Below are positions 1-43,018 of a stretch of DNA of 43,018 nucleotides, piece after piece. The stretch lies in NCBI RefSeq assembly GCF_000739595.1, contig NZ_BBJP01000032.1, forward strand, positions 1-43,018, given 5' to 3'. The notes beneath the pieces are model-generated. The model had not been told where the DNA came from, made no database searches, and worked only from the letters and a program-made list of their open reading frames with translations. How positions within the stretch are numbered: the stretch's first letter is position 1; each line of letters opens with the position of its first letter. A program made the position numbers and the translations under genes. This DNA comes from Halorubrum halophilum (lineage in GTDB: Archaea; Halobacteriota; Halobacteria; Halobacteriales; Haloferacaceae).

Positions 1-204
1 CTCCTCCAATATGTCTACGACCACGCGCACAACGCCAGAATCGACGATAACCGCTACAATCAGCGCTCAATGACTGAAACCGTGAACTCTGCTGTCAAGC
101 GCTCGCTCGGCTTCGCCGTGCGAGCGCGGTCATGGTTCCGTGAGTTCCGCGAAATCGCGCTGATGTGTGTCGTCTATAACATCAAACGCTTCGTCAAACA
201 GTGA
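1..204 (+). CDS. DDE transposase, C-terminal fragment
   Basis: This frame is open from the first base and encodes the last 67 residues of a transposase. It contains an YNQRSMTETVNSAVKR stretch and ends in VYNIKRFVKQ, a pattern I associate with the C-terminal end of IS4/IS5-type DDE transposases in haloarchaea, where the last catalytic Glu lies in a helix near a conserved Arg/Lys. The N-terminus lies outside the window, so I cannot tell whether the whole gene is intact. It would cut and join the ends of the IS element that carries it. Confidence 0.6.
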   Translation, partial: LLQYVYDHAHNARIDDNRYNQRSMTETVNSAVKRSLGFAVRARSWFREFREIALMCVVYNIKRFVKQ

Positions 205-238
205 ATCCCTCCGCCTTACAGCGATTCAACACAGCCGT
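1..238 (+). mobile_element. 3' end of an ISH insertion sequence
   Basis: The element enters from outside the window. It holds the last part of a transposase gene followed by about 34 nt of terminal sequence that ends near GATTCAACACAGCC. On the other side of that point the sequence becomes the coding region of a parA gene read on the minus strand, so the IS sits inside parA. The exact last base of the element is inferred from where ParA homology resumes; the other terminal repeat lies outside the window. Confidence 0.6.
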
Positions 239-394
239 GTCAACCCCAAGTAGGCGGCTCAGGTCGCCGTCCTGTGGATCAAGGGGAACCACGAGTACAT
301 CGAGACCCGCTCGCTGGTGAGCGATAGCCGCATTCGCTGCAAGCGAGGTCTTGCCGACGCCCCCTGCTTCACTGTATACCGTGTACGCAAGCAT
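239..394 (-). pseudogene. parA: ParA/Soj-type partition ATPase, truncated by an IS
   Basis: The first about 52 residues are a recognisable ParA-family N-terminus: a deviant Walker A motif (AGGVGKTSLAANAA) followed by the A' region LVVPLDPQDGDLSRLLGV. ParA ATPases move plasmids or chromosomes by ATP-dependent binding to DNA and to a centromere-bound partner. Homology stops after GVD; a further 13 codons come from the IS end before a stop at 194. The rest of the ATPase domain is lost, so the gene cannot work as it stands. The start at 394 fits the beginning of the family and lies next to the TCTTAG repeat cluster. Confidence 0.7.
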
Positions 395-410
395 ATGAGT
401 ATGATTAGGC

Positions 411-560
411 TCTTAGTTAATGAAGGTACGTCAGACACTTATCTATGTGTCTTAGATGTCTGAGCCAGGAATCTAAGACAGATAAGATAGTTGCCTTAGA
501 AATTTATCTTACTTCTTCGTCTTAACTGTCTTAGAAACTAAGATTAGGTATGTATCTTAG
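411..560. repeat. Cluster of TCTTAG repeats upstream of parA
   Basis: Six exact copies of TCTTAG or its complement lie in 150 bp: 411-416, 450-455, 529-534 and 555-560 on the plus strand, 473-478 and 538-543 on the minus strand. Near copies are at 494-500 (CCTTAGA) and 520-525 (TCTTAA). Several extend to GTCTTAG. The stretch is AT-rich and lies directly upstream of parA. Repeat arrays in this position commonly serve as a centromere (parS/parC) or as the operator of the partition operon; that role is inferred here. Confidence 0.6.
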
Positions 561-598
561 ATATCCACGTGAGATAGCGAAGAATGTCATAATACACT

Positions 599-1852
599 TC
601 ATCTCTCACCTTCAAACACGTTAGCCAGCTGCTCGCGCATGACACCCTGGCGGGCGCGGCGAGCCTGCTCCTCGCTCAGATACTTGTCGACGACAACGGC
701 AGCCGATGAGCTTCCCTGATCAGCAGCCATCTGGGCAACCTGTTCTTGAAGATCCTGCATAGCGTCCTGATACGCGTTGTACCAGTAACGTCGACAGGCG
801 TGCGGCGTCGGTCGCTCGCCCTGGAGCGTCACCCCGGCTGCCTCGACGAGCCGCGCGAACCGGTTATTCACCGTTCCCGGTGCGATATGCCCTGATTTAG
901 CCGCGTTCGAGGGGAACAGATAGCCGTTCCAACCGGATGCATCGAATGCCTCGACGCGATTGAGGTAGTCCTCGACGCCGTACAGCAGTTGCACAGACGA
1001 CGGGCCGTTCTTCCGATTGTCAAACTCGATCCGCGGTGGCTCGGCGTTTGGAATGAGCTGTGAGACGTGCAGTGCCGCGACCTCCCCTCGACGGAGCCCC
1101 CACGCGCCCAGCGCGACCACGAGAAGTCGATCCTCCCCGTCGTCACACACGGCGAGTATCTCGCGTAGCTGGTCGGGGCGCAGAGCCGGTTTTGTCTCGC
1201 CGCCCTCTGTGTCGGTGTTCCACCCACCGAACGACGTAGCGACCGTCGCGGCCGGGTTGTACGTCCCGATCGCTCGGTTCTGGAGCCACACGTACCAGTC
1301 GTTCACGTCGTAGTGGTGTTTTGCCTTTGAGTCGTTGCTTGCAAGTTCGTCATCGAACACGTCGAACACAGAGAGTACGCGCTCAATCTCCTTGGGTTGC
1401 AGGTCGCGGTCGCCGACGCGATCGACGAGCGGGGCCTCCCCGTGGAGGGCTTCGTACTCGCGGGCATACCGCGCGAGTCGCGTGCGCTTCGATCGGATCG
1501 TACTGTCAGCGAGGTTCTGCCGGCGCTGTCGGTCGCGAAGGTAGGTCTCGAAGCGCTCGATCGTCTCTTCGTCGCTGATCCCCCACTCGTACCCCGTGGT
1601 TCCGTCGTCCTCACCGGCGTCGACGCCGACCTCCTCGACGATGAATTGCTTGAGCGTGAGGTCGTGATGCTCTCGGAGGGTATACGCGATCCCGCTGTAG
1701 CCGTGGTCTGCCAGCCACTCGTACGAGGGCCGGTCCGTCGCGGGGCTCATCCCTGCGCGGTACATCTCGTCGGCAATCTCCGTCTCGTAGAACTCTACGA
1801 GCTCGTCGAGCGACATTCGACTCCAGTTGATTGTCTCACCCACGCAAATCAC
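599..1852 (-). CDS. Tyrosine recombinase / integrase
   Basis: A 417-residue site-specific recombinase that breaks and rejoins DNA through a phosphotyrosine. The N-terminal half contains a SAM-like core-binding region (about residues 95-205, with the segment DSTIRSKRTRLARYAREY). The catalytic half shows the first Arg in GLRRGEVAAL (about 254-255), the HxxR box HACRR (His351, Arg354) and a candidate nucleophile Tyr391 in VVVDKYLSEEQ. A second possible start is Met13 (1816). It reads toward parA with a 200-bp repeat-rich gap. Such integrases are common on haloarchaeal plasmids, proviruses and islands, and it could have brought in or resolved this replicon. Its attachment site was not found. Confidence 0.85.
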   Translation of the reverse strand: MICVGETINWSRMSLDELVEFYETEIADEMYRAGMSPATDRPSYEWLADHGYSGIAYTLREHHDLTLKQFIVEEVGVDAGEDDGTTGYEWGISDEETIERFETYLRDRQRRQNLADSTIRSKRTRLARYAREYEALHGEAPLVDRVGDRDLQPKEIERVLSVFDVFDDELASNDSKAKHHYDVNDWYVWLQNRAIGTYNPAATVATSFGGWNTDTEGGETKPALRPDQLREILAVCDDGEDRLLVVALGAWGLRRGEVAALHVSQLIPNAEPPRIEFDNRKNGPSSVQLLYGVEDYLNRVEAFDASGWNGYLFPSNAAKSGHIAPGTVNNRFARLVEAAGVTLQGERPTPHACRRYWYNAYQDAMQDLQEQVAQMAADQGSSSAAVVVDKYLSEEQARRARQGVMREQLANVFEGER

Positions 1853-2252
1853 CGGGTGGAAGCCCGGAATCTCGGGGGTGCGCCGATTTTAAGACTGCCA
1901 TTTTCGACAGCTAGACCTTATCCACCAACTTCTTAACACTTCTGCTGACTGCATTGTCTCGTACAGACAAAGTAAATTAGCAATATATGGGCGATGCCCC
2001 GCATATACAAATGTACTGTATATCGCTATACAAAATTTTCCAGCTGACGATCCACCGTTTCGGAGGATGGCCAGAAATAGACTGTTTCCAGGATTGAAGG
2101 ACCTGAAGAAAGATTCTCAAACGGTTCACTTACTGGCAGTCTGAGATCTCTAAGAAGATCTGGAGAGTAAACGGCAAAACGACCGAAAATGTGCCTGAAG
2201 TGACGGCGTTGCCACTCATCGCCGCCACGAAAATCTGGATCTCAGCTAACCA
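1853..2252. other. Gene-free stretch between integrase and transposase remnant
   Basis: About 400 bp with no convincing reading frame. It contains an AT-rich part with an imperfect inverted repeat near 1985-2010 (ATATGGGC then GCCC and CATAT). The right part should contain the end of the transposase-bearing element that follows, but I could not define a terminal repeat. Confidence 0.4.
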
Positions 2253-3340
2253 CTACCCGTACGGGAGAAGTGCCGACGAGACCAGCTCCGTTGTCTCTCC
2301 GGCTGTCAGAACTGGAGGGCGATCGAAAACTCCGTCCTCGATCCCACCGACTTCTGCCTTCAATAGGAAATCCGTCATCCGCCAAATATTGTGTAATAAC
2401 GCCCCGAACACGAAGTAGAACAACCGAACGCGGTAGTCCTTGGAGGATGTCTTAGCGAGGAACTCGTGTTTGATCGATTTGTATTCACTCTCAATCTGCC
2501 AGCGCGAGCTGTATCTCCGACTGAGCGACTTTGCCTCAGCTGGACCGACGTTTACGTTCGTTGCGAACACACTTGTCCCATCGCTGTTCTTTGCTGGAAC
2601 GTACAGGAATCGCATCGAGTGGGAGCCATTCTTGAGATGGACACTGCTCTTCTCAACAGCGACCTCCTGCCCGTCGTCATTCATTCGTTCAATGGCCTCC
2701 TTTTCAGGCGCATTGACTCGCGTCGGGATAAGATAATCCACATTCAGGTTCGACAGTGTCTGAAAGACATGTTTTGAATCGAACTCCGCGTCACAGAGGA
2801 CCATCTCGATATCGACGTGTTCTTTCGCTCGTCGAACAAGCCGTCGCACAGTACGATGTATCTGATTCGACGGGTTCTCATCCCACTCGGAACTCTCACG
2901 GACCGGCTCAACCGCCAGAACGAGCGGGATGTTCTGCCCGATGATCGAGAGGGTTGCGAATTTGAATGCTCGACCGTCTCTGTCCTTGGTCCCGCTGACC
3001 ATCGGCATTCCTTCGACCTCTCCGTAGTAGGGAATAGTCGTGATATCGATTGCCGCGGTGACCGGCCTTCGAAAGGATGCTTCCGAGGCGATCACGGAGA
3101 GCAAGCGATCCGTTGTCTCGTTGAATCCGTTCACGAGTTCTTCGGGATCGAACTGCTTGACGGCGCGGAGGTGGGTATCACCATGGGGCTGTACTCTTCG
3201 CCATGGCGATATTGGAAGCGAGTCGCTCCCTGCGCAGTTCCACAGTGGACCATCCCCATGAACGTCTGTAGCTCAAAGAATTGTGTGTCCTCGTACGAGG
3301 CGTTCGACGCCCGACCAGAGTCGAAGTGCGCAAAAAATCC
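2253..3340 (-). pseudogene. ISH-type transposase, 5'-truncated and frameshifted
   Basis: The main open frame (2253-3134, GTG start) is the catalytic part of a DDE transposase: DITTIPYYG carries the first Asp, CDAEFD the second, and the Tyr/Arg/Glu region is RYSSRWQIESEYKSIKHEF. In-frame sequence before the GTG continues the protein (HGDTHLRAVKQFDPEEL), and a second frame further upstream supplies FDSGRASNASYEDTQFF and GMVHCGTAQGATRF, so one base has been lost near 3185-3189. The N-terminus is missing: at about 3340 the sequence passes straight into a permease gene. The element is therefore dead and was joined to its neighbour by deletion or recombination. Confidence 0.75.
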
Positions 3341-4148
3341 CCGCGTTCGCAGTGCTGATCAAGGCGAGCATTACAGCGACTACGACGGCCGCCACGCCGA
3401 TCGTGGGGAGCGCGTTACTGGCCGCGACCTGCATCGGCGTCTCCGTGTCGGTGAGTGCCGCCTCGTCTGCGACTCCGACCAGCACGGTGACAATCGCGAC
3501 GTAGATGCCAGCGGTGATAATAAGCGAGCCGAGGATGCCCAGGGAGATTTCGATCCGGATTCTCTACCTCTTCGGCCACGGAGGCAATCTTGGTAACGCC
3601 AGCGTACGAGACGAACACAACCCCGGTAGCACCGAGAATTGCCTCAAGTCCACTGTCGAAGAATCCCGCAAAGCGGGCACGTTCAACGCTTGGCGCCCCG
3701 ACAACGATGAACCAGACCATCATGGCTAACATGACCGCGACGATGCCGATCTGCATCCGACCAGTCTGTTTCGCGTCGACGATGTTCAAAACGATCAGTA
3801 AGGCTGCGACCGTCAGCGCGACTGGTGTCACCGGCAGATCGAACAACAACACCAGATACGGTGCACCACCAACCAGCGCCAGCGCTCCCTTGAACGTCAG
3901 CGAAAAGCATGTCCCGACACCGGCGATCGTGCCGAACAACGGGCCCATCGCTCGCTCAATGTATAGATAGGTCTCTTCAGCTTCGGGCATCGCTGTCGCC
4001 ATCTCGGATTTGCTCAGCGCCGCCGGCAACACCAACACGCCTGCAAGGAAGTACGCGCAAATACGACCGCGAGACCGGCCATTCCCATGGCTAACCCCGG
4101 CAGAATGAAGATCCCGCTGCCGACCATCGCCCCGAGGCGACTCACTCT
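3341..4148 (-). pseudogene. APC-family amino acid permease, multiply broken
   Basis: Three frames together give a haloarchaeal amino acid/polyamine permease. The first (from about 4145) has SRLGAMVGSGIFILPGLAMG, the conserved TM1 motif. The second (4038 to about 3555) has several membrane segments ending in VENPDRNLP. The third continues with LGILGSLIITAGIYVAIV and ALISTANAGI. Frameshifts lie near 4058 and 3553. The normal start is missing because the reading frame begins directly after the iclR stop, and the 3' end is cut at about 3340 where transposase sequence takes over. No functional product is expected. Substrate unknown; the family moves amino acids or polyamines through the cytoplasmic membrane. 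Confidence 0.8.
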
Positions 4149-4901
4149 CTACAGATACGAGAGGTTCACTTGTAACTCACCGGAGATCCCTCGCAGCAGG
4201 TCAGTCAATTTGTTCGCGTCCTGCTCGTCGGCTAGTCGGTTGTTCGGTCCCGAAATGCTGATCGCACCGTGAACGGTGCCAGTGTTATCAAGGAGCGGTA
4301 CACCAATCCCGGTGACTCCCTCAATGAAACTGTTGGTATCGTAGGCGACTCCTTCGTCTCGAACGCTCACTAGTTTCGACTCAAACTCCTCTCGGTCGTG
4401 TCCGCTTGGGAGCGGATACTCGTACCCGTCGAGAATCTCCGCTCGACGATCAGCGGGAAGGTTCGCGAGTATCGCTATCCCGGCAGCGAGTTGATACAAT
4501 TCGAGATGAAGTCCGATGCGTGCGTTCGTCTGAATAGCCCGATTCCCGGCTGATTTCGCCATAAACACCGCCATTCCGTTTTCCTCGACAGTCCACCACG
4601 CCTTCTCATTTGTCTCTTCGGCCACTTGATCGAGTTTGGGAACAATTTCGTCATATATCCCCCGCGTCTCACGAACTTTGCTCCCGATATCGAGGAACTG
4701 TAAGCTCAACCGATACGCTTTCGAACGATCCTGCACGACATACCCGTGTTCTCCGAGCGTCGAAAGGTGCGCGTGGACTGTACTCTTCGGTATGCCCGTC
4801 TCCGCTGCGAGTTCGCTCACGCCTAAACTTCCGTGTTGTTTGAGCGTCTCGATCAGTAAAATGAGTTTATTTCCAGCCCCGATCGTGTTATCCATATACA
4901 C
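4149..4901 (-). CDS. IclR-family transcriptional regulator
   Basis: A 250-residue protein with an N-terminal winged helix-turn-helix (about residues 27-56, GVSELAAETGIPKSTVHAHL) and a C-terminal IclR effector-binding domain (about 75-248, ending in the typical GAISISGPNNRL region). IclR proteins bind a small organic acid or CoA-pathway metabolite and repress or activate catabolic genes. Met3 (4895) is an alternative start. It lies between the ruined permease, which follows it on the same strand, and the PAA genes beyond an 820-bp gap. It could control either; position at the edge of the PAA island makes that the more attractive guess, but there is no direct evidence. Confidence 0.85.
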   Translation of the reverse strand: MYMDNTIGAGNKLILLIETLKQHGSLGVSELAAETGIPKSTVHAHLSTLGEHGYVVQDRSKAYRLSLQFLDIGSKVRETRGIYDEIVPKLDQVAEETNEKAWWTVEENGMAVFMAKSAGNRAIQTNARIGLHLELYQLAAGIAILANLPADRRAEILDGYEYPLPSGHDREEFESKLVSVRDEGVAYDTNSFIEGVTGIGVPLLDNTGTVHGAISISGPNNRLADEQDANKLTDLLRGISGELQVNLSYL

Positions 4902-5721
4902 TATTTCCCACGAACGTTCATAATTGTGTTCATCATAGCTGAACAGATCACGGGAGGGAGTCGCACGTGTCGATAAAATATGTAAGAAAGAAGTATAATA
5001 TATTTACCTGTGTATTTAAATAGTAATACTAGATATACGTACTATTTTGGTTTATTTGTGTTATTCGCACAGAAATAGCTATGATTCAGAAATATATTAG
5101 TTAATCTCTATAATATATGTGGAATAATACTAATACAGAAATAGATATTTTGACAAATAGTCTATTACATAATTTTAATTGTATATTGGTTTGCGGGAGA
5201 GTTCAGAACTGAACGCCCCACACGACCTACCGTAGCGATAATTTGCCATCCGTAGTCCTGTTCATTACAGTCGTACGTCTGTAATTTGGTAAGAGTGATC
5301 CGACGGAGACGACGAGATCGGGCGACACTACCGATGTATTCGATACTATTGAACAACAGGTGCTACGGTACGCTGAGGAGCCATGTACTCGAAGCCCCCA
5401 AATAACGGGTGAAGACCTGATAACACGTGTTTGTCCTGTGGCCCGCTATACTTCGCGTGTGATCACGACAGGTATAAACAGGGGATGCAGGGCGTCTTCC
5501 CGTGTGATTTCTTGTTTCAACACACACAGCTTTGAGTTCGACGATGCTGAACAGTGATGTGTCCCACATCCCCGAAAATCAGCAGACACCGGTCGAAAAA
5601 TCCGACATATCTCGGTGGAGAGGCCCGTCTCAGCCTGAAAAGTGCGAAATCACTCACCGGGAGACCGCGCTGGTACCGCCGAGCGTCAGTTCTACCTTGG
5701 TGAACGATGTCATGCCATTAG
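4902..5721. other. AT-rich gene-free region
   Basis: About 820 bp without a supported gene. 4970-5170 is strikingly AT-rich for this genome, with many short A/T runs. 5170-5720 is more balanced. A short minus frame ending at 5446 (about 35 codons) reads plausibly (LKQEITREDALHPLF) but has no recognised homologue or clear start, so it is not called. The AT-rich part may hold the iclR promoter or mark old mobile DNA. Confidence 0.5.
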
Positions 5722-6540
5722 TTATTGTCCGCTCCATTCCGGATCGCGATCTTGGAAGAACGCGTCGATACCCTCATTCTTGTCCTCCGTGTCAAACAGC
5801 TGTGCGAACAGCTCCGCCTCGTACTCGATCCCAGAGCGGAGATCCATCTGCGACGCTGCTTTCACCGAGGTCTTCGCCATGCGGAGGGCGAGGGGGCTCT
5901 TTTGTGCTATCGATGTCGCGAGATCGGTCACGCGCTCATCGAACGTCTCGTCGTCATGGACTTCTTCAACGAGACCGATATCGACCGCCTCTTTCGCATC
6001 GATCAGTTCGCCGGAAAGGATCAGTTTCATGGCCTGACCCTCTCCGACGAGTCTCGGGAGCCGTTGCGTCCCGCCACCGCCGGGAATGATCCCGAGATTG
6101 ATCTCCGGCTGTCCGATCTTCGCTCTTTCGTGAGCGATCCGGATGTCACACGCCTGGATAAGCTCACAACCACCACCTAACGCGTGGCCGTTGATCCGTG
6201 CGATCACCGGCACAGAACAGTCCGCGACACGCTCGTACACCCGCGGTCGTTCGCTTACTTCCCGCTGTTCGATCGAGTTTCGCTCCCGGAGCTCGGTGAG
6301 GTCCGCGCCAGCGACAAACGCGTTGCCGTCGGGATCGCCGGTTACGACGACTGCTCGAACGTCGCTTTCTTCGACGGCGACCATCGTCGTTTTGAGTTCC
6401 TCTCGAAGCTGCGCGTTGAGTGCGTTTCTCGCATCCGGGCGAGAGAGTTCGATCGTCGCGACGTGTTCTGCACGCTCGCCGATCGAGATGGAAACGGTTT
6501 CACAATCGGCGACGGCCTCACTGAGCCCCATCCCGGCCAC
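5722..6540 (-). CDS. paaF: Enoyl-CoA hydratase (PaaF-like crotonase)
   Basis: A 272-residue crotonase. Crotonases of this type add water to 2,3-dehydroadipyl-CoA or other enoyl-CoAs. The oxyanion-hole segments AFVAGADLTEL and GHALGGGCE are present, and both catalytic glutamates are seen: Glu126 (GGGCELIQA) and Glu146 (GQPEINLGIIPGGGG), which indicates a true hydratase and separates it from the PaaG-like protein at 24752. The start lies 23 nt inside the preceding dehydrogenase gene, so the two are translationally coupled and form a bicistronic beta-oxidation unit. Met4 (6531) is another possible start. The exact substrate is inferred from context; general short-chain enoyl-CoA hydratase is the alternative. 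Confidence 0.85.
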   Translation of the reverse strand: MAGMGLSEAVADCETVSISIGERAEHVATIELSRPDARNALNAQLREELKTTMVAVEESDVRAVVVTGDPDGNAFVAGADLTELRERNSIEQREVSERPRVYERVADCSVPVIARINGHALGGGCELIQACDIRIAHERAKIGQPEINLGIIPGGGGTQRLPRLVGEGQAMKLILSGELIDAKEAVDIGLVEEVHDDETFDERVTDLATSIAQKSPLALRMAKTSVKAASQMDLRSGIEYEAELFAQLFDTEDKNEGIDAFFQDRDPEWSGQ

Positions 6541-7417
6541 CCCCGGAGCCGCTTACCCCCACGACTTCACCGTCGTCCCAGACGTAGAATCCCTCTCCCG
6601 TTTTCTTCCCGAGTTTCCCCGCACGGACCTTCCGTTTCAGAACCTGTGGCGGTCGGAAGCGTTCCCCCAGCTCTTCACGGAGGTACTCGAGGATATCCAG
6701 CCGCACATCCAGTCCGACGACATCACCGAGCTCTATCGGTCCCATCGGATGGTTATACCCAAGTTCCATCGCGGTGTCGATATTGCGGGGATCTGCAACG
6801 CCCTCCCCCACCATACGCATCGCCTCGACACCGAGTGCGACACCGAGCCGAGATGAGGCGAATCCCGGCGAGTCAGCGACTGTGACGGGGGTCTTCTGGA
6901 TTCCCTCCACGAAGTCCGTTGCCGTGTCGATCGTTTCCTCGGTCGTCTGTTCGGCAACGACGACTTCAACGAGGTCCATAATATGAACCGGGTTGAAAAA
7001 GTGGAGTCCGATCGCCCGCTCGGGTCGATCGAGTGCGTTCGCGATTTGGGTCAGCGACAGCGACGAGGTATTCGAAGCGATGAGGCAGTCAGGGTCGACG
7101 TGTTCTTCGACGTCGGTCACCGTGTCGTGCTTGATCGGCAGTTCCTCCGGAACGGCCTCAACCACGAGATCGGCCCCGGTGACCGCTTCGGGTAGCGAGA
7201 TCGTTCCGGTGATTCGGCTTCTGGCTGACTCGGCCTCAGAGGGCGTCAACTTGTCCCGTTCAACTCCTCCATCGAGATTCGATTCGATGGCGTCGAGTCC
7301 CGCTTCAACGATCTCGGTCTCAAGGTCACGCAGTCGGACGTCGTGACCTCCCATCGCCGACACCTGTGCGATACCGTGTCCCATCGTTCCTGCACCAAGT
7401 ATTGCGACCTGCATCAT
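6518..7417 (-). CDS. paaH: 3-hydroxyacyl-CoA dehydrogenase (PaaH-like)
   Basis: A 299-residue NAD-dependent dehydrogenase. The N-terminal Rossmann fold begins with VAILGAGTMGHGIAQ, and the catalytic His lies in LHFFNPVHIMDLVEVV. The C-terminal 3HCDH domain holds NHPMGPIELGDVVGLDV and ends KTGEGFYVW. Length matches single-domain enzymes (about 280-300 residues). In PAA degradation this step oxidises 3-hydroxyadipyl-CoA to 3-oxoadipyl-CoA. It is transcribed away from the thiolase at 7512 from a shared 94-bp spacer and overlaps the following hydratase by 23 nt. Specificity for hydroxyadipyl-CoA rather than hydroxybutyryl-CoA is inferred from the neighbours. Confidence 0.9.
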   Translation of the reverse strand: MMQVAILGAGTMGHGIAQVSAMGGHDVRLRDLETEIVEAGLDAIESNLDGGVERDKLTPSEAESARSRITGTISLPEAVTGADLVVEAVPEELPIKHDTVTDVEEHVDPDCLIASNTSSLSLTQIANALDRPERAIGLHFFNPVHIMDLVEVVVAEQTTEETIDTATDFVEGIQKTPVTVADSPGFASSRLGVALGVEAMRMVGEGVADPRNIDTAMELGYNHPMGPIELGDVVGLDVRLDILEYLREELGERFRPPQVLKRKVRAGKLGKKTGEGFYVWDDGEVVGVSGSGGGRDGAQ

Positions 7418-7511
7418 TCGTCATGACCACGCGCAGACTCAAAAGGGTTTTCAGCCACCGGCTGCCCAACCGGTGATTTAATTACAGATACCTCGTAATC
7501 GCAGCGTGCTA
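7418..7511. promoter_or_regulatory. Divergent paaH/paaJ promoter with inverted repeat
   Basis: The 94-bp spacer separates two divergent genes. It contains a perfect inverted repeat, CACCGG (7456-7461) and CCGGTG (7470-7475), immediately before an AT element TTTAATTA (7478-7485). That TATA-like element is about 28 nt from the ATG at 7512, which fits a leaderless thiolase transcript. The inverted repeat sits where an archaeal regulator would block or aid TFB/TBP binding; no regulator can be assigned. Confidence 0.5.
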
Positions 7512-8654
7512 ATGGGTGTCTCTAGACAGCAGGCCGTTGTCATAGACGCCGTCCGAACTCCGATGGGGAAAAAAGACGGTGTGCTCGCGGAGGTGTTCCC
7601 GGAGGATCTTGTGACGGCGGTCCTCGACGAGCTAATCGATCGTACCGGCGTCGCCCCCGAAGAATGGGACGATTTCCGGCTCGGGTGTGCGAACCAGGAG
7701 GAAGAGCAGGGACGGAATCTCGCTCGACAGGTCTTACTCGCTGGGGGATATCCGGCGACGGTACCGGGGTCGACAACGACGCGGCTGTGCGGCTCATCGC
7801 TGACGACTCTCAACGATGCCGCCCGCGCGATAGAGGCCGGAGATGGCGAGGTCTACCCGGTGGCAGGCGTCGAACAGATGAGCCGTGTCCCATTCTCCGA
7901 CTGGCTCCACCCCGCGATTGAGTCGCGATACGATGCGGAACGGCTCCCGATGGGACAGACGGCCGAGACAATCGCCCGGAGACACGGTATCACTCGTGAC
8001 GCGCAGGACGAGTTCGCTCTCCGGTCGCACAATCGGGCGGCCGAGGCGGCACGATCCGGTCGGTTTGATAGCGAGATCGCTCCGGTGGAGACTCCCGCGG
8101 GAGCTGTTTCGACCGACGAGACGCCGCGCCCCGAGACGAGCCTCGATCAGTTGAACGACCTCCCGACGGTGTTCCGCGACGACGACGACGCGACGGTAAC
8201 CCCGGGGAATGCGTCTCCGTTAACGGACGGCGCGTCCGGGATGCTTGTTACGAGCGCTGAGTACGCGCGGAGGAACGACCTGGAGCCGATGGCCAAAATC
8301 ACGGCTCGGTCGGTCGAGGGGGTCGACCCGCGAGTGATGGGTCGAGGACCGATCCCCGCGACACGCACAGCGCTTGACGACGCGGGGCTCGATATCGACG
8401 ACATCGATCTGGTCGAGCTAAACGAGGCCTTCGCCGCACAGAGCGTTCACTGTCGGACCGAACTCGGGATCCCTGACGAGAAGCTGAACGTGAACGGCGG
8501 GGCGATCGCGTTGGGCCATCCCCTCGGCTGTTCGGGCGCACGGATATCCACGACACTCCTTCACGAACTCCGGCGGCGCGACGCCACTCGTGGTCTCGCG
8601 ACGATGTGTGTCGGATTCGGTCAGGGCGTCGCAACCGTGTTCGAACGGGCGTAA
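7512..8654 (+). CDS. paaJ: Acyl-CoA thiolase (PaaJ-like)
   Basis: A 380-residue degradative thiolase. Cys93 in [10 protein letters not shown] is the acylated nucleophile; [10 protein letters not shown] near residue 335 supplies the His and TMCVGFGQG the second Cys, where Phe replaces the more usual Gly of C-G-G-G-Q-G. In the PAA pathway such enzymes cleave 3-oxo-5,6-dehydrosuberyl-CoA and 3-oxoadipyl-CoA, giving acetyl-CoA and succinyl-CoA. The ATG at 7512 is preferred over the GTG six bases before it because the family starts close to [13 protein letters not shown] and the TATA spacing fits. It is divergent from paaH-paaF, completing a beta-oxidation set. Confidence 0.87.
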
Positions 8655-8757
8655 CTCTCACCGAAGGCGTCGAAAAAGCGGACGGTCATCCCTCCGTACA
8701 ATTGCGTGAACGGAGGAGGCGCCATTCCCTGTCCGTGAACAAAAAGCGGAACGCCCC

Positions 8758-10191
8758 TCAGTCGGCGTCGATCGGCTGCATTTTGAATCCGTAGCGGATC
8801 ACACCCTCCTGTCGATAGATCCGGCGGATGACGGTCTCGGTTCGGTCGCCGACTGCAACGGAGGAGTCGCCTCGTGTGAGAACCTGTGCCGGGACACTCA
8901 CAGCCTCGTCGCCTGCCGGCCCATCCAAAGCGATGACGGCACTAACGAACGGACCGCTCTGAGACTGTTGTTCAACGAACTCCGGCGGCGCACCACCCTG
9001 AGCAATGGTGGTGACACCCTCGACGGTTCCGGTTCCGGGAAGGGAGACAGTTTCGTAGGCGTCTGGGCGACTGTGACAGGTTCGGCACGCGCCGCTTGGT
9101 GGGAAGTTGAGGGCACCGCACGAGGGGCACTCTCCAGCGTTCAGTTGATGTCGCTGAGGTATCGTCCGCTTCCACGATGGGACACTCACGTACGCTCCGC
9201 CACCGTCGGGTTCGTCCGCGGTGATCACTTCACGGCGGCGGAGGTATTCGGGATACGTGAGATCAACGCTGGCGTCGAGCGCACACTTCGTCGGGAGCTC
9301 GCCGTCAACGATCATCGCGTTCGCGCCGGCACCGCTGCCGTACGCAGCGAGAAGAACGCGCTCGGCACTGTTGTCGAACGCTTTCGCGGCTCCGAGGAGG
9401 ACGCTTGCGGCCCCGGTGTCTCCGAGCGTTTCGACCGTGTCGGCAGCCGCAACGTGATCGGGTTCCACGCCGAGTACATCTGTGACCCGGTACGGACGCT
9501 TTCCATCCGGAGATTGTACGGCAGCAGCGTCGACGTGGTCGAACGCGTTGAGCCCGTCGACAGCCCCGCCGAGTGCCGCTGCAAACGACTGGCGGTCGTA
9601 GTCCGTCACACCGAGCTCCGTCGTCTCGCCTTCACCCAAGGTTCTGAACCGAGTTCCGGGGAACGGTTCGACATACGACGACCGATCTCTGACAACACCG
9701 GGTCCGTCGTCGCCGAGAACTACCGCAGCCGCGCCGGCCCCTGCCGCGTGTTCGATTCCACTATCCGGCGATCCGGTGGGGCAGTCGGCCGCGACAACGA
9801 TCCCAAGTCGGCCATCCCATGGGCCTGCATCAAGCGAGGCATCGAGTGCCTGGGCCCCCGCACGCGTGCTCCCGGTCATCGTCCGGGTCGTCGCGTCGGC
9901 TGTGACACCAAGGAGACTCGTCAGCCGGGCCGTCAGGTCGGATTCCGCCATCGGCGGCGTCGTAGTGGCGAAAGCGAGATATCCGACGTCGTCCGGGGAG
10001 ACGTCGGCCGCGTCAATGGCGCGCCGCGCGGCTTCGACAGCCATGGTAAGGGAGTCTTCGTCGGCTTCAGGAACGGCCTTCGTTTCCACTCCCGCCGCCT
10101 CGAAGCGCCCCCACGCCTCTCGGAATTCCGCAGCGCTGATCCGGAGGCGCGGACTGTACGCACCCACCGATTTGAGACGGACATCGCTCAT
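8758..10191 (-). CDS. HMG-CoA-synthase-like / DUF35 zinc-ribbon fusion
   Basis: A 477-residue two-part protein. Residues 1-335 have the thiolase fold of HMG-CoA synthase; residues 350-470 are a DUF35 protein with a zinc ribbon (Cys355, Cys358, Cys369, Cys372) and an OB-fold. In the known archaeal thiolase/HMG-CoA synthase complex, a separate DUF35 protein bridges the two enzymes and binds CoA. Here it is fused. The usual catalytic residues look replaced: Glu by Thr in FATTTPP (75-80), Cys by Ser in TGSTRAG (about 108), His by Gln in VQSPDGKRPYRV (Gln226). It overlaps the upstream thiolase by 4 nt. I infer a scaffold or altered-chemistry partner of that thiolase; true HMG-CoA synthase activity is unlikely. 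Confidence 0.8.
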   Translation of the reverse strand: MSDVRLKSVGAYSPRLRISAAEFREAWGRFEAAGVETKAVPEADEDSLTMAVEAARRAIDAADVSPDDVGYLAFATTTPPMAESDLTARLTSLLGVTADATTRTMTGSTRAGAQALDASLDAGPWDGRLGIVVAADCPTGSPDSGIEHAAGAGAAAVVLGDDGPGVVRDRSSYVEPFPGTRFRTLGEGETTELGVTDYDRQSFAAALGGAVDGLNAFDHVDAAAVQSPDGKRPYRVTDVLGVEPDHVAAADTVETLGDTGAASVLLGAAKAFDNSAERVLLAAYGSGAGANAMIVDGELPTKCALDASVDLTYPEYLRRREVITADEPDGGGAYVSVPSWKRTIPQRHQLNAGECPSCGALNFPPSGACRTCHSRPDAYETVSLPGTGTVEGVTTIAQGGAPPEFVEQQSQSGPFVSAVIALDGPAGDEAVSVPAQVLTRGDSSVAVGDRTETVIRRIYRQEGVIRYGFKMQPIDAD

Positions 10192-11360
10192 CGTCCCACC
10201 TCCCGTTCGAGGATGTGAACGACTGCTGCTCCGCCGCTCCCCCCAACGTTATGCGTGAGACCGTACGTGGGGTCCTCCACCTGTCGCTCCCCGGCCTTCC
10301 CACGGAGCTGTTTGAACGCTTCGGCGATCTGTCCCGCACCGGTCGCACCGATCGGATGTCCCTTCGATTTGAGGCCCCCGGAAGCGTTCACGGGGAGGTC
10401 ACCGTCGAGGTCGGTGACTCCGTCGTCGAGAAGCTGGGGAGCGCCACCGGGGTCGCAGAATCCGAGGTCTTCGTACGCGAGCAGCTCGGCGATTGCGAAG
10501 CAGTCGTGAACTTCAGCGAAGTCGATATCGGATGCGCCGAGTCCGGCTCGGTCGTAGGCGGTCTCTCCGGCACGGCGAGACGAAGCGATCGTGGTGTACT
10601 CCTCGCGCTGGAAGAGGCCAACCCGTTCGCTGCTTGCACCAACGCCCGCCACACGAACGGGCTCCTCCGTGTATTCGTCGACGACATCCTCGCTTGCAAC
10701 CAGTACCGCCGCTGCACCGTCAGACGTCGGACAGCAGTGGTAGAGGTTCAGCGGGTGCGCCACGTCGGGGGCGCTCATCGCGTCGTCCAGCGAGCACTCG
10801 AACCCGAGATGTGCGTTGGGGTTCTTCGCGCCGTTGGCGTGATTCTTGACGGCCACCATCGACAGGTGCTCTCGCGTCGCATCGTACCGGTCGAGGTAGG
10901 CGCTCGCCATTTGGGCGTACACACCGGCAAACGTCGTCCCGGTGAGGCGCTCCCACTCCGTTTCGCCGGACACACCGAGCCAGTATTTTGTCATATCTCC
11001 GCTCATGTCGGTCATCACTTCGACGCCCCCGGCGAGTGCAACGTCCGCCATACCGCTTTTCACCGCCTGAACGGCCTGCCGAACGGAGTATCCGGACGCC
11101 GCGCAAGCGTTTTCGATTCGCGAGCTCGGAATGCCATGAAGCCCGAGGTGCTCTGTCGCAGCAGGCCCGGAAAGACCCAACTGCCGTCCACCGACACCGA
11201 GAGATCCGATGACCGCCTCGTCGATCTCGTCTTCGTCGATCCCGTGTGGAACACTCTCAACGGCGCGCTCGAACGCTGTGAGAAACAGCGATCGATAGCT
11301 CCTGTCGGGCATCGAACCGAACGGTGTCTGGCCGGCACCGATGATATACGCGTCTCGCAT
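10188..11360 (-). CDS. SCP2/archaeal-type thiolase
   Basis: A 390-residue thiolase of the lipid-transfer/SCP2 and archaeal acetoacetyl-CoA thiolase group. The nucleophile is Cys86 in RIENACAASGYS; KSKGHPIGATGAGQ carries a catalytic His, and the C-terminal motif is THNVGGSGG, with His-Asn in place of the Cys of bacterial thiolases, as usual in this group. MRDAYIIGAGQTPFG is the normal family start, so 11360 is preferred to the in-frame codon at 11372. Its last four bases overlap the start of the HMG-CoA-synthase-like/DUF35 gene, mirroring the known archaeal complex. In the PAA locus it may cleave or form a specific 3-oxoacyl-CoA; the substrate is not known. Confidence 0.85.
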   Translation of the reverse strand: MRDAYIIGAGQTPFGSMPDRSYRSLFLTAFERAVESVPHGIDEDEIDEAVIGSLGVGGRQLGLSGPAATEHLGLHGIPSSRIENACAASGYSVRQAVQAVKSGMADVALAGGVEVMTDMSGDMTKYWLGVSGETEWERLTGTTFAGVYAQMASAYLDRYDATREHLSMVAVKNHANGAKNPNAHLGFECSLDDAMSAPDVAHPLNLYHCCPTSDGAAAVLVASEDVVDEYTEEPVRVAGVGASSERVGLFQREEYTTIASSRRAGETAYDRAGLGASDIDFAEVHDCFAIAELLAYEDLGFCDPGGAPQLLDDGVTDLDGDLPVNASGGLKSKGHPIGATGAGQIAEAFKQLRGKAGERQVEDPTYGLTHNVGGSGGAAVVHILEREVGR

Positions 11361-11554
11361 ACAAGGACACATACCGGATGCCGAAAAATAGCTTTCCCTT
11401 GGTTCGTCCCTGCCGTACCCGCTTGTTGCCGCGGTGGTATCTACCCGTTGATGCGGTGGATAGTTGCGTATTCGCGGGTCTCGGTATGTGAACCGGGGGG
11501 CGTGCCGTAGCCATTCGCGGGTGCGATGCCGGGCCTCCGCGGACCGAGCATATC

Positions 11555-11594
11555 CAACAAATTTTTAATATACTCGTCCAACCGATGAGTGAAC
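11555..11594 (+). promoter_or_regulatory. paaK promoter
   Basis: A TATA element TTTTTAATA (11562-11570) lies about 28 nt before the ATG at 11595, so the transcript probably begins at or within a few bases of the start codon. No Shine-Dalgarno sequence is needed for such leaderless mRNAs. The rest of the 234-bp divergent spacer (11361-11594) contains no obvious repeat. Confidence 0.55.
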
Positions 11595-12881
11595 ATGGCA
11601 TTCCAGCCAGTAGAGACGGCGGACCGATCCGAGATCCGTGAACTGCAGAACGAACGTCTCCGAGAGACGGTTGAACACGCGTACGAAAATGTACCGTTCT
11701 ATCGAGAGCGATTCGACGAACTGGGCATCACTCCCGACGACATCAACGGTGTCGAAGACATCGAGAAGCTCCCGATGACCACCAAGGAGGATTTCCGCGA
11801 TGAGTATCCGGACGGTCTATTCGCGGTGGACGAAGACGAAGTAACGCGCATTCACGCGTCTTCGGGAACGACGGGGAAACCCAAAATCGTCGGGTACACC
11901 GAAGACGACCTCGACGTGTGGAGTGACGTTGTCGCGCGCTCTCTCAAGGCGTCGGGCGTCGAGCCGGGAGACACCGTCCAGAACGCCTACGGATACGGTC
12001 TCTTTACCGGTGGACTCGGACTTCACTACGGGGTCGAGAAGCTCGGGGCGACCGTCATCCCGATCGGAAGCGGAGGGACGCAGCGGCAGGTCGAACTGAT
12101 GACCGACCTTGAGAGCGACGCCCTCTCGTGTACCCCGTCGTATGCGCTCTACCTTGCAGAAACCGCGGAAGAGATGGGATACGATCCCCGGGAGCTCCCG
12201 ATCTCGACGATTATCTTCGGCGCGGAGCCCTGTACTGATGCGATGCGAGAAGAGATCGAAGAACGGCTCGACGTGAACGGCGTCGACATCTACGGCCTGT
12301 CTGAGATCATCGGTCCGGGCGTCTCGAACGAATGTCACGAGGCACAAGACGGGCTCCACCTGTGGGAAGACCACTTCTACCCGGAGGTCGTCGACCCCGA
12401 CACGGGTGAGCCCGTCGAGAAGGGCGAGGAAGGCGAGCTCGTTCTGACGACCCTCAGTAAGGAAGCGTTGCCAGTGTTCCGATACCGCACGGGAGATCTG
12501 ACGAGCCTGACCTACGAGGAGTGTGACTGCGGGCGCACTATGGTCCGGATGGATAACGTCACGGGCCGGGCCGACAATCTCCTCATTGTTCGAGGGATCA
12601 ACTTTTACCCGAGTGAGGTTGAGGACGTGGTCCTGGACATCGACGGTGTCGCGCCGCACTACCGGATCGACCTCAGAGAGGAGAACAATCTCGATGTGAT
12701 GGAACTCATAATCGAAAAGAAACAGGAGTTCGACGGAGACGAGTCGGAGCTGTACGACACCGTCATGACGCGGCTGTCGAACGTCCTCTCGTTCACGCCG
12801 GACAAACTCACGCTCGTCGACTCGGGCGGAATTGAGCGAACGGAGGTGGGGAAGGTCCAGCGGGTGTTCGATCAGCGCTGA
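11595..12881 (+). CDS. paaK: Phenylacetate-CoA ligase
   Basis: A 428-residue adenylate-forming enzyme that joins phenylacetate and CoA with ATP, the first step of aerobic PAA degradation. The P-loop-like motif ASSGTTGKPKIVGYT, the aromatic-pocket stretch NAYGYGLFTGGLG, the YGLSEIIGPG motif and the C-terminal RADNLLIVRGINFYPSEVE segment are all diagnostic of PaaK and match its length of about 430 residues. The ATG at 11595 is chosen over the GTG at 11589 because MAFQPVE is the likely beginning and it fits the promoter. It is divergent from the thiolase/DUF35 pair and convergent with paaI. Confidence 0.93.
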   Translation: MAFQPVETADRSEIRELQNERLRETVEHAYENVPFYRERFDELGITPDDINGVEDIEKLPMTTKEDFRDEYPDGLFAVDEDEVTRIHASSGTTGKPKIVGYTEDDLDVWSDVVARSLKASGVEPGDTVQNAYGYGLFTGGLGLHYGVEKLGATVIPIGSGGTQRQVELMTDLESDALSCTPSYALYLAETAEEMGYDPRELPISTIIFGAEPCTDAMREEIEERLDVNGVDIYGLSEIIGPGVSNECHEAQDGLHLWEDHFYPEVVDPDTGEPVEKGEEGELVLTTLSKEALPVFRYRTGDLTSLTYEECDCGRTMVRMDNVTGRADNLLIVRGINFYPSEVEDVVLDIDGVAPHYRIDLREENNLDVMELIIEKKQEFDGDESELYDTVMTRLSNVLSFTPDKLTLVDSGGIERTEVGKVQRVFDQR

Positions 12882-12947
12882 GGCGACTGGGAAGACGATC
12901 AGCTGCTCAGAGTGGACCGATCGGAGCTGAGCCCCTCCTCGGACGGG

Positions 12948-13343
12948 TCACGGCCGATATACGCGACCGCGGAACGTCGCGACCTGATCGCCGTCGCCGT
13001 TCGTCACGGTGACCTCATACTCGCCGGTCCCGTCCGTCAGGTGCGTCTCTTCTGCGGTCGCAAGGAGCGTCTCACCGACATCGACAGCGGCGAGGTACGA
13101 AATATTCGATTCGAGCCCGACCGCCGCGTCACCGTGTGAGTTCGACGCCGCAGCAAACGCGGCATCGGCCAACGAGTAGATCGCTCCGCCGTGGAGCGTG
13201 CCGTGGAAGTTCAGCAGCTCGTCGGTGACCGTCAACTCAGCCTGGGCAGTGCCAACATCGATATCGACGAAGGCGATATCGAGTAACTCACAGAAGGGGT
13301 CAGAGTTGATCTGTTCTCGTAGATCTGTGGGTACGTCACTCAT
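12948..13343 (-). CDS. paaI: PaaI-type hotdog thioesterase
   Basis: A 131-residue hotdog-fold protein with the PaaI signature NFHGTLHGGAIYSLADAAF, in which the Asp/Glu and HGG elements form the acyl-CoA hydrolysis site. PaaI releases CoA from dead-end ring-hydroxylated phenylacetyl-CoAs and so rescues CoA when the pathway stalls. The start MSDVPTDL at 13343 is preferred to the in-frame codon three residues upstream. It is transcribed toward paaK and divergently from the MaoC gene, with about 100 bp between the two starts. A general acyl-CoA thioesterase role is the alternative. Confidence 0.85.
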   Translation of the reverse strand: MSDVPTDLREQINSDPFCELLDIAFVDIDVGTAQAELTVTDELLNFHGTLHGGAIYSLADAAFAAASNSHGDAAVGLESNISYLAAVDVGETLLATAEETHLTDGTGEYEVTVTNGDGDQVATFRGRVYRP

Positions 13344-13410
13344 CCGGTCCAACGGTGTGTGACGCGGAATAAATACGTACCGCTGTACTGACGGCTGCTG
13401 CTGCCGGGAG

Positions 13411-13446
13411 GTGAAATTTTTTATCCCAGCCGATCAGTTCACACGT
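13411..13446 (+). promoter_or_regulatory. Promoter of the MaoC-ALDH unit
   Basis: The AT element AATTTTTTATC (13414-13424) lies about 27 nt before the ATG at 13447, giving a probable leaderless start. The spacer to paaI (13344-13446) is otherwise unremarkable. Confidence 0.5.
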
Positions 13447-13914
13447 ATGGCTTACAGCTACGAACCTCACTACTTCGAGGACTTCGAGCCGGGCAAGGAG
13501 TTTTTGAGCGTTGGACGCACCGTCACGGAGGCGGATTTTGTGGTCCATTCCGCTCTCAGCGGTGATTGGACGGAACTGCACACGAACCGCGAGTACGCGT
13601 CCGAACAGCAGTTCGGAGAGCGGATTGCTCACGGGCCGATGACGTTCGTCCACGCAACGGGGTTCGTGTACCGGACCGGGGTTCTGGAACGGACCGCCAT
13701 CGCCTTCCTCGGCATGAACTACATGGATCTTCCGAACCCAGTGCATATCGGTGATACGCTCCAGTTGGAGATGGTTGTCGATAGTAGAAAAGATATCAGC
13801 CGAGACGACGCCGGGCTTGTGGTCTTAGACACACACATGGAAAAGCAAGACGGGACGACCGTCTTTGAGGGCGATATGAAGTTCATGATCAAGCGGGCAG
13901 AAAGCAACGATTAA
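13447..13914 (+). CDS. MaoC-like hydratase (split PaaZ hydratase part)
   Basis: A 155-residue hotdog protein of the MaoC/(R)-hydratase family. The hydratase motif is present as GDWTELHTNREYA with Asp40 and His45, followed by GERIAHGPMTF. In bacterial PaaZ, a C-terminal MaoC-like domain hydrolyses the oxepin-CoA ring and is fused to an aldehyde dehydrogenase; here the aldehyde dehydrogenase is the next gene, 28 bp downstream. I infer that this is the free-standing oxepin-CoA hydrolase. The start at 13447 is preferred over the upstream in-frame codon because MAYSYEPHYFEDF fits the family and the promoter. A general enoyl-CoA hydratase is the alternative. Confidence 0.78.
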   Translation: MAYSYEPHYFEDFEPGKEFLSVGRTVTEADFVVHSALSGDWTELHTNREYASEQQFGERIAHGPMTFVHATGFVYRTGVLERTAIAFLGMNYMDLPNPVHIGDTLQLEMVVDSRKDISRDDAGLVVLDTHMEKQDGTTVFEGDMKFMIKRAESND

Positions 13915-13942
13915 GGCAGACCGCACCCGTTTTTTCGATACG

Positions 13943-15394
13943 ATGGAGTACTCCGGTCCAACAGACTTGTTTATCGACGGCGAGTGGTGCAAGTCAACGA
14001 ACGGCGAGACGATCACGACCGAAGATCCAGCGACCGAAGCCGCCTATGCGACGGTACAGAAGGCTGGAGCGGCGGATGTTGATACCGCCGTCGAGGCGGC
14101 GACGGCTGCCGTTTCTCGGGGGTCCGCGTGGCGCGAGACCGATCTCGGAACCCGGCGCGAAATGCTTCACGGGATGGCAGACGCTATCGAGGAGATGAAA
14201 GACGAGATCGCGCTCGTCGAGTCATACGACAACGGGAAGACCCCGTTTGAGGCGGGGCTCGAGATCGACATGGTGATCGACACCTTCCGACATTACGCTG
14301 GGACGGTGGACAAACTGCGTGGAGAACAGATCCCCGTCTCCGGCAGTCGGCTGAACTACACCCGGCAAGAACCGGTCGGTGTGACTGCCCACATCGCCCC
14401 GTGGAACTACCCGTTCCAGCTCGCGGGGCGTGGGATCGCTCCTGCCCTCGCCACGGGGAATTCGGTTGTGTTGAAGCCGTCGAGTACGACGCCGCTGTCG
14501 GCCCTCTACTACGCGAAGGCAGCCGACGCGGCGGATCTCCCAGATGGGGTGTTCAACGTCATTCCCGGGTCCGGCTCCGACGCTGGGAGCGCGCTTGCCG
14601 GTCACGCCGACGTGGACCACGTCACCTTTACCGGGAGTACCGACGTCGGAAAGACGATCCAGCGTGACGCGGCGGATGCCGTCGCCGATGTGACCCTCGA
14701 ACTTGGCGGAAAGGGGCCGGCGATCGTCTTCCCGGATGCTGACCTCGATGCCGCCGCACGCGGCGTCCAGTACGGGATATTCATGAACGCCGGCCAGATG
14801 TGCTGGGCGAACTCGCGGCTCGTCGTCCACGAGGATGTCCACGACGAGATGGTTCAGCGAATGACCGAGATCGCGGAGAAGATCCCGCTCGGCGGCGGCA
14901 TCGATGACGACGGGCAGATGGGCCCGGTTGTTAGCGAGTCGCACCAGCAGGACATCCTTGAGTATATCGAGACTGGACGGGAAGAAGGCGCCACCGTCGC
15001 TGCTGGCGGCGGTGTTCCGGACGACCTCGAATCGGGATACTTCGTCGAGCCGACGGTGCTTACCGACGTCGAAAACAGCATGACGGTCGCTCGCGAGGAG
15101 ATATTCGGGCCAGTTTTATCGGTCATCGAGGTGAGCGACGAATCGGAGGCCCTCTCCGTGGCCAATGACTCACCGTTCGGACTTACTTCGTGCGTGTGGA
15201 CGAGTGACCTGTCTCGAGCGCACCGGTTGGCGGACAACCTCGAATACGGTATGGTGATGGTCAACGAGACGCCGAACACGTGGCCTCAGGTTCCGTTCGG
15301 CGGTACGAAGGCCAGCGGACACGGCGCGGCACAGGGCGAAGAAGCGCTCCGAGCGTACACCGAAGTGAAGAACGTTCACGTCAACCTCGACTGA
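13943..15394 (+). CDS. Aldehyde dehydrogenase (split PaaZ dehydrogenase part)
   Basis: A 483-residue NAD(P)-dependent aldehyde dehydrogenase. The cofactor segment APWNYPFQL and GSTDVGK, the general base Glu253 (TLELGGKGPA) and the nucleophile Cys287 (NAGQMCWANSR) are all present, and the length is normal. It follows the MaoC gene by 28 bp in what looks like an operon. In the PAA pathway the ring-opened semialdehyde must be oxidised at once or it cyclises to a dead-end product; in bacteria the fused PaaZ channels it. This enzyme is the best candidate here. Sequence alone places it near betaine-aldehyde-type dehydrogenases, so the substrate is inferred from context. Confidence 0.82.
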   Translation: MEYSGPTDLFIDGEWCKSTNGETITTEDPATEAAYATVQKAGAADVDTAVEAATAAVSRGSAWRETDLGTRREMLHGMADAIEEMKDEIALVESYDNGKTPFEAGLEIDMVIDTFRHYAGTVDKLRGEQIPVSGSRLNYTRQEPVGVTAHIAPWNYPFQLAGRGIAPALATGNSVVLKPSSTTPLSALYYAKAADAADLPDGVFNVIPGSGSDAGSALAGHADVDHVTFTGSTDVGKTIQRDAADAVADVTLELGGKGPAIVFPDADLDAAARGVQYGIFMNAGQMCWANSRLVVHEDVHDEMVQRMTEIAEKIPLGGGIDDDGQMGPVVSESHQQDILEYIETGREEGATVAAGGGVPDDLESGYFVEPTVLTDVENSMTVAREEIFGPVLSVIEVSDESEALSVANDSPFGLTSCVWTSDLSRAHRLADNLEYGMVMVNETPNTWPQVPFGGTKASGHGAAQGEEALRAYTEVKNVHVNLD

Positions 15395-15551
15395 GCGAAA
15401 TCCGGTCTGCGCTTTTTGTCGTCGTTGACCTTCGCTGCCATGTGGAGTGTTGCTGTTCATGTTGGTATTAAATAATATTCATGTGTTCAGTACGTGCATG
15501 GTACAAAGATTTAATATCCCTTGGTTGAGATCCTATATCGGATCATCTGCC
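15395..15551 (+). promoter_or_regulatory. Promoter region of the Liv-type transporter operon
   Basis: The spacer between the aldehyde dehydrogenase and the binding protein has two AT-rich elements, ATTAAATAATATT (around 15467-15479) and TTTAATATCC (around 15511-15520). The second gives a start site near 15540, just before the chosen ATG at 15552. Which one is used cannot be told from sequence. Confidence 0.45.
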
Positions 15552-16802
15552 ATGATGAATAACGATAGATCACCCGCTGTGGAGAGTGGAGTGTGTAACC
15601 GTCGAACGTTCTTGTCAGCGACCGGTGCAGCTGTATCGGTGGGTCTCGCCGGGTGTTCCGGTAACTCGGGGAGCGGCGGCAGCGAGTCAGCGACTATCGG
15701 CATTCTTAATCCGATGTCGGGGGACTACAGTACGCTCGGACCGTCCCAGCGTGCGGGAGCGGAGTACGCGATACAGGAGATCAACAACAGCGACGACTAC
15801 AGCTACGAACTCGAACCGGTCTACTACGACACCGAAACCACAGCGAGTGCCGGATCGCAGGCGGCACAGCAGGCGATTCAAGAAGACGGCGCCGACTATC
15901 TCGTTGGAGCGATCTCCAGTTCAGTCGCTCTCGGCCTCAACGAACTCGCTGCATCCGAGGAAACGGTGTATTTCGCTGGTGGGGCCGCGGTCCCGATTAC
16001 GGGGGAACAGTGCAACGAATGGGTGTTCCGCTTCGAGACGAACACCGCACAGGTCGCGGAAGCCATCTCAGGATACACGGTAGAGAATATCGGATCGAAC
16101 GTCTGGTTCCACTACGCGGACTACGCGTACGGGACGTCAGTGTACAACCGCACCAGTATGCGCATGGAGGAGGCGAGCGCCGACTTCTCCGAAATCGGAC
16201 AGACGTCATCGAGCCTCGGAGCGTCGAACTACGAATCCTACATTACCCAGATCGGCAACTCAGACGCGAACGTTGCCGTCTTGGGCATGACCGGTGGTGA
16301 CCTCGTCACGTTCGTCAACCAGGCTGCGGATCGAGGACTGACCGAAGATGTGGCGCTGGTTGCCCCGACGATGGCGTACAAAAGCACCCGTGCGGGGACT
16401 GGGTCGAACAGCGTCGGCACGTTCGGGGGCGTCCGCTACGATCCGTCTATCGACATCGGGGACAACCAGGCGTTCGTTGACGGCTTCCAGTCGGAGTACG
16501 ACGAGCTCCCGGGAAGTTACGAACGAACGGGATACGGGTCAGTGCGACTCATCGCAAAGGGAATGGAACGGGCCGGAAGTACGGATCCGGCCGAGGTCAG
16601 AGACACCCTCGAAGGCGGTGAGTTCACCACGGTCCTGGGAGACATCACACTGCGCGAGACCGACCGTCAGGCGACCAACCCGGCGTGGATCGCCGAGTTG
16701 ACTGAAGGGGACGGTGACAGCGCCGATGTCGACATCCTCTCGAAAACCGAGGGGGCTGATGCGCTTCGTCCAGCAAGCGAGTTTGGCTGCGAGCTGAATT
16801 AG
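15552..16802 (+). CDS. ABC transporter substrate-binding lipoprotein (LivK-like)
   Basis: A 416-residue type I periplasmic-binding-protein fold of the branched-chain amino acid/aromatic acid family. The N-terminus is a Tat lipoprotein signal: twin Arg 17-18 in NRRTFLSATG and a lipobox LAGC with Cys35, followed by a Gly/Ser-rich linker. This is the usual way haloarchaea anchor binding proteins outside the membrane. The mature part begins ATIGILNPMSGDYSTLGP. The start MMNNDRS at 15552 is used because the longer frame adds an unlikely N-terminus. It is the first gene of a four-gene importer operon placed between paaK/ALDH and paaABCD, suggesting phenylacetate or a related aromatic acid as ligand; this is inference. 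Confidence 0.88.
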   Translation: MMNNDRSPAVESGVCNRRTFLSATGAAVSVGLAGCSGNSGSGGSESATIGILNPMSGDYSTLGPSQRAGAEYAIQEINNSDDYSYELEPVYYDTETTASAGSQAAQQAIQEDGADYLVGAISSSVALGLNELAASEETVYFAGGAAVPITGEQCNEWVFRFETNTAQVAEAISGYTVENIGSNVWFHYADYAYGTSVYNRTSMRMEEASADFSEIGQTSSSLGASNYESYITQIGNSDANVAVLGMTGGDLVTFVNQAADRGLTEDVALVAPTMAYKSTRAGTGSNSVGTFGGVRYDPSIDIGDNQAFVDGFQSEYDELPGSYERTGYGSVRLIAKGMERAGSTDPAEVRDTLEGGEFTTVLGDITLRETDRQATNPAWIAELTEGDGDSADVDILSKTEGADALRPASEFGCELN

Positions 16803-16811
16803 CGTAGATCC

Positions 16812-18833
16812 ATGTCCACCGTAGTCAACTTGGCGGAGCAACTCATCAACGGCATATCACTCGGGATGGTGTATGTGCTGTTAGCGGCCGGACTGTCCAT
16901 TATTTTCGGCGTAATGGACGTGATCAATTTCTCTCACGGAGAGCTGTTCGCGTTGGGCGCATACTTTGCGCTTAGCATCGTTGATCCCCTCGGTTCGGGG
17001 GTCGGATTCTGGGTCGCATTGATTCTCTCGCCGCTGCTGGTCGGAATCGTGGGTGTCGGTATCGAGCGGTTCACGATCCGCCCGTTGTACGGTCGGAACC
17101 CGCTTTACCATATTCTGCTCACCTTCGGGCTTGTTCTCATCATTAACGATCTGATCACGCTGGGGTGGGGACCGGAACAACAGAACCTGGGCGTTCCGGA
17201 ATACCTCACGACGCCGATCGCCCTCGGCGGTATCGAGGTGTCGGTGTACAACTACTTCATGATCGGCTTCACCGCCCTGCTCGCGGCCGGAATCTGGCTG
17301 TTCTTGACGAAGTCGAAGTACGGGATGATTATCAGGGCGGGATCAGAGGACCGACAGATGGTCAGAAACGTCGGGATCGATATTGACCGGTACTACACGC
17401 TTATCTTCGGGATCGGCGCCGCCCTTGCGGCTGTCGGCGGTGTCATTCTCGGCGGGTATCAGAGCGTAAGCCCCGGCATGGGTAGCAGTGTCATCGTCCC
17501 TGCGTTTATTATCGTCGTCCTCGGCGGCCTTGGGAGCTTCCGCGGCGCGGTGTTCGGAGGCCTGTTGGTCGGTATCGTTCGGACGCTGACACGGACCTAC
17601 GCCGGTTCCGAACTCTTCGAACTTCAGGGCACCATCGTCGCTGTTCCAGACTTCGAGGGAGTGACGATCTTCCTCTTAATGATTGGCGTCCTGCTCTACA
17701 AGCCACAGGGGCTGTTCGGAAGCTCTGAACACGGCGGTGGCGCCGAGAGTACACTTCTCACCGGCGTCGAGTCTCAGGTCTTCTCGGACGGCACTCGACG
17801 GACGCTCGGCCTCGCGTTTCTTGTGTTGCTAGCGCTCGCCCCGCTCGTGTTCCTTCTCACTGGAAACACGTACTACATTACGCTGCTCAATCAGATGTTT
17901 ATTTTCGCTATTTTCGCGTTGAGTCTTGACGTTGTCATGGGATACACGGGCCTCGTCCCACTCGGACACACCATGTTCTACGGAGTGGGCGCGTACGCCG
18001 CAGCTTTGGTTATGATTCACCTGACCTCCTCGTTCCTTATTGCGCTTGCTGTCGCGATTCTCGTCTGTGCAATCCTCGCGTGGATCGTCGGGAGCCTCTC
18101 GATCCGCGTGTCCGGGATTTACTTTGCGATGATCACACTCGCGTTCGCCGAGCTGTTATACAACATGGTGTACAAATTCGATTTCACCGGTGGCAGCGAC
18201 GGACTGGTCGGTTGGGAGCCGCTCGTCGGTATCGCCGGTGTTGGCATCGAGCTTGGTTCCATTTCGCTTCCGCTCGGTCTGATCGAAATAACACCAGCGA
18301 CTGCCTTCTACTACATCGCATTCGGTCTCGCACTCCTCTCGTTGTACTTCGCGACACGGGTGATGAACGCACCGTTCGGTAGCGTTCTCGCTTCCATCGG
18401 AGAAACTGAGGAGCGGACTAAATTCCTGGGCTACGATGTGAGAAAGTACAAGCGACGCGTGTTCGTCATCAGTGGCGGGATGGCCGGTATGGCGGGCGGT
18501 CTCCTGGCCGTGAATCCCAGCACATTCATCGTCTCACCTGACCAGACGCTGGCATGGATCCATTCGGGAGAGGTCATCGTGATGACGCTGGTGGGCGGGA
18601 TGGGAACGCTTGTCGGACCGATGCTCGGTGCTGGCTTCTTCGTCGGTGCCGAGGATATCCTCTCGTCGTACACCGAACAGTGGCGGCTGGTCATCGGAAC
18701 CGTCTTCGTGTTGTTTGTGCTGTTCGTCCCCCGAGGGCTCATCTCGCTCCCCTCGGTCATCGCTGACGTGTACAGCGAGTCGCGGTTCGATAACTCGATC
18801 GCGACCAAGAAAGACATGGAGGAGTCCAAATGA
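16812..18833 (+). CDS. Fused LivH-LivM ABC permease
   Basis: A 673-residue membrane protein that joins both Liv permeases in one chain. Residues about 1-300 match LivH (INFSHGELFALGAYFAL near the start, GGLGSFRGAVFGGL near residue 240), and residues about 329-660 match LivM (ALSLDVVMGYTGLVPLGHTMFYGVGAYAA; GGMGTLVGPMLGAGFF near the end). A hydrophilic linker with HGGGAES lies between. In most bacteria these are separate genes. It forms the membrane channel for the ligand delivered by the upstream lipoprotein. It begins 10 bp after that gene and its stop overlaps the livG start (ATGA). Confidence 0.9.
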   Translation: MSTVVNLAEQLINGISLGMVYVLLAAGLSIIFGVMDVINFSHGELFALGAYFALSIVDPLGSGVGFWVALILSPLLVGIVGVGIERFTIRPLYGRNPLYHILLTFGLVLIINDLITLGWGPEQQNLGVPEYLTTPIALGGIEVSVYNYFMIGFTALLAAGIWLFLTKSKYGMIIRAGSEDRQMVRNVGIDIDRYYTLIFGIGAALAAVGGVILGGYQSVSPGMGSSVIVPAFIIVVLGGLGSFRGAVFGGLLVGIVRTLTRTYAGSELFELQGTIVAVPDFEGVTIFLLMIGVLLYKPQGLFGSSEHGGGAESTLLTGVESQVFSDGTRRTLGLAFLVLLALAPLVFLLTGNTYYITLLNQMFIFAIFALSLDVVMGYTGLVPLGHTMFYGVGAYAAALVMIHLTSSFLIALAVAILVCAILAWIVGSLSIRVSGIYFAMITLAFAELLYNMVYKFDFTGGSDGLVGWEPLVGIAGVGIELGSISLPLGLIEITPATAFYYIAFGLALLSLYFATRVMNAPFGSVLASIGETEERTKFLGYDVRKYKRRVFVISGGMAGMAGGLLAVNPSTFIVSPDQTLAWIHSGEVIVMTLVGGMGTLVGPMLGAGFFVGAEDILSSYTEQWRLVIGTVFVLFVLFVPRGLISLPSVIADVYSESRFDNSIATKKDMEESK

Positions 18834-19597
18834 CCGAGACCGTATTAGAGATTCGCGACCTCACGAAGAAGTTCGGACAGTTAACCGCAACGAACCACAT
18901 CGATCTCGATGTTGAGAGCGGTGAGTTCCGGAGTGTGATCGGTCCCAATGGTGCCGGAAAAACGACGCTATTCAACCTCATTTCCGGCGCACTCCGCCCG
19001 ACGAGCGGCCGAATTGAGTTCGCCGGCGAACCCATCGCCGACCTCCCGCCGCACGAACGCGTGCGCAGAGGTGTCAGCCGCTCGTTCCAGATAACGAATA
19101 TATTTAGCGGGCTCACGGTCCACGAGAACGTGCGACTCGCCGTACAGTCGAAACACTACGCCGGGCTTGACAGGACCGAAGCGCTCTTTCGTGACACCGG
19201 TTCGTTCGACACAATGAATGATCGGACAGACGGGATCCTGCGCCGAATTGGTCTCGCAGATCGGGCATCGGAGATGGCTGGGACACTCGCGTACGGTGAC
19301 CAGCGCCGCCTCGAAATCGGATTAGTTCTCGCGACGGATCCACAGCTTGTGCTTCTTGATGAGCCTACTGCCGGCATGAGCAGCGAAGAAACAAGAGAGA
19401 CGCTGGAACTCGTCAATGAGGTACTCGCGGACCAATCTATCATGCTCATCGAACACGACATTGACCTGATTATGGACGTGTCGGATCGCATCACAGTCTT
19501 GACGCGTGGTGAAGTGCTCGCGAGCGGAACTCCGGAGGAGATATCCACGAATGACGACGTACAGGACGCGTACTTAGGTGGTGGGCGCGATGAGTGA
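18830..19597 (+). CDS. ABC transporter ATPase (LivG-like)
   Basis: A 255-residue ATPase that powers the importer. Walker A is GPNGAGKTT, the signature is the LivG-type LAYGDQRRLEI, Walker B with the catalytic Glu is LVLLDEPTAGMS, and the switch His is in MLIEHDIDLI. The segment after the Q-loop, ITNIFSGLTVHENV, is typical of LivG. The start overlaps the permease stop by 4 nt, and the gene overlaps livF by 8 nt, so expression is coupled. Confidence 0.92.
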   Translation: MTETVLEIRDLTKKFGQLTATNHIDLDVESGEFRSVIGPNGAGKTTLFNLISGALRPTSGRIEFAGEPIADLPPHERVRRGVSRSFQITNIFSGLTVHENVRLAVQSKHYAGLDRTEALFRDTGSFDTMNDRTDGILRRIGLADRASEMAGTLAYGDQRRLEIGLVLATDPQLVLLDEPTAGMSSEETRETLELVNEVLADQSIMLIEHDIDLIMDVSDRITVLTRGEVLASGTPEEISTNDDVQDAYLGGGRDE

Positions 19598-20312
19598 TCC
19601 GATCCTCAGCCTCCGTGATGTCCGTGCTGGGTATCAGATGACAGAGGTGCTAACTGGGGTCACGATGGACGTCGAACGGGGGTCTGTAGTCTCACTTGTC
19701 GGCCGAAACGGCGTCGGAAAGACAACGACTCTCAGATCAATCGTCGGAAACATCGTCCCGACCGCCGGAACGATCACGTTCGACGATCGGGACATCACGA
19801 CGCTCGACACCGAAGAGACGATTCGTACCGGAATCACCTTTGTTCCGGAAGAGCGCCGGATATTTCCCGGACTCACTGTTCGTGAAAACGTCAGAATGGG
19901 ACAGATAGGCGTCGACGCGACTGACGGGCCGTCCGTCGACGAAGTGATCGACATGTTTGAGAACTTAGCAGAGCGCGAAAATAGTCCGGGATCGGTGCTG
20001 TCCGGCGGAGAGCAACAGATGCTGGCGATAGCGCGTGCGATGGTCGCAGACCCGGACCTTCTCCTCCTTGACGAGCCCACGGAGGGACTTGCCCCATATA
20101 TCGTCAGACAAATCGAAGACGTGATCGCCACCCTCAACGATCGGGGAATAACCGTACTTGTCGTCGAACAGAATCTCCCGGTAGCACTAGATGTATCTGA
20201 TTACACATATATCCTCGAAAAAGGACATATTGTTCACGAGGGGCCTGCATCAGAAGTGAAAGACAACCAGGCAGTATTAGACAAACACCTCGGCATCACA
20301 GCCGGCGAGTAA
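19590..20312 (+). CDS. ABC transporter ATPase (LivF-like)
   Basis: The second ATPase, 240 residues from the ATG at 19590. Walker A is GRNGVGKTT, the signature LSGGEQQMLAIARAM, and Walker B LLLLDEPTEGLAP, all LivF-type; the switch region is LVVEQNLPVALD. The start within the end of livG (8-nt overlap) is chosen over the upstream in-frame codon because MSDPILSLRDV is the usual beginning. It ends the importer operon. Confidence 0.92.
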   Translation: MSDPILSLRDVRAGYQMTEVLTGVTMDVERGSVVSLVGRNGVGKTTTLRSIVGNIVPTAGTITFDDRDITTLDTEETIRTGITFVPEERRIFPGLTVRENVRMGQIGVDATDGPSVDEVIDMFENLAERENSPGSVLSGGEQQMLAIARAMVADPDLLLLDEPTEGLAPYIVRQIEDVIATLNDRGITVLVVEQNLPVALDVSDYTYILEKGHIVHEGPASEVKDNQAVLDKHLGITAGE

Positions 20313-20607
20313 GTGTGGGTGACCTGTCGTAGTCCGGATATACTCACGGTCGCTGTGACAGGTTTCTCCGACTGATGTGGTGTATGCACTCGTCGGAGGG
20401 TACACACCAAAGACGTCCACTCGGCTCCTGGCCTGCCGGCCTCACGACAAGTAGGCGATCTCGGGTTGCAACGGTGTTGGGTACAATTCGATATCGAGGC
20501 GATCCGTTCTGATTGAGCGAGGCGATCGAAGTATAATAATATTAGAAAATTCTAGAATCTACTAAATAACCGATAATTATAAGATTGCCGAACTCCTACT
20601 TGCCGTT
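20313..20607. other. Spacer with inverted repeats and uspA promoter
   Basis: No gene is seen. Two inverted repeats follow livF: ACCTGTC (20322-20328) with GACAGGT (20357-20363), and CTCCGAC (20366-20372) with GTCGGAG (20392-20398); they could fold as RNA hairpins at the operon end. An AT-rich block follows with the palindromes AGAAAATTCT (20544-20553) and TTCTAGAA (20550-20557) and a TATA-like element GATAATTATAA (about 20571-20581) ahead of uspA. Confidence 0.5.
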
Positions 20608-21018
20608 ATGAATCAGCTATTGCTTGCGATCGATGAGAGTATCGAACGCGCGACTGCTCAGGTCGAGACAACTCTCGATCTCTTCGACGGCGACGACGTA
20701 ACCGCGTACCTGCTGCACGACTTTGTCGACAACCCAGAAGGGGCCTCAGTCTCGCAAGTCGACGCAGTGACACGGGCGCAATCACTACTGGAAGCAGAAG
20801 GTGTGACCGTCGAGTTTCGCGAACGGAGCGGTGAACCGGCACGATCGATTGTCGAGACTGCAGACGACTTGAACGTCGACGCCGTTTGTGTCGCCGGTCG
20901 AAAGCGCTCACCGACGGGGAAAGTGTTGTTCGGTAGCGTGACACAATCAGTGATCCTGCAGACGGACCGGCCCGTGATCGTCTGTAGTCCTTCAGACGCC
21001 CCCGAAAGAAGCGAGTGA
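20608..21018 (+). CDS. Universal stress protein (single UspA domain)
   Basis: A 136-residue single-domain UspA protein. The ATP-binding motif near the C-terminus is GRKRSPTGKVLFGSVTQSV, matching the G-x2-G-x9-G-S/T pattern loosely (the first Gly-x-Gly spacing is altered). Such proteins bind nucleotides and are made under stress; in archaea they are often linked to transporters. Here it follows the Liv importer with its own AT-rich promoter and converges on the paa epoxidase operon, ending 1 bp before the stop of the zinc-ribbon gene. Function beyond the family is unknown. Confidence 0.85.
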   Translation: MNQLLLAIDESIERATAQVETTLDLFDGDDVTAYLLHDFVDNPEGASVSQVDAVTRAQSLLEAEGVTVEFRERSGEPARSIVETADDLNVDAVCVAGRKRSPTGKVLFGSVTQSVILQTDRPVIVCSPSDAPERSE

Positions 21019-21019
21019 C

Positions 21020-21187
21020 CTATCCGAATTTCTTGAACTGCTGAAGGCAGTCGTTACAGTAGTGGATTGACTGACATCGGGAAGGGCCGCGTGGGTGTTT
21101 ACGCTCAGTGTCTGTCGACCCGCAGTAAGGGCATTCGGCACCAGTAGTCTCTCCACTCGTGGTAACGCTTGGATCGGGCTCGTTCAT
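21020..21187 (-). CDS. Stand-alone PaaD zinc ribbon
   Basis: A 55-residue protein with two CxxC pairs: CPYCGST and YCNDCLQQFKKFG, separated by KHPRGPSRCQSIH. This is the same layout as the C-terminal zinc ribbon of bacterial PaaD (CPxCGS ... G..C.S..C..C...F..F). The gene starts inside the stop codon of the DUF59 paaD gene (ATGA overlap), so it is translated with it. I infer that PaaD is split into two polypeptides here. PaaD is thought to help insert or mature the metal centre of the epoxidase. Confidence 0.8.
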   Translation of the reverse strand: MNEPDPSVTTSGETTGAECPYCGSTDTERKHPRGPSRCQSIHYCNDCLQQFKKFG

Positions 21188-21615
21188 TCGAAGCTCAGCC
21201 CGAACTCTCTGAGCGCTTCTTTCCCTGCCTCAGTCACGAGGTCTACGGTCCAGTCCGGTGACCAGACAAGCCGCACCTCGGCGTCGGTGATACCGTCGAC
21301 GCTGGCGACCGTCTGTTCGACGTCGTCTAATAGGATCTCCCGTGCGGGACATCCGCTGTACGTCAGCGTCATGTCGATCGTCGCGTTCCCGTCACTGAGC
21401 TCGACGCCATAGATGAGTCCAAGATCGACGATGCTCACCGGCATCTCCGGGTCCTCGATCTCGTAGAGTGCCGACCACACGTCTCGTTCCAACCCTTCGG
21501 CATCGTCACCGGTCGCCGGGACGTCCCCATCTGCTCGGTCACGCGTGTCGTACTCAGTGTGCGAACAGGGGGCTGCGTCTTCAGTCGAGCGTGGCCGATC
21601 GTAATCGCTACTCAT
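21184..21615 (-). CDS. paaD: PaaD, DUF59/MIP18 part
   Basis: A 143-residue protein with a disordered acidic N-terminus (1-40) and a DUF59 domain (about 41-143). The signatures IEDPEMPVSIVDLGLIY and TLTYSGCPA are present; the Cys of SGCPA is the conserved residue of the family. PaaD belongs to the iron-cluster/metal-delivery MIP18 group and is needed for phenylacetyl-CoA epoxidase activity in bacteria. It lacks the C-terminal zinc ribbon found in bacterial PaaD; that part is the next gene. Its start overlaps the end of paaC by 8 nt. Confidence 0.88.
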   Translation of the reverse strand: MSSDYDRPRSTEDAAPCSHTEYDTRDRADGDVPATGDDAEGLERDVWSALYEIEDPEMPVSIVDLGLIYGVELSDGNATIDMTLTYSGCPAREILLDDVEQTVASVDGITDAEVRLVWSPDWTVDLVTEAGKEALREFGLSFE

Positions 21616-22441
21616 CTTCTGGGTCCATAATGACGGTGGCGCTGTCGCGGCCGAGATCGCGGTACTCCGAGGTCATCTCCTCATGGAGACTGTGCCACGC
21701 GTCAGTGTGCTCGTTGTCTCGCCCGATCGGGCTCGCGACATCAGCATCAGTCGGGACAGAGAACCCGAGTTCAGAGAGCGTATCGACGATGCGGTTTTCC
21801 CACTCCGTGCGCATCTCGTCGAGCGTCTGCGTCCTGATCCCGAGTTCGACGATGTCCGACTCAACGGCACCGACGGGCTCGAAGAGCGTCAAAGCGTATG
21901 GGTACAGTTCGTCGATCGCTTCCTGTGCACGTTCGCTGGCGTCCGCATCAGCTGCGAGCCGTTCGAGCCAGCTTCGCGCGTGCTCGACGTGGTACCCTTC
22001 CTCCCCCTGTGCGCGACTCGCTCGTTCACGAATAACTCGGTACGAGGAGTCTTCTACTGCCGCCAACCTGATATCCTCAGCAACGTCGTAAAGGTAGGCC
22101 CGGACGATGGCGTTGGCCCACTGGCCCTCTTCGAAGGGAAGTTCGACGAACGTTGCGTGTTGGAAATCAGATGGGTCACTTTCCCAGAGCAGGTCCTCTT
22201 CGGAATATCCCAGTTGTTGAATGGCGTCGTACCACAGTCGGGCGTGCCCGAGTTCGTCCTGGGCATTATTCGAGATCGCAAGGTCAGATTCGAGCGTCGG
22301 TGAGCGAACCTGCCAGAACGTGTACCGTTCAGCTTGGACGTACTCGTCGTCGGCCAAGCGGAATAGCTGGGCCTCAACCGCCTTACGCTCTCGTTCAGAG
22401 AGATCCTCTGGCCGTCCGAGATCAGCATCGGTTGCGGACAT
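21608..22441 (-). CDS. paaC: Phenylacetyl-CoA epoxidase subunit PaaC
   Basis: A 277-residue ferritin-like protein, the structural partner of PaaA in the epoxidase. The segment ISNNAQDELGHARLWYDAI and the later REERASRAQ-like helix with GEEGYHVEHARSW match PaaC, and PaaC-PaaA pairs form the core of the complex. Its length is near the bacterial 248 residues with added acidic ends. It starts within the paaB stop (TGATG) and overlaps paaD by 8 nt, so subunit levels are coupled. Confidence 0.92.
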   Translation of the reverse strand: MSATDADLGRPEDLSERERKAVEAQLFRLADDEYVQAERYTFWQVRSPTLESDLAISNNAQDELGHARLWYDAIQQLGYSEEDLLWESDPSDFQHATFVELPFEEGQWANAIVRAYLYDVAEDIRLAAVEDSSYRVIRERASRAQGEEGYHVEHARSWLERLAADADASERAQEAIDELYPYALTLFEPVGAVESDIVELGIRTQTLDEMRTEWENRIVDTLSELGFSVPTDADVASPIGRDNEHTDAWHSLHEEMTSEYRDLGRDSATVIMDPEDE

Positions 22442-22965
22442 CAGGCACCACCTCGACGTCGCTTTTCCGCTTCGATCTGCTCGTTCTCAGAGGCCTCGAC
22501 TTCCTCCGCGGCAGGATCGACATTGTATGTCTGTGCGAACCGGTAGGACTTATCGGTCGTTCCGCCAAACGCGACATCGTCCGCGGTGATCTCGCCAATT
22601 CGGTCCGTCTCGACGACCCAAAGCGGGCGCTCGTCTTCGGCGAATTCGTCGACGGCGTCACGCCGGGCGACAGCCGCATTCGGGGCTTCGATATCACCGA
22701 CGTGAGTGTGGTATCCTCTCGAGTCTGGACGGAACACCCGCCACTCGACGAAGTCGCCTTCCGCGTTGACGTCGCTCGTGTCCTCATCGGGGACAACACT
22801 CTCGATATCGTCTTGCGGCGCGACCCAAAGCGCGTTCGTCGGCTTACGGCGGCCGTGTTGAATCACAGCGAACTGCTTCGCCATTTCGCGGTCGGGCGCG
22901 TGCACGTCACGGCAGTAGACGAACTCTGCGTTCGGACTTCGTTGTCTGAATACTTCCCAGATCAT
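22441..22965 (-). CDS. paaB: PaaB with two tandem modules
   Basis: A 174-residue protein, about twice the length of bacterial PaaB (about 95). Residues 1-54 (IWEVFRQRSPNAEFVYC ... NALWVAPQDDI) and 72-126 (VEWRVFRPDSRGYHTHVG ... PLWVVETDRI) are two copies of the same fold, and the tail SYRFAQTYNV matches the C-terminal end of bacterial PaaB. The second module plus tail therefore equals a normal PaaB and the first is an extra copy. PaaB bridges PaaAC units. The start MIWEVF at 22965, 2 bp after the paaA stop, is chosen; the upstream in-frame codon would overlap paaA. Confidence 0.87.
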   Translation of the reverse strand: MIWEVFRQRSPNAEFVYCRDVHAPDREMAKQFAVIQHGRRKPTNALWVAPQDDIESVVPDEDTSDVNAEGDFVEWRVFRPDSRGYHTHVGDIEAPNAAVARRDAVDEFAEDERPLWVVETDRIGEITADDVAFGGTTDKSYRFAQTYNVDPAAEEVEASENEQIEAEKRRRGGA

Positions 22966-22967
22966 GG

Positions 22968-23906
22968 TCAGTCTGCCGCCTGTGCACTCCGATTGGGGGT
23001 GCTCGTCGGGTTGTCCATCATACTGCGGACCCATTGCACGGCTTCTTGGGCCTGCGCGCGTCCGGTGATCTGTTCAATGCTTCCGTCGTACTCGTTCTGC
23101 GAGACCGTGAAGAACTCGTCCCAGTCGAGATCGTCTTCAACGACGTCGTAGGTCCCGTCGTCGCGCTCGCGGATCCGGGGCTCATCGGGGATCTCCAGAC
23201 CGTAGTGCTTCGCTTTCTCCATGTACCGATTCAGGAAGGAGTTCCTGAGTTCGTCGTTCGAAGACACCTTGAGACCAACTTCTGCCGCGAAGTCGTGGTG
23301 GGTGCTCTGGTCGTCGGTCGGACCGAAGAATTGGAGGATCCGTGGCCACCACTCTTCGAAGGCATCCTGCACCATCTCTTGTTCGCGCTTCGAACCAGAC
23401 ATCAGTTCTCGCAGGATGGACTCACCGTGTTTAACGTGCATTCCCTCCTCGAAGCAGATCTTGTCCATCGCGTGGGCGTACGGCTCCCAACTGGATTTCT
23501 TGAGCGTGGCCTGCCGACGCATTGCCGCACCGTCGACAAAGAACGCGATCATCGGCGTCTCGGCGTAGCTTTCCATCGGGTAATGGAAGCAGTTGAGGAA
23601 CTTACCGTCGCCATTTGCGAGGTCGTCGAGCATCTCCTCGCGGGTTTTGATGCCGAGCGACTCGGCTGCACGGTACAGCATCTGCCCGTGGCCGATCTCG
23701 TCCTGCGTTTTGGCACTGAAGGCCATCTTCCGCTCGAGGCTGGGGGCGCGGCGAATGAACGGACGCTCTAGATACGCGCCCATAATCTCACTGTTCGCGT
23801 GGAACTCCAACATGCGCGTTGCAGCTTTCCGATACTCGACCGGCATATCATCTTTCGGCGTAAACCTCCGCGGTTCCGCCTGCGCTTTCACTTCTTCAAC
23901 GATCAT
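22968..23906 (-). CDS. paaA: Phenylacetyl-CoA epoxidase catalytic subunit PaaA
   Basis: A 312-residue di-iron protein that epoxidises the ring of phenylacetyl-CoA using O2. The iron-ligand helices are visible: TQDEIGHGQM and EEGMHVKHGE. The rest, including KMAFSAKTQ and EEWWPRILQFFGP, follows PaaA over its full length. It is first in a tightly packed paaABCD-zinc-ribbon operon and is divergent from the HTH-10 regulator across 87 bp. No PaaE-type ferredoxin/flavin reductase follows, so electrons must come from a protein encoded elsewhere. Confidence 0.94.
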   Translation of the reverse strand: MIVEEVKAQAEPRRFTPKDDMPVEYRKAATRMLEFHANSEIMGAYLERPFIRRAPSLERKMAFSAKTQDEIGHGQMLYRAAESLGIKTREEMLDDLANGDGKFLNCFHYPMESYAETPMIAFFVDGAAMRRQATLKKSSWEPYAHAMDKICFEEGMHVKHGESILRELMSGSKREQEMVQDAFEEWWPRILQFFGPTDDQSTHHDFAAEVGLKVSSNDELRNSFLNRYMEKAKHYGLEIPDEPRIRERDDGTYDVVEDDLDWDEFFTVSQNEYDGSIEQITGRAQAQEAVQWVRSMMDNPTSTPNRSAQAAD

Positions 23907-23993
23907 TATCCATCATACAGTACTGACGGAAGTTGCTTACCTATTGGCCAGTCCATAGACTGGGTTTATATACTCACTGCGCTATGCTGCCGT
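23907..23993. promoter_or_regulatory. Divergent paaA / HTH-10 promoter with palindrome
   Basis: The 87-bp spacer contains a perfect 6-bp-arm palindrome, CCAGTCCATAGACTGG (23948-23963), directly abutting a TATA element TTTATATA (23965-23972). That TATA lies about 25 nt before the regulator ATG at 23994, implying a leaderless message. A protein bound at the palindrome would cover the upstream promoter element of the regulator gene and lie upstream of paaA, a natural place for control of both genes. The HTH-10 protein is the nearest candidate. Confidence 0.6.
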
Positions 23994-24641
23994 ATGATAC
24001 GCGAGTGTCTAAGCGTTGAATTCGAAATTGAGGACGACGACTGTCCGCTCGCAGAAGCGACGCGGAGTGCGAACACGACCGTCGATGCCTCTCCGCCACT
24101 CCTGCGCGACGATGGAAACGTGCTCCTCCGGTTCAGTACACCGACCGGTGATGGCCTTACTGAGATCCTCGAAGAAGATCCTCGAATTAAATATCTGTAC
24201 CGGTCAGAAACGGACGAACGGTACAATTATCGGTGTCTCTCTGTTCACCCGTGCGTCGTCCATGATCTCGTCAACAACGGGTTCATGGTCGAGTCGCTCT
24301 CGTATAAAAGTGGTAGCGCAGTTCTCACGGGGGCAGTCGTGGGGAGAGAGATACTCACAGAAGTGATGCAAACCGCCGGCGAAACGGTCGGCGTCCAACT
24401 CAAGCGTGTCCATTCGATCGGTGCCGATGCCGATACGGCAGTGGCCAAGCAGTGGGATATCACGCCGGCACAGGAAGAAAGCATCAAACAGGCGTTAGCA
24501 TCTGGGTACTTCGAAATACCTCGGGAGGCGAATGCCGACGAGGTCGCTACGGAGCTTGGGATTAGCAAGACAGCATTTCTCGAGCGATTGCGGCGAGCGC
24601 AACGGGGGCTGTTCACCGAGTTGTTCCAAGATATCGGCTGA
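23994..24641 (+). CDS. HTH-10 (Bat-like) transcriptional regulator
   Basis: A 215-residue regulator. The C-terminal part is a HTH-10 domain (about residues 160-213) with ANADEVATELGISKTAFLERLRRAQ, the DNA-binding helix-turn-helix first seen in bacterio-opsin activator. The N-terminal part (1-150) resembles the small ligand-sensing domain common to such haloarchaeal proteins. It is divergent from paaA and upstream of paaG, so it most likely controls PAA genes in response to a pathway metabolite. The start at 23994 is supported by the TATA spacing; the longer open frame would run back into paaA. Confidence 0.85.
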   Translation: MIRECLSVEFEIEDDDCPLAEATRSANTTVDASPPLLRDDGNVLLRFSTPTGDGLTEILEEDPRIKYLYRSETDERYNYRCLSVHPCVVHDLVNNGFMVESLSYKSGSAVLTGAVVGREILTEVMQTAGETVGVQLKRVHSIGADADTAVAKQWDITPAQEESIKQALASGYFEIPREANADEVATELGISKTAFLERLRRAQRGLFTELFQDIG

Positions 24642-24751
24642 GAGAGCGAACCCATGGCCCGGCTTGTCGCGACAAAACACGTTATTCGCGTGATAAGAGG
24701 CACTCGTTTGATCAACGAAGAGTATAGGACGGTGCAAGTGCGAACACGAGT

Positions 24752-25513
24752 ATGCACGTCGACGATAGTGACGTCCGGACTATCACATTCAATCGCCCAC
24801 AGTCATACAACGCGATGACCGGCGAGGTCGCCGCCGATCTTGTTGATGCCATGGGTGGCCTCGACCCATCCACGCACGATGCCGTGGTCATCACTGGCGA
24901 GGGTGATGCATTTAGCTCCGGGGGCGACATCGACGCGATGGCTGAGCGCGACGAGACCGCACTTGAGTCGTACGATCGGGTCCGCGAAACGCTTGGTCGT
25001 GTCGCCGAATCGATTCTTGACGCTCCCGTTCCAGTCGTCGCGCGCGTGAACGGCGATGCCGTTGGTGCGGGCATGGCAATCGCGATGTTATCAGACTTCG
25101 CGTACGCCACTGAATCTGCCCGATTCGGCGCATCATTTATAAATGTCGGCCTCATTCCGGACGCCGGTAGCACCGCACTGCTTCCCCGAGTTGTCGGTCT
25201 GCGAAAAGCGAAAGACCTCGCATTTACCGGTCGGTTGATCTCCGCGTCGAAGGCGGCGGAGTGGGACATCATCAACGAGGCCGTTCCAGACGACGATATC
25301 GACGAGCGGGTTGAGACGCTGCTTTCGACGCTCGCGGATCGCCCGACTGAGACGATCGCGTTAACCAAACGAGCGATCCATGACAACCTCGGACAGCCAT
25401 GGCAAGACGGACTCGAACGAGAGGCACACTTCCAGACGCTTGCGTACGGGACAGATGCGCACACGGAAGGCGTCGAGGCGTTTCTGGAAAACCGGTCACC
25501 CGAGTTCGAGTGA
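24752..25513 (+). CDS. paaG: Epoxyphenylacetyl-CoA isomerase (PaaG-like)
   Basis: A 253-residue crotonase. The oxyanion-hole segments AFSSGGDIDAM and GDAVGAGMAIAML are present, but the first hydratase glutamate is missing and the second position is Asp137 (VGLIPDAGS), as in PaaG. That single acid is what PaaG uses to convert ring-1,2-epoxyphenylacetyl-CoA to oxepin-CoA and to shift double bonds later. It lies 110 bp after the HTH-10 gene and opposite the epoxidase operon. Its residue pattern separates it from the true hydratase at 5722. Confidence 0.87.
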   Translation: MHVDDSDVRTITFNRPQSYNAMTGEVAADLVDAMGGLDPSTHDAVVITGEGDAFSSGGDIDAMAERDETALESYDRVRETLGRVAESILDAPVPVVARVNGDAVGAGMAIAMLSDFAYATESARFGASFINVGLIPDAGSTALLPRVVGLRKAKDLAFTGRLISASKAAEWDIINEAVPDDDIDERVETLLSTLADRPTETIALTKRAIHDNLGQPWQDGLEREAHFQTLAYGTDAHTEGVEAFLENRSPEFE

Positions 25514-25707
25514 TACCTTCTCGCGACAGTGGTGACCGTATGAGTTAATCGCCAAGCGCGTCTGAGATCTCTCGGAGGGTGAGACGACTCGTCGGGTCTC
25601 CGTTCAAATCAGGCGAACCGGGAGTTCTCACCCCGTGTGAGGAACACCGATCGGACCCGTTTTCCGCGGTGAAAATACTCAAAAGGGATTACAATCAACG
25701 ACTAGTC

Positions 25708-26769
25708 GTGGAACGAATCCAGCTAGGGAATACAGTCTTCGAAGGCGCAAACAACGTGTATTTGCTTGACGGCCCGACGACCGCGCTCCTCGACACAGGA
25801 GTCGCAATGGCTGGCGTCCGTGACGAACTGCAGTCTGGACTCGCTGACCATGGCGTTGAATTCGGCGACGTCGACGAGGTGGTGTTGACACATTGGCACC
25901 CCGACCACGCCGGACTCGCAGGAGAGATACAGGAGGCGAGCGGGGCCGATGTGTTTGTGCATGAGGCCGATGCGCCAATCGTTGACGGGAGAGTGCAGCC
26001 GTTGATGGAGAACCCTGAGCTCCAGCGTGAGACGCTCGACGAGTGGGGGCTACCAGACGAGAAGCGGAAGGAACTGGCTGATTTTTTTGCGTCAGTTGGA
26101 GCAGAACTTTCCGGCCCTCATGCCGAGGTGACAGAAATATCCGACGGAGACGCCCTCACCGTCGGGGGCGTGACCCTCGAAGCCGTCCATCTCCCGGGGC
26201 ACACGGCTGGTCTTACGGGGTTTGCGTTCGATGTGAATGAGATACAGGCAGACGGACCGAGTGCCACGGGAGACAGTGGCGACGACACCGACACATCGGA
26301 CGCCGCTCCCGAGGGATTGTTTTCGGGAGACGTGATCCTTCCGAAATACACGCCGAATGTCGGCGGTGCCGATGTCCGAGTCGACGACCCGCTGGCCGCA
26401 TATACTCAGAGTCTCGTCCGGGTGATCGAGCGCGACTTCAGCGTTACATATCCGGGGCATCGAGACCGGATAGACAAGACGTCACTTCGAGCGGCGACCA
26501 TTCTCGAACACCATCGGACCCGAACAAAGCGGGTGATAGACGTGCTCGACAAACTCGGGTCGGCAACCCCGTGGGAGGTGTCAGCGGAGCTGTTCGGTTC
26601 GCTCAGCGAGATACACATCCTCCACGGCCCGGGAGAGGCGTTCGCACACCTCGATCATTTGGCGTCCGCTCGCGTCGTAGAGCGTGATGGCAGTCGCTAT
26701 CAGCGTATTGACGCAGACGTCGATATTGACTCGCTGTTTCCAACCACCAGCATGGATCAACAGCTGTGA
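25708..26769 (+). CDS. MBL-fold metallo-hydrolase
   Basis: About 353 residues from the GTG at 25708. The metal site is intact: LTHWHPDHAG (HxHxDH), HLPGHTAG and FSGDVILP, plus a C-terminal His in YPGHRDRI. The C-terminal part (about 270-335) has a helical region that resembles a winged helix, as in the LACTB2/glyoxalase-II-like group. An acidic insertion with GDSGDDTDTSD sits in the middle. The start is uncertain: an AT element near 25671-25680 favours 25708, but in-frame codons exist back to 25579. Substrate unknown; its position after paaG suggests a thioester or lactone hydrolase linked to PAA breakdown. Confidence 0.75.
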   Translation: MERIQLGNTVFEGANNVYLLDGPTTALLDTGVAMAGVRDELQSGLADHGVEFGDVDEVVLTHWHPDHAGLAGEIQEASGADVFVHEADAPIVDGRVQPLMENPELQRETLDEWGLPDEKRKELADFFASVGAELSGPHAEVTEISDGDALTVGGVTLEAVHLPGHTAGLTGFAFDVNEIQADGPSATGDSGDDTDTSDAAPEGLFSGDVILPKYTPNVGGADVRVDDPLAAYTQSLVRVIERDFSVTYPGHRDRIDKTSLRAATILEHHRTRTKRVIDVLDKLGSATPWEVSAELFGSLSEIHILHGPGEAFAHLDHLASARVVERDGSRYQRIDADVDIDSLFPTTSMDQQL

Positions 26770-26835
26770 TATCCGCCCACCGGAACGGTGTTTGCCGAAG
26801 CAGCTGAGTCCGAGAGATCGGTCGGTATCGGAACG

Positions 26836-27276
26836 TTACAGGTTCGCGAACGCCTCGTCGACGAGCTCGCCGGTATCGGCGACGATATCCGCCATCTCCT
26901 CGTTATCGGGCGCCATCCCAACCAGTCGGGCGACGCGCATGATTGAGACGTGGTAGACGACCTGCTTGCCGGGTTCTTCTTCCCAGATAACGACGTTACA
27001 GGCCATGAGCGCCCCGAGTTTGTTGTCCGTCGTCTCGAGCGCGCGGTCGGCGACCCCGGGATTGCACGCGCCGAGCACGTAGTAGGGGTCCCGACCCGCG
27101 TCGACCTTCTCGTTGAGCATCTCGGACGGAGAGAACTCGACGGGGACGCCGAAGCCGGCGTCCGTGAACACGTCGCGCACGTGTTCGATGGCATCTTCGT
27201 GGCTCATCTCGAGCGTCGACTGTTCTTCGCCGATGTCCTCCGGGTCGATCTGACGTGGGTCGATTGGGAGCGTCAT
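26836..27276 (-). CDS. DUF302 family protein
   Basis: A 146-residue protein with a DUF302 domain. The ENKLGALMACNVVIWE-like region (DNKLGALMACNVVIWE) and ACNPGVADRAL are characteristic, each with a Cys. The start MTLPIDPRQ at 27276 is preferred over the much longer open frame. DUF302 proteins are often found beside sulfide-quinone reductases and TusA-like carriers, and their role is unknown. It opens the sulfur module and is divergent from the thioredoxin gene across 253 bp that contain the palindrome at 27476. Confidence 0.8.
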   Translation of the reverse strand: MTLPIDPRQIDPEDIGEEQSTLEMSHEDAIEHVRDVFTDAGFGVPVEFSPSEMLNEKVDAGRDPYYVLGACNPGVADRALETTDNKLGALMACNVVIWEEEPGKQVVYHVSIMRVARLVGMAPDNEEMADIVADTGELVDEAFANL

Positions 27277-27475
27277 TCGTGTGCTATCTTGGGCCTTCAG
27301 GACAAAGTCTCTTCGGGTGTTGTTCGACGAGAGCGGAGATTCATGGAATAGAATCGCTCTCGTAGCTTCTCTGTCAAGTGGCAATGTACTGTTCAGAAAT
27401 ATCAGTACGCTGCGCTTCCACCCGTTTTCCGAGATGGTCACCGCTTCTGTGCGTGAGGGCTCTCTCTCGAAGTAG

Positions 27476-27489
27476 TATTGTGTACAATA
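27476..27489. promoter_or_regulatory. Palindromic TATTGT-GT-ACAATA element
   Basis: TATTGT (27476-27481) and ACAATA (27484-27489) form a perfect inverted repeat with a 2-bp centre, 54 nt before the thioredoxin start. AT-rich sequence that can serve as a TATA box follows at once. The same half-site occurs at five other promoters of the module, so this full palindrome is the likely consensus operator. Confidence 0.65.
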
Positions 27490-27529
27490 TACAAAACAAC
27501 TAAGTCGGCGCGGGGCGAATGGACACCGA

Positions 27530-27942
27530 ATGGCTGAAGATATCGAGGAGATCCGACGACAGAAACTGGCGGAACTTCGAAATCGGGCTGCAACGGACGG
27601 TGCTGAGGCATCTGCCTTGAAGAGTCTGTCCGAGCCGTTCCACATCAACGGCGGCGCCGACCTCTCCGAGGCCATCGCCGAGTACGACCTCGTGCTCGCC
27701 GACTTCTACGCCGAGTGGTGTGGTCCGTGCCAGATGCTCGAACCGATCGTCGAACGGATCGCGGCCGAGACCGATGCGACCGTCGCGACGGTCGATATCG
27801 ACGCGAACCAGCAACTCGCCGCCGAGTACGATGTCCGGGGGGTACCGACGCTCGTCCTGTTCGCTGACGGACAGCCGGCGGAACGACTCGTCGGAATGCA
27901 GACGAAGCGCAGCTTCGCTCCGTGATCGAAACGCACGCGTGA
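27530..27942 (+). pseudogene. Thioredoxin-like protein with a 3' frameshift
   Basis: The frame from 27530 has an N-terminal charged helix (1-25) and a thioredoxin fold with the active site AEWCGPCQML (Cys64, Cys67) and the cis-Pro loop VRGVPTLVLF. It then runs into KRSFAP and stops at 27925. One base missing near 27902-27904 would restore EAQLRSVIETHA and a stop at 27940-27942, the normal final helix. So either the gene is frameshifted or the sequence has an error; the catalytic part is untouched and a slightly shortened protein could still fold. It follows the TATTGT palindrome and is the first plus-strand gene of the sulfur module. Confidence 0.75.
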
Positions 27943-28244
27943 ATCAACGGCGACCGATGGGCCTGCTGACGCAGATCGGGCCACTCGGAGGCCCGCTCAC
28001 TTTCGGCTGTCGCCGGCCTCACCGAATGACGCTGACGGATGATCTCGGTGAGCCGCTGGTCGGTCTCGCTTCCCGCACGACGCCACGTACGCGGGTCCCG
28101 GGACGATCCTGCTGTGGTTTCGACGTCGAGGAACGTGGGCGCTTCGTTGAGCCGATGCCGGGACGTTTCGAGCGCTGATTACGGAACAACCACTTGAGCC
28201 TCCATCCGCCGCTGTCGATGCGGTCTCAGAAGCTTTGGTGTGAC
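27943..28244. other. Gene-free spacer after the thioredoxin gene
   Basis: About 300 bp between convergent genes. It contains open frames on both strands, but none has recognisable homology or the expected codon pattern. No strong repeat or terminator was seen. Confidence 0.4.
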
Positions 28245-28400
28245 TTATTCGAGAGACTTCGCCCGGTTCTGGAAGTCGCCGCCACACTCACAGGTGCCGG
28301 GATGAGAGTTCGCCTCAACAATGGTGCCACACCGTAAACACTCGTACTGCGACGGTGACGCCGGATCGTTCTCGTGCTCGTAGTCTTGACCTTGTGGCAT
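28245..28400 (-). CDS. Rubrerythrin-like small zinc-ribbon protein
   Basis: A 51-residue protein. It has two metal-binding knuckles, YECLRCGTIV and GTCECGGDF, and ends QNRAKSLE, a close match to the short rubrerythrin-like domain proteins that are frequent in haloarchaea. These probably bind one zinc or iron. The function is unknown. It is transcribed toward the thioredoxin gene and lies between sulfur genes. Confidence 0.8.
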   Translation of the reverse strand: MPQGQDYEHENDPASPSQYECLRCGTIVEANSHPGTCECGGDFQNRAKSLE

Positions 28401-28588
28401 ACGATACCACAGCGTCGTCAGAGATAAGTATTAATGGTAATAGAAATATAAGGTACCTTAATTTCTATATCCTGTAGTCCGGAATGCTCTCCTTCCGGAT
28501 CTGGCCGAGTTCTGTCGACGGACACGTCCCCTGTAGCGAGCGGTATCTCGTTTACCGACACGAGGGAACCCGGCTAGGGAGACAACCG

Positions 28589-28740
28589 CTACAGAGCGGC
28601 GGAGGGTCCGTCTTCAGCCACGGCAACGCCGCCGTCGACGGCTGATTTCGCCTCCCGTCGCACCGGTTCGAGATTACGGTACGGGATGATGCGGGTGAGA
28701 ACGAGCGTCTGGACGCCGGCGGAATCAGGGATCGACTGGC
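28589..28740 (-). pseudogene. C-terminal remnant of an MBL-fold hydrolase
   Basis: The last about 45 codons of this frame read SAGVQTLVLTRIIPYRNLEPVRREA then AVDGGVAVAEDG, which resembles the C-terminus of RNase Z/arylsulfatase-type MBL proteins (usually LVLTHLIPYRD with a His in place of Arg). Upstream of this the frame continues without homology, so only the end of a gene survives. The assignment rests on memory of the family pattern and is moderate. Confidence 0.4.
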
Positions 28741-29042
28741 TATCGCCCCCGCACTGACCGATTCGATCCCCCACGCCCACCGGTGAGCAGCCAGTCCAGT
28801 GACAGCCCAGTCGACGCACTGCGACTCCGCGCGCAGTCCAGTGAAGTACTGTAGGTCGCGTCCCCTGGATGATCCCGCCCTCGCAACCTCGTTCGACTGC
28901 GACCGCCACGTGCAGACAGCAAGCCAGTCGAAGTGACTGGCCGGGAAGTCGGAGCAACGTCTCTGATGGCGGTAGACGGCGATTTGGCACGATCTCTCTT
29001 TCCGGTCGTGTACAGAGGGGAGAAGTGCACCCGACCACACAG
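28741..29042. other. Gene-free stretch
   Basis: About 300 bp with open minus frames that have no recognisable content. They probably derive from the decayed gene whose C-terminal end lies at 28589-28740. Nothing else seen. Confidence 0.35.
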
Positions 29043-29048
29043 TATTGT
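29043..29048 (+). promoter_or_regulatory. TATTGT half-site before the peptidase unit
   Basis: TATTGT lies 51 nt before the ATG at 29094 and about 15 nt before an AT element AAATACTTTAG that fits a TATA box. The second arm is not conserved. Confidence 0.45.
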
Positions 29049-29093
29049 ATGATCGCAGAAATACTTTAGTCACTCCCGATCCAATCCTCTGGT

Positions 29094-29171
29094 ATGAGCG
29101 ACACCCTCGTCGGCGGCGGTGGCGGTGCCGCGAGATCGGGTGCGGGGAGGGGGGAGGTAGCGAGTGAATGA
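29094..29171 (+). CDS. Possible 25-residue leader ORF
   Basis: A short frame whose stop overlaps the start of the M20 gene (ATGA). It begins with the same ATGAGCGACAC as the peptidase gene, contains a Gly-rich run (VGGGGGAA), and lies about 30 nt after a TATA-like element, so it would be the first start met by ribosomes on a leaderless message. It may be a leader that couples translation, a start-codon duplication, or chance. No homologue is recognised. Confidence 0.3.
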   Translation: MSDTLVGGGGGAARSGAGRGEVASE

Positions 29172-30418
29172 GCGACACGACTCCCGCAGAGTACGTCCGG
29201 GCCCACCGCGAGGAGTTGGTCACGCTCACGCTCGATCTCCTCGCGAACGATTCGTCGAACCCGCCCGGTGACACGCGCGAAGTCGTCTCCGAGATCGAGC
29301 AGTTCCTCGATCCGCTTTCGGTCGACGTCGAGCGGTTCGCAGTCGATCCGGTGAAGCCGAACCTGCTCGTTCGAATCCCGGGCGAGTCCGACCACACACT
29401 GCTGTACAACGGCCACCTCGATACGGTGCCGTTCGACGCCGACACGTGGTCCCACGACCCGCTCGGTGAGCGGGTCGGTGACCACGTCTACGGTCGCGGC
29501 GCAACCGACATGAAAGGGGCCGTGGCGTCGATGCTGTTCGCGATTCAGGCCGTCGCAGCCACCGACGCAGTTCCGCCCGTCGACCTCCAGTTCGCGTTCG
29601 TGAGCGACGAGGAGGTGGGTGGCGACGCCGGCCTGCCAGCGTTGCTGGACGCCGGCCGGTTCGACGCTGACGCGTGCGTGATCGGCGAGCCGACCTGCGA
29701 GGAAGGCCGCCACTCCGTCACGGTCGCGGACCGGGGAAGCATCTGGTTGACCCTCGAAGCGAGCGGTGAGGGGGCCCACGGCTCCCGGCCGGTGCTCGGC
29801 ATCAATGCCATCGACCGACTCTACGACGCCATCGAAACCCTGCGCGAGCGATTCGGTACCCGGCGGCTCGAGATCGACGCTGAGGTGGCACCGATCGTCG
29901 AGGAGTCGATCGAATACTACGCCCCCTCGATGGGTGAGGCCACCGCTCGAGAGCTGTTCTGGTACCCCTCGATCAATCTCGGCGTCCTCGAAGGTGGCGA
30001 CGCGATCAACACCGTCCCGCAGTCTGCACGTGCCGAAGTCGACGTACGGCTGACGGCGGGTGTCCACACGCCCGACGTGCTGGAGAAGATTCGGGAATGC
30101 GTCGCCGACTGCGACGGTATCACGGTCGCCGACGTCGCTTGGAGCGTCGGCACCGCCGAGGATCCTGACGGCCCACTCGTCGAAGCCGTCGCGTCGACAG
30201 CGGAGGACACCACGGGAGAGCACGTCTTCAGACGGAGTGCCACGGGCGGCGGCGACGCCAAGAAACTCCGGAACGCGGGCATCCCGACCGTCGAGTTCGC
30301 GCTGGGGGCCGACACGGTCCACGCGCCCGACGAGTACGTTCCGGTCGACGTGCTCGTCGATAACGCGATCGTCTACGCCCGGCTTCCGGCAGCGTGGCGG
30401 TCCCAGATCGACCGGTAG
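29168..30418 (+). CDS. M20-family metallopeptidase/deacylase
   Basis: A 416-residue ArgE/DapE-type enzyme. The di-zinc site is visible: His83-x-Asp85 in NGHLDTVP, Asp114 in GATDMKGA, the general base and ligand pair Glu148-Glu149 in SDEEVGG, and a C-terminal His in DTVHAPDEYVP. The dimerisation domain lies in the middle (about 185-300). Members remove acyl groups from amino acids or cut dipeptides; the substrate here cannot be named. It lies in the sulfur module behind a TATTGT site, so a sulfur-containing acylated substrate is possible but unproven. Succinyl-diaminopimelate desuccinylase is the usual automatic label. Confidence 0.85.
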   Translation: MSDTTPAEYVRAHREELVTLTLDLLANDSSNPPGDTREVVSEIEQFLDPLSVDVERFAVDPVKPNLLVRIPGESDHTLLYNGHLDTVPFDADTWSHDPLGERVGDHVYGRGATDMKGAVASMLFAIQAVAATDAVPPVDLQFAFVSDEEVGGDAGLPALLDAGRFDADACVIGEPTCEEGRHSVTVADRGSIWLTLEASGEGAHGSRPVLGINAIDRLYDAIETLRERFGTRRLEIDAEVAPIVEESIEYYAPSMGEATARELFWYPSINLGVLEGGDAINTVPQSARAEVDVRLTAGVHTPDVLEKIRECVADCDGITVADVAWSVGTAEDPDGPLVEAVASTAEDTTGEHVFRRSATGGGDAKKLRNAGIPTVEFALGADTVHAPDEYVPVDVLVDNAIVYARLPAAWRSQIDR

Positions 30419-30575
30419 GAGCTTCAGATCCGGGCTGTGGTGCGAGTGGACGGACGGACTCGAATCGGTGGGGCCTGTGCTTGGCTGTCGCCGGATCGGT
30501 GACAGCGACGGCGCGATCGATCGCCGGCCACTGGCCCCTCTCGACCGCACTTTTTCAGAATGTTGGAACTCATAT

Positions 30576-30581
30576 ACAATA
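30576..30581 (-). promoter_or_regulatory. ACAATA half-site before the TusA-SQR operon
   Basis: ATACAATAC centres 44 nt before the tusA ATG (30622), followed at once by the AT-rich TAATATC. It is the same half-site as in the 27476 palindrome, on the opposite strand. Confidence 0.45.
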
Positions 30582-30621
30582 CTAATATCGGACGGTTCCA
30601 ATCACCGCCTGTGAGACAGCT

Positions 30622-30858
30622 ATGACCGACATCGAACCAGACGCCACCGTCGACGCCAGAGGTGCAGCGTGTCCCGGTCCGCTGATGGACCTCATCGGAA
30701 AGATTCGGGGCGCCGAGTCAGGGGACGTGATCCGCCTGCTGAGCGACACCGACCAGTCGCTCACCGACGTCCCCGAGTGGACCGAGGAGGCCGGCAACGA
30801 ACTGCTCGCGGTCGAAGAAGGCGACGACCACAACGCGTTCTACGTGGAGAAAGCATGA
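30622..30858 (+). CDS. tusA: TusA/SirA-family sulfur carrier
   Basis: A 78-residue protein with the TusA signature DARGAACPGPLMDLIGKI. The Cys of CPGP carries a persulfide sulfur that is handed between sulfurtransferases. Length and fold are typical. It is the first gene of an operon with the SQR-like gene, whose start overlaps its stop (ATGA), so the carrier probably receives or supplies sulfane sulfur for that flavoprotein. A second tusA gene lies at 35742. Confidence 0.9.
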   Translation: MTDIEPDATVDARGAACPGPLMDLIGKIRGAESGDVIRLLSDTDQSLTDVPEWTEEAGNELLAVEEGDDHNAFYVEKA

Positions 30859-32000
30859 CCGAGCGAATCGTCATCGTGGGCGGCGGGACCGGTGGGTCGG
30901 TGCTCGCCAACGACCTCGCCGACCGGCTCGAACCCGAGCTCGACGCCGGCGACGTCGAGGTCACCCTGATCAACGACGGCCCCGACCACGTGTACAAGCC
31001 GGTCTGGCTGTACGTGCCGTTCGGCCAGCGCGAGCCGGCGGACGGTCGCCGCGCGCTCGACGAGCTCGTCGACGACGCAGTCGAGCTCCGGATCGACCGC
31101 GTGACCGATATCGACACCGAGTCCCAGCGGCTCACGCTCCACGGTAATGCCTCGACGGTCGGCTACGATCACCTCGTGCTGGCGACCGGGTCGACGCTGG
31201 AGCCCGACCAGATCCCCGGCCTCGCGGAGGGCGGTCACGACTACTACAGCGAGTCGGGAGCGACCGCCCTGCGCGACGAACTGCTGGAATTCACCGAGGG
31301 TGACCTCGTGTTGAGCGTCATCGGGACGCCCCACATGTGTCCGGCGGCACCACTCGAATTCGTCTTCATGGCTGACGACTGGCTCCGCGAGCGCGGCCTC
31401 CGCGAGGACGTCGCCATCACCTACACGTACCCCATCCAGCGCGTCCACGGCAACTCCCACATCGCCGAGTGGGCCCGTCCCATCATGGAGGAACGGGACA
31501 TCAACGTCGAGACGTTCTTCAACGCCAAGTCGGTCGACCCCGACGCGGAGACCATCACGTCGATGGAGGGGACCGAACTCGATTACGACCTCCTCGTGAC
31601 GATTCCACCCCACGGCGGGATAGACCTGATCGAAGAGGCGGGGCTCGGCGACGACGGCTGGGTCGACGTCGACAAACACACGCTCGAAGCTGAGGCTGCC
31701 GAGAACGTCTACGCGCTCGGTGACACCGCCGACACCGGCGTCCCGAACGCGGGCAGCGTCGCCCACTACCAGGCCGGCGTCGTCGGCCAGCGCCTCGCCA
31801 GCGAGATCCGCGACCGCCCGGCGACGGCGACCTACGACGGGAAGACGCTGTGCTTCATCGAGACGGGGATGGACGCGGCGTCCTTCGTCGAGTTCGACTA
31901 CGAGAATCCGCCGTCGCCGGCGCCGCCCTCGGAGAAACTCCACTGGTCGAAGCTGGCGTACAACGAATCCTACTGGCTGACTGCACGAGGACTGCTCTGA
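30855..32000 (+). CDS. sqr: Sulfide:quinone oxidoreductase-like flavoprotein
   Basis: A 381-residue FAD-dependent disulfide oxidoreductase. The N-terminal dinucleotide fold is IVIVGGGTGGSVLAN, the second FAD contact is LATGS, and the third is NVYALGDTADTGVPNAG. Cys162 (HMCPAAPLEF) and Cys333 (TLCFIETG) are at the positions of the redox cysteines of SQR; the third Cys of many SQRs is not seen. The C-terminal end with SYWLTARGLL resembles the membrane-associating tail. It would oxidise sulfide to sulfane sulfur and pass electrons to menaquinone. The start at 30855 overlaps tusA. Confidence in SQR-like is high, but which type is not certain. Confidence 0.87.
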   Translation: MTERIVIVGGGTGGSVLANDLADRLEPELDAGDVEVTLINDGPDHVYKPVWLYVPFGQREPADGRRALDELVDDAVELRIDRVTDIDTESQRLTLHGNASTVGYDHLVLATGSTLEPDQIPGLAEGGHDYYSESGATALRDELLEFTEGDLVLSVIGTPHMCPAAPLEFVFMADDWLRERGLREDVAITYTYPIQRVHGNSHIAEWARPIMEERDINVETFFNAKSVDPDAETITSMEGTELDYDLLVTIPPHGGIDLIEEAGLGDDGWVDVDKHTLEAEAAENVYALGDTADTGVPNAGSVAHYQAGVVGQRLASEIRDRPATATYDGKTLCFIETGMDAASFVEFDYENPPSPAPPSEKLHWSKLAYNESYWLTARGLL

Positions 32001-32002
32001 CT

Positions 32003-32629
32003 ATGTCCGAGAACCAGACTAACGCGCCGACCGACCTCGAAGCGGCGATCGAGCAGAACCCCGAGGCGGTCGCCAAGTTCGTGGAGCACCTCGACGCCGT
32101 CAACGAGCTGCTGGACGTGCTCTCGCTCGGCGAGAGCGCGCTCGACGACGAGATGGTCCGGGAGCTATCGGCTACGGGATCGACACTGACAGAGTCCGCC
32201 GACGGGCTGGCGACCGACGAGACCGTGGCGCTGGCCGAGACGGTTGGGGAGAACGGCGACGACCTGCGGGAGGCCCTTGACACGTTGCTCGCGCTCCAGC
32301 AAAGCGGGACGCTCGACGACCTGGCCGAACTCGCGGAGGTAGGGTCGTTGGCGACCGCAGCGCTCGACGACGAGATGGTCACGTCACTGGCCGGTACCGG
32401 TGCTGCAGTCGGCGAGGTCGCGCAGACGGCCGCTGACGACGATACTCGTGATGGCATCCAAACGCTGCTGGAGAGCGTCGGTGAGGCGGAGCAGAGCTCC
32501 CCCGAGCAGGTCGGGGCCGTTGGTCTGCTTCGCGGATTACGTGATCCGGATGTCCAGTACGGGTTGGGCTATCTGCTGGCGCTTGCAGGCGCGCTCGGCC
32601 GTGCGCAATCCACGGAGAAGTCACACTAA
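32003..32629 (+). CDS. DUF1641 protein
   Basis: A 208-residue acidic protein. Repeats of a SALDDEMVRELSATG/AALDDEMVTSLAGTG type occur at about residues 44 and 113, and the C-terminal end RGLRDPDVQYGLGYLLALAGALG matches DUF1641. These proteins are often coded next to SQR-like or formate-dehydrogenase genes and are thought to be accessory or membrane-tethering factors; no activity is known. It starts 2 bp after the SQR stop and completes the tusA-sqr-DUF1641 operon. Confidence 0.83.
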   Translation: MSENQTNAPTDLEAAIEQNPEAVAKFVEHLDAVNELLDVLSLGESALDDEMVRELSATGSTLTESADGLATDETVALAETVGENGDDLREALDTLLALQQSGTLDDLAELAEVGSLATAALDDEMVTSLAGTGAAVGEVAQTAADDDTRDGIQTLLESVGEAEQSSPEQVGAVGLLRGLRDPDVQYGLGYLLALAGALGRAQSTEKSH

Positions 32630-32688
32630 CCGCTCTCTCCGAGGCGGGCCACTTTCCCGGTCGATGTAGACGGGGAGTGACCGCACCG

Positions 32689-32703
32689 TATTGTATTGTG
32701 TAG
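32689..32703 (+). promoter_or_regulatory. Overlapping TATTGT sites before trx2
   Basis: TATTGTATTGTGTAG contains two overlapping TATTGT hexamers (32689-32694 and 32694-32699), 57 nt before the thioredoxin start. A TATA element CTATTAAAC follows at about 32714-32722. Confidence 0.5.
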
Positions 32704-32745
32704 TAGGCCCAAGACTATTAAACACCGGGTGCGTAGAGGCTGGTA

Positions 32746-33084
32746 ATGGCAACGCAGACAGCGAAGACGGACCGCGTGGTTTCGCTTGGTGACGACGACC
32801 TCGAAACGGTCGTCGAAGACAGTAGCGTCGCGCTCGTGGAGTTCTACACAGAGTGGTGTGGCACCTGCAAGCGGATGAAGCCGGTTCTCGAAACACTCGC
32901 CGAAGACACTGACGCGGCGATCCTGACGATCGACATCGAGTCGAACCTCGAAACGGCAATCGAGTTCGGTGCCCAGAGTACGCCCACGTTCGTCCTCTTC
33001 GTCGACGGGCAACCGGTGAAACAGCTCCGTGGCGGCCAGAACGAACAGACACTCCGCGACCTGATCGCCCGATATCGAGACTAA
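32746..33084 (+). CDS. trxA: Thioredoxin
   Basis: A 112-residue thioredoxin with the active site TEWCGTCKRM (Cys38, Cys41) and the cis-Pro loop QSTPTFVLF. The Gly-Pro of classical thioredoxin is replaced by Gly-Thr, which alters redox potential. It would reduce protein disulfides or persulfides in the cytoplasm. It has its own TATTGT-containing promoter and is followed 15 bp later by a PLP enzyme, probably as one unit. The other thioredoxin in the module, at 27530, is frameshifted, so this may be the working copy. Confidence 0.9.
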   Translation: MATQTAKTDRVVSLGDDDLETVVEDSSVALVEFYTEWCGTCKRMKPVLETLAEDTDAAILTIDIESNLETAIEFGAQSTPTFVLFVDGQPVKQLRGGQNEQTLRDLIARYRD

Positions 33085-33099
33085 CTCACCGACAACGAG

Positions 33100-34218
33100 A
33101 TGAACCCCAGAGAACTTCGCGCCGACACGCCCGCCTTACACGAGGACGTCTACCTGAATTTCGGCGCCCATGGGCCGAGTCCACGGTACGTCGTCGAGGC
33201 TGCTGACGAGTTCGTACAGTCACACGAGTACGAAACGAGCACGCGAAACGACCCCTACGAGGTTGCGTTCGACACTTATGACCGCGTACGGGGGCGCGTC
33301 GCCACCTTCGTCGGTGCGGATGACGACGAGATCGCGCTCACGGAGAGCACGACCGCGGGCATCAACGCCGTCGCGACCGCTATCGACTGGGAGCCCGGCG
33401 ACACCGTCGTCCGAACCGACCTCGAACACCCAGCTGGGACGCTCCCGTGGCAACGCCTGGAACAGAAAGGCGTCGACGTTCGCGTCGTCGAGACGGAGAA
33501 CGGTCGCGTCGATCTCGACGCCTTTGCCGAGGCCGTCGAGGACGCGCGCCTAGCCTGTTTCAGCGCGGTGACGTGGACGCACGGCACCCAGTTGCCCGTC
33601 AGCGATCTCGTCGATATCGTCCACGACGCTGACGCGTTCGCGCTCGTCGACGCTGTACAAGTGCCGGGACAGCTTCCGATGGATGTCGGCGAGTGGGGTG
33701 CGGACGCCGTCGCGGCGGCCGGTCACAAGTGGCTGCTGGGGCTGTGGGGCGGCGGCTTCCTCTACGTCGACCGGACAGCTGCTGACTCCCTCCTACCTAC
33801 CACAGTTGGGTACCGAAGCGTCGAGACGCCGACTGCAGATCCCTACGAGTTCGCAGCTGGCGCCCGCCGATTCGAGGTCGGATCGGCGAACCCGGCTCCA
33901 CACGTCGCCCTGGCGGAAGCCATCGAGGCGATCGACGAAGTTGGAGTCGACCGTATCGCTGCCCGAATTCAGGAATTGGCTGGCCAGTTGGCCGATGGGG
34001 TTTCCGACGACCGGCTTCTCAGTCCTGTAGACCCCGAGTCGGGACTCGTGACCATCGACGTAGACGACCCCGAAGCGACGGTTGACCGACTCGCGTCGGA
34101 GGGAATTGTTGTTCGTTCCGTGCCGACGCCGGATGCCATCCGTGCGTCGGTCCACGCGGTCAACACTCACACTGAGGTCGAGCAGCTGTTGGAGGCACTC
34201 GAGTCGGAGTGGATCTGA
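33100..34218 (+). CDS. Class V aminotransferase (cysteine-desulfurase-like)
   Basis: A 372-residue fold-type I PLP enzyme. The PLP Lys is Lys210 in AAGHKWLLG, preceded by the ALVDAVQVPG segment with the conserved Asp and Gln/His pair. A THG.. loop and a C-terminal small domain are present. The catalytic Cys near the C-terminus that cysteine desulfurases need (in RxGxHCA) is absent: this region reads RSVPTPDAIRASVH and the only Cys is Cys153. It is therefore more like the isopenicillin-N-epimerase/kynureninase-like subgroup. It follows thioredoxin by 15 bp, which suggests a sulfur-amino-acid substrate, inferred only. Confidence 0.82.
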   Translation: MNPRELRADTPALHEDVYLNFGAHGPSPRYVVEAADEFVQSHEYETSTRNDPYEVAFDTYDRVRGRVATFVGADDDEIALTESTTAGINAVATAIDWEPGDTVVRTDLEHPAGTLPWQRLEQKGVDVRVVETENGRVDLDAFAEAVEDARLACFSAVTWTHGTQLPVSDLVDIVHDADAFALVDAVQVPGQLPMDVGEWGADAVAAAGHKWLLGLWGGGFLYVDRTAADSLLPTTVGYRSVETPTADPYEFAAGARRFEVGSANPAPHVALAEAIEAIDEVGVDRIAARIQELAGQLADGVSDDRLLSPVDPESGLVTIDVDDPEATVDRLASEGIVVRSVPTPDAIRASVHAVNTHTEVEQLLEALESEWI

Positions 34219-34349
34219 CGCGAACACCGTTTTCTCCGTACCCCGACATGGCAGTTCCTTCTGAAGGTGAATCGTCTGCTTAGCAGGTGTGCGCAGTTCG
34301 GTCTTTGAAGGAGAACCGTCTTACTCGTGGGGGTGGGAGAGTTGTAGAA

Positions 34350-34670
34350 ATGTACCTTGTCACGTTTCGCCTCGACCCTGGGGAGTATGACGAGGAGTTT
34401 CACGAGTTAAATGACGCGATACAGGCGGCTACTGAGGACACGGACGGCTATCTCGGCAAGCGGACGTGGCATGCTCCAGAGAGTGAGGAGGTTCTCGTCG
34501 CGTACTACTGGGAGTCGTTAGACGCGCTTGAGACGTTTGGCGCATATTCAGAGCACAAAGAGGCGAAACGGCGGTGGACAGAGTGGTACGATGCCTACGA
34601 GGTCACCGTTACGGAAGTCATCGAATCGTATGGAAGTGGATTTGGTGACGACGCAGACCCGCCCGCATAG
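34350..34670 (+). CDS. ABM-like (antibiotic biosynthesis monooxygenase fold) protein
   Basis: A 106-residue protein of the ferredoxin-like ABM dimer fold, with MYLVTFRLDPGEYDEEFHEL at the start and LVAYYWESLDALETF and AKRRWTEWYD later. Such proteins often monitor or oxidise small aromatic compounds or haem, but here no active-site residue can be named. The start at 34350 is chosen since the longer frame begins in untranslated sequence. It ends the plus-strand run before the minus-strand DsrE2 operon. Confidence 0.7.
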   Translation: MYLVTFRLDPGEYDEEFHELNDAIQAATEDTDGYLGKRTWHAPESEEVLVAYYWESLDALETFGAYSEHKEAKRRWTEWYDAYEVTVTEVIESYGSGFGDDADPPA

Positions 34671-34941
34671 GAGTTTCCGTCCCGCTTGATTGAGATTCTC
34701 AGCAATGACGCGATAAAAAACGTTCTGTATTCAACGAAGCTAGCCATCTGAGACAGGGATTACGCGCCCGCCGACTTCGACGCTAATTCCGTCTGGTAAT
34801 CCTTCTTGTGACAAGCAGTAAGCAGAACGCGAACCGAGCTGTTAGCTTGTTCCCTATACCGAGCGAATCAGGGAAGCAAAGAACCAGAAGGTGAACCGTT
34901 GTGTGATTCTCTCACGTCGGAATGGAAAATGACGGTCTGCT
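34671..34941. other. Spacer between convergent genes
   Basis: About 270 bp with no gene seen. Composition is lower in GC than the flanking sulfur genes, and it may be an IS relic, but no terminal repeat or transposase fragment could be recognised. Confidence 0.35.
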
Positions 34942-35160
34942 TCAGTCGACCTGCACCCGACCGCTCTCGTCGACGACGGCGTGACCACGATATGCGAACC
35001 GAACTTCGAGTTCAGCCGATGTCGAATCCTCGACCAACGTTTCGATCGCATCCGGATCGGCGACCTCGGCTAGCGGCGGGTCGAGTGTGACTGGTTCGAC
35101 GCTCTCTGCGTCTGCGACCGCGTCGACGATCTTGGGGATGGGCTCTTCGAGTGCGTTCAT
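34942..35160 (-). CDS. HalOD1-domain small protein
   Basis: A 72-residue protein matching the HalOD1 output domain: KIVDAVADAESVEPVTLDPPLAEVADPDAIETLV followed by the short strand pair LEVRFAYRGHAVVDESGRVQV. HalOD1 domains are haloarchaeal and act as stand-alone or fused regulatory output modules of unknown mechanism. It is the last gene of the tusA-dsrE2 operon, 6 bp after DsrE2. It may regulate the operon or act with it; no target is known. Confidence 0.75.
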   Translation of the reverse strand: MNALEEPIPKIVDAVADAESVEPVTLDPPLAEVADPDAIETLVEDSTSAELEVRFAYRGHAVVDESGRVQVD

Positions 35161-35166
35161 GGGAGA

Positions 35167-35739
35167 TTAGACGAGGAGCTGAATGTCGGAGTCAGCCATG
35201 TCCTGCAGGGCGGTCGCCGCGCCGACGCCCGTGGTGACACCGTCGTAGAAGTCGTCCTCGTCGTAGTCCATCAGGTCGATGGTCATCTGACAGGCCTGGA
35301 ACTCCACGCCCATGTCGAGACTCGTCTCGATGAGTTCCTCGATGGTGGCGGTGTCGTTGTCCGCGATCTTCTTCTCCATCATCTTCGTCGTCACGCGGTC
35401 CATGCCCGGGAGCGCGGCGACGGCGTTCGGGACGGGCATGTTGGGGTTGCCGACGGAGCTGAGTTTCAGATTCTTCGATCGCTCCTCGTGGAGGATGTCC
35501 AGCCCCCAGAACGTGTGGAAGACGGTCACCTCGTAGCCGAACGCGGCCGCGGTGCTCGCGAGGATGAGCGGCGGGTACGCCATGTCGAGGGTCCCCTTCG
35601 TCGCGATGATGCTCATCTTCTTGCCGTCGTCGTCACTGGTGGCTTCGGCAAGGGCATCCTCCAGTTCGTCCACGCGTGCGGCCAGCTCCGCACGCGAGGG
35701 GGCGTCGTCGGCCGGCGCGTCGGGTGTGTCCGTACCCAT
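35167..35739 (-). CDS. DsrE2/DsrE-like sulfur-transfer protein
   Basis: A 190-residue protein. The N-terminal 40 residues are an acidic, possibly coiled segment (SRAELAARVDELEDALAEA); the remainder is a DsrE/DsrF-like domain with SIIATKGTLDMAYPPLIL and GYEVTVFHTFWGLD. The Cys in FQACQMTIDLM is the likely sulfur-carrying residue, and the short YxxGV-type helices follow. DsrE2 proteins are often coded with TusA and rhodanese and pass sulfane sulfur. It lies 2 bp after tusA on the same strand and precedes HalOD1. Confidence 0.87.
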   Translation of the reverse strand: MGTDTPDAPADDAPSRAELAARVDELEDALAEATSDDDGKKMSIIATKGTLDMAYPPLILASTAAAFGYEVTVFHTFWGLDILHEERSKNLKLSSVGNPNMPVPNAVAALPGMDRVTTKMMEKKIADNDTATIEELIETSLDMGVEFQACQMTIDLMDYDEDDFYDGVTTGVGAATALQDMADSDIQLLV

Positions 35740-35741
35740 CG

Positions 35742-35987
35742 TTACTCCGTCTTGCGGACGTAGTGTTTGAACACGTCGTCGCCTTCCTCCTGGTTGACGA
35801 GCTCGATGCCCCCGGTGCCGGACGCCCAGCCGTCGATGTCGCTCATGCTTCCGGGGTCGGTCGCCAGCACTTCGAGGACTTCACCCTCCGAGAGCTCGTC
35901 GATGGCCGACTTCGCTTTCACCACTGGCATGGGACACGATGCACCTTTCACGTCTAGCGTCTCCGTAATGTCGAATTCAGCACTCAT
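35742..35987 (-). CDS. tusA: TusA/SirA-family sulfur carrier, second copy
   Basis: An 81-residue protein with DVKGASCPMPVVKAKSAI, the CPMP motif of TusA whose Cys binds sulfur. It has a complete small fold, closer in motif to classical TusA than the 30622 copy (CPMP against CPGP). First in a tusA-dsrE2-HalOD1 operon, it probably passes sulfur to or from DsrE2. Its promoter region has an ACAATA site 39-44 nt upstream and it is divergent from the rhodanese/dioxygenase gene over 248 bp. Confidence 0.92.
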   Translation of the reverse strand: MSAEFDITETLDVKGASCPMPVVKAKSAIDELSEGEVLEVLATDPGSMSDIDGWASGTGGIELVNQEEGDDVFKHYVRKTE

Positions 35988-36025
35988 TGGTTATCTGCTC
36001 CGTTTGTCTGTATTGGAGCTATCGC

Positions 36026-36031
36026 ACAATA
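36026..36031 (-). promoter_or_regulatory. TATTGT half-site of the tusA-dsrE2 operon
   Basis: ACAATA on the plus strand, i.e. TATTGT in the direction of the minus-strand tusA gene, lies 39-44 nt before its start at 35987. A related TATTGG lies at 36011-36016. Confidence 0.45.
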
Positions 36032-36166
36032 CCCCCTACCCAAGTAAAAGATTGTCGGTTCTTGGGAATACTCCAACAATCCAAGCAGCGGGATGTCTTC
36101 TATATTTCGGCTATCTGCCCGATTTCGGATGTCTGTGGGAAATAGGGCGTCTATATATCGCGATAG

Positions 36167-36175
36167 TATTGTGTA
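36167..36175 (+). promoter_or_regulatory. TATTGTGTA site before the dioxygenase operon
   Basis: TATTGTGTA starts 69 nt before the ATG at 36236, followed by AATTGA, a weak second arm. A TATA-like AATCTTTTTGTA lies nearer the start (about 36194-36205). The 248-bp spacer therefore holds one site per direction. Confidence 0.5.
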
Positions 36176-36235
36176 ATTGAGGAACTTCTATGCGAATCTT
36201 TTTGTACGTCCACCCAGTAGAAACGACTGCACAAC

Positions 36236-37429
36236 ATGAACGCCGATGACTTCCCGACTCCGGACGTCGACGTCGAAACCGTCGACCCGGAGACGCTGAA
36301 GGATCGTATCGACGCCGGCGAGGACGTCACACTCCTCGACGCGCGTATGCAATCAGACTACGAGGAGTGGCGTATCGACGGTGAGAACGTCACGTCGATC
36401 AACATCCCGTACTTCGAGTTCCTCGAGGACGACATCGACGAGGACATCCTCGAGCAGATCCCCGACGACCGCGAGGTAACCGTCCTGTGTGCGAAGGGCG
36501 GTGCCAGCGAGTTCGTCGCGGGCACGCTCGCCGAGCGCGGTTACGACGTGAACCACCTAGAGGATGGCATGAACGGCTGGGCGAGCATCTACGAGGCCGT
36601 CGAAGTCGAGCGCTACGATGGCGCCGGCACGCTGCTGCAGTACCAGCGCCCCTCTTCGGGCTGTCTCGGCTACCTCCTCTACAACAACGGCGAAGCCGCG
36701 ATCATCGACCCGCTGCGGGCGTTCACCGACCGCTACCTCGAGGACGCGGACGACCTCGGCGTCGATCTGCAGTACGCGCTGGACACGCACGTCCACGCCG
36801 ACCATATCTCCGGCGTACGCGACCTCGACGACGAGGGCGTCGAGGGCGTCATCCCCGAGGCTGCTGTCGACCGTGGTGTCACGTACGCGGACGAACTGAC
36901 GACGGCTGCGGACGGCGACACGTTCGACGTCGGCGACGCCACTATCGAGGCGATCTCCACGCCCGGCCACACGACCGGAATGACGTCGTACCTCGTCGAC
37001 GACAGCCTGCTCGCGACCGGCGACGGGCTGTTCATCGAGAGCGTCGCCCGCCCCGACCTCGAAGAGGGCGACGACGGCGCGCCCGACGCCGCGCGCATGC
37101 TCTACGAGTCCCTCCAGGAGCGCGTGCTGACGCTGTCCGACGACACGCTCGTCGGTGGCGCGCACTTCAGCGACGCTGCCGAGCCCGCTGCGGACGGTAC
37201 TTACACCGCACCGATCGGCGAGTTGGTCGAGGATATGGATGCGCTCACGATGGACGAGGACGACTTCGTCGATCTCATCCTCTCGGACATGCCGCCGCGG
37301 CCGGCCAACTACGAGGACATCATCGCGACGAACCTCGGCCAGAACGCCGTCGACGACGAGGAAGCGTTCACCCTCGAACTCGGGCCGAACAACTGCGCAG
37401 CCAGCCAGGACTCCCTCGCGGGTGACTAA
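36236..37429 (+). CDS. Rhodanese-persulfide dioxygenase fusion
   Basis: A 397-residue two-domain enzyme. Residues 15-120 are a rhodanese with the active-site loop VLCAKGGASE (Cys85). Residues 125-375 are an MBL-fold persulfide dioxygenase of the ETHE1 kind: THVHADH (His185, His187, Asp189, His190), TPGHTTGM (His245) and TGDGLF (Asp263); His185, His245 and Asp263 are the expected iron ligands. The pair would oxidise persulfide to sulfite and exchange sulfur to thiosulfate. In CstB-type fusions the dioxygenase comes first; here the rhodanese leads. It starts an operon with YeeE/YedE and PiT permease genes and has a TATTGT promoter. Confidence 0.9.
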   Translation: MNADDFPTPDVDVETVDPETLKDRIDAGEDVTLLDARMQSDYEEWRIDGENVTSINIPYFEFLEDDIDEDILEQIPDDREVTVLCAKGGASEFVAGTLAERGYDVNHLEDGMNGWASIYEAVEVERYDGAGTLLQYQRPSSGCLGYLLYNNGEAAIIDPLRAFTDRYLEDADDLGVDLQYALDTHVHADHISGVRDLDDEGVEGVIPEAAVDRGVTYADELTTAADGDTFDVGDATIEAISTPGHTTGMTSYLVDDSLLATGDGLFIESVARPDLEEGDDGAPDAARMLYESLQERVLTLSDDTLVGGAHFSDAAEPAADGTYTAPIGELVEDMDALTMDEDDFVDLILSDMPPRPANYEDIIATNLGQNAVDDEEAFTLELGPNNCAASQDSLAGD

Positions 37430-37437
37430 CGACGCCG

Positions 37438-37995
37438 ATGGTTGCTGACCCAGTACTGCTCCAGGCGGTTGCCGACCTGTTCCCGAACGGGATTAGTCGG
37501 TACGCCGTCGGCGGACTGCTCGTCGGGCTTGGCACCGTTCTGATCTACATCGGGACGGGGATCCCAGCCGGAGCGAGTACGTTCCTGGAGTCGACGCTGT
37601 CGTACGTGTCCGACCAGTCCCGCTTCCAGCAGTACGTCGGCTCGCGTGACTGGCGGCTCGTGTTCACGGCCGGCATCATCCTCGGTGGGCTGGCGTTCGC
37701 GGCGACGTTCCAGTCCGGCCTGGTCACGAGCTCGCTGTATGAGCCCGGGACGACCGGCCAGCTGTACGAGGTTGCCGGGGTGACGCTCTGGACGACCGAC
37801 GTCCAGCCGTGGCGACTGTTCGTCGGCGGCATTCTGGTCGGTATCGGAACCCGGATTGGAAAGGGCTGTACGTCCGGGCACGGCGTCTGCGGCGTCGGCT
37901 CGGCGTCGAAGACCTCGCTGGTCGGCGTCATGACGTTCCTGACCGTGGCCATCGGGACCGCCCAGGTCGTCGCTGCGCTGGGGGTGAGCCCATGA
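37438..37995 (+). CDS. YeeE/YedE (TsuA-like) transporter, N-terminal half protein
   Basis: A 185-residue membrane protein with about 4-5 hydrophobic segments. The conserved motif GKGCTSGHGVCGVG (Cys144, Cys151) matches one of the thiosulfate-path Cys sites in YeeE. Bacterial YeeE/YedE proteins are about 350-400 residues and move thiosulfate; here the protein is divided into two genes, with the second overlapping by 4 nt. It lies 8 bp after the rhodanese-dioxygenase gene, consistent with import of thiosulfate or export of its product. Direction of transport is inferred. Confidence 0.87.
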   Translation: MVADPVLLQAVADLFPNGISRYAVGGLLVGLGTVLIYIGTGIPAGASTFLESTLSYVSDQSRFQQYVGSRDWRLVFTAGIILGGLAFAATFQSGLVTSSLYEPGTTGQLYEVAGVTLWTTDVQPWRLFVGGILVGIGTRIGKGCTSGHGVCGVGSASKTSLVGVMTFLTVAIGTAQVVAALGVSP

Positions 37996-38450
37996 GCGAT
38001 CGCCACCCGCTGTTCAAGCCGCTGATCTTCGTCGGCGGCATCGTGTTCGGGTTCGGTCTCGGGTTCAGCCACATGGCACGGCCGGAGGTAGTGCTGAACT
38101 TCCTCCAGTTCGACGACCTCGGCCTCCCGTTCGTCATGTTCGGCGCCGCCATCGTCTCCGGGATCGCGTTCGCGCTGCTGCCCCGAATTCGGGACGCCGC
38201 ACCCCTTACAGGTGACCCCTACGAGCGGCGCCTGAAACCGTTCGACCGGAACGTCCTGGTCGGCGGCGCCGTCTTCGGCGTCGGCTGGGGACTCTCCGGC
38301 ATCTGTCCGGGCGCCGCGTACGCGAGCCTCGGTGTCGGCAACATCACGATTCTCTGGGCGCTCGCTGGGATGTTCCTCGGCGCGTACGCCCAGGGCTACT
38401 GGCGGAGCCGCAGCCAGGCACGTGACACCGCCGTAACTGGCGCAGACTAA
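37992..38450 (+). CDS. YeeE/YedE (TsuA-like) transporter, C-terminal half protein
   Basis: A 152-residue membrane protein, the partner of the preceding gene. It has four hydrophobic segments and the motif GLSGICPGAAYAS (Cys105), which corresponds to the second Cys path in full-length YeeE. Its start lies in the stop codon of the first half (ATGA), so both halves are made together and probably form a heterodimer. Together they equal one YeeE/YedE protein. Two-gene forms of this family are common in prokaryotes. Confidence 0.88.
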   Translation: MSDRHPLFKPLIFVGGIVFGFGLGFSHMARPEVVLNFLQFDDLGLPFVMFGAAIVSGIAFALLPRIRDAAPLTGDPYERRLKPFDRNVLVGGAVFGVGWGLSGICPGAAYASLGVGNITILWALAGMFLGAYAQGYWRSRSQARDTAVTGAD

Positions 38451-38459
38451 CTCACTTCT

Positions 38460-39635
38460 ATGGACCCCGCTCTCATCGCCCTCTTCGTTGGTGCAGCGCT
38501 CGCTAGCCTGTTCATGGCGTGGGTTATCGGTGCCGGGTCGAGCGGCGCAACACCGTACGCCCCTGCTGTCGGCGCGAACGCCATCGGGACGATGCGGGCT
38601 GCGTTCCTCGTCGGCATGTTCGGCTTCGCCGGCGCCGTCACGCAGGGAGGGAACGTCTCGGAAGCCATCGGGAGCGGCCTCATCGGCGGCATCAGCCTGC
38701 CGATCGCCGGCGTCATCCTCGTGCTCGTGTTGGGCGCGGGGCTGATGGCGGTCGGTATCACGACCGGCTATCCGATCGCGACGGCGTTCACCGTGACAGG
38801 TGCCGTCATCGGTGTCGGCCTCGCCCTCGGTGGCACGCCGGTCTGGCCGAAGTACCGCCAGATCGCCGCCGTCTGGGTGTTGACGCCGTTCGTCGGTGGT
38901 GGCATCGCGTTCACGATCGCGAGCCTCCTTCCGCGGCCCGACGTCCCCGAACGGTACAGCATTCCCGTCCTCGCCGGCCTCGTTGGGGCTGTTCTCGTGA
39001 ACGTTCAGTTCAGCTTCCTGGGTGAGGGGAGCGCTGCAGGAACCGTCCGCGGGCTCGGACAGCGTATGCTGGCAGTCGACGGGCTCGCGTCGGGGGTCGG
39101 AATTACTGGCCTCGCGGCGCTGGCCGTCGCGGCGGTCGTCTGGTGGGACGTGAGTCGCGACGAACGCGGCGGCCTGCGTCGGGTGCTGCTGGCGCTCGGG
39201 TCACTCGTGGCGTTCTCCGCGGGCGGGAGCCAGGTCGGGCTCGCCGTCGGGCCGTTGCTGCCGCTGCTTGACGAGGTCGGGATGGTTTCGACGTTCGCGG
39301 TGCTCGTCGGCGGTGGCTTCGGAATGCTCGTCGGCTCGTGGACGGGAGCGCCGCGAATGATTAAGTCGCTCGCCCAGGACTACTCGTCGCTTGGACCGCG
39401 GCGCTCCATCTCGGCGCTCGTGCCGTCGTTCTTGATCGCACAGCTGGCAGTGCTGCTTGGCGTCCCGGTCTCGTTCAACGAGATCGTCGTCAGCGCCATC
39501 ATCGGAAGCGGTGTCGCCGTTGGTGGTCGGGAAGCTGTGGATGCCAGAAAAATTCTCCTGACAGTTGGGGCGTGGGCAGGGTCGTTCCTCCTCTCGTTCG
39601 CGCTCGCGTACGGCACCGCCTTCCTCCTACTTTGA
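38460..39635 (+). CDS. PiT-family anion permease
   Basis: A 391-residue membrane protein of the inorganic phosphate transporter family, with about ten hydrophobic segments and the repeated signature, first as YAPAVGANAIGTMRAAF and again near residue 345 as FNEIVVSAIIGSGVAVG. The family includes the sulfate permease CysP of Bacillus, so in this operon a sulfate, sulfite or thiosulfate role is more likely than phosphate; that is inference. It starts 9 bp after YeeE. Its TGA stop lies within the TTTGACATCCTC end of an IS200/IS605 remnant, so the true C-terminus may have been altered by the insertion. Confidence 0.83.
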   Translation: MDPALIALFVGAALASLFMAWVIGAGSSGATPYAPAVGANAIGTMRAAFLVGMFGFAGAVTQGGNVSEAIGSGLIGGISLPIAGVILVLVLGAGLMAVGITTGYPIATAFTVTGAVIGVGLALGGTPVWPKYRQIAAVWVLTPFVGGGIAFTIASLLPRPDVPERYSIPVLAGLVGAVLVNVQFSFLGEGSAAGTVRGLGQRMLAVDGLASGVGITGLAALAVAAVVWWDVSRDERGGLRRVLLALGSLVAFSAGGSQVGLAVGPLLPLLDEVGMVSTFAVLVGGGFGMLVGSWTGAPRMIKSLAQDYSSLGPRRSISALVPSFLIAQLAVLLGVPVSFNEIVVSAIIGSGVAVGGREAVDARKILLTVGAWAGSFLLSFALAYGTAFLLL

Positions 39636-39810
39636 CATCCTCTCCGCCCTAAAGGGCGAAGATTCCCACGGCACGACACCGCTGGGTTGGGATGGTTACG
39701 GTTTGTAGCGGCCGCGAAAGGCGGCTACTGGCTGTGCCAACCAGCCGTTACCCCTATCCCGGCATGGGATTCAGAGATACTTGTACTGCCTGCATCTCGA
39801 AATCCACGTA
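39633..39810 (-). pseudogene. TnpB 3' remnant with IS200/IS605 right end
   Basis: The right end TGACATCCTC at 39633 and a hairpin CGCCCTAAAGGGCG (39645-39658) match the right end at 42595. Next to it the minus strand reads GNGWLAQPVAAFRGRYKP and stops at 39696-39698, homologous to NGCVAQPS in the TnpB at 42656; a preceding VSLNPMP segment is in another frame. So only the last part of a TnpB gene remains, with at least one frameshift. Confidence 0.65.
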
Positions 39811-40009
39811 CAGAAAGGGATGCTTTCTGCGTGGGATCGGTCAATCCCGATATTGTCCAATTAACTGGGCGGGCAGGCCGCCTCGGTTACCTGTTCGTAC
39901 GACGACCACTCAGTTAAAACATCTGTCGGAACGTCAAACGTGGTTCGTGTGGAGTTTATCGGATTCATCCCCGTGCTGAAGCGCGAAGCTTTCTCCTCGA
40001 ACTTCCGTA

Positions 40010-41305
<1,296 letters not shown>

Positions 41306-41308
41306 CTG

Positions 41309-41341
41309 TACTTCATGTGAAGTAGGGAGTTCTTATAGTGG
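41309..41341 (-). promoter_or_regulatory. tnpB promoter with palindrome at the start site
   Basis: On the tnpB strand an ACTATAAGAAC element (41331-41341) lies about 30 nt before the ATG. Between it and the ATG is a perfect 7-bp-arm palindrome, TACTTCATGTGAAGTA (41309-41324), which would cover the transcription start. It could be the left-end hairpin recognised by TnpA or an operator that limits TnpB production. Confidence 0.5.
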
Positions 41342-41408
41342 TTTGTGTTGACGTGGGGGAGTCAGCCTGCTATTGGGTATAGTTCGTGTAATGGATTGTC
41401 GGCTTCCT

Positions 41409-41428
41409 CCCGCGCCTAAAGACGCGGG
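41409..41428. repeat. IS right-end-like hairpin
   Basis: CCCGCGCCTAAAGACGCGGG, with 6-bp outer arms and the CTAAAG apex seen in the other right ends (39645, 42604). It faces the same way as those, so it probably marks the end of another decayed element lying to its right (41429-41695). Confidence 0.5.
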
Positions 41429-41695
41429 TTTCCTCCTTGCGGTCATTATGAACCTGCTGAACTCAAGTACCCTGACTGCTGGTCTGATGTTTGTTTCCGG
41501 CGGGGTGGTGGATCTCTGGATGGAGGAGACCATCCCGAGTTCGGTACTCACGAGCCACCCGCGCCTGCGAGGGCCGGAAGGGAAAGCGTCACTGAAGACT
41601 GAATGCTCCGTGGGGGCCCCTGGACCCCCACGCGTCCCGAGAGCTGGCAAGGGCTGCCGACGCCAAACGATATCGCAGCCCTGGTGTTGTCTCTC
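41429..41695. other. Probable IS relic upstream of the tandem uspA stop
   Basis: About 270 bp with frames on both strands that have no firm match. The minus strand contains short runs such as GTRGGPGAPTEHSVF that could come from the variable end of a TnpB gene. I see no intact gene. A GGGGGCCCCTGGACCCCCAC stretch near 41611-41630 can form a short hairpin. Confidence 0.35.
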
Positions 41696-42541
41696 TCAGA
41701 CTGCCCGGGGTGGCGGGACGAGAAAGACGTTTCCCGTTGCCTGTGCGACAATCTCCTCGGAGACACTCCCCAACAGGAGCCGTCGGATACGGCTTCTCCC
41801 TTTCGACCCGACAAGGACCGTCGACGGTGTTACCTCAGATTCGACGGCGAGGATCTCGTTGGCGGGATCGCCGTGTCGGACCTCGACCTGTGTCTCGATG
41901 CCCCAGTTTTCCAGCGTGCTCGCATGCTCGGCCAACTGTTCCTGTGGGCTGGCATCGGCGTCGACGCCCTCGTCTTTCGGCGACCGAATGTGAACGAGCG
42001 TCACCTCCTCGGTCGCGTGACGGAGGTACGAGAAGGCGTCGAACGCTCGGTTGGCGTTCTCAGAGAAGTCCGTCGCGAAGAGAACACGTTGAAAGAGGTG
42101 TTCCCGGAGAACCTCGGGGTCGTCGGTCCCCCGCTCGACCCGGTTGACCAACAACGGAACGACAGTCGTCCGCGCGAGGTTGCGGGCCGTCGAGCCGATG
42201 ATCCGGTTCTCTAACGGGCTTTGTCCTCGTGAGCTGACGACCGATAGATCGGCGTGGACGGTCTCAGCGATGCCGTTGATACGTCGATAGGGGGTCCCAC
42301 GGACGACGTGAGTCTCGACGTCGAATCCGGCGGCCTCGATGACCGTCCGATACTGGTCGAGCGCTCGTCGACGTTGCTCTTCGAAATTCACGCCGGGCAT
42401 CCCAGAGTGGACGTTCGCCGGAACGACCGTCACGAGGTGGATCGTATCGACGCCGATGCGGCCCAAGCACTCGAGGCAGGTTTCGTTCTCTATTGCGGCT
42501 TCACTTGCAGCCGACAGGTCGGTAGCGCATAGGGCCCTCAT
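41696..42541 (-). CDS. Tandem-domain universal stress protein
   Basis: A 281-residue protein with two UspA domains. Domain 1 (1-145) has a degenerate nucleotide motif SSRGQSPLENRIIGSTARNLA; domain 2 (about 148-281) has a fuller motif GSKGRSRIRRLLLGSVSEEI. Two-domain UspA proteins are common in haloarchaea and probably bind ATP. The start MRALCATDL at 42541 is preferred over the longer frame because it begins at the first beta-strand. It lies between IS remnants with no metabolic partner nearby. Confidence 0.87.
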   Translation of the reverse strand: MRALCATDLSAASEAAIENETCLECLGRIGVDTIHLVTVVPANVHSGMPGVNFEEQRRRALDQYRTVIEAAGFDVETHVVRGTPYRRINGIAETVHADLSVVSSRGQSPLENRIIGSTARNLARTTVVPLLVNRVERGTDDPEVLREHLFQRVLFATDFSENANRAFDAFSYLRHATEEVTLVHIRSPKDEGVDADASPQEQLAEHASTLENWGIETQVEVRHGDPANEILAVESEVTPSTVLVGSKGRSRIRRLLLGSVSEEIVAQATGNVFLVPPPRAV

Positions 42542-42594
42542 AGCGACACTTTTGTCGAGTGTCCACAACATGGTTTTGATCGATTTTGTAGGAG

Positions 42595-42623
42595 TGACAT
42601 CCTCCTCGCCGTAAACGGCGAGG
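42595..42623. repeat. IS200/IS605 right end with hairpin
   Basis: TGACATCCTC (42595-42604) followed by a stem CCTCGCCGT/ACGGCGAGG with a 2-nt apex (42604-42623). It is the right end of the element whose tnpB is read on the minus strand to the right. Confidence 0.65.
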
Positions 42624-42655
42624 CTTCCCGTGCCGCAGGTGGGATATTTGCTGGT

Positions 42656-43018
42656 CTACGATACGACTTGCTCTCTCGTGTGAAATGTCCCGCTCTCGCG
42701 GTCGAACAAGTGTGTCGATGGCTGTGCCACACAGCCGTTACTCCTATCCTCGCCGTGAGGACTCGGAGTTATCTTCTGTCGCATATTCTCCGCTCCGTTG
42801 CAATCCGCGTTGGCTACTAACTCGCACGACGAGCAGACGTACAGGCCACGTTCGACACGGTTCGATTTCGTGTCGTCGCCACACGATGAACACGTTTTCG
42901 AGGAGTTCCACTCGTTTTCTTTCAGCACCTCAACACCCCGCATCTCGCCTTTGTATGCGAGGTATTGGTAGAGACGGTTGAACGCCCACGAGTGGAGCTG
43001 TCTCTTTTGTACATATAA
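42656..43018 (-). CDS. tnpB: TnpB, C-terminal part (runs off the window)
   Basis: The frame is open to the window end and encodes the last about 120 residues of a TnpB of a second subfamily: LHSWAFNRLYQYLAYKGE, the zinc finger CSSCG and CSSCE, and the third RuvC acid in NADCNGAENM, where Cys follows the Asp instead of the usual Val/Tyr. The tail RSNGCVAQPSTHLFDRES is the longer C-terminal extension typical of this subfamily and matches the remnant at 39696. The RuvC-I and -II parts lie beyond the window, so integrity cannot be judged. Confidence 0.85.
   Translation of the reverse strand, partial: LYVQKRQLHSWAFNRLYQYLAYKGEMRGVEVLKENEWNSSKTCSSCGDDTKSNRVERGLYVCSSCELVANADCNGAENMRQKITPSPHGEDRSNGCVAQPSTHLFDRESGTFHTREQVVS

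Follow-up and report, generated by a model that had tools for sequence, protein, structure and literature searches.

Organization of the locus

The window (the whole stretch of 43,018 nucleotides of Halorubrum halophilum DNA that was analyzed) contains a paa cluster, in which a gene for a stand-alone MaoC protein is followed on the same strand by a gene for an aldehyde dehydrogenase (ALDH) (Table 1). The MaoC reading frame starts with the ATG at 13447, stops at 13914, encodes 155 residues, and matches PF01575 with 71.1 bits (Pfam cut-off 27). A longer version starting with a GTG at 13411 is unlikely, since the homologues begin at the same methionine as the shorter one. The ALDH matches PF00171 with 572 bits. 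In E. coli PaaZ, the ALDH domain is N-terminal and the hydratase domain C-terminal, so that the order of the two genes is the reverse of that of the fused domains. The original prediction, according to which a 155-residue MaoC protein adjoins an ALDH in this reverse order, was borne out by the coordinates, the Pfam matches, and the 28-bp gap. As to its proposal that the two genes belong to one operon, the shared strand and the short gap make cotranscription plausible, but a run of six T's sits in the gap. Among 17 relatives, 16 had gaps of 137 to 1649 bp, and the nearest (L170) had one of 28 bp. Haloparvum sedimenti, whose MaoC and ALDH are 94% and 89% identical to those of the window, shares the 28-bp gap of the window.

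Table 1. Features of the window, with their positions and the evidence for their assignment
Feature	Position	Strand	Evidence or remark
PaaF-like enoyl-CoA hydratase	5722..6540	-	42% identity to E. coli PaaF, both Glu positions retained
PaaH-like 3-hydroxyacyl-CoA dehydrogenase	6518..7417	-	sequence and synteny with annotated relatives
PaaJ-like thiolase	7506..8654	+	sequence and synteny with annotated relatives
PaaK, phenylacetate-CoA ligase	11595..12881	+	NF041878, 836 bits, above cut-off
PaaI-like hotdog thioesterase, divergent from MaoC	12948..13352	-	TIGR02286, 111.8 bits (cut-off 118.9)
Stand-alone MaoC / (R)-specific hydratase, 155 aa, candidate oxepin-CoA hydrolase	13447..13914	+	catalytic Asp40 and His45; oxyanion residue Gly63
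Intergenic gap MaoC-ALDH, 28 bp, with T6 run	13915..13942	+	
Aldehyde dehydrogenase (ALDH), 483 aa	13943..15394	+	function inferred from position
Liv-type ABC transporter genes (substrate-binding protein, permease, two ATPases)	15447..20312	+	
55-aa zinc ribbon, resembling the C-terminal end of E. coli PaaD	21020..21187	-	relatives annotated 'PaaE'
PaaD, N-terminal part	21184..21615	-	NF041868, 214.5 bits, above cut-off
PaaC	21608..22441	-	TIGR02158, 160.9 bits, above cut-off
PaaB	22441..23034	-	NF041867, 165 bits, two matched stretches
PaaA, epoxidase subunit	22968..23906	-	TIGR02156, 285.2 bits, above cut-off
PaaG-like isomerase	24752..25513	+	35% identity to E. coli PaaG, IPD motif retained

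The MaoC-ALDH pair is flanked on one side by paaK and the gene of the PaaI-like thioesterase, and on the other by the Liv-type transporter genes, possibly serving the uptake of aromatic acids; paaDCBA lies about 6 kb downstream. The IPD motif of the PaaG-like protein contains the catalytic Asp of PaaG, and the two glutamates retained in the PaaF-like protein are the catalytic pair of PaaF. Both PaaF and PaaG thus have candidates in the window that carry the residues expected, which leaves ring opening as the one step with no other gene to account for it. NCBI models already exist for the haloarchaeal PaaB, PaaD, and PaaK, and the haloarchaeal MaoC gene is annotated there only as 'MaoC/PaaZ C-terminal domain-containing protein'.

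Other features of the cluster were also noted. The zinc ribbon encoded directly after paaD can be aligned with the C terminus of PaaD from E. coli (11 of 38 residues identical, pairwise E value 4e-6), which suggests that PaaD may be split in Halobacteria as well. PaaB is 197 residues long, and the two stretches matched by the PaaB models look alike by eye (WEVFR and WRVFR), while a BLAST comparison of the halves gave no match. Between the PaaJ-like gene and paaK (8758-11372, minus strand) are genes for an HMG-CoA-synthase-like/zinc-ribbon protein and a thiolase, which are found in Haloarcula, Haloferax, and Halorubrum too. No PaaE reductase was detected in the source genome above the cut-off of 420.8 bits (best score 54.9), nor did any protein of this genome exceed the cut-off for PaaY, a candidate rescue enzyme (best score 23 bits).

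Search for a fused PaaZ and for other ring-opening enzymes

The genome from which the window (contig C72) derives has a size of 3.68 Mb and is 99.6% complete. No fused PaaZ was found in it, the best score with TIGR02278 being 131.9 bits for a cut-off of 562.8, and none of the 194 genomes of Halobacteria searched yielded one at E ≤ 1e-60. A fused paaZ elsewhere in the genome, the result named beforehand as one that would speak against a split, is therefore absent, and the claim that the PaaZ functions lie on separate genes here is supported. We also looked in the source genome for the crotonase-type alternative oxepin-CoA hydrolase (NF046063) and found none above 300 bits (best score 159). With the model of the itaconyl-CoA hydratase RipB/Ich (NF038241; cut-off 340 bits), the MaoC protein scored 56.5 bits.

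Two further searches concerned neighboring genes. An amidohydrolase-type gene adjoins that of PaaG in L047 (2712-3587) and also in Haloarcula sinaiiensis, under the annotation 'amidohydrolase family protein'. Considered as a possible ring opener, this family was seen in 30 of 100 loci but has no copy in the window. No other oxidase was shared as a candidate by the ALDH-free clusters among these 100 loci, in which genes were called with a simple program that assigned part of the strands wrongly.

Co-occurrence of MaoC and PaaA in Halobacteria

The 194 genomes were searched with the MaoC and the PaaA of the window. MaoC matches at E ≤ 1e-20 were present in 101 of them, with a clear gap separating matches of at least 59% identity (95 genomes) from those of no more than 39%; 6 genomes had distant matches alone and did not count as carriers. 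PaaA was found in 93 genomes, the copy of G104 being just 40% identical. Both proteins occurred together in 92 genomes, MaoC alone in 3 (G150, G182, and G184), PaaA alone in 1 (G104), and neither in 98. The corresponding Fisher p value (1e-50 for the 194 genomes) is uncorrected for kinship and is inflated by shared ancestry. The original prediction had proposed to look for co-occurrence of both genes with paa genes in other archaea; for MaoC and PaaA this was indeed observed, with 4 discordant genomes.

MaoC and PaaA were less than 20 kb apart in 77 of the 92 genomes, farther apart on the same contig in 11, and on different contigs in 4. Since they are thus separated by more than 20 kb or by a contig border in 15 genomes, linkage alone does not explain their co-occurrence. 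In the window's own genus, 2 of the genomes listed contained both proteins and the 20 others neither. The haloarchaeal PaaK exceeded its cut-off in 76 of the 194 genomes, all of them PaaA carriers. With 92 of the 93 PaaA genomes against 76 for PaaK, MaoC is the tighter marker of PaaA.

When the MaoC proteins were placed in a tree, the G150 and G182 sequences clustered with second copies from G116, G166, and G181 (5 loci, 100% support). The MaoC genes of this clade (at about 9.6-10.4 kb in L130, L131, L133, L139, and L142) adjoin genes whose sequences we read as methylmalonyl-CoA mutase, B12-binding, MeaB-like, or acyl-CoA dehydrogenase genes. Because of these neighbors, the second clade looks like a paralogue with a different job. 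The MaoC of G184 is a fragment (residues 15-90). Natribaculum luteum is a case similar to G104: its divergent PaaA set is accompanied by neither paaK nor MaoC in the stretch covered. A second, divergent PaaA/B/C/D-like set was also noted in Haloterrigena turkmenica (pHTUR01, 436000-450000; L252), accompanied by UbiD decarboxylases, a 2Fe-2S protein, and an acyl-CoA synthetase; it may encode an epoxidase acting on a different aromatic acid.

Distribution of the ALDH

The ALDH carries Asn155, Glu253, and Cys287, which we take to be the functional residues of this family. It falls in the general ALDH group, its best PDB matches being of the betaine/ALDH2 type, and shares only 23% identity over 284 residues with Azospirillum PaaN. 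Matches at E ≤ 1e-150 were obtained in 47 of the 194 genomes, the best candidates (up to 8 per genome) being scored. An ALDH with at least 74% identity was present in 16 genomes, all of which had MaoC and PaaA, and in each case its gene lay downstream of that of MaoC, on the same strand and within 1.7 kb. Because of this regularity, the MaoC-ALDH arrangement is not due to chance. The 7 genomes with an ALDH of 69-71% identity also all contained MaoC and PaaA. At 63-68% identity the association was gone (11 of 24 genomes), and the wider ALDH family was for this reason rejected as a marker of the pathway.

Counted from the other side, a close ALDH orthologue was found in 16 of the 92 genomes with MaoC and PaaA and was missing in 76; if the 69-71% group is included, the numbers are 23 and 69. 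All of 15 genomes chosen among the MaoC and PaaA carriers (mostly with few contigs) encoded several full-length ALDHs, but in just 2 of them (G136 and G157) was such a gene located less than 10 kb from MaoC or PaaA. The scarcity of close orthologues and the mostly unclustered position of the other ALDHs indicate that the ALDH is an exchangeable partner, not a fixed one.

Two observations concern clusters of related species. In Halorubrum ezzemoulense (L150, 14805-20232), genes for a primary-amine oxidase and a second ALDH are found between the MaoC-ALDH pair and paaD, perhaps providing an entry route for phenylethylamine. In Haloferax alexandrinus, the paa genes, the ALDH of the cluster (cds143), and the 'ich-Y' gene cds135 have been reported to rise under silver, cds135 at 0.5 mM only (PMC10694973). 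Judging from the gene order in H. mediterranei, cds135 would correspond to the MaoC described here.

Active-site residues, fold, and descent of MaoC

The MaoC of the window was aligned with those of 96 loci, 5 of them from the paralogue clade. Asp40, Glu43, His45, Asn47, and Gly63 were invariant in the 97 rows, while His62 was conserved in 93 and replaced by Gln in 4. Asp40, His45, and Gly63 align with Asp561, His566, and Gly584 of PaaZ, so that the catalytic set of the PaaZ hydratase domain is complete. The AlphaFold model had a pLDDT of 79.8, with values of 51-55 near residues 41-60, where the active-site loop is of low confidence. Its best structural matches were the MaoC proteins 1q6w and 4ffu, and the hydratase domain of PaaZ (6jql) was also a good match (Foldseek E value 4e-10, VIA Z 15.6).

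The basic residues proposed to let the CoA end pivot between the two sites of E. coli PaaZ, which include K69, R613, and K636 (PMC6739347), were not retained. In a pairwise alignment they corresponded to His76, Asp94, and Ser118, respectively. Asp94 was conserved in 93 of the 97 rows. Position 119 was Arg or Lys in 87 of them, and this basic residue may partly replace K636.

MaoC is 42-45% identical to some lone bacterial MaoC proteins and at most 37% identical to PaaZ domains. In the tree, the haloarchaeal family formed one clade (100/100) and the PaaZ domains another (100/99), MaoC being nearer to the lone bacterial proteins. A joint clade of MaoC and the PaaZ domains was not rejected (AU p value 0.113), in a small and uneven sample with long branches and 12 lone MaoC rows that were mostly from plasmid records. 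The tree thus leans against an origin of MaoC by fission of PaaZ, but is compatible with it.

Proposed pathway and alternatives

We consider it probable that MaoC and ALDH perform the two jobs of PaaZ as two proteins, MaoC being the fixed part and ALDH the exchangeable one. PaaK would form phenylacetyl-CoA, which PaaABC(D) would epoxidize and the PaaG-like protein convert to oxepin-CoA. MaoC would then open the ring, Asp40 and His45 activating water and Gly63 holding the thioester enolate, as proposed for PaaZ. The semialdehyde would in this organism most likely be taken over by the neighboring ALDH. MaoC would be the pathway-specific component throughout Halobacteria, whereas ALDHs would have been recruited separately by different lineages or be drawn from elsewhere in the genome. 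Formation of the dead-end product with a seven-membered ring would be limited by the joint supply of MaoC and ALDH rather than by a conserved channel, and perhaps also by the adjacent PaaI-like thioesterase.

We infer that MaoC is the candidate oxepin-CoA hydrolase of haloarchaea from its genomic context, its co-occurrence with PaaA, the invariant Asp and His that it shares with PaaZ, and the absence of a fused PaaZ. Its fold, which matches the PaaZ hydratase domain, the key residues shared with the P. donghuensis ECH, and the response of the likely Haloferax counterpart to silver also agree with it. Several points count against this assignment. MaoC proteins often act as generic hydratases, and ECH-Aa, for one, prefers crotonyl-CoA to oxepin-CoA by a factor of about 1,000 (quoted in PMC9007349); the ECH of P. 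donghuensis is dispensable for growth on phenylacetate (PMC10454607). Further such points are the greater similarity of MaoC to some lone bacterial proteins than to PaaZ domains, Asp94 in place of R613, the Gln found instead of His62 in 4 rows, the rise of cds135 at 0.5 mM silver only, and the lack of a close ALDH orthologue in most genomes with MaoC and PaaA.

A more far-reaching version, which we put forward tentatively and hold to be possible rather than probable, is that Halobacteria recruited a stand-alone MaoC independently of PaaZ as a general oxepin-CoA hydrolase. Most lineages would have no dedicated or channeling ALDH, and the freely released semialdehyde would be scavenged by general ALDHs or converted in part to tropone-type products.

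The original prediction had also raised the possibility that the two proteins bind one another. They would in that case form a stable complex with direct hand-over of the semialdehyde as in fused PaaZ, which agrees with the constant position of the close ALDH orthologues directly downstream of MaoC and with the 28-bp gap of the window and of Haloparvum sedimenti. It is at odds with the unclustered ALDHs of most genomes with MaoC and PaaA and with the replacement of the PaaZ residues R613, K69, and K636 (PMC6739347); furthermore, the high internal salt should weaken electrostatic steering. Such a complex therefore seems unlikely to us. The scattered ALDH genes and the altered pivot residues speak in particular against a conserved PaaZ-like channel, which is unlikely as a general rule in Halobacteria since the ALDH is not a fixed partner; contact between MaoC and ALDH within the lineage of the window is compatible with the data and possible.

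It is also improbable that MaoC serves another step or substrate, for example as an (R)-hydratase of β-oxidation or an itaconyl-CoA hydratase, with ring opening left to a crotonase-type protein. In favor of this, proteins of the MaoC type are often generic, this MaoC scores 56.5 bits with the RipB/Ich model, its likely Haloferax counterpart is annotated as an itaconyl-CoA hydratase (PMC10694973), and a crotonase-type oxepin-CoA hydrolase has been proposed in Paraburkholderia (PMC9007349). Yet that score is far below the cut-off of 340, no crotonase of the genome reached the 300 bits of NF046063, and the co-occurrence of MaoC with PaaA is nearly exclusive. Very unlikely, finally, is that MaoC opens oxepin-CoA mainly to feed a tropone-type cyclic shunt, instead of or besides degradation: stand-alone ECH proteins such as TrlA and the P. 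donghuensis enzyme do lead to tropolones in Streptomyces and Pseudomonas (PMC7497051, PMC10454607) and many Halobacteria possess MaoC but no clustered ALDH; however, the window contains both an ALDH adjoining MaoC and lower pathway genes, and the 15 other Halobacteria searched all have several ALDHs elsewhere.

On the reading that we prefer, that of two separate proteins with MaoC as the fixed one, the present data bear on a point described as open, namely the identity of the stand-alone oxepin-CoA hydrolase in organisms without fused PaaZ (PMC9007349). Of the 93 genomes that encode PaaA among the 194 searched, 92 also have a member of the MaoC family, which makes this family a strong candidate for the enzyme that was lacking, and the question becomes testable in genetically tractable haloarchaea. 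The distribution of MaoC and ALDH also raises the question of whether the reactive aldehyde needs channeling at all.

Comparison with known systems

A 2026 survey of the pathway (PMC13186573) lists 32 cases from Halobacteria, each with just part of the epoxidase set, and calls the archaeal configurations incomplete; the stand-alone MaoC is not treated in the available parts of its text. A search of open-licence papers on haloarchaea, to the extent that their text was accessible, disclosed no assignment of this MaoC to oxepin-CoA hydrolysis.

The MaoC-ALDH pair has two folds and the pathway context in common with E. coli PaaZ. The hydratase part is 37% identical over 111 residues, with Asp, His, and Gly conserved, and the ALDH part 26% identical over 387 residues, with Cys, Glu, and Asn conserved. 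PaaZ (TIGR02278, 6jql) is however a fused protein, whereas here there are two proteins, encoded in the reverse order, which score far below the PaaZ cut-off and have an acidic residue at the position of R613.

The statement that the two activities are fused in bacteria holds for E. coli PaaZ but is not general, since ECH and ALDH are separate enzymes in many bacteria (PMC7497051, PMC9007349, PMC9493321), among them the PacL-type bacteria described by Price et al. (PMC9007349). In these (Azoarcus/Aromatoleum evansii), as in the window, the ALDH is encoded apart from the hydratase within the paa cluster (PMC7497051, PMC9007349). Their hydrolase is located elsewhere and, according to the part of PMC9007349 available, not securely identified, while in Halobacteria a candidate hydratase lies in the cluster and is tied to PaaA. 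The ECH of P. donghuensis HYS and TrlA of Streptomyces are single-domain (R)-hydratases like MaoC, and the key residues of the former (Asp39, His44, and Gly62; PMC10454607) correspond to residues 40, 45, and 63 of MaoC. They differ in serving tropolone synthesis; ech is not part of the paa cluster, and the trl cluster is described as having no ALDH (PMC7497051, PMC10454607). The Paraburkholderia hydrolase (NF046063) is likewise proposed to hydrolyze oxepin-CoA where fused PaaZ is lacking from the genome, but has a crotonase fold, unrelated to that of MaoC (PMC9007349). Separation of the PaaZ functions is already known in bacteria; what appears to be new here is that a candidate can be assigned, with good support, in a further lineage.
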